Shown in pieces: positions 1 through 18,625 of a stretch of 18,625 nt of DNA. A program made the position numbers and the translations under genes. Below the pieces are notes generated by a model, which saw only the letters and a program-made list of their open reading frames with translations, was not told the DNA's origin and searched no databases. The stretch comes from an uncultured Collinsella sp. (GTDB lineage: Bacteria > Actinomycetota > Coriobacteriia > Coriobacteriales > Coriobacteriaceae): assembly GCA_905207425.1 (NCBI GenBank), contig CAJLLB010000023.1:1-18625 (forward strand). Direction: 5' to 3'. Position 1 is the stretch's first letter. Every line of letters starts with the position of its first letter.

Positions 1-41
1 GGATCCCAAGCGCGCCGGCCGTCGTTTTTCTGTGCTGCCGT

Positions 42-488
42 TTACTCGGCGAGCTGCTTTAGTACATCACAGGCGATTTCGACGGCATCGTCGATGCAGC
101 CGGGGCAGCTGCGAAGCGGACCCTTGTCCGATCCGATGCCCTTGAGCGTGCCGCAGACGGTCGTCGTGTTCTTCTCGCCAAAACGCTTGGCGATTTCGCG
201 CGACAGCTTGTAGGTCTGGCCCTTGGTCTTGGGGTTTTCCATGCCGTCGCTCATCACGAAGCCCATGATGGCCACGGCGCCCGAGATGGCGCCGCAGGTT
301 TCGGTCATGCCGCCCATGCCGGCACCAAAGCCCTCGGTGAGGGTAAAGGCGATCTGGGGGTCGAGTCCGACGGCAGGCGCGAGGGTGCAGGCGACGGCCT
401 GGGCGCAGTTAAAGCCGCGGGCGTGGTATTCGGCAGCCTGAGCCTGACAGGCGTTGATGTCGAGCTGGGCCGTATCGATTTGCTTCAT
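42..488 (-). CDS. C_GCAxxG_C_C family redox-type protein
   Basis: Encodes 148 residues. Conserved cysteines follow the C-GCAxxG-C-C pattern: NCAQAV near residue 28, a glycine-rich GAGMGG followed by TCGAISG, a CG in the middle, and SCPGC near the C-terminus. Family members are small cytosolic proteins of anaerobes, proposed to bind metal or act in redox, but no reaction is firmly assigned. The ATG at 488 was chosen because AAGGAG lies six bases upstream. The reading frame stays open upstream to 596, and an in-frame ATG at 560 also has a weak GAGG, so a longer form of 172 residues is possible. It is transcribed away from metY and shares a 230-base intergenic region with it. Family assignment is good; function is unknown. 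Confidence 0.85.
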   Translation of the reverse strand: MKQIDTAQLDINACQAQAAEYHARGFNCAQAVACTLAPAVGLDPQIAFTLTEGFGAGMGGMTETCGAISGAVAIMGFVMSDGMENPKTKGQTYKLSREIAKRFGEKNTTTVCGTLKGIGSDKGPLRSCPGCIDDAVEIACDVLKQLAE

Positions 489-599
489 CGTTGTCTCCTT
501 GGTTACGGTGTACTCGCCTATGGTACCCGTGACGGTGCATGTAATCATCGAGAGCTTCATGTATGCCTCATTTTTATCTATCGAGCAAATGCCCAAGGC

Positions 600-718
600 T
601 TGAGATAAAACCCTTGATTAATTAGTCCCATAACCTACCTTTGGGATGGGTTGAGAGGGGTGCAGGGTAGCGGTATCGTGAACCGAATAAAACTAAAACC
701 CAGGCAAGGGAGCAAGAT
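600..718 (+). promoter_or_regulatory. metY 5' leader with possible fold
   Basis: This is the AT-richer leader between the divergent C_GCAxxG gene and metY. CTACC (635-639) can pair with GGTAG (666-670), CGGT (671-674) with ACCG (682-685), and GGGTT (648-652) with AACCC (697-701). The first and third pairings would interlock as a pseudoknot. A poor promoter candidate is TTGAGA (600-605) with TAGTCC 17 bases on. The Shine-Dalgarno AAGGGAG lies at 706-712. I could not match the leader to any SAM riboswitch class I know, so regulation by methionine or SAM is only a guess from the gene it precedes. Confidence 0.25.
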
Positions 719-2002
719 ATGAGCGAGCAGACTATCGGTACCACATGTGTTCAGGGCGGCTACCGCCCGGGTGACGCGGAGCCGCGCCAGGTGCCTATCT
801 ACCAGTCCACCACGTGGAAGTATGATACGTCCGAGCATATGGGCAAGCTGTTTGACCTGGAGGAGTCCGGTTACTTCTACAGCCGCCTGCAGAACCCCAC
901 GTGCGATCTGGTTGCTGCCAAGATCTGCGAGATGGAGGGCGGCACCGCTGCGATGCTCACGAGCTCGGGCATGGCTGCGAACTTCCTCGCCATCTTTAAC
1001 GTCGCCGGTGCCGGTGATCACGTGGTTGCGTGCTCTGCCATCTACGGCGGCACCTACAACCTGCTGGCTCACACTATGGGCCGCATGGGCCTGACCTGCA
1101 CGTTCGTCGCACCCGACTGCACCGATGAGGAGCTGGAGGCCGCTTTCCAGCCCAACACCAAGCTCGTCTTTGGCGAGACCATCGCTAACCCCGCGCTTGC
1201 CGTGCTCGATATTGAGCGCTTTGCCAAGGCCGCGCACGACCACGGCGTGCCGCTGATGGTCGACAACACCTTCCCGACGCCCGTGATGTGCCGTCCCTTT
1301 GAGTGGGGCGCCGACATCGTCACGCATTCCACCACCAAGTACATGGATGGTCACGCGGCCTACCTGGGCGGCGTGATCGTTGATCACGGTCAGTTTGACT
1401 GGATGGCCCATGCGGACAAGTTCCCGGGTCTCACCACGCCCGACGAGAGCTACCACGGCGTGACCTATGCCGAGAAGTTCGGCCGCGAGGGCGCCTTTAT
1501 TACCAAGGCTACCGCGCAGCTCATGCGCGACCTCGGCCCCATGCAGAACCCGCAGGTGGCGTTCTTCCTGAACAGCTCGCTCGAGAGCCTGCACGTGCGT
1601 ATGCCGCGCCATTGCGAGAACGGTCTGGCGGTCGCCAAGTTCCTGCAGGGCCACCCCAAAGTGCGCTTCGTGAGCTATCCGGGCCTAGAGGGCGACAAGT
1701 ACTACGACATGGCTCAGAAGTACATGCCCAACGGTACCTGCGGCGTCGTGAGCTTTGGCTTTACCGGTGGTCGTGCGGCGGCCGAGACCTTTATGAAGAG
1801 TCTTAAGCTCGCCCAGATTGCCACGCACGTGGCCGATGCCCGCACCTGCTGCCTGCACCCGGCAAACGCCACCCATCGCCAGATGAACGACGAGGAGCTC
1901 ATCGCCTGCGGCATCTCCGCCGATATGGTGCGCCTGTCGTGCGGCCTTGAGGATACGGCCGATTTGATTGCCGACCTTGAGCAGGCACTCGAGCAGTGCT
2001 AG
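719..2002 (+). CDS. metY: O-acetylhomoserine sulfhydrylase (Cys/Met metabolism PLP enzyme)
   Basis: Encodes 427 residues, the usual length for the MetY branch of the Cys/Met-metabolism PLP family. The enzyme would convert O-acetylhomoserine plus sulfide (or methanethiol) to homocysteine (or methionine) in the cytosol. Visible marks: VPIYQSTTWKYDT near residues 26-38, YSRLQNPT near 54, SSGMAA near 82 for phosphate contact, VDNTFPTP near 181, and the PLP lysine in HSTTKYMDGH at Lys207. The C-terminal SCGLEDTADLIADLEQAL is the family's closing motif. The ATG at 719 follows AAGGGAG. It is monocistronic, bounded downstream by a strong terminator at 2073. Methionine gamma-lyase is the main alternative; the MetY-like N-terminus makes sulfhydrylase more likely. 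Confidence 0.85.
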   Translation: MSEQTIGTTCVQGGYRPGDAEPRQVPIYQSTTWKYDTSEHMGKLFDLEESGYFYSRLQNPTCDLVAAKICEMEGGTAAMLTSSGMAANFLAIFNVAGAGDHVVACSAIYGGTYNLLAHTMGRMGLTCTFVAPDCTDEELEAAFQPNTKLVFGETIANPALAVLDIERFAKAAHDHGVPLMVDNTFPTPVMCRPFEWGADIVTHSTTKYMDGHAAYLGGVIVDHGQFDWMAHADKFPGLTTPDESYHGVTYAEKFGREGAFITKATAQLMRDLGPMQNPQVAFFLNSSLESLHVRMPRHCENGLAVAKFLQGHPKVRFVSYPGLEGDKYYDMAQKYMPNGTCGVVSFGFTGGRAAAETFMKSLKLAQIATHVADARTCCLHPANATHRQMNDEELIACGISADMVRLSCGLEDTADLIADLEQALEQC

Positions 2003-2072
2003 GCTAGCGTGCGTGCGAGGCGTGGGACGGCTTTTCGGCTGACGACGTCCTCATAGTTCCGATTCCGTAGGC

Positions 2073-2118
2073 GGGACCCCGATCGTGTCCGTTTGTAGGC
2101 GATTGGGGTCCCGTTTTT
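2073..2118 (+). terminator. Intrinsic terminator after metY
   Basis: GGGACCCC (2073-2080) pairs perfectly with GGGGTCCC (2105-2112). Part of the loop side, GATCG with CGAT, can extend the stem. A TTTTT run follows at 2114-2118. It closes metY and sits just before the MFS gene's ribosome binding site. Confidence 0.85.
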
Positions 2119-2143
2119 GCGTTGCACGATAGAAAGGATATAC

Positions 2144-3448
2144 ATGGAGAAAACTGCCGAGCAGCTGCGCCGCGAACACATTGCCCTAGAGGGCGACACC
2201 CACGGTAAGAATAAATGGGCGATTCTGTTCACCGTGCTCGTCATGACCTTTATGGCGTGTCTGGATGCGAGCATCGTGACGGTGGCGCTCCCAGTGATGC
2301 AAAAGGAGCTGGGGGTGGGTCTCGACCGCATTCAGCTCGTGAGCTCGGTGTATCTGCTCGCGACGTGCGTCGCCATGCTGCCGTTTGGCCGCTTGGGCGA
2401 TGTGCGCGGCAAGGTGAATGTGTTCCAGCTTGGTGTAATCGTCTTTACGGGTGGCTCGTTGCTTTGCGGGCTTTCGGCTTCGCTCGAGGTGCTTATCTTG
2501 GCGCGTTCCGTGCAGGGCATTGGCTGTGCCGCCGCGATGGCCAACAATATGGGCATCATCACCGAGTCGTTTCCGGCGCGTGAGCGCGGCCGTGCCATGG
2601 GCATTCTGGCGACCTTTGTGGCTCTTGGCATGATGTGCGGCCCCGTGCTCGGCGGCGTGCTGGTGGCGAGCTTTCCCTGGGAGAGCATCTTCCTTATCAA
2701 TCTGCCCATTGGCGTAATCTCGTTTATCGTGGGACTCTATACGCTGCCGCATGTGAAGCCGGAGGCTGGCGAACGCCCTATGCCGTTGACAGAGGCGGCG
2801 CGTCGCTGCTTTGCGAGCTCGGCTTTCACGATTAACCTGGCTTGCATGCTTATCGTGTTCGTGGGTATCGGTGCCTCCGAGTTTGTGCTGCCGTTCTACT
2901 TTCAGGATGCCCACGGCTTTAGCTCCGATATCTCCGGCCTGTTGTTTTTGGCGATGCCGGTCGTGAATGCCTTTGTGGGCCCGCTTTCGGGCTCGGTGTC
3001 CGACCGTGTTGGTTGTGAAGCGCCCACGGCCGTTGGCCTGGGCGTGTACGTGTGCGGTCTCTTTGCGGTGAGCACGCTTGACGAGCACTCTTCCATCTTG
3101 ATGATTGTGTGCTGCGTCGCGTTTATGTCGTGCGGCACGTCGATCTTCCAGAGTCCCAATAATTCGCTGTATATGGGTTCGGCTCCGCGTGAGGCGCTTG
3201 GCTTTGCGGGCAGCTTGAGCAGCTTGGCGCGCTATGCGGGCATAGCGCTGGGTATTACGGCGGCGTCGCGCATCCTGTATGGACAGACGAGCGCGGCGAT
3301 GGGCAAGACGGTCACGAGCTATGTGGCGGGTCGTCCGGACGTGTTCCTCTTTGGCTTCCGTTTGGTATTCTACGTGCTGATGGCCGTTGCTACCGTGGGC
3401 TTTGCGCTCACATTGGTACGTTTGGTGAGGACGCGCACCCGGCATTAG
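2144..3448 (+). CDS. MFS transporter, DHA2-like drug exporter
   Basis: Encodes 434 residues of mostly hydrophobic sequence with roughly 12 to 14 membrane segments. The N-terminal motif LDASIVTVALP (residues 40-50) is typical of the DHA2 drug:H+ antiporter group. GRLGDVRGK (82-90) is the MFS motif A loop between helices 2 and 3, and GPVLGGVLV is motif C of drug antiporters. It would export small molecules or drugs using the proton gradient; the substrate cannot be read from sequence. The ATG at 2144 has AAAGGA upstream; an in-frame TTG at 2117 lies inside the preceding terminator and is rejected. It is flanked by a terminator upstream and a 160-base gap before xpt, so it is probably a single-gene unit. 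No regulator sits next to it. Confidence 0.85.
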   Translation: MEKTAEQLRREHIALEGDTHGKNKWAILFTVLVMTFMACLDASIVTVALPVMQKELGVGLDRIQLVSSVYLLATCVAMLPFGRLGDVRGKVNVFQLGVIVFTGGSLLCGLSASLEVLILARSVQGIGCAAAMANNMGIITESFPARERGRAMGILATFVALGMMCGPVLGGVLVASFPWESIFLINLPIGVISFIVGLYTLPHVKPEAGERPMPLTEAARRCFASSAFTINLACMLIVFVGIGASEFVLPFYFQDAHGFSSDISGLLFLAMPVVNAFVGPLSGSVSDRVGCEAPTAVGLGVYVCGLFAVSTLDEHSSILMIVCCVAFMSCGTSIFQSPNNSLYMGSAPREALGFAGSLSSLARYAGIALGITAASRILYGQTSAAMGKTVTSYVAGRPDVFLFGFRLVFYVLMAVATVGFALTLVRLVRTRTRH

Positions 3449-3608
3449 CGTGTTGGGAGGCTGTCTGCCACGAATCGGGCCTATCTACTGGTCTTGCAGC
3501 TTTATGGTGCGATGTGGCTTGTGGGGCGGGCGGGGGTCGGTCCGTGGTAGACTATCGAACAACGTTTATTAATCGCGCGGTATCGTTGCCGCGAGAAGGG
3601 GTTGCGCC

Positions 3609-4187
3609 ATGCAGGAGCTTGAGGATCGTATTCGCCATGACGGCATCGTAAAGGCCGGTAACGTCCTTAAGGTTGATGCCTTCCTCAACCACCAGTGCGA
3701 CGTTGAGCTGTTCGACCACATGGGTGCCGAGTGGGCCCGTCTGTTCGGGGGTGTCGAGATCAACAAGATCCTGACGATCGAGGCTTCGGGCATTGGTATG
3801 GCCTGCATCGCGGCTCAGCATTTTGGCGGCGTGCCGGTGGTCTTTGCCAAGAAGGCCCAGTCCATCAACCTTGACGGCGAGCAGTATGCCACGACCATCT
3901 ATTCCTTTACCAAGCAGAAGGAGTACCCGGTTATCGTGGGTAAGCGTTTCCTGTCCGAGGGCGATAAGGTCCTGATTATCGACGACTTCCTGGCCAACGG
4001 CTGCGCGCTTGAGGGCCTTATTAAGATCTGCGAGGCTGCGGGCGCCGAGGTTGCCGGCATCGGTATTGCGGTGGAGAAGGGCTTCCAGGGCGGCGGCGAT
4101 AAGCTCCGCGAGCGCGGCTTCCGCGTTGAGAGCTTGGCCCGTATCGCCGAAATGGACTGCGAGAACGGCGAGATCACGTTCGCCTAG
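3609..4187 (+). CDS. xpt: Xanthine phosphoribosyltransferase
   Basis: Encodes 192 residues, the normal length for Xpt. It converts xanthine plus PRPP to XMP in purine salvage in the cytosol. The N-terminal [11 protein letters not shown], the block [32 protein letters not shown], the PRPP loop [11 protein letters not shown] (residues 121-131), and [11 protein letters not shown] with VESLARI near the end match Bacillus Xpt region by region. The ATG at 3609 has AGAAGGGG upstream. A small CGCGG/CCGCG hairpin lies in the 5' leader just before the ribosome binding site. I saw no purine-riboswitch core there. A strong hairpin terminator at 4216 ends the transcript, so it is monocistronic. Confidence 0.95.
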
Positions 4188-4215
4188 GCGCGCAGCACAA
4201 GCGATTGGTATGCGA

Positions 4216-4250
4216 TGTGACAAAGGGACTGTCCCTTTGTCACATTTTTT
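4216..4250 (+). terminator. Perfect-hairpin terminator after xpt
   Basis: Arms of 13 bases at 4216-4228 and 4232-4244 (TGTGACAAAGGGA and its complement) are perfectly complementary with a three-base loop. Six T's follow at 4245-4250. The centre AGGGACTGTCCCT also occurs in the palindrome at 4664-4728, so this looks like one copy of a dispersed palindromic repeat used as a terminator. Confidence 0.85.
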
Positions 4251-4270
4251 GTATGAGGGGAGGTATTGAT

Positions 4271-4651
4271 ATGGATGAGAACAAGATGGGATGGCGCGAG
4301 TATGCGCGCTATGCCGAGATGTCGGTCGAGGAGCTGGCACGCGATTGCGAGGTGCAGGTGTTTCGCGCGACGGGTCCGGGCGGACAGGGCGTGAACACGA
4401 CGGACTCGGCGGTGCGCATGAAGCATGGGCCCACGGGGATTGTCGTGACGGCGCGTGAGAGCCGCAGTCAGTTTCAGAATCGCAGCTGCTGTCTGCGTAA
4501 GCTGAGGGCAGAGCTTGAGCGTCGCGGGCGTCCACCGCGCCGACGCGTAAAGACCAAGGTGCCTCAGCGATCGCGCCAGCGCAGGCTCAACGACAAGCAC
4601 TTCAACGCTATCAAAAAGGCCAACCGTCGCAAACTGGGCAGCGACGAATGA
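4271..4651 (+). CDS. Short release-factor-like protein with GGQ motif
   Basis: Encodes 126 residues consisting of little more than the catalytic domain of class I release factors. [20 protein letters not shown] contains the GGQ (residues 37-39) that hydrolyses peptidyl-tRNA on the ribosome. It is followed by [11 protein letters not shown] and then a very basic tail rich in Arg and Lys. The codon-recognition domains of RF1/RF2 are absent. The layout resembles ArfB/YaeJ, which rescues stalled ribosomes by placing its basic tail in the empty mRNA channel; ribosome rescue is therefore inferred. The ATG at 4271 follows GGGGAGG. The ORF is open upstream to 4205, but that stretch is the xpt terminator. 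It is convergent with the lipid kinase gene. Confidence 0.8.
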
Positions 4652-4663
4652 TCTTCTCAATAC

Positions 4664-4728
4664 GTTGCGGTGAAATAGGGACTGTTTTGCGGCTTTTGCT
4701 GCATAAACAGTCCCTATTTCACCGCAAC
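4664..4728. repeat. 24-bp perfect inverted repeat between convergent genes
   Basis: Arms at 4664-4687 and 4705-4728 are perfectly complementary over 24 bases around a 17-base loop that can itself pair weakly. The arm contains AATAGGGACTGTTT, sharing AGGGACTGT with the xpt terminator hairpin. No T-run follows on either strand, so it is not a standard intrinsic terminator. It sits in the gap between two converging genes and could still stop or protect both transcripts. It could also be a small non-autonomous repeat element. Confidence 0.8.
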
Positions 4729-4738
4729 TTAGGTGGGG

Positions 4739-5701
4739 TTAGCGGGTGGGGTGCCAGACGTGGAGGGCGCCGGCGAGGATGTCGACCTCGATGCGCGAGG
4801 CGACAACGGGCTCGCCGTCGGCCTGAATGGGGTAGTCGGGCTCCTCAAAGGTAAGCTCGGCATGGCGACAGCGGCGCATGCGAACCGGTGGCAGCTTGGT
4901 ATGGTGGCCATCTTTGGCCGAAAGGAACATGGGAAGCGCGACCGCGCGCGGAACGGGGCCGCAGGCGTAGCAGACGTCGAGTATGCCGTCGCACGGGTCG
5001 GCGTTGGGACAGATGCGATAGCCCGAACCATAGGTGGGTCCCAGCTGGATGGCCATGATAATCGCCCGCACGCGCTCGGCGGGCGCGCCATCAAAGCTGA
5101 TGGTCATGGGGTAGTTGCGATAGCGTAGGCCAAACTGCTCAAGTCCCGAGAGAGTGTAGAGCGGAGCGCCCGTCAAGCCCGTCTTTTTGCGCAGCTTGGT
5201 GGTGCCCAGGCCGATGGCGGCATCGATGCCGACCGAAAGTGTCTGGTCGTAGTACTCAACGGTAGCCTCGCCGCTGCCGCTCGCAGGGCTCCACGAGCGA
5301 ATGCGCCCGATGTCCTGACGCTGCAGCTCGCAGGTGAGCAGCGCGCCAAAATCCTTGCCGGAGAAATCGTCGATGCCGAGCGTTTGGGCAAAATCGTTGC
5401 CGGAGCCCACGGGCAGGACGGCAAGGGCGGGGCGCTCGCCCTCCTCTTGCGTCATAAGCCCGTTGACGACCTCGTGAATCACGCCGTCGCCGCCAAGGGC
5501 GATAACGGTGCGATAGCCCTGAGCCTGTGCGGCCAGCTCCTTGGCGTGTCCCATGCGCTCGGTCAGCACCAGGTCAAACTGGGATGCGCGCGCGGTCATA
5601 TCCAAAAAGCGTTGCAGGCGCTCGGCAACTTCGCGCGCCGCACCCGACTGGGCGGCTGGGTTGGCGATGATGAGCGTGCGGGCAAAATCAGTTGCATGCA
5701 T
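4739..5701 (-). CDS. Diacylglycerol kinase family lipid kinase
   Basis: Encodes 320 residues of the DagK/YegS/sphingosine-kinase fold, which phosphorylates a lipid such as diacylglycerol or undecaprenol at the membrane's inner face. Visible marks: IIANPAAQSG (residues 11-20), the nucleotide-binding ALGGDGVIHEVVNG with GGDG at 70-73, and PVGSGNDFA at 97-105. The C-terminal half has GIDAAIG, PTYGSGYRICPNADPCDGILDVC and QADGEPV, all family features. The ATG at 5701 has GGGAG seven bases upstream; the frame remains open to 5773 but without a better start. It lies 87 bases downstream of the ClC gene on the same strand and may be cotranscribed. The exact lipid substrate is unknown. Confidence 0.88.
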   Translation of the reverse strand: MHATDFARTLIIANPAAQSGAAREVAERLQRFLDMTARASQFDLVLTERMGHAKELAAQAQGYRTVIALGGDGVIHEVVNGLMTQEEGERPALAVLPVGSGNDFAQTLGIDDFSGKDFGALLTCELQRQDIGRIRSWSPASGSGEATVEYYDQTLSVGIDAAIGLGTTKLRKKTGLTGAPLYTLSGLEQFGLRYRNYPMTISFDGAPAERVRAIIMAIQLGPTYGSGYRICPNADPCDGILDVCYACGPVPRAVALPMFLSAKDGHHTKLPPVRMRRCRHAELTFEEPDYPIQADGEPVVASRIEVDILAGALHVWHPTR

Positions 5702-5788
5702 GGGGCGACTCCCGGCGTATGACGCGACGGTGCGGTCGCGCTCAGGTCGAATTGCCCCCGATTGTGGCTGCACGGCGAATACTAACGT

Positions 5789-7210
5789 CTACTCTATCAG
5801 GTCGTTGTGGCGCTCGATGGCATCCGCTACCGTACCGCCCTCATCCACAATAAGCGAACGGCGCTTGGGTGAGATGATGCGCTGCGCGGGGTACACGCCG
5901 CGGTGTCCGCCGGTTAGGTAGCTGATAAAGGCCACGATGACAAAGAACCCGGCGGCCGTGCCGTGGAACAGGTCGATGGCCATCATGCAGGTGGTGATGG
6001 GCACGTTGAGGCCGGCGCAGAACACGCCGAGCATGCCGAGAGCCGCCAGAAAACTGGGGTCGAGCCCGGTAAGGCAACCTATCCAGCCACCGAGTGCCGC
6101 ACCGATGCCAAACAGGGGCGTGACCTCGCCGCCTTGGAAGCCAGCGCCCAAGGTGAGCGCTGTGACGACCAACTTGATGACTGCGTCCGCCAGGGTGGTG
6201 TTGCCGGCAAATCCGGCGCCGGAAAGCCACGTGGAAAGGCCGGCGTAGTCCCAGGCGTCGAGGAGGGCATAGGCGGCCAAAACCACGAGTGCGCCTATGA
6301 GTGCGCGAACGAGGTAATTGGTGATAAAGCGACCGTACAGGCTCTTGACGGTTCGAACTGACCAGGCAAAGAGGCGTGCCGTCAGACCGAAGATAATGGC
6401 ACTGATAACAACGATGACAACCGTCCGTGGTGTCATGTTGGGAACGCTGGCGATAACATTCGCCTCGTACTCGGTTCCCAAGGCAAGCGACGTAAAGTAG
6501 CCGGTAAACGAAGCGACCAGGCAGTAGATGCCCGCGGTGTAGTCGATCTTGCCGATGAAGCACATCTCCATGCCAAAGAAAGCCCCGGCAAGGGGCGAGC
6601 CGAACACGGCGCCAAAGGCCGACGAGATGCCGGCGAGCATGAGGTCGTGGTGGTCATGCTTTTTGAGGTGGGCGAGGCTCGAGATGTTGCTGGCGATGGT
6701 GCCGCCAATCTGCACCGCAGCTCCCTCGCGACCGGCCGAGCCGCCGGTGAGGTGCGTGAGCGTGGAGCAGACGAAGGTGAGGATGGCCATGCGCATATGG
6801 ATGAGGCGTGTGCCCAGAGCGGAGTCGATGACCAGGTTGTTGCCACGCTTGGCGGCGAGACCGTGGTTTTTGTACACCCATGCGGTGGTAACGCCCACAA
6901 CGGGAAGCAGCGCGTAAATCCACGCATGGTGCTCGCGATAGTCGGTCGCGATATTTAATGAGGCCAAAAACGCCCAAGCGGCAACGCCCATGGCGAGCGA
7001 GACGGTGACGACGAGTACGAGCAACTTAGTGCTCGCTAGTAGGTTGCGGGCGTTGCGGCGCGTGTCGGCAGCCAAGAGATGCTCGGAGCGGGTAAGTTGA
7101 TGCCTGCCTGCCGTGATGACGTCATTAAGGGAGAAAAAACCGCCGTCGTCGAGCGGCTGGAAATGATCCTGCGCTTTGTTTGCGCTTTCGGGTTTGTCGT
7201 TATGAGCCAT
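5789..7210 (-). CDS. ClC-family channel/antiporter, CLC-F (fluoride) type
   Basis: Encodes 473 residues with the ClC membrane core and no C-terminal CBS or TrkA domain. GGSAGREGAAVQIGG carries the gating glutamate (Glu162 in GREGA). GSPLAGAFFGMEM and GAGFQGGEVTPLF (355-367) are later pore segments, and ISYLTGGHRGVY precedes the end. Where chloride-type ClCs have the selectivity motif GSGIP, this one reads KRGNN (121-125). That substitution and GGEVTPLF fit, as I recall, the CLC-F group that exports fluoride in exchange for protons. No fluoride riboswitch core was found upstream, so fluoride specificity is inferred from protein motifs only. The ATG at 7210 follows GAGG; the in-frame start at 7237 has none. 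Confidence 0.85.
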   Translation of the reverse strand: MAHNDKPESANKAQDHFQPLDDGGFFSLNDVITAGRHQLTRSEHLLAADTRRNARNLLASTKLLVLVVTVSLAMGVAAWAFLASLNIATDYREHHAWIYALLPVVGVTTAWVYKNHGLAAKRGNNLVIDSALGTRLIHMRMAILTFVCSTLTHLTGGSAGREGAAVQIGGTIASNISSLAHLKKHDHHDLMLAGISSAFGAVFGSPLAGAFFGMEMCFIGKIDYTAGIYCLVASFTGYFTSLALGTEYEANVIASVPNMTPRTVVIVVISAIIFGLTARLFAWSVRTVKSLYGRFITNYLVRALIGALVVLAAYALLDAWDYAGLSTWLSGAGFAGNTTLADAVIKLVVTALTLGAGFQGGEVTPLFGIGAALGGWIGCLTGLDPSFLAALGMLGVFCAGLNVPITTCMMAIDLFHGTAAGFFVIVAFISYLTGGHRGVYPAQRIISPKRRSLIVDEGGTVADAIERHNDLIE

Positions 7211-7356
7211 ACGTTCCTCTTTTAGGTTGCAACGCAAGCAATTATAAAACGCGGTAAACGCGACGAGCCGGTGGGTTGGTTTCCATTCTGTTTCGCGGCC
7301 TGCAACCGACAGGTGTATTTGCGGGTACAGGCCGAGTCGCGGTCGTGCGTCGGGGG

Positions 7357-7364
7357 ATTATACT
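7357..7364. promoter_or_regulatory. Candidate overlapping divergent -10 elements
   Basis: The 211-base gap between the ClC gene (minus) and moeA (plus) contains ATTATACT at 7357-7364. It reads TATACT (7359-7364) towards moeA and TATAAT (7357-7362) towards ClC. Neither direction has a convincing -35 at 17 bases. If both are used, the two promoters would exclude each other. Nothing else is evident in this gap. Confidence 0.35.
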
Positions 7365-7421
7365 GAGACAAGCATAAAGAATTGGCGCCCCTGTTGTGCG
7401 CCGTGGCATTAAGAGGTGCAT

Positions 7422-8684
7422 ATGGCAGAGAAACTCATACCGTTGGAGGATGCGCAGTCGATTGTTTTGTCGCACGTTGCTCCGACGGATCTCATCGAGA
7501 TTCCCGTGTGGCAGGCGGCTGGTTTTCCCTTGGCCGAGGACGCGGTGGCCGATATCGACATCTCGCCGTTTGCCAACAGCGCTATGGACGGATATGCCGT
7601 GCGCTCGGCGGACTTGGCGCAGGCATCTGGCGAGGCGCCGGTGACGCTCGACGTTATCGGACACGAGGCCGCGGGCCATGTGTTTGAGGGCGCAATCGGC
7701 GCGGGCGAGACGGTCCGCATCATGACGGGCGCGCCGGTACCCGAAGGTGCCGATGCCGTGGTGAAGTATGAGATCGTTGATGTGCTCGACGGTGACGGCA
7801 ACGAGGGCTCGCGTGTGAGGTTCTCGGCGCCGGCCAAGGTGGGGGAGAACGTTCGCTCGGCTGCTGAGGAAGCTCATGCCGGCGACGTCGTGATGCGCGC
7901 CGGCGAGGTTGTGGCTCCGGCGGGCGCCGGCCTGCTGGCGAGCGCCGGGTATGCGAACGTGAAGGTGCATGCCGCTCCGCGCGTGGGCATTATCTCGCTG
8001 GGCACGGAGCTGGTCGCGCCGGGTGAGCTGCCGGCGCGCGGGCAGATTCGCGATTCCAACTCGTCGGCGTTGATGGCCGAAGCACTCGATGCCGGCGCGG
8101 AGCCCGTGTTCTACGGCATTGCGCCCGATGATGAGCAAGCGATCGCCGAGCTGGTGCATCGTGCCGTGCAGGAGTGCGACTTTGTCATTACGAGCGGTGG
8201 CGCCTCGGCGGGCGATTACGACTATGTGACGGCGCTCGTCCGGCGTGAGGGCGAGGTGCTGTTTGACCGCATCTCGATGCGTCCGGGCAAGGCCATCACG
8301 TTTGGCTTGCTCGGGGGTAAGCCCTACCTGGGGCTTTCGGGCAACCCGGCCGCGGCGTATGTGGGCTTTGAGATGCTTGCCCGTCCGGCGATTCGCAAGA
8401 TGCGCGGTTTTGCCGAGGTTGCGCGTCCCGTGCAGCAGGCGACGCTCACGCACGGCGTGAAAAAGCGACAGCATCGCCGCTTCTTCGATCGCGCCACGGT
8501 TTTGCGCGACCCCGAGACCGGTGAGTTGTTGGCGACCGAGGCTAAGACACAGAATTCGGCGCTGCTTGGAACTATGCAGCGTGCGAACTGCCTGCTGCGT
8601 ATTGACGAAGGACCGTGCGAGCTCAAGGCGGGAGATGCCGTGGACGTTGTTCGCGTCGACCTGCCCGAGGGCGCCGTGTTGTAG
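7422..8684 (+). CDS. moeA: Molybdopterin molybdenumtransferase
   Basis: Encodes 420 residues, normal MoeA length. MoeA inserts molybdate into adenylylated molybdopterin, the final step of molybdenum cofactor synthesis in the cytosol. Motifs in order: SAMDGYAV near residue 50, the signature IMTGAPVPEGADAVV starting near residue 100, and GTELV followed by GQIRDSNS near 185-210. Then come SGGASAGDYDYV (258-269), SMRPGKAITFG, and LGLSGNPAAAYVGFE near 305. The C-terminal domain has the basic KKRQHRRFF and a closing GDAVDVVRVD. The ATG at 7422 follows AGAGG; an in-frame GTG lies two codons earlier. mogA follows 10 bases downstream, so the two form an operon for molybdate insertion. Confidence 0.95.
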   Translation: MAEKLIPLEDAQSIVLSHVAPTDLIEIPVWQAAGFPLAEDAVADIDISPFANSAMDGYAVRSADLAQASGEAPVTLDVIGHEAAGHVFEGAIGAGETVRIMTGAPVPEGADAVVKYEIVDVLDGDGNEGSRVRFSAPAKVGENVRSAAEEAHAGDVVMRAGEVVAPAGAGLLASAGYANVKVHAAPRVGIISLGTELVAPGELPARGQIRDSNSSALMAEALDAGAEPVFYGIAPDDEQAIAELVHRAVQECDFVITSGGASAGDYDYVTALVRREGEVLFDRISMRPGKAITFGLLGGKPYLGLSGNPAAAYVGFEMLARPAIRKMRGFAEVARPVQQATLTHGVKKRQHRRFFDRATVLRDPETGELLATEAKTQNSALLGTMQRANCLLRIDEGPCELKAGDAVDVVRVDLPEGAVL

Positions 8685-8694
8685 GGGGAATGCT

Positions 8695-9174
8695 ATGGAG
8701 CTGAAGATATCGATCGTGACGTGCTCGGACACACGCGATCTTTTGCAGGATGAGGCCGGAGCCGCACTCGAGGAACTTATCGAGGCACAGGGCTGGACGG
8801 TCGCCTCACATGTGGTCGTGCGCGACGACGTCAGCGAGATCGGTGATGCCATTAGGGAAGCCGCCGATGAGTGCCACGCCAATGTCGTGCTCACCTGCGG
8901 CGGCACGGGGCTTTCGATGCGCGATGTAACGCCCGAGGCGACGCGTTCCGTCTGCGACCGCGATGTGCCGGGTATTGCCGAGGCAATTCGTGCCTACTCC
9001 ATGACCAAGACGCGCCGCGCCATGCTCTCGCGCGCTATTTGCATGCAACGAGGTCATACACTTGTCGTAAACTTTCCCGGTTCTACGAAGGCCGCCCGCG
9101 AAAGCTGGGAGGCCATAACAGATCAGCTGGAGCATGCGGCTCAGATGACGGCGGGCGGCGGACATACCAACTAA
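8695..9174 (+). CDS. mogA: Molybdopterin adenylyltransferase, MogA/MoaB family
   Basis: Encodes 159 residues, typical of single-domain MogA/MoaB. It adenylylates molybdopterin with ATP, producing the substrate for MoeA. The start SIVTCSDTRD, the nucleotide/pterin-binding VVLTCGGTGLSMRDVTPEAT (residues about 64-83), DVPGIAEAIR, and LVVNFPGSTKAARESWE match the family closely. The ATG at 8695 has GGGGGA upstream and lies 10 bases after the moeA stop. A terminator at 9188 closes the moeA-mogA unit. MogA and MoaB cannot be separated with certainty by eye; the pairing with moeA favours adenylyltransferase activity. Confidence 0.9.
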   Translation: MELKISIVTCSDTRDLLQDEAGAALEELIEAQGWTVASHVVVRDDVSEIGDAIREAADECHANVVLTCGGTGLSMRDVTPEATRSVCDRDVPGIAEAIRAYSMTKTRRAMLSRAICMQRGHTLVVNFPGSTKAARESWEAITDQLEHAAQMTAGGGHTN

Positions 9175-9187
9175 GCGGTTTACCTGC

Positions 9188-9224
9188 GGCGGGGCGACCT
9201 GAACGGCTGCTCCGCCTTTGTTTT
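9188..9224 (+). terminator. Intrinsic terminator after mogA
   Basis: GGCGGGGCG (9188-9196) pairs with TGCTCCGCC (9208-9216) over nine bases including two G-T pairs. TTTGTTTT follows. It separates moeA-mogA from the mod genes. Confidence 0.75.
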
Positions 9225-9265
9225 CCGCCGAATCGACGCCGAGGTGCACGGTAACTTGAAACTAT

Positions 9266-9330
9266 ATTCTCTGACGAGAATAATATCTCACTATCATTAT
9301 TCGCGCAGAAGTATAATCTGATTGCAGATT
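9266..9330 (+). promoter_or_regulatory. modA promoter with flanking inverted repeats
   Basis: This AT-rich island in GC-rich surroundings contains a perfect TATAAT at 9312-9317. Two small inverted repeats flank or overlap it: ATTCTC/GAGAAT (9266-9281) and AATCTG/CAGATT (9315-9330). The second begins inside the -10 and would cover the transcription start, as a repressor operator would. No good -35 is visible. A molybdate-responsive regulator such as a ModE-like protein is a natural guess, but the sequence does not match the E. coli ModE box well. A GCCCG/CGGGC hairpin lies in the short leader. Confidence 0.5.
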
Positions 9331-9377
9331 AAAGCCCGAGGCGGGGTGCCCGGGCATAGCGTTCGAAAGGGTTGAAC

Positions 9378-10240
9378 ATGTTCGATATGGTTTCTCGCCG
9401 CGGATTCGTTTCGCTTTCTGCTGTCGCCGCTGCCGGCCTTGGTCTTGCCGGCTGACGTCCGAGCCGGCCGGATCCGATGTCGGCTCCGCCAAGGCCTCTT
9501 CCAAGAAGGAAACCGTCGAGCTGCAGGTCTTTGCCGCTAACTCCCTCGAGAAGGCCCTGCCCGAGGTTCAGGAGCTCTACACCGACCAAACCGGCACCAC
9601 CTTTGCCGACACGCAGTTTAAGGCCTCCGGCGACCTCGTCGAGCAGATGAAGGCCGGCGCCACGGTCGACGTGCTCATCACCGCTTCCAAGGGCACCATG
9701 GATGACGCTGAGACCGCCGAGCTCGTCGACACCGACACCCGCGAGGACATGTTCGTCAACGATCTCGTGATCATTCGCGCCGAGGGCTCCGATACTAAGG
9801 TCGAGGCCATCGCCGACGTCGCGAATCTGGACGGTAAGATTGCCATCGGCGACGCCAAGACCGTCCCCGCCGGCAAGTACGCCAACCAGGCGCTGGCTTC
9901 CGTGGGCCTCTATACCGGTACCGAGGGCGACGACGGCGAGTACGCGCCCGAGCTCGCCGACAAGGTAGCCCTGGCCGACAAGGTCGGCACCGCTGCGTCT
10001 TACGTCTCTACAGGCGACTGCGTGGCGGGTTTTGTCTACAGCTCCGATATCTTCCGCTACGACGGCATCGAGGAGGCCTTCGTGTGCCCCGAGGACTCGC
10101 ACAAGCCCATCGTGTATCCCGGCGCTGTCGCCGATAGCTCCGAGCATGCCGACGAGGCCAAGGCGTTCATCGACTTCTGCCTGACCAACAAGAAAGCCCA
10201 GAAGATTTGGGCCAAGTACGGCTTTGAGCTTTCCGAGTAG
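9378..10240 (+). pseudogene. modA: Molybdate ABC transporter substrate-binding protein, one-base frameshift
   Basis: The product is the extracytoplasmic molybdate-binding lipoprotein of the ModABC importer. The ATG at 9378 has GAAAGGG upstream and starts MFDMVSRRGFVSLSAV, a twin-arginine-like lipoprotein signal ending LAG. The next codon is TGA at 9453. Adding one base after 9454 restores a Cys codon, giving lipobox LAGC and then TSEPAGSDVG. The frame that follows runs uninterrupted to 10240 with ModA features: LQVFAANSLEKALPEVQELY, FKASGDLVEQM, DVLITASKGTMDD, IAIGDAKTVPAGKYA, and YSSDIF. So the gene is complete except for a single missing base. A true inactivating mutation or a sequence error are both possible; the rest is under no visible decay, which favours error or a very recent loss. 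Confidence 0.88.
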
Positions 10241-10272
10241 TGCGAAAGGGCACTGTATAACGATATTCTTGA

Positions 10273-10305
10273 GGGCGGGCGTTCTTGCGATCGCCTGTCC
10301 TTTTT
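10273..10305 (+). terminator. Terminator or attenuator between modA and modB
   Basis: GGGCGGGCG (10273-10281) pairs with CGCCTGTCC (10292-10300) over nine bases, two of them G-T. TTTTT follows at 10301-10305. Lying inside the modABC unit, it would let more modA than modBC transcript accumulate, a common arrangement for binding-protein importers. Confidence 0.65.
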
Positions 10306-10356
10306 GATTGAACCGGCGTGCCTGCGCGCCGTTGCCCTGTGTTTGAGGAGTCGCCC

Positions 10357-11838
10357 GTGTCAAGGAAAACGATTCGCCTGCTCGCCGCGCTGGCAGCGGT
10401 TCTCTTTGCGTTTACCTCGCTGCCTGGGGCTGCCTGTGCCGAGGCTCTCTTTACCACCGCCGATGGGTGCCAGGCGACCGAGGACTCCGCGCTTATCGAT
10501 GGCGTCGAGTTTGGCCTCAACGCGTTTGAGCGCAATGCCAAGGGCACGGCACGCTCGTTTGTAGGTCAGCCCGAGGGCTATCGATTTCCCATCTACAAAA
10601 AGACGACGCTTGTGACGGTGACGACGCCTTCGAACATCGTGGTGTGGGTTGATGCACACGCCGCTAAGGACGCGGGGCTCGACATTACAAACGCCTCTGA
10701 CCAAAAGGCGCTTAAGAAGATGCTCACGGGGCTCGATAAGTCTCACTCCATGGGCGGAGCGCTGCTGGAGGACTCCAGGCTTGAGTGGGTGTTTACCTCG
10801 GACAACGAACTTGTGCAGGGCGATTATCGCTATCAGTTTAAGGTGAAGGGCGAAGACGCCGATTGCTACACGGTGGTGAATGCCGCCGAGGCCGCGAACG
10901 CCGAGCTTGATCTGGGTGGCGGAGCCCTGTGGAGCGACAACGCCGCCTTAGTGCCGTATGCGAGCGTCTCGACGACGGAGCCACCTTCGCTGGCGGAGTG
11001 CGCCCAGACGTTTTTTGGCGGCATCGACTACCGTCCGTTTTGGGTTTCTATCAAAACGAGCGGCCTTGCCCTGCTGATCTCCTTTGCGCTGGGCCTGTTC
11101 GCCGCGTGGAAGACTATGGGTACCTCGAGTCGCATCAAGGGCCTGCTCGATTCGGTCTTTACGATTCCTATGGTGCTGCCACCCACGGTCTGCGGCTTTT
11201 TGCTGCTTATGCTATTTGGTCGATCGACCGGGGTGGGCCAGTGGCTTATCGCGCACGGCATCTCGATCGTCTTTACGTGGCCCGCGGCGGTCATTTCGGC
11301 CGTCGTCGTGTCGTTTCCGCTGGTTTACCGCACGGCGCTCGGAGCCTTCGAGAGTCTTGACGCGCAGATGCTCGACGCCGCGCGAACCCTGGGATGGTCC
11401 GAGCGTCGCATCTTTGCCAAGCTCATGATGCCGCTTGGCTGGCCCTCGATTGCCGCCGGCACGGTGCTCGCCTTTGCCCGCGCGATGGGCGAGTTTGGCT
11501 GCACCCTGTTCTTTGCGGGCAACTACGCCGGTATTACGCAGACCATTCCCATTGCGATTTACTTTGAGTGGATGGGCGGCAATACGTCGGTGGCCCTCTT
11601 TTGGGTCGTGGTCGTAATCGCGTTCAGCTTCCTGGTCATTCTGTTCATCAATATGTACACGGCGCATTCGCAAAAGTATCGCGAACGTGGCCTTTCCCGT
11701 GCGGAGCGCAAACAGGCCAAAGGTCTCGCCGGACAGGGCGATTCGCTCGACCCAGTCGGCGGCGATGCGCTGCGTATCGATCGCGAGGCGCTGGCCGAGC
11801 TCATGCGTGATGATGCGGCGCCGCGGGGAGGTCGATAA
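10357..11838 (+). CDS. modB: Molybdate ABC permease with N-terminal extracytoplasmic domain
   Basis: Encodes 493 residues, about twice the usual ModB length. Residues 1-27 form a signal peptide or anchor helix (MSRKTIRLLAALAAVLFAF, then PGAACAEA). Residues about 28-225 are a soluble, largely polar domain that I do not recognise, with only two Cys in the mature part. The permease domain starts near residue 230 with about five to six membrane helices. It contains the cytoplasmic EAA-type loop DAARTLGWSERRIFAKLMMPL (from residue 340) that docks on ModC, then AMGEFG and TIPIAIY as in ModB/CysT permeases. A charged tail of about 60 residues follows. The GTG at 10357 was chosen for GAGGAG upstream and because it puts the signal peptide at the N-terminus; 10318 is an in-frame alternative without one. 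modC starts four bases after the stop. Confidence 0.88.
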   Translation: MSRKTIRLLAALAAVLFAFTSLPGAACAEALFTTADGCQATEDSALIDGVEFGLNAFERNAKGTARSFVGQPEGYRFPIYKKTTLVTVTTPSNIVVWVDAHAAKDAGLDITNASDQKALKKMLTGLDKSHSMGGALLEDSRLEWVFTSDNELVQGDYRYQFKVKGEDADCYTVVNAAEAANAELDLGGGALWSDNAALVPYASVSTTEPPSLAECAQTFFGGIDYRPFWVSIKTSGLALLISFALGLFAAWKTMGTSSRIKGLLDSVFTIPMVLPPTVCGFLLLMLFGRSTGVGQWLIAHGISIVFTWPAAVISAVVVSFPLVYRTALGAFESLDAQMLDAARTLGWSERRIFAKLMMPLGWPSIAAGTVLAFARAMGEFGCTLFFAGNYAGITQTIPIAIYFEWMGGNTSVALFWVVVVIAFSFLVILFINMYTAHSQKYRERGLSRAERKQAKGLAGQGDSLDPVGGDALRIDREALAELMRDDAAPRGGR

Positions 11839-11841
11839 GCT

Positions 11842-12906
11842 ATGTCGCTCGTTTTGGATATTAAGAAACGTTATCCCGGGTTTGTGCTCGACATGCAGCT
11901 TGAGGCCGGCGAGGAGCGCGTGGCCCTGCTGGGCGCCTCGGGTTGCGGCAAGAGCTGTACGCTGCGCTGCATCGCCGGTGTGGAGACGCCCGACGAGGGC
12001 AAGATTGTCGTCAACGGCGTGACCTTTTTTGACTCGGCGGCGGGCATCAACCTGTCGCCCCAGGCGCGCAAATGCGCTCTGCTGTTCCAAAACTATCAGC
12101 TGTTTCCTAACATGACAGTGGCCGATAACGTATGCGCCGGTGTAAAGGACGCGGGTGACGCCGCCGCGCGCAAAAAGCTCGCCGAGCGCTATCTGAGCAT
12201 TTTCGGTCTGGCCGATTTTGCCGACCGCTATCCCGCACGACTCTCGGGCGGGCAGCAGCAGCGCGTGGCGCTTGCCCGCATGGTGGCGACGCATCCGGGC
12301 ATTTTTATGTTCGACGAGCCCATGAGCGCACTCGATTCCTATCTTAAGAGCGCCCTCGAGCAGAACATGCTCGACCTGTTCGATGTGTGCAACCGCACCG
12401 TACTCTACGTGAGCCACGACATCGACGAAGCGTGCCGCCTGTGCCAGCGAATCTGCGTGATGCACGACGGGCATGTGGAGGAGATCGGCTCCGTCGAGGA
12501 CGTGGTTCGCCGCCCGCAGACGCTGGCGGCCCTGACGGGCTGCAAGAACACAAGCCGGGCGCGCAAGATCGGCGACGAAGAAGTTGAGGCCCTCGACTGG
12601 GGCATGACCTTCAACGTGGGCCGCGAGGTTCCCGATGACGTGGCATACCTGGGCATTCGCGCAAGCTACTTCCATGTTGACAATCGCGCTGAGCGGGGCC
12701 GCAACAGCTATGACTTGCACGTGGCCCGCGTGAGTGATTCGCGCTTTGAGCGGCTGGTGTTGCTGGACGTGCCGCGCGTCGATGCGCCCACGCGTCTGCA
12801 GTGGAAGGTCAACAAGGTGGGCATGCCTGTCGACGCGCTGCCGCAAGCAGGCGAGACGCTGCGCATGCATTTTGATGCCAGCAGGATCCATTTGGTTTGT
12901 CGATAG
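11842..12906 (+). CDS. modC: Molybdate ABC transporter ATP-binding protein
   Basis: Encodes 354 residues. This is the cytosolic ATPase that drives ModB. Walker A is GASGCGKS (residues 31-38), the Q-loop [10 protein letters not shown], the ABC signature LSGGQQQR (134-141), Walker B IFMFDEP with Asp158-Glu159, D-loop SALD, and the switch His in YVSHD. About 120 residues follow the ATPase, including [11 protein letters not shown], in the position of the TOBE/Mop regulatory domain that binds molybdate in ModC. The ATG at 11842 has GGGGAGG upstream within the end of modB, so the two are translationally coupled. A terminator at 12918 ends the operon. Confidence 0.92.
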
Positions 12907-12917
12907 CGCCGGGTAAT

Positions 12918-12951
12918 GCCGTCGGGGATATAAGCCTCGGCGGCTTTGTCT
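12918..12951 (+). terminator. Intrinsic terminator after modC
   Basis: GCCGTCGGGG (12918-12927) pairs with CCTCGGCGGC (12935-12944) over ten bases with two G-T pairs and a seven-base loop. A T-rich tail, TTTGTCTT, follows. It separates the mod genes from the leader of the next operon. Confidence 0.75.
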
Positions 12952-13039
12952 TGCCGCTCGCCGAATGAGGGACGACAAACTCTTACCAATCAAGATAATT
13001 TTTTATTAAACGACGACGCACGACGCTGTCGTACGAATG

Positions 13040-13077
13040 TCAACGGTGTTCGTCTGGACGATGACCGTTGATATAGT
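13040..13077 (+). promoter_or_regulatory. Extended -10 promoter abutted by a 32-base palindrome
   Basis: TGATATAGT at 13069-13077 is an extended -10 (TGn plus TATAGT), with start expected near 13084. Immediately before it, and overlapping its TG, lies a near-perfect palindrome at 13040-13071. Outer arms TCAACGGT/ACCGTTGA and inner arms TCGTC/GACGA are separated by a two-base mismatch and a TG centre. Its placement over the -35/spacer region is that of an operator for a dimeric regulator. The intergenic span 12907-13335 (429 bases) otherwise holds the modC terminator, an AT-rich tract near 12994-13010, two tiny ORFs and the structured leader described separately. Confidence 0.5.
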
Positions 13078-13107
13078 TGACCTTAACTTGTAAAGGAGGG
13101 TGCGCAC

Positions 13108-13176
13108 ATGCCGCAGACGACATACATTCGCCGCGTTGCCGCGCGTGCCCTATATATAGCTCGGAGTCGCATATGA
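13108..13176 (+). CDS. Possible 22-residue leader peptide
   Basis: An ATG at 13108 follows an excellent Shine-Dalgarno (AAAGGAGGG at 13092-13100), the strongest in this part of the window. It opens a 22-codon frame ending at TGA 13174. The peptide is basic, with five arginines (IRRVAARALYIARSRI). The stop overlaps the ATG of a second small ORF as ATGA. It may be a translated leader that sets ribosome traffic into the structured RNA downstream, or the start of a regulatory uORF chain. No homology is recognised. Confidence 0.35.
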   Translation: MPQTTYIRRVAARALYIARSRI

Positions 13177-13343
13177 GCAGGTATGTTCACGGCTCCGGGA
13201 GAGACGACGAACAATTAAATAATCGACCGCAAAGCAGGTTCCCTAAAATTCCGGGTTTAGGCGCGGCTGGGTTTTCGCCACCCACCGTGCAGCAATACCG
13301 TAGCTATTCAATTTTGGTTCGAGAGGGGAACCGTCATGGCTGA
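13173..13343 (+). CDS. Possible 56-residue small ORF overlapping the next gene's start
   Basis: The ATG at 13173 overlaps the upstream leader ORF's stop and has GGAG six bases before it. The frame runs 56 codons and stops at 13343, eight bases past the ATG of the double-cubane gene at 13336. The peptide (starting MSRYVHGSGRDDEQ) has no recognised domain, and its codon use (for example TTA and AAA) is unlike that of neighbouring genes. It runs through a region that folds well as RNA. It may be translated to unfold that RNA, or may be chance. Confidence 0.2.
   Translation: MSRYVHGSGRDDEQLNNRPQSRFPKIPGLGAAGFSPPTVQQYRSYSILVREGNRHG
13237..13335 (+). promoter_or_regulatory. Structured leader with mutually exclusive pairings at the Shine-Dalgarno
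   Basis: Pairings seen: P1 GGTTCCC (13237-13243) with GGGAACC (13326-13332); P2 AAAATT (13245-13250) with AATTTT (13310-13315); and P3, a ten-pair hairpin of GCGCGG plus TGGG (13261-13271) with CCCA plus CCGTGC (13281-13290), with one bulged C. The strand GAACC (13328-13332) can instead pair locally with GGTTC (13316-13320), placing the GAGAGGG Shine-Dalgarno in the loop. P1 hides part of that Shine-Dalgarno and the local hairpin exposes it. This is the layout of a riboswitch expression platform. No known class is recognised. Confidence 0.45.
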
Positions 13344-14619
13344 AGAATTCGATTTCCATCCGATGTGGGAGAGCCTCGGCATGAATCTTGCCGACCACGA
13401 CATGCTTCTGGGCGCCGTGGGTCAGATGTACGGCGATATGTTTCTGATGCAGCACAATCGCCCCAAGTCCACGTCCTACCTGGACTTTGTGGCCACCAAC
13501 ATCCATAGCGGCCGTATTAAGGAGATGCTCGACAAGAAGGAGGCCGGCGAGGCCACCAAGATCGTCGGCTCGTTCTGCGTGTACGTGCCCGAGGAGATCG
13601 TGCTTGCCTGTGACGGCATTCCCGTGGGCCTGTGCTCGGGTGCCGATTGGGCAACCGATAAGGTCGAGGAGCACCTGCCGCGCAACACCTGCCCGCTCAT
13701 CAAGAGCTTTGCCGGCTTTAAGCTGGGCGAGGTCTGCCCCTACATTGAGTCGAGTGACCTGGTGGTAGGCGAGAACACCTGCGACGGTAAGAAGAAAGCC
13801 TACGAGTTCTTTGCCACGCAAAAGAACATGTACGTCATGGATATTCCCAACGTGCACGACGAGTCGACGCTCGTGACCTGGAAGGCCGAGGTCAAGAAGC
13901 TCGCCGCCAAGATCGAGGACGAGTGCGGCGTCAAGATTACGCCCGAGGGCCTGAAGGCTGCCATCCACGCCGTCAATGAGAAGCGCCGCGCCCTGCAGCG
14001 CCTCGCTGCGACCCGCGCTGCCGACCCTGCGCCCATCAGCGGTCTCGACAGCCTGCTGACCGTTCAGGCCGCCTTTATGGACGACACACCGCGTCTGACC
14101 GGAGCCATCAACGATATGGCGCCTGAGTGCGAGCAGCGTGTCGAGGCCGGCGAGGGCGTGGCACCCAAGGGGACCAAGCGCATCCTGTACACCGGTACGC
14201 CCATGGCCGTGCCCAACTGGAAGCTGTTCAACCTTATCGAGAAGGCCGGCGGCGTTGTGGTAGGCGAGGAGTCCTGCACGGGCTCGCGCTACTACAAGGA
14301 CCTGGTCGACGAGTCCGGCGAGACGGTCGACGAGATGCTCGACGCCATCGCCGAGCGCCACTTTAAGATCAACTGCGCCGTCTTTACGCCCAACAATCAG
14401 CGTATGAAGGACATTGTCCAGATGGCCAAGGACCTGCATGCCGACGGTATCGTCGACGTGGCCTTGCAGTTCTGCACGCTCTACGAGATGGAGTCGTTTG
14501 CCGTGGAGAAGGCCGCCGAGGAGGCCGGCATTCCGTTTATGCACATCACGACCGACTACGCCGGCGAGGATGCAGGCCAACTGCAAACCAGGATTGAGGC
14601 TTTCTTGGAAACCATTTAG
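13336..14619 (+). CDS. Double-cubane-cluster reductase, 2-hydroxyacyl-CoA dehydratase family (copy 1)
   Basis: Encodes 427 residues of the HgdB/YjiM family. Six cysteines likely to hold iron-sulfur clusters are Cys81 (SFCVYVPEE), Cys119 (NTCPLIKSF), Cys134 (EVCPY), Cys149 ([13 protein letters not shown]), Cys314 ([10 protein letters not shown]) and Cys380 ([10 protein letters not shown]). From the family, as I recall, double-cubane proteins hold an [8Fe-9S] cluster with six cysteines and are charged with low-potential electrons by an ATP-hydrolysing activator. Such an activator is encoded two genes downstream. The substrate is unknown; a 2-hydroxyacyl-CoA dehydratase role is less likely, since no CoA-transferase or acyl-CoA genes are nearby. 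The ATG at 13336 uses GAGAGGGG, buried in the folded leader. The first ~40 residues extend beyond copy 2. Confidence 0.85.
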
Positions 14620-14634
14620 GGCTATCCGGTCCAG

Positions 14635-14736
14635 CGGCTTCCCCAGGCACCCGATCTTGCCGTTCAAACCATCGCTTGCATACCAAAGTACGCGGCGCTC
14701 CTCTTTCACGGCAACCTCGGGCACCTGGGAAAGCCG
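14635..14736 (+). promoter_or_regulatory. Long imperfect hairpin between the two double-cubane genes
   Basis: A 102-base RNA hairpin fills most of the 154-base gap. Successive arms are CGGCTT/AAGCCG (14635-14640/14731-14736), CCCAGG/CCTGGG (14642-14647/14724-14729), CCCGA/TCGGG (14650-14654/14717-14721), and TTGCCG/CGGCAA (14657-14662/14709-14714). They are separated by a one-base mismatch and two 2x2 internal loops. The 46-base apical part contains GCATACC. There is no T-run, so it is not a plain terminator. The Shine-Dalgarno of copy 2 lies 27 bases after it. Confidence 0.6.
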
Positions 14737-14773
14737 TTTCCTTGGTTGGTTAAAAGGTTTGTTAAGGAGTTAT

Positions 14774-15937
14774 ATGTCGGAAAATATTGAGCAGCCGTTG
14801 CCGTCCACGTTTGAGGAGTTCAACGAGCAACGCAAGGCGGCGTTTATTCGCGTCAAGGATTATAAGCAGGCGGGTAATCGCCTGGTCGGTTTTCTGTGCA
14901 GCTACACGCCGCTCGAGATTATCGATGCCGCGGGGGCTGCGAGCGTGGCGCTGTGCGGCACGTCCGACGAGGTGATTCCCGAGGCCGAGAAGGTGCTGCC
15001 GGCAAACCTGTGCCCGCTCATCAAGTCTACGTATGGTTTTGCCTATTCGCAAAAGTGCCCGTTTACGTACTTTAGCGACATGATCATCGGCGAGACCACC
15101 TGCGACGGCAAGAAGAAGATGTACGAGCTACTCAACGAGCTCAAGCGCACGCACATTCTGCATCTTCCGCAGGGTCGCGATCGCGCCTACGAGCGTGAAG
15201 GCTGGTACGAGGAGTGCCGCCTGCTCAAGGAGGAGCTCGAGGGCTTCTACGGCATCACGATTACCGACGATGACCTGCGTGCTGCCGTCCGTCGTCGCAA
15301 CCGCTTGCGTGCGGCTCAGCTCAAGATGTTTGCGCTGCAGGCCAACCAGCCGGCGGCCATGAGCGGCATCGACCTGATGAGCACTATGTTTGCCGGTACG
15401 TTCAGCTTTGATATCGAGGCCTATACGCAGCAGCTGGAGCAAAAGGTCGCCAAGCTGCGCGAGGCCTACGACGCGGGCGAGCGCCCGGTTGCGGCGGACG
15501 CCAAGCGCATTCTGATCACCGGTTGCCCGGTGGGCGGTGTGATTAACAAGATCGGCCGCACCATCGAGTCCAACGGCGGCGTGGTCGTGTGCATGGACGA
15601 CTGCTCGGGTGAGCGCACGGCGGCTATGATGATCGACCCGGACGCGCCCGACATTCTGCGCGCCATCGCCGACCGCTACCTGGATATCAACTGCTCGGTC
15701 ATGACGCCTAACGACGGCCGCATGGAGAACACGCTGGCCATGTGCGAGAAGTACCATGTCGATGGCGTGGTAGAGAGCGTGCTACAGGCCTGCCACACCT
15801 TCAACGTTGAGAGCGCGCGCATGCAGGAGGCCGTCGAGGGTGCGGGTATTCCGTATATGAAGATCGAGACCGACTACAGCAACGGTGACATGGGCCAGAT
15901 CGAGACGCGCATCGCCGCCTTCATCGAAACCCTGTAG
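14774..15937 (+). CDS. Double-cubane-cluster reductase, 2-hydroxyacyl-CoA dehydratase family (copy 2)
   Basis: Encodes 387 residues, paralogous to the preceding gene. The six candidate cluster cysteines are Cys42 (FLCSYTPLE), Cys80 (NLCPLIKS), Cys95 (QKCPFTY), Cys110 ([13 protein letters not shown]), Cys277 (DDCSGERT) and Cys340 ([10 protein letters not shown]). The first four are spaced 38, 15 and 15 residues apart, identical to copy 1, and the later gaps differ by only two or three residues. Both copies thus keep a full ligand set, so they could form a heterodimer or two separate homodimers. The ATG at 14774 follows TAAGGAG. The frame is open far upstream inside copy 1, but that is shadow. 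The activator gene follows after a 50-base gap holding a hairpin. Confidence 0.85.
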
Positions 15938-15942
15938 GACAA

Positions 15943-15973
15943 ATGCGGCAAAGGGATAGTTGCTTTGCCGCAT
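15943..15973 (+). repeat. Perfect 11-bp hairpin before the activator gene
   Basis: ATGCGGCAAAG (15943-15953) pairs perfectly with CTTTGCCGCAT (15963-15973) around a nine-base loop. No T-run follows; the activator's Shine-Dalgarno (AAGGAGG) starts just after the stem. It may act as an mRNA-stabilising or processing hairpin between copy 2 and the activator. Confidence 0.6.
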
Positions 15974-15987
15974 AGAAGGAGGATGCC

Positions 15988-16752
15988 GTGGTTGGCATTG
16001 GTATCGACATAGGCTCGACGGCCGCGAAGGCTGCAGTGGTGGAGACGGACGGCGCCATTGCGTGGACCTGCGTCATGCCGACGGGGTATTCGTCGGTCGA
16101 TGCGGCCGAGCGCTTGCGCGGCGAGCTCGCTTCAGCCGACTATGACGTGGCTGCCGACGACGTGCGCGTGATCGCGACCGGCTACGGCCGTGTCGCCGTG
16201 CCCTATGCGCACAAGGTCGTGACCGAGATCACCTGCCACGGCACCGGTGCCGTGCGCCTGTTTGGCGATCACGGCACGGTGATTGACGTGGGCGGCCAGG
16301 ACACCAAGGTCATTCAGCTTAAAAGTGGCCGCGTGGCCAAGTTCGCCATGAACGACAAGTGCGCTGCCGGTACGGGGCGCTTTTTGGAGATCATGGCCGA
16401 CCGTCTGGGTATTTCCCAACAGCAGATGGCCGACCTTGCGCGTTCCGGTGAGCCCACCAAGATCAGCAGCATGTGCACGGTGTTTGCCGAAAGCGAGGTC
16501 ATCAGCCTGATCGGTCGCGGTGAGCCGCGCGAGAACATTGCACGTGGCGTGATCGACAGCGTGGTCTCGCGCGTGGCGACCATGGCCGGGCAGGCCGCGG
16601 GCGCCCTGTACTACCTGACCGGTGGCCTGTGCGAGAACGCCTTCGTGGTGGAGCGGTTGGGCGAGCTGCTGGGGTCGCCGGTGACCACCTCGCCCCAGGC
16701 TCGCTTTGCCGGAGCGATTGGCGCGGCGATTCGCGCACAGGCGCTCAATTAA
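15988..16752 (+). CDS. ATP-dependent activator of double-cubane/2-hydroxyacyl-CoA dehydratase proteins
   Basis: Encodes 254 residues of the BadF/BadG/BcrA ATPase family (HgdC, YjiL). The ASKHA nucleotide-binding parts are IGIDIGSTAAKAA at the N-terminus, VIDVGGQDTKVI in the middle, and YLTGGLCENAFVVERL near the end. Two cysteines, Cys125 in NDKCAAGTGRFLE and Cys163 in SSMCTVFAESEVISL, match the pair through which a homodimer holds one [4Fe-4S] cluster. Known activators use ATP hydrolysis to push an electron at very low potential into the partner protein, here probably copies 1 and 2. The GTG start at 15988 has AGGAGG upstream, and moving it would remove the first strand of the ATPase. It ends 70 bases before selD. 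Confidence 0.92.
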   Translation: MVGIGIDIGSTAAKAAVVETDGAIAWTCVMPTGYSSVDAAERLRGELASADYDVAADDVRVIATGYGRVAVPYAHKVVTEITCHGTGAVRLFGDHGTVIDVGGQDTKVIQLKSGRVAKFAMNDKCAAGTGRFLEIMADRLGISQQQMADLARSGEPTKISSMCTVFAESEVISLIGRGEPRENIARGVIDSVVSRVATMAGQAAGALYYLTGGLCENAFVVERLGELLGSPVTTSPQARFAGAIGAAIRAQALN

Positions 16753-16781
16753 TGCATCCGCCGCAGGCTCGCATTCATGCG

Positions 16782-16787
16782 TATACT
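16782..16787 (+). promoter_or_regulatory. Candidate internal -10 before selD
   Basis: TATACT lies 36 bases before the selD ATG, in the short gap after the activator gene. No -35 is visible, and selD may equally be read through from the upstream operon. It is listed because a private promoter would let selD be expressed without the reductase genes. Confidence 0.25.
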
Positions 16788-16822
16788 GGGAGAAAATGAT
16801 TGACCGATGAGAGGAGGTATCG

Positions 16823-17872
16823 ATGGCTGACGATCAGATTAGGCTCACGTCCATGACGGCCGCGAGCGGTTGAGCCGCTAAGTTGGCTCCCGGAGCCCTC
16901 GCCCAGGTCCTGGGCGATTTACCCAATGTGCATAACGACAACCTGCTCGTAGGGTTCGATACCTCCGACGATGCGAGCGTCTTCCGCGTAGGGGAGAACC
17001 TGGGGCTCGTGCAGTCCATCGACTTCTTCCCACCGATGGTCGACGACCCGTTCCTCTTTGGCCAGATCGCCGCGGCCAACTCGCTGTCGGATATCTACGC
17101 CATGGGCGGGCGGCCGAGCCATGCCATGAACTTGCTGTGCATCCCGAGCTGCCTGGGCATCGAGGTCGCCGGCCAGATTCTGGCGGGCGGCGCCGACAAG
17201 TGCGTCGAGGCGGGTTGCTCCATCGCGGGCGGCCATACCATCAACGACGACGAGCCCAAGTACGGCCTGTCCGTGAGTGGTTTTGTCGCGCTCGACCGCA
17301 TGCTCGCCAACAGCGGCGCACGCGTGGGCGATGTTCTGCTGCTGACCAAGGCGATCGGCTCGGGCATTATCACCACGGCCATTAAGGGCGAGCTCATCGA
17401 GCAGGACGAGGCCGCAGCCATGTTTGACTCGATGCGCACCCTCAACGAGGCTCCGATTCGTCTGGCCGAGGGACTTGAGCTTCACGGCTGCACCGACATT
17501 ACGGGCTTTGGTCTGATCGGGCATGCGTGCGAGATGGCCGAGGGCTCGGGCGTGCAAATCGAGCTCGCGTCGGGGGCGGTGCCGCTCTTTGACCAGGTGC
17601 TCGACATGGCGCGTCTGGGCATTATCCCCGCGGGCTCCTACCGCAACCAGGACTTCTTTGGCCCGCGTGTAGCTGCCGACGATGACCTGGAGCCGGGCAT
17701 GCTGGATGCGCTGTACGATCCGCAGACTTCGGGCGGTTTGCTTATTGCGGCGCCCGCGGCGGATGCGGATGAGCTTGCGCGTCGTTTACATGCCGAGGGG
17801 CGCGTTGCCGCTACGATCGGCCGCGTGTGCGAGCCGGTGCCGGGCGGTCCTGCCGTTCGCGTTGTGCATTAA
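16823..17872 (+). CDS. selD: Selenide, water dikinase, selenocysteine-containing
   Basis: Encodes 349 residues if the in-frame TGA at 16871-16873 is read as selenocysteine. SelD makes selenophosphate from selenide and ATP, the selenium donor for tRNA-Sec and other selenium cofactors. The ATG at 16823 has GAGGAGG upstream and starts MADDQIRLTSMTAASG, then UGA, then AAKLAPGALAQVL. This puts Sec at residue 17 and Lys at 20, the same places as the catalytic Cys17 and Lys20 of E. coli SelD. Downstream: DDASVFRV, QSIDFFPPMVDDPFLFGQIAAANSLSD, MGGRPSHAMN, IAGGHTINDDEPKYGLSVSG, and DITGFGLIGHACEMA, all SelD features. A stop-aware gene caller would truncate it to begin near 16883. A GGTCC-loop hairpin downstream of the TGA fits a bacterial SECIS. 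yedF follows. Confidence 0.93.
16874..16917 (+). promoter_or_regulatory. Candidate SECIS element in selD
   Basis: Downstream of the UGA, TCGCCCAG (16899-16906) and CTGGGCGA (16910-16917) form a perfect eight-pair stem. Read with a slightly larger loop, the apex is GGTCC, very like the GGUCU apex of the E. coli fdhF element recognised by SelB. The loop starts about 33 bases after the UGA, within the range tolerated in bacteria as I recall. A nearer small hairpin, GGCTC/GAGCC at 16885-16897, is an alternative. Confidence 0.65.
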
Positions 17873-17888
17873 GGAAAACCGTTTATGC

Positions 17889-17918
17889 GACCGCCTACTG
17901 TTCTGGGCGGTCCCTTTT
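17889..17918 (+). terminator. Weak terminator or attenuator between selD and yedF
   Basis: GACCGCC (17889-17895) pairs with GGCGGTC (17906-17912) around a ten-base loop. A short CCTTTT follows. The T-run is short, so partial read-through into yedF is likely. Confidence 0.4.
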
Positions 17919-17931
17919 GAAAGGAAAAACT

Positions 17932-18558
17932 ATGTCTACCAAAATTGAAGTCAATGCCATGGGCGATGCCTGCCCGCTGCCCGTCGTCAAGACGCTCAAA
18001 GCCCTGAAGCAGCTCGATGGCGAGGGCACAGTCGTGACCTCGGTCGATAACGAGACCGCCGTCAAGAACATCTCCAAGATGGCGCAGGAGAAGGGCTGCA
18101 CGGCCTTGGTCGAGAAGGTTTCTGACGCCGAGTGGCACGTGACCGTGGCGACCTCTGGCGCCGTTGCCGTGGCCGATCCCGAGCAGGATGGCGCTGCCTT
18201 CTGTGATGCCAGCGCCGGCAAGGGCAAGCTCGTCATTTCCGTCTACACCGACTGCATGGGCCGTGGCGACGACGAGCTGGGCCACAAGCTCATGAAGGCG
18301 TTTATCTTTGCCGTGACGCAGCAGGAGGAACTGCCCGCGACCATGCTGTTCTACAACGGCGGTGCCAAGCTCACCGTCGAGGGTTCGCCGGTGCTCGACG
18401 ACCTGAAGGGCCTGGCGGAGCAGGGTGTCGAGATTCTCACCTGCGGCACCTGCCTGGACCACTATGGCATTAAAGACCAGCTCGCGGTGGGCGAGGTCAC
18501 CAACATGTACGTGATCGTGGAGAAGATGGAGCAGGCCGTGCGCGTCGTGCGCCCGTAG
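17932..18558 (+). CDS. yedF: Sulfurtransferase-like selenium metabolism protein YedF
   Basis: Encodes 208 residues in two domains. The N-terminal TusA-like domain (about 1-75) has the ACPLPVVKTLKAL motif with reactive Cys14, which in this family carries persulfide or, as proposed, selenium. The C-terminal DsrE-like domain (about 95-208) has LVISVYTDCMGRGDDELGHKLMKAFIFAV, LFYNGGAKL and the signature TCGTCLDHYGI with Cys171 and Cys174. This two-domain form is known as a companion of SelD and is thought to deliver selenium, though its chemistry is not settled. The ATG at 17932 follows AAAGGA. It lies 59 bases after selD and 19 bases before the next gene, so the three probably form one transcript. 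Confidence 0.92.
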   Translation: MSTKIEVNAMGDACPLPVVKTLKALKQLDGEGTVVTSVDNETAVKNISKMAQEKGCTALVEKVSDAEWHVTVATSGAVAVADPEQDGAAFCDASAGKGKLVISVYTDCMGRGDDELGHKLMKAFIFAVTQQEELPATMLFYNGGAKLTVEGSPVLDDLKGLAEQGVEILTCGTCLDHYGIKDQLAVGEVTNMYVIVEKMEQAVRVVRP

Positions 18559-18577
18559 CGTATTGGTTGGAGTTGCC

Positions 18578-18625
18578 ATGAGGGAGAAGCGCCCGGCGCT
18601 TGTCATCACGTTTCCCACCACGGCG
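18578..18625 (+). CDS. Start of a probable DUF3343 (putative Se/S carrier) protein, cut by window end
   Basis: Only 16 codons are visible, reading MREKRPALVITFPTTA, with GGAG upstream of the ATG and 19 bases after yedF. The pattern of a hydrophobic strand followed by TFPTTA matches the start of DUF3343 proteins, which commonly follow yedF in selenium gene clusters and are regarded as putative selenium/sulfur carriers. With so little sequence, this rests on context as much as on the residues themselves. Confidence 0.5.
   Translation, partial: MREKRPALVITFPTTA

Follow-up and report, generated by a model that had tools for sequence, protein, structure and literature searches.

Double-cubane reductase genes in a predicted selenium-supply operon of an uncultured Collinsella species

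What role could an ATP-driven low-potential reductase have among selenium genes? This question is raised by a stretch of 18,625 nucleotides from an uncultured Collinsella sp. (CAJLLB010000023.1, positions 1 to 18,625; called the window below), in which six genes lie on the forward strand, namely, DCCP-A and DCCP-B (DCCP = double-cubane-cluster protein), an activator gene, selD, yedF, and the start of a DUF3343 gene (Table 1). We know of no biochemical work connecting DCCPs with any selenium compound. A 2025 structural paper, in the sections used here, presents DCCPs as homodimers and calls the biological function of the archetypal double-cubane proteins unknown; acetylene, hydrazine, and azide are named there as in vitro substrates (PMC11971306).

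From gene content and order, it is probable that the six genes form a selenium-supply operon with a predicted ATP-driven low-potential reductase of its own. The intergenic gaps from DCCP-A to DUF3343 are, in order, 154, 50, 70, 59, and 19 bases (the TIGR00241 activator gene starts 50 bases 3' of DCCP-B), and SD-like motifs precede the module genes. Scans of the window for promoters and terminators remained at chance level (promoter: 2 sites vs 1.9 in shuffles), Rfam gave no match at gathering scores, and ARAGORN found no tRNA. In the nearest genome (L171), and also in L178 and L183, the order is DCCP-A, DCCP-B, activase, SelD, YedF, DUF3343, and an EF2568-type PLP enzyme.

Table 1. Coordinates of the features of the predicted operon in the window
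Feature	Position	Strand	Evidence
DCCP-A, long-type (427 aa) double-cubane-cluster protein	13336..14619	+	NF040772 485.1 bits, cut-off 350
DCCP-B, short-type (387 aa) double-cubane-cluster protein	14774..15937	+	NF040772 494.1 bits, computed on the over-long ORF listed from 14414 (ATG with upstream GGAG at 14774); 271-bit match with the solved DCCP 6ENO/7YYL
ATPase activator of the acyl-CoA dehydratase activase / DCCP reductase type, starting with GTG	15988..16752	+	TIGR00241 227.7 bits, cut-off 125.4; PF01869
selD, selenide water dikinase, TGA readthrough as predicted selenocysteine	16823..17872	+	TIGR00476 339.8 bits, cut-off 125
TGA codon, predicted selenocysteine, residue 17, GUAAK motif	16871..16873	+	in-frame TGA
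Hairpin, GUC apical loop, SECIS-like	16899..16917	+	folding z-scores, suggestive
yedF, TusA + DsrE-like selenium protein	17932..18558	+	TIGR03527 213.1 bits, cut-off 110; PF01206 + PF02635
DUF3343 (Se_S_carrier) gene, first 16 codons, cut by window end	18578..18625	+	start identical to L171:11430-11681

An earlier note on this DNA had placed a double-cubane pair and its ATPase activator upstream of selD, yedF, and a probable DUF3343 gene, and the identities from DCCP-A to yedF are upheld by the family profile scores. Identity as a benzoyl-CoA reductase or 2-hydroxyacyl-CoA dehydratase was rejected: such enzymes have the same fold family and kind of activator as the window proteins, but their family cut-offs (HadC 700, BzdN 453.8, BcrC 421.15) are not reached, DCCP-A lying far under them at 103.1, 81.4, and 63.6 bits, and DCCP-B scoring 87.8, 74.8, and 64.2 bits. 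All eight family cysteine columns hold Cys in the alignment of both DCCP-A and DCCP-B, and among 189 DCCP rows seven of these columns are conserved in 189/189 and one in 188/189; several of the eight are missing in most of 56 non-DCCP HGD-D rows. These eight are alignment columns and candidate ligands of the [8Fe-9S] cluster. The DCCP and reductase of Carboxydothermus hydrogenoformans (PDB 6ENO, 7YYL) likewise match NF040772, with eight conserved cysteines and an adjoining ATPase activator gene, and identity to the 6ENO stretch is 49% for DCCP-A and 39% for DCCP-B; what differs in the window is that a long DCCP is paired with a short one and that both adjoin selD-yedF-DUF3343. In the tree, DCCP-A falls within a clade marked 100* with the actinobacterial long DCCPs L136, L138, and L163, and DCCP-B groups with the short DCCPs, E. 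coli YjiM among them; it shares a long branch with L172, L173, L179, and L180, so that its chemistry may differ. The two genes are about 5.6 kb apart in L184. The five PDB matches of the activator, which include 9gai_D, 1hux_A, 7yyl_E, and 4eht_A, all belong to the BCR/HGD/DCCP group, either as activators or as activator-like subunits.

The window SelD is itself a predicted selenoprotein, a point absent from the earlier note. Its ATG at 16823, with AGGAGG upstream, lies 60 bases 5' of the listed ORF start, and the in-frame TGA stands in the context MADDQIRLTSMTAASG*AAKLAPG. The same codon with the same surroundings occurs in selD of L178 and L183, and one TGA is present in 23 of the 33 SelD matches over the cut-off in the Coriobacteriales set. 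The apical loop of the downstream hairpin is GUC, which we take to be SECIS-like under the loop rule for bacterial SECIS; the hairpin is only suggestive, since its z-score is -2.70 for a 53-nt stretch and -0.25 for a 45-nt stretch. For DUF3343, of which the window holds only 16 codons, the 16 residues equal the start of an 83-aa L171 protein that matches PF11823 at 66.4 bits.

The presence of DCCP is closely tied to that of SelD in Bacillota and Coriobacteriales. Among 239 Bacillota genomes (79 with DCCP, 160 without), SelD is found in 79/79 of the former vs 85/160 of the latter (Fisher 4.5e-17), and in Coriobacteriales in 27/27 vs 6/31; within genus, the counts are 22/22 vs 0/13. Only 33 of the 50 genomes that have HGD-D proteins but no DCCP contain SelD (Fisher vs 79/79: 1.4e-8); within HGD-D, the genome-level co-occurrence with SelD is thus specific to DCCP. 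As the sampled genomes are related, the p-values overstate the evidence. In the 14 control genomes, DCCP is confined to E. coli and M. jannaschii, as is SelD. The association is not significant in Thermodesulfobacteriota (65/69 DCCP-containing genomes with SelD, SelD overall 163/178, Fisher 0.41; exceptions G379, G426, G504, and G514, 4/69) or in Chloroflexota (10/11, SelD overall 179/221, Fisher 0.69; exception G522, 1/11), and in a mixed genome set DCCP occurs without SelD in 2/50. DCCP is not required for selenium use, since 85 of the 164 SelD-containing Bacillota genomes do without it. SelA accompanies DCCP in 77/79 Bacillota genomes; the other two, G099 and G259, have DCCP and SelD, and in each of them the six module genes lie together, in an order that differs between the two; this indicates that DCCP follows the supply of selenium, not the decoding of selenocysteine.

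Selenium genes are also found physically close to DCCP genes. DUF3343, SelD, YedF, SelA, or SelB occurs within about 7 kb of 28/79 Bacillota DCCP loci vs 0/37 HGD-D control loci (p 3.9e-6), for which reason chance adjacency was set aside. In DCCP loci from many phyla, SelD, SelA, SelB, full YedF, or YqeB is present in the examined flank of 18/80, so that the adjacency extends well beyond very close relatives, a restriction that the earlier note had named as refuting its idea; in 26/80 diverse loci, DUF3343 and DCCP are no more than about 400 bp apart. Blind clustering of neighbours at DCCP vs control loci recovered the PLP enzyme (17 vs 1, p 0.011), YedF (16 vs 0, p 0.0025), DUF3343 (12 vs 0, p 0.009), and LysR and YedE (9 vs 0 and 8 vs 0, p about 0.055 each and borderline singly), the cluster representatives that were tested belonging to NF040786 (selenium LysR), TIGR04112 (YedE), TIGR03527 (YedF), and PF11823. 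A gene labelled YedE_172 is a formate transporter and was excluded from the counts. Some neighbours enriched at DCCP loci are not selenium genes, and SelD itself is seldom close, with a distance of 10 kb or less from DCCP in 6/79 Bacillota and, by our reading, 7/69 Thermodesulfobacteriota genomes.

The idea of a double-cubane reductive step in selenium handling, put forward in the earlier note, is largely supported by the complete co-occurrence in Bacillota and Coriobacteriales and by the adjacency, except for its molybdenum-cofactor variant. Selenium supply is the most likely role of the related DCCPs, with SelD nearly always co-occurring in many anaerobes. The best reading of the window, and a reasonably probable one, is that the activator and the DCCPs provide SelD with selenide, formed from a selenium species that is hard to reduce and whose identity we infer. 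The carriers of selenium would be YedF, DUF3343, and the EF2568-type PLP enzyme whose gene follows directly in relatives, each holding a zero-valent (perselenide-like) selenium atom. By hydrolysing ATP, the activator would drive electrons onto the [8Fe-9S] clusters of the two DCCPs, which would act upstream of SelD and reduce to selenide a selenium species that ordinary donors reduce poorly, likeliest carrier-bound or elemental Se(0). SelD would then convert selenide to selenophosphate for selenocysteine, its own included, and in relatives also for a Se-containing molybdenum cofactor. Among candidate substrates, Se(0) would rank first and C-Se cleavage second; reduction of Se(0) to selenide as the exact reaction is a tentative guess, and it is likewise guessed that DCCP-A and DCCP-B work as one complex. 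It is doubtful, though conceivable, that DCCPs as a whole family are ATP-driven selenide-generating reductases for SelD, acting on zero-valent or carbon-bound selenium beyond the easy reach of NADH or ferredoxin. By our own estimate, the Se(0)/selenide potential is about -0.7 V at pH 7. Strong reductants are required for elemental selenium reduction, according to passages of PMC9820544, and about -1 V could be reached with one ATP per electron on reduced ferredoxin, according to passages of PMC11971306.

Other readings of the same loci are less probable. The DCCP pair might instead cleave C-Se bonds reductively (methylselenides, selenosugars, selenoamino acids) and so free selenide for SelD, a reaction that strong reductants would suit; a 2023 preprint, in the portion available, connects methyl-selenide metabolism with gene clusters that include methyltransferases of the URO-D/B12 kind and, in many cases, a dicubane cluster protein (PMC10418091). 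A URO-D/B12 methyltransferase fusion is indeed found near 6/79 DCCP vs 0/37 control genes (p 0.17, weak), but 6/79 is also a low count, and the commoner partners, the presumed Se carriers and the PLP enzyme, agree no less well with zero-valent selenium, which leaves C-Se cleavage rather unlikely. SelD and DCCP are both commoner in anaerobes, and strict anaerobes might simply tend to have both, adjacency reflecting shared regulation or island transfer with no common pathway. Such an ecological coincidence agrees with the non-significant associations and exceptions in Thermodesulfobacteriota and Chloroflexota; it is made quite improbable by the SelD difference between DCCP genomes and those with other HGD-D proteins only, by the selenium markers absent from control loci, and by the six-gene module that recurs in varied orders (L171, L172, L293, L307). 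The near one-way rule from DCCP to SelD fits equally well a DCCP, or a partner of it, that requires selenium for its activity and is therefore co-selected with SelD. This is very unlikely: none of the listed DCCP matches over the cut-off has an in-frame stop, so that DCCP itself is not a selenoprotein, and the enriched neighbours are genes of selenium supply and regulation.

Least probable of all, and hardly credible, is that the pair matures or reduces a Se-containing molybdenum cofactor, as the earlier note had also suggested. Molybdenum genes do adjoin the window operon, and two DCCP-containing genomes have SelD without SelA. In L173 and L180, the set of DCCP-B, activator, YedF, and DUF3343 is flanked by YqeC and YqeB (L173 also has modABC and mo genes), so that the module seems to serve the Se-molybdenum trait too; the maturation loci of Se-dependent molybdenum hydroxylases (YqeB/YqeC), as seen in L173, have SelD, YedF, DUF3343, the EF2568-type enzyme, and DCCP-B in common with the module described here. 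A step special to this cofactor is contradicted by YqeB, found near 0/79 Bacillota DCCP genes, and by the wide presence of SelA given above. No yqeB or yqeC was seen among the 10 window ORFs scanned with NCBIfam, five further ORFs having been scanned with Pfam only. The moeA-mogA-modABC neighbourhood is real, but it may simply serve a molybdenum selenoenzyme: in the nearest genome, a formate dehydrogenase gene that contains a TGA lies further along, downstream of the operon.

Hints of a DCCP-selenium link in print were found only in Lin 2015 and the 2023 mlp preprint, as far as the available parts of the literature go; Haft and Gwadz 2023 and Jeoung and Dobbek 2018 may say more. In the part of Lin 2015 seen, a STRING table for Slackia heliotrinireducens links activase and HGD-D genes to YedF, YedE, DUF3343, and LysR_Se, the HGD-D genes lying outside the four chosen candidates and not being called double-cubane (PMC5322559). 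The main text of an M. maripaludis selenium-regulon paper does not contain 'hydroxyglutaryl', 'activase', 'cubane', or 'DUF3343' (PMC11097638), and a 2022 review of prokaryotic selenium metabolism does not mention 'cubane' or 'dehydratase' (PMC9312934). The strong and DCCP-specific association with SelD that Bacillota and Coriobacteriales show, together with the curated selenium neighbours, makes the open function of DCCP directly testable. If the proposed role is true, selenium assimilation gains an energy-consuming reductive step, and gut bacteria are also concerned, whose selenium use may affect the host.

A related arrangement is present in E. coli, where the consecutive genes yjiM-yjiL-ytiA encode a short-type DCCP (531.4 bits), an activator, and a DUF3343 protein, three components also found in the window, but with no long DCCP partner and no further selenium gene across the 16 kb examined. 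In the excerpts used, a C. difficile study under metronidazole reports a YjiM-named protein up and YedF down, which argues against simple co-regulation (PMC6262375). On the supporting side, E. coli yjiML is among the entries tabulated for the anaerobic FNR regulon (PMC3688515), and one regulator data set has yjiM next to formate hydrogenlyase genes, with same-sign changes (PMC9068703).

Twelve genes were predicted 5' of DCCP-A in the window, including moeA, mogA, modA, modB, and modC, and from DCCP-A to the window end a single strand carries, in this order, the long-type (DCCP-A) and short-type (DCCP-B) double-cubane-cluster proteins, the ATPase activator (activase), selD, yedF, and a DUF3343 gene that the window end truncates after 16 codons. 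The intergenic gaps from DCCP-A through DUF3343 measure 154, 50, 70, 59, and 19 bases, and SD-like motifs are present. The start of DCCP-B at 14774 replaces position 14414 of the ORF list. A DCCP-B from Paratractidigestivibacter faecalis is 87% identical to that of the window. The earlier note had recognized selD correctly and missed its in-frame TGA codon, a predicted selenocysteine within a GUAAK motif. This codon is also found in two relatives (L178, L183), and among the 33 above-cut-off SelD matches of the nearest-genome relatives 23 contain one TGA and 10 none. Because of the in-frame TGA, the SelD of the window probably depends on selenium that SelD itself activates. A hairpin 3' of the codon (z -2.70 for 53 nt vs -0.25 for 45 nt) is only suggestive as a SECIS-like element.

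Features, coordinates, and family-model matches (L, compared locus; coordinates without a locus are those of the window; representatives are from neighbour families of Bacillota DCCP loci; scores in bits)
Feature	Coordinates	Model	Score	Cut-off
DCCP-A	13336-14619	NF040772	485.1	350
DCCP-B	14774-15937	NF040772	494.1	350
Activase		TIGR00241	227.7	125.4
SelD	start 16823	TIGR00476	339.8	125
selD in-frame TGA	16871-16873
Hairpin	16899-16917
YedF		TIGR03527	213.1	110
modA, apparently broken	9378-10240 (ATG 9378, TGA 9453)
Release-factor-like protein	4253-4651	RF2, PrfH, ArfB	all below cut-offs
Putative redox protein C_GCAxxG_C_C	42-560 (-)	PF09719
Formate dehydrogenase H	L171:3131-5353
PLP enzyme of L171		TIGR01977	415.1	377
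yjiM-yjiL-ytiA (E. coli K-12)	L186:4669-6851
URO-D/B12-binding fusion	L263:8112-9809
LysR-family gene	L310:5122-6012
LysR representative		NF040786 (selenium-associated regulator)	275.8	250
YedE representative		TIGR04112	522.6	200
YedF representative		TIGR03527	222.4	110
DUF3343 representative		PF11823
Methyltransferase representative		URO-D + B12-binding fusion

The earlier note had proposed surveying genomes for co-occurrence of the double-cubane pair with selD; such a survey, counting matches above curated cut-offs, links the two around the nearest genome and in Bacillota, and gives non-significant results in Thermodesulfobacteriota and Chloroflexota. The Fisher p-values below treat genomes as independent despite their shared ancestry. 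Among 58 genomes around the nearest genome (a), DCCP occurs in 27 and SelD in 33, namely in 27/27 DCCP-positive vs 6/31 DCCP-negative genomes (4.7e-11); within the genus these numbers are 22/22 vs 0/13, and YedF is found in the same 22 genomes. In 239 Bacillota genomes (b; the phylum of G099, Lachnospiraceae), DCCP occurs in 79 and SelD in 164 (79/79 vs 85/160; 4.5e-17). The association is non-significant in 178 Thermodesulfobacteriota (c; the phylum of G081; 65/69 vs 98/109; 0.41) and in 221 Chloroflexota genomes (d; the phylum of G086; 10/11 vs 169/210; 0.69), two sets that are weak in power because SelD is very common in both phyla. SelD is present in 48 of 50 genomes that we selected from 80 diverse DCCP loci (e), which partly overlap with sets (a) to (d), and of 14 control genomes only those of E. 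coli and M. jannaschii contain DCCP, the same two being the only ones with SelD. Apparent DCCP-positive, SelD-negative exceptions number five in sets (c) and (d) together (G379, G426, G504, G514, and G522) and two in set (e) (G082 and G084).

The rule in Bacillota is a property of the double-cubane proteins and not of the wider HGD-D fold family (PF06050, E up to 1e-15) in general. HGD-D proteins are present in 129/239 Bacillota genomes, and SelD accompanies them in 33/50 genomes devoid of DCCP vs 79/79 with DCCP (1.4e-8); the former fraction is near that of genomes without any HGD-D protein (52/110). All eight family cysteines are found in DCCP-A and DCCP-B, each column being Cys in 188 or 189 of 189 DCCP rows, and several of them are missing from most of the 56 HGD-D control rows.

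Linkage was also assessed at the level of neighbouring genes. Of the best 80 of 528 multi-phylum DCCP loci, which are mostly of the long type because they were chosen by likeness to the Carboxydothermus hydrogenoformans protein, 18 have a strict selenium marker (SelD, SelA, SelB, full YedF, or YqeB, at bit-score limits set by us) within the available flank, and 30 have DUF3343, which lies within ~400 bp of the DCCP gene in 26/80. In Bacillota, where each of 79 genomes contributed a single DCCP locus (~7 kb per side, contig permitting), DUF3343 was found at 17, YedF at 13, SelD at 5, SelB at 2, SelA at 1, and any of these at 28, vs 0/37 for each at HGD-D control loci; activase is, as expected, common near both (59/79 vs 32/37). 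Unbiased clustering of all neighbour ORFs, without preselection of selenium genes, returned, for DCCP vs control loci, a PLP enzyme (17 vs 1), YedF (16 vs 0), DUF3343 (12 vs 0), LysR (9 vs 0), YedE (8 vs 0), and a URO-D/B12 methyltransferase (6 vs 0), and, as judged by eye, an ABC ATPase (21 vs 7), a P-type ATPase and an ABC permease (each 7 vs 1), a small-molecule methyltransferase (6 vs 0), a Cys/Met-type PLP enzyme (5 vs 0), and two further families (each 5 vs 0). In single-family tests only the PLP enzyme, YedF, and DUF3343 fell below 0.05, with LysR and YedE at ~0.055 and the remaining tested families non-significant. One representative was tested for each of five families (table). The LysR family, whose representative matches NF040786, lies near DCCP at L310 and eight other loci; the URO-D/B12-binding fusion adjoins DCCP at L263 and five other loci, which agree with the mlp gene clusters of a preprint (PMC10418091). 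SelD lies within 10 kb of DCCP in at least 6/79 Bacillota and at least 7/69 Thermodesulfobacteriota genomes (the latter counted by hand), and at least 13/144 is in excess of a chance rate that we set at 1.5% (3.3e-7).

The gene set stays together although its order and companions vary. DUF3343 and then an EF2568-type PLP enzyme extend the operon at L171, which belongs to the nearest genome, and at L178 and L183; the PLP enzyme scored below the cut-off for the selenocysteine lyase SclA. At L184, DCCP-A and DCCP-B are ~5.6 kb apart, and two loci of the same genus (L172, L179) have DCCP-B without DCCP-A, accompanied in another order by activase, YedF, PLP enzyme, DUF3343, and a Cys-type SelD. Seven of 17 multi-DCCP Bacillota genomes contain two DCCP genes within 2 kb, and since all seven pairs join, by open-frame length, a long (>=424 aa) and a short (<=402 aa) frame, the A-B pair of the window is a recurrent design. 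A quick-method tree likewise separates long DCCP (~425 aa; 6ENO, the solved C. hydrogenoformans protein, and DCCP-A) from short (~385 aa; YjiM and DCCP-B), and a mixed DCCP-A/DCCP-B dimer is possible. In E. coli, yjiM-yjiL is followed by ytiA, which encodes a DUF3343 / Se_S_carrier protein, so that a tractable laboratory strain has a compact version of the module. Downstream of the L171 operon, formate dehydrogenase H is encoded by a gene whose reading frame contains a TGA (NCART*HGPTV) and which is accompanied by hydrogenase- and ferredoxin-type genes (judged by eye); this molybdenum selenoenzyme may explain the mod/moe neighbourhood.

SelA is present in 159/239 Bacillota genomes, and five genomes contain SelD without SelA. 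Two of these five, G099 and G259, are DCCP-positive, with SelD, YedF, DUF3343, activase, PLP enzyme, and DCCP in one stretch, in two orders (L293, L307). In G047 and G055 (L173, L180), DCCP-B and activase lie inside a YqeB/YqeC locus (Se-Mo cofactor). Because two SelA-negative genomes carry SelD together with the DCCP module, DCCP accompanies selenium activation generally, beyond selenocysteine insertion, on the basis of these two genomes and of L173 and L180.

The main rival to reduction of Se(0) is that DCCP cleaves C-Se bonds reductively, for which the methyltransferase neighbours of DCCP and the mlp preprint (PMC10418091) speak. Selenide supply to SelD builds on the components, cysteines, and linkage observed here: electrons from ferredoxin or flavodoxin would reach the activase, ATP would push them from there into the double cubane, and the end product, selenide, would be passed to SelD. 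Se(0) was chosen as the putative substrate because YedF, DUF3343, and the PLP enzyme resemble carriers of zero-valent sulfur/selenium, and because its reduction to selenide needs a very low potential, ~-0.7 V at pH 7 by our estimate. Selenide formation from Se(0) requires strong reductants, according to PMC9820544.

In the literature covered, no paper testing or quantifying a DCCP-selenium link was found. Slackia activase and HGD-D genes appear among the STRING partners of YedF, YedE, DUF3343, and LysR_Se, the four candidates selected being others (Lin 2015, PMC5322559); a 2022 review (PMC9312934) has no match for 'cubane' or 'dehydratase', and the biological function of DCCP is called unknown (PMC11971306). 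As to expression, a LysR-like gene of C. maritimus shares a transcriptional unit with DCCP and its reductase, both of which decrease under CO (PMC7306483); E. coli yjiML is listed in an FNR regulon table (PMC3688515), and one data set on a regulator places yjiM beside genes for formate hydrogenlyase (PMC9068703); in C. difficile exposed to metronidazole, YjiM goes up and YedF down (PMC6262375).

Elsewhere in the window, a short release-factor-like protein and, at the window start, a putative redox protein are encoded. The signal stretch of modA runs into a TGA close to its lipobox, and a different frame encodes the rest of the protein. Close modA homologues are present in L178 and L183.
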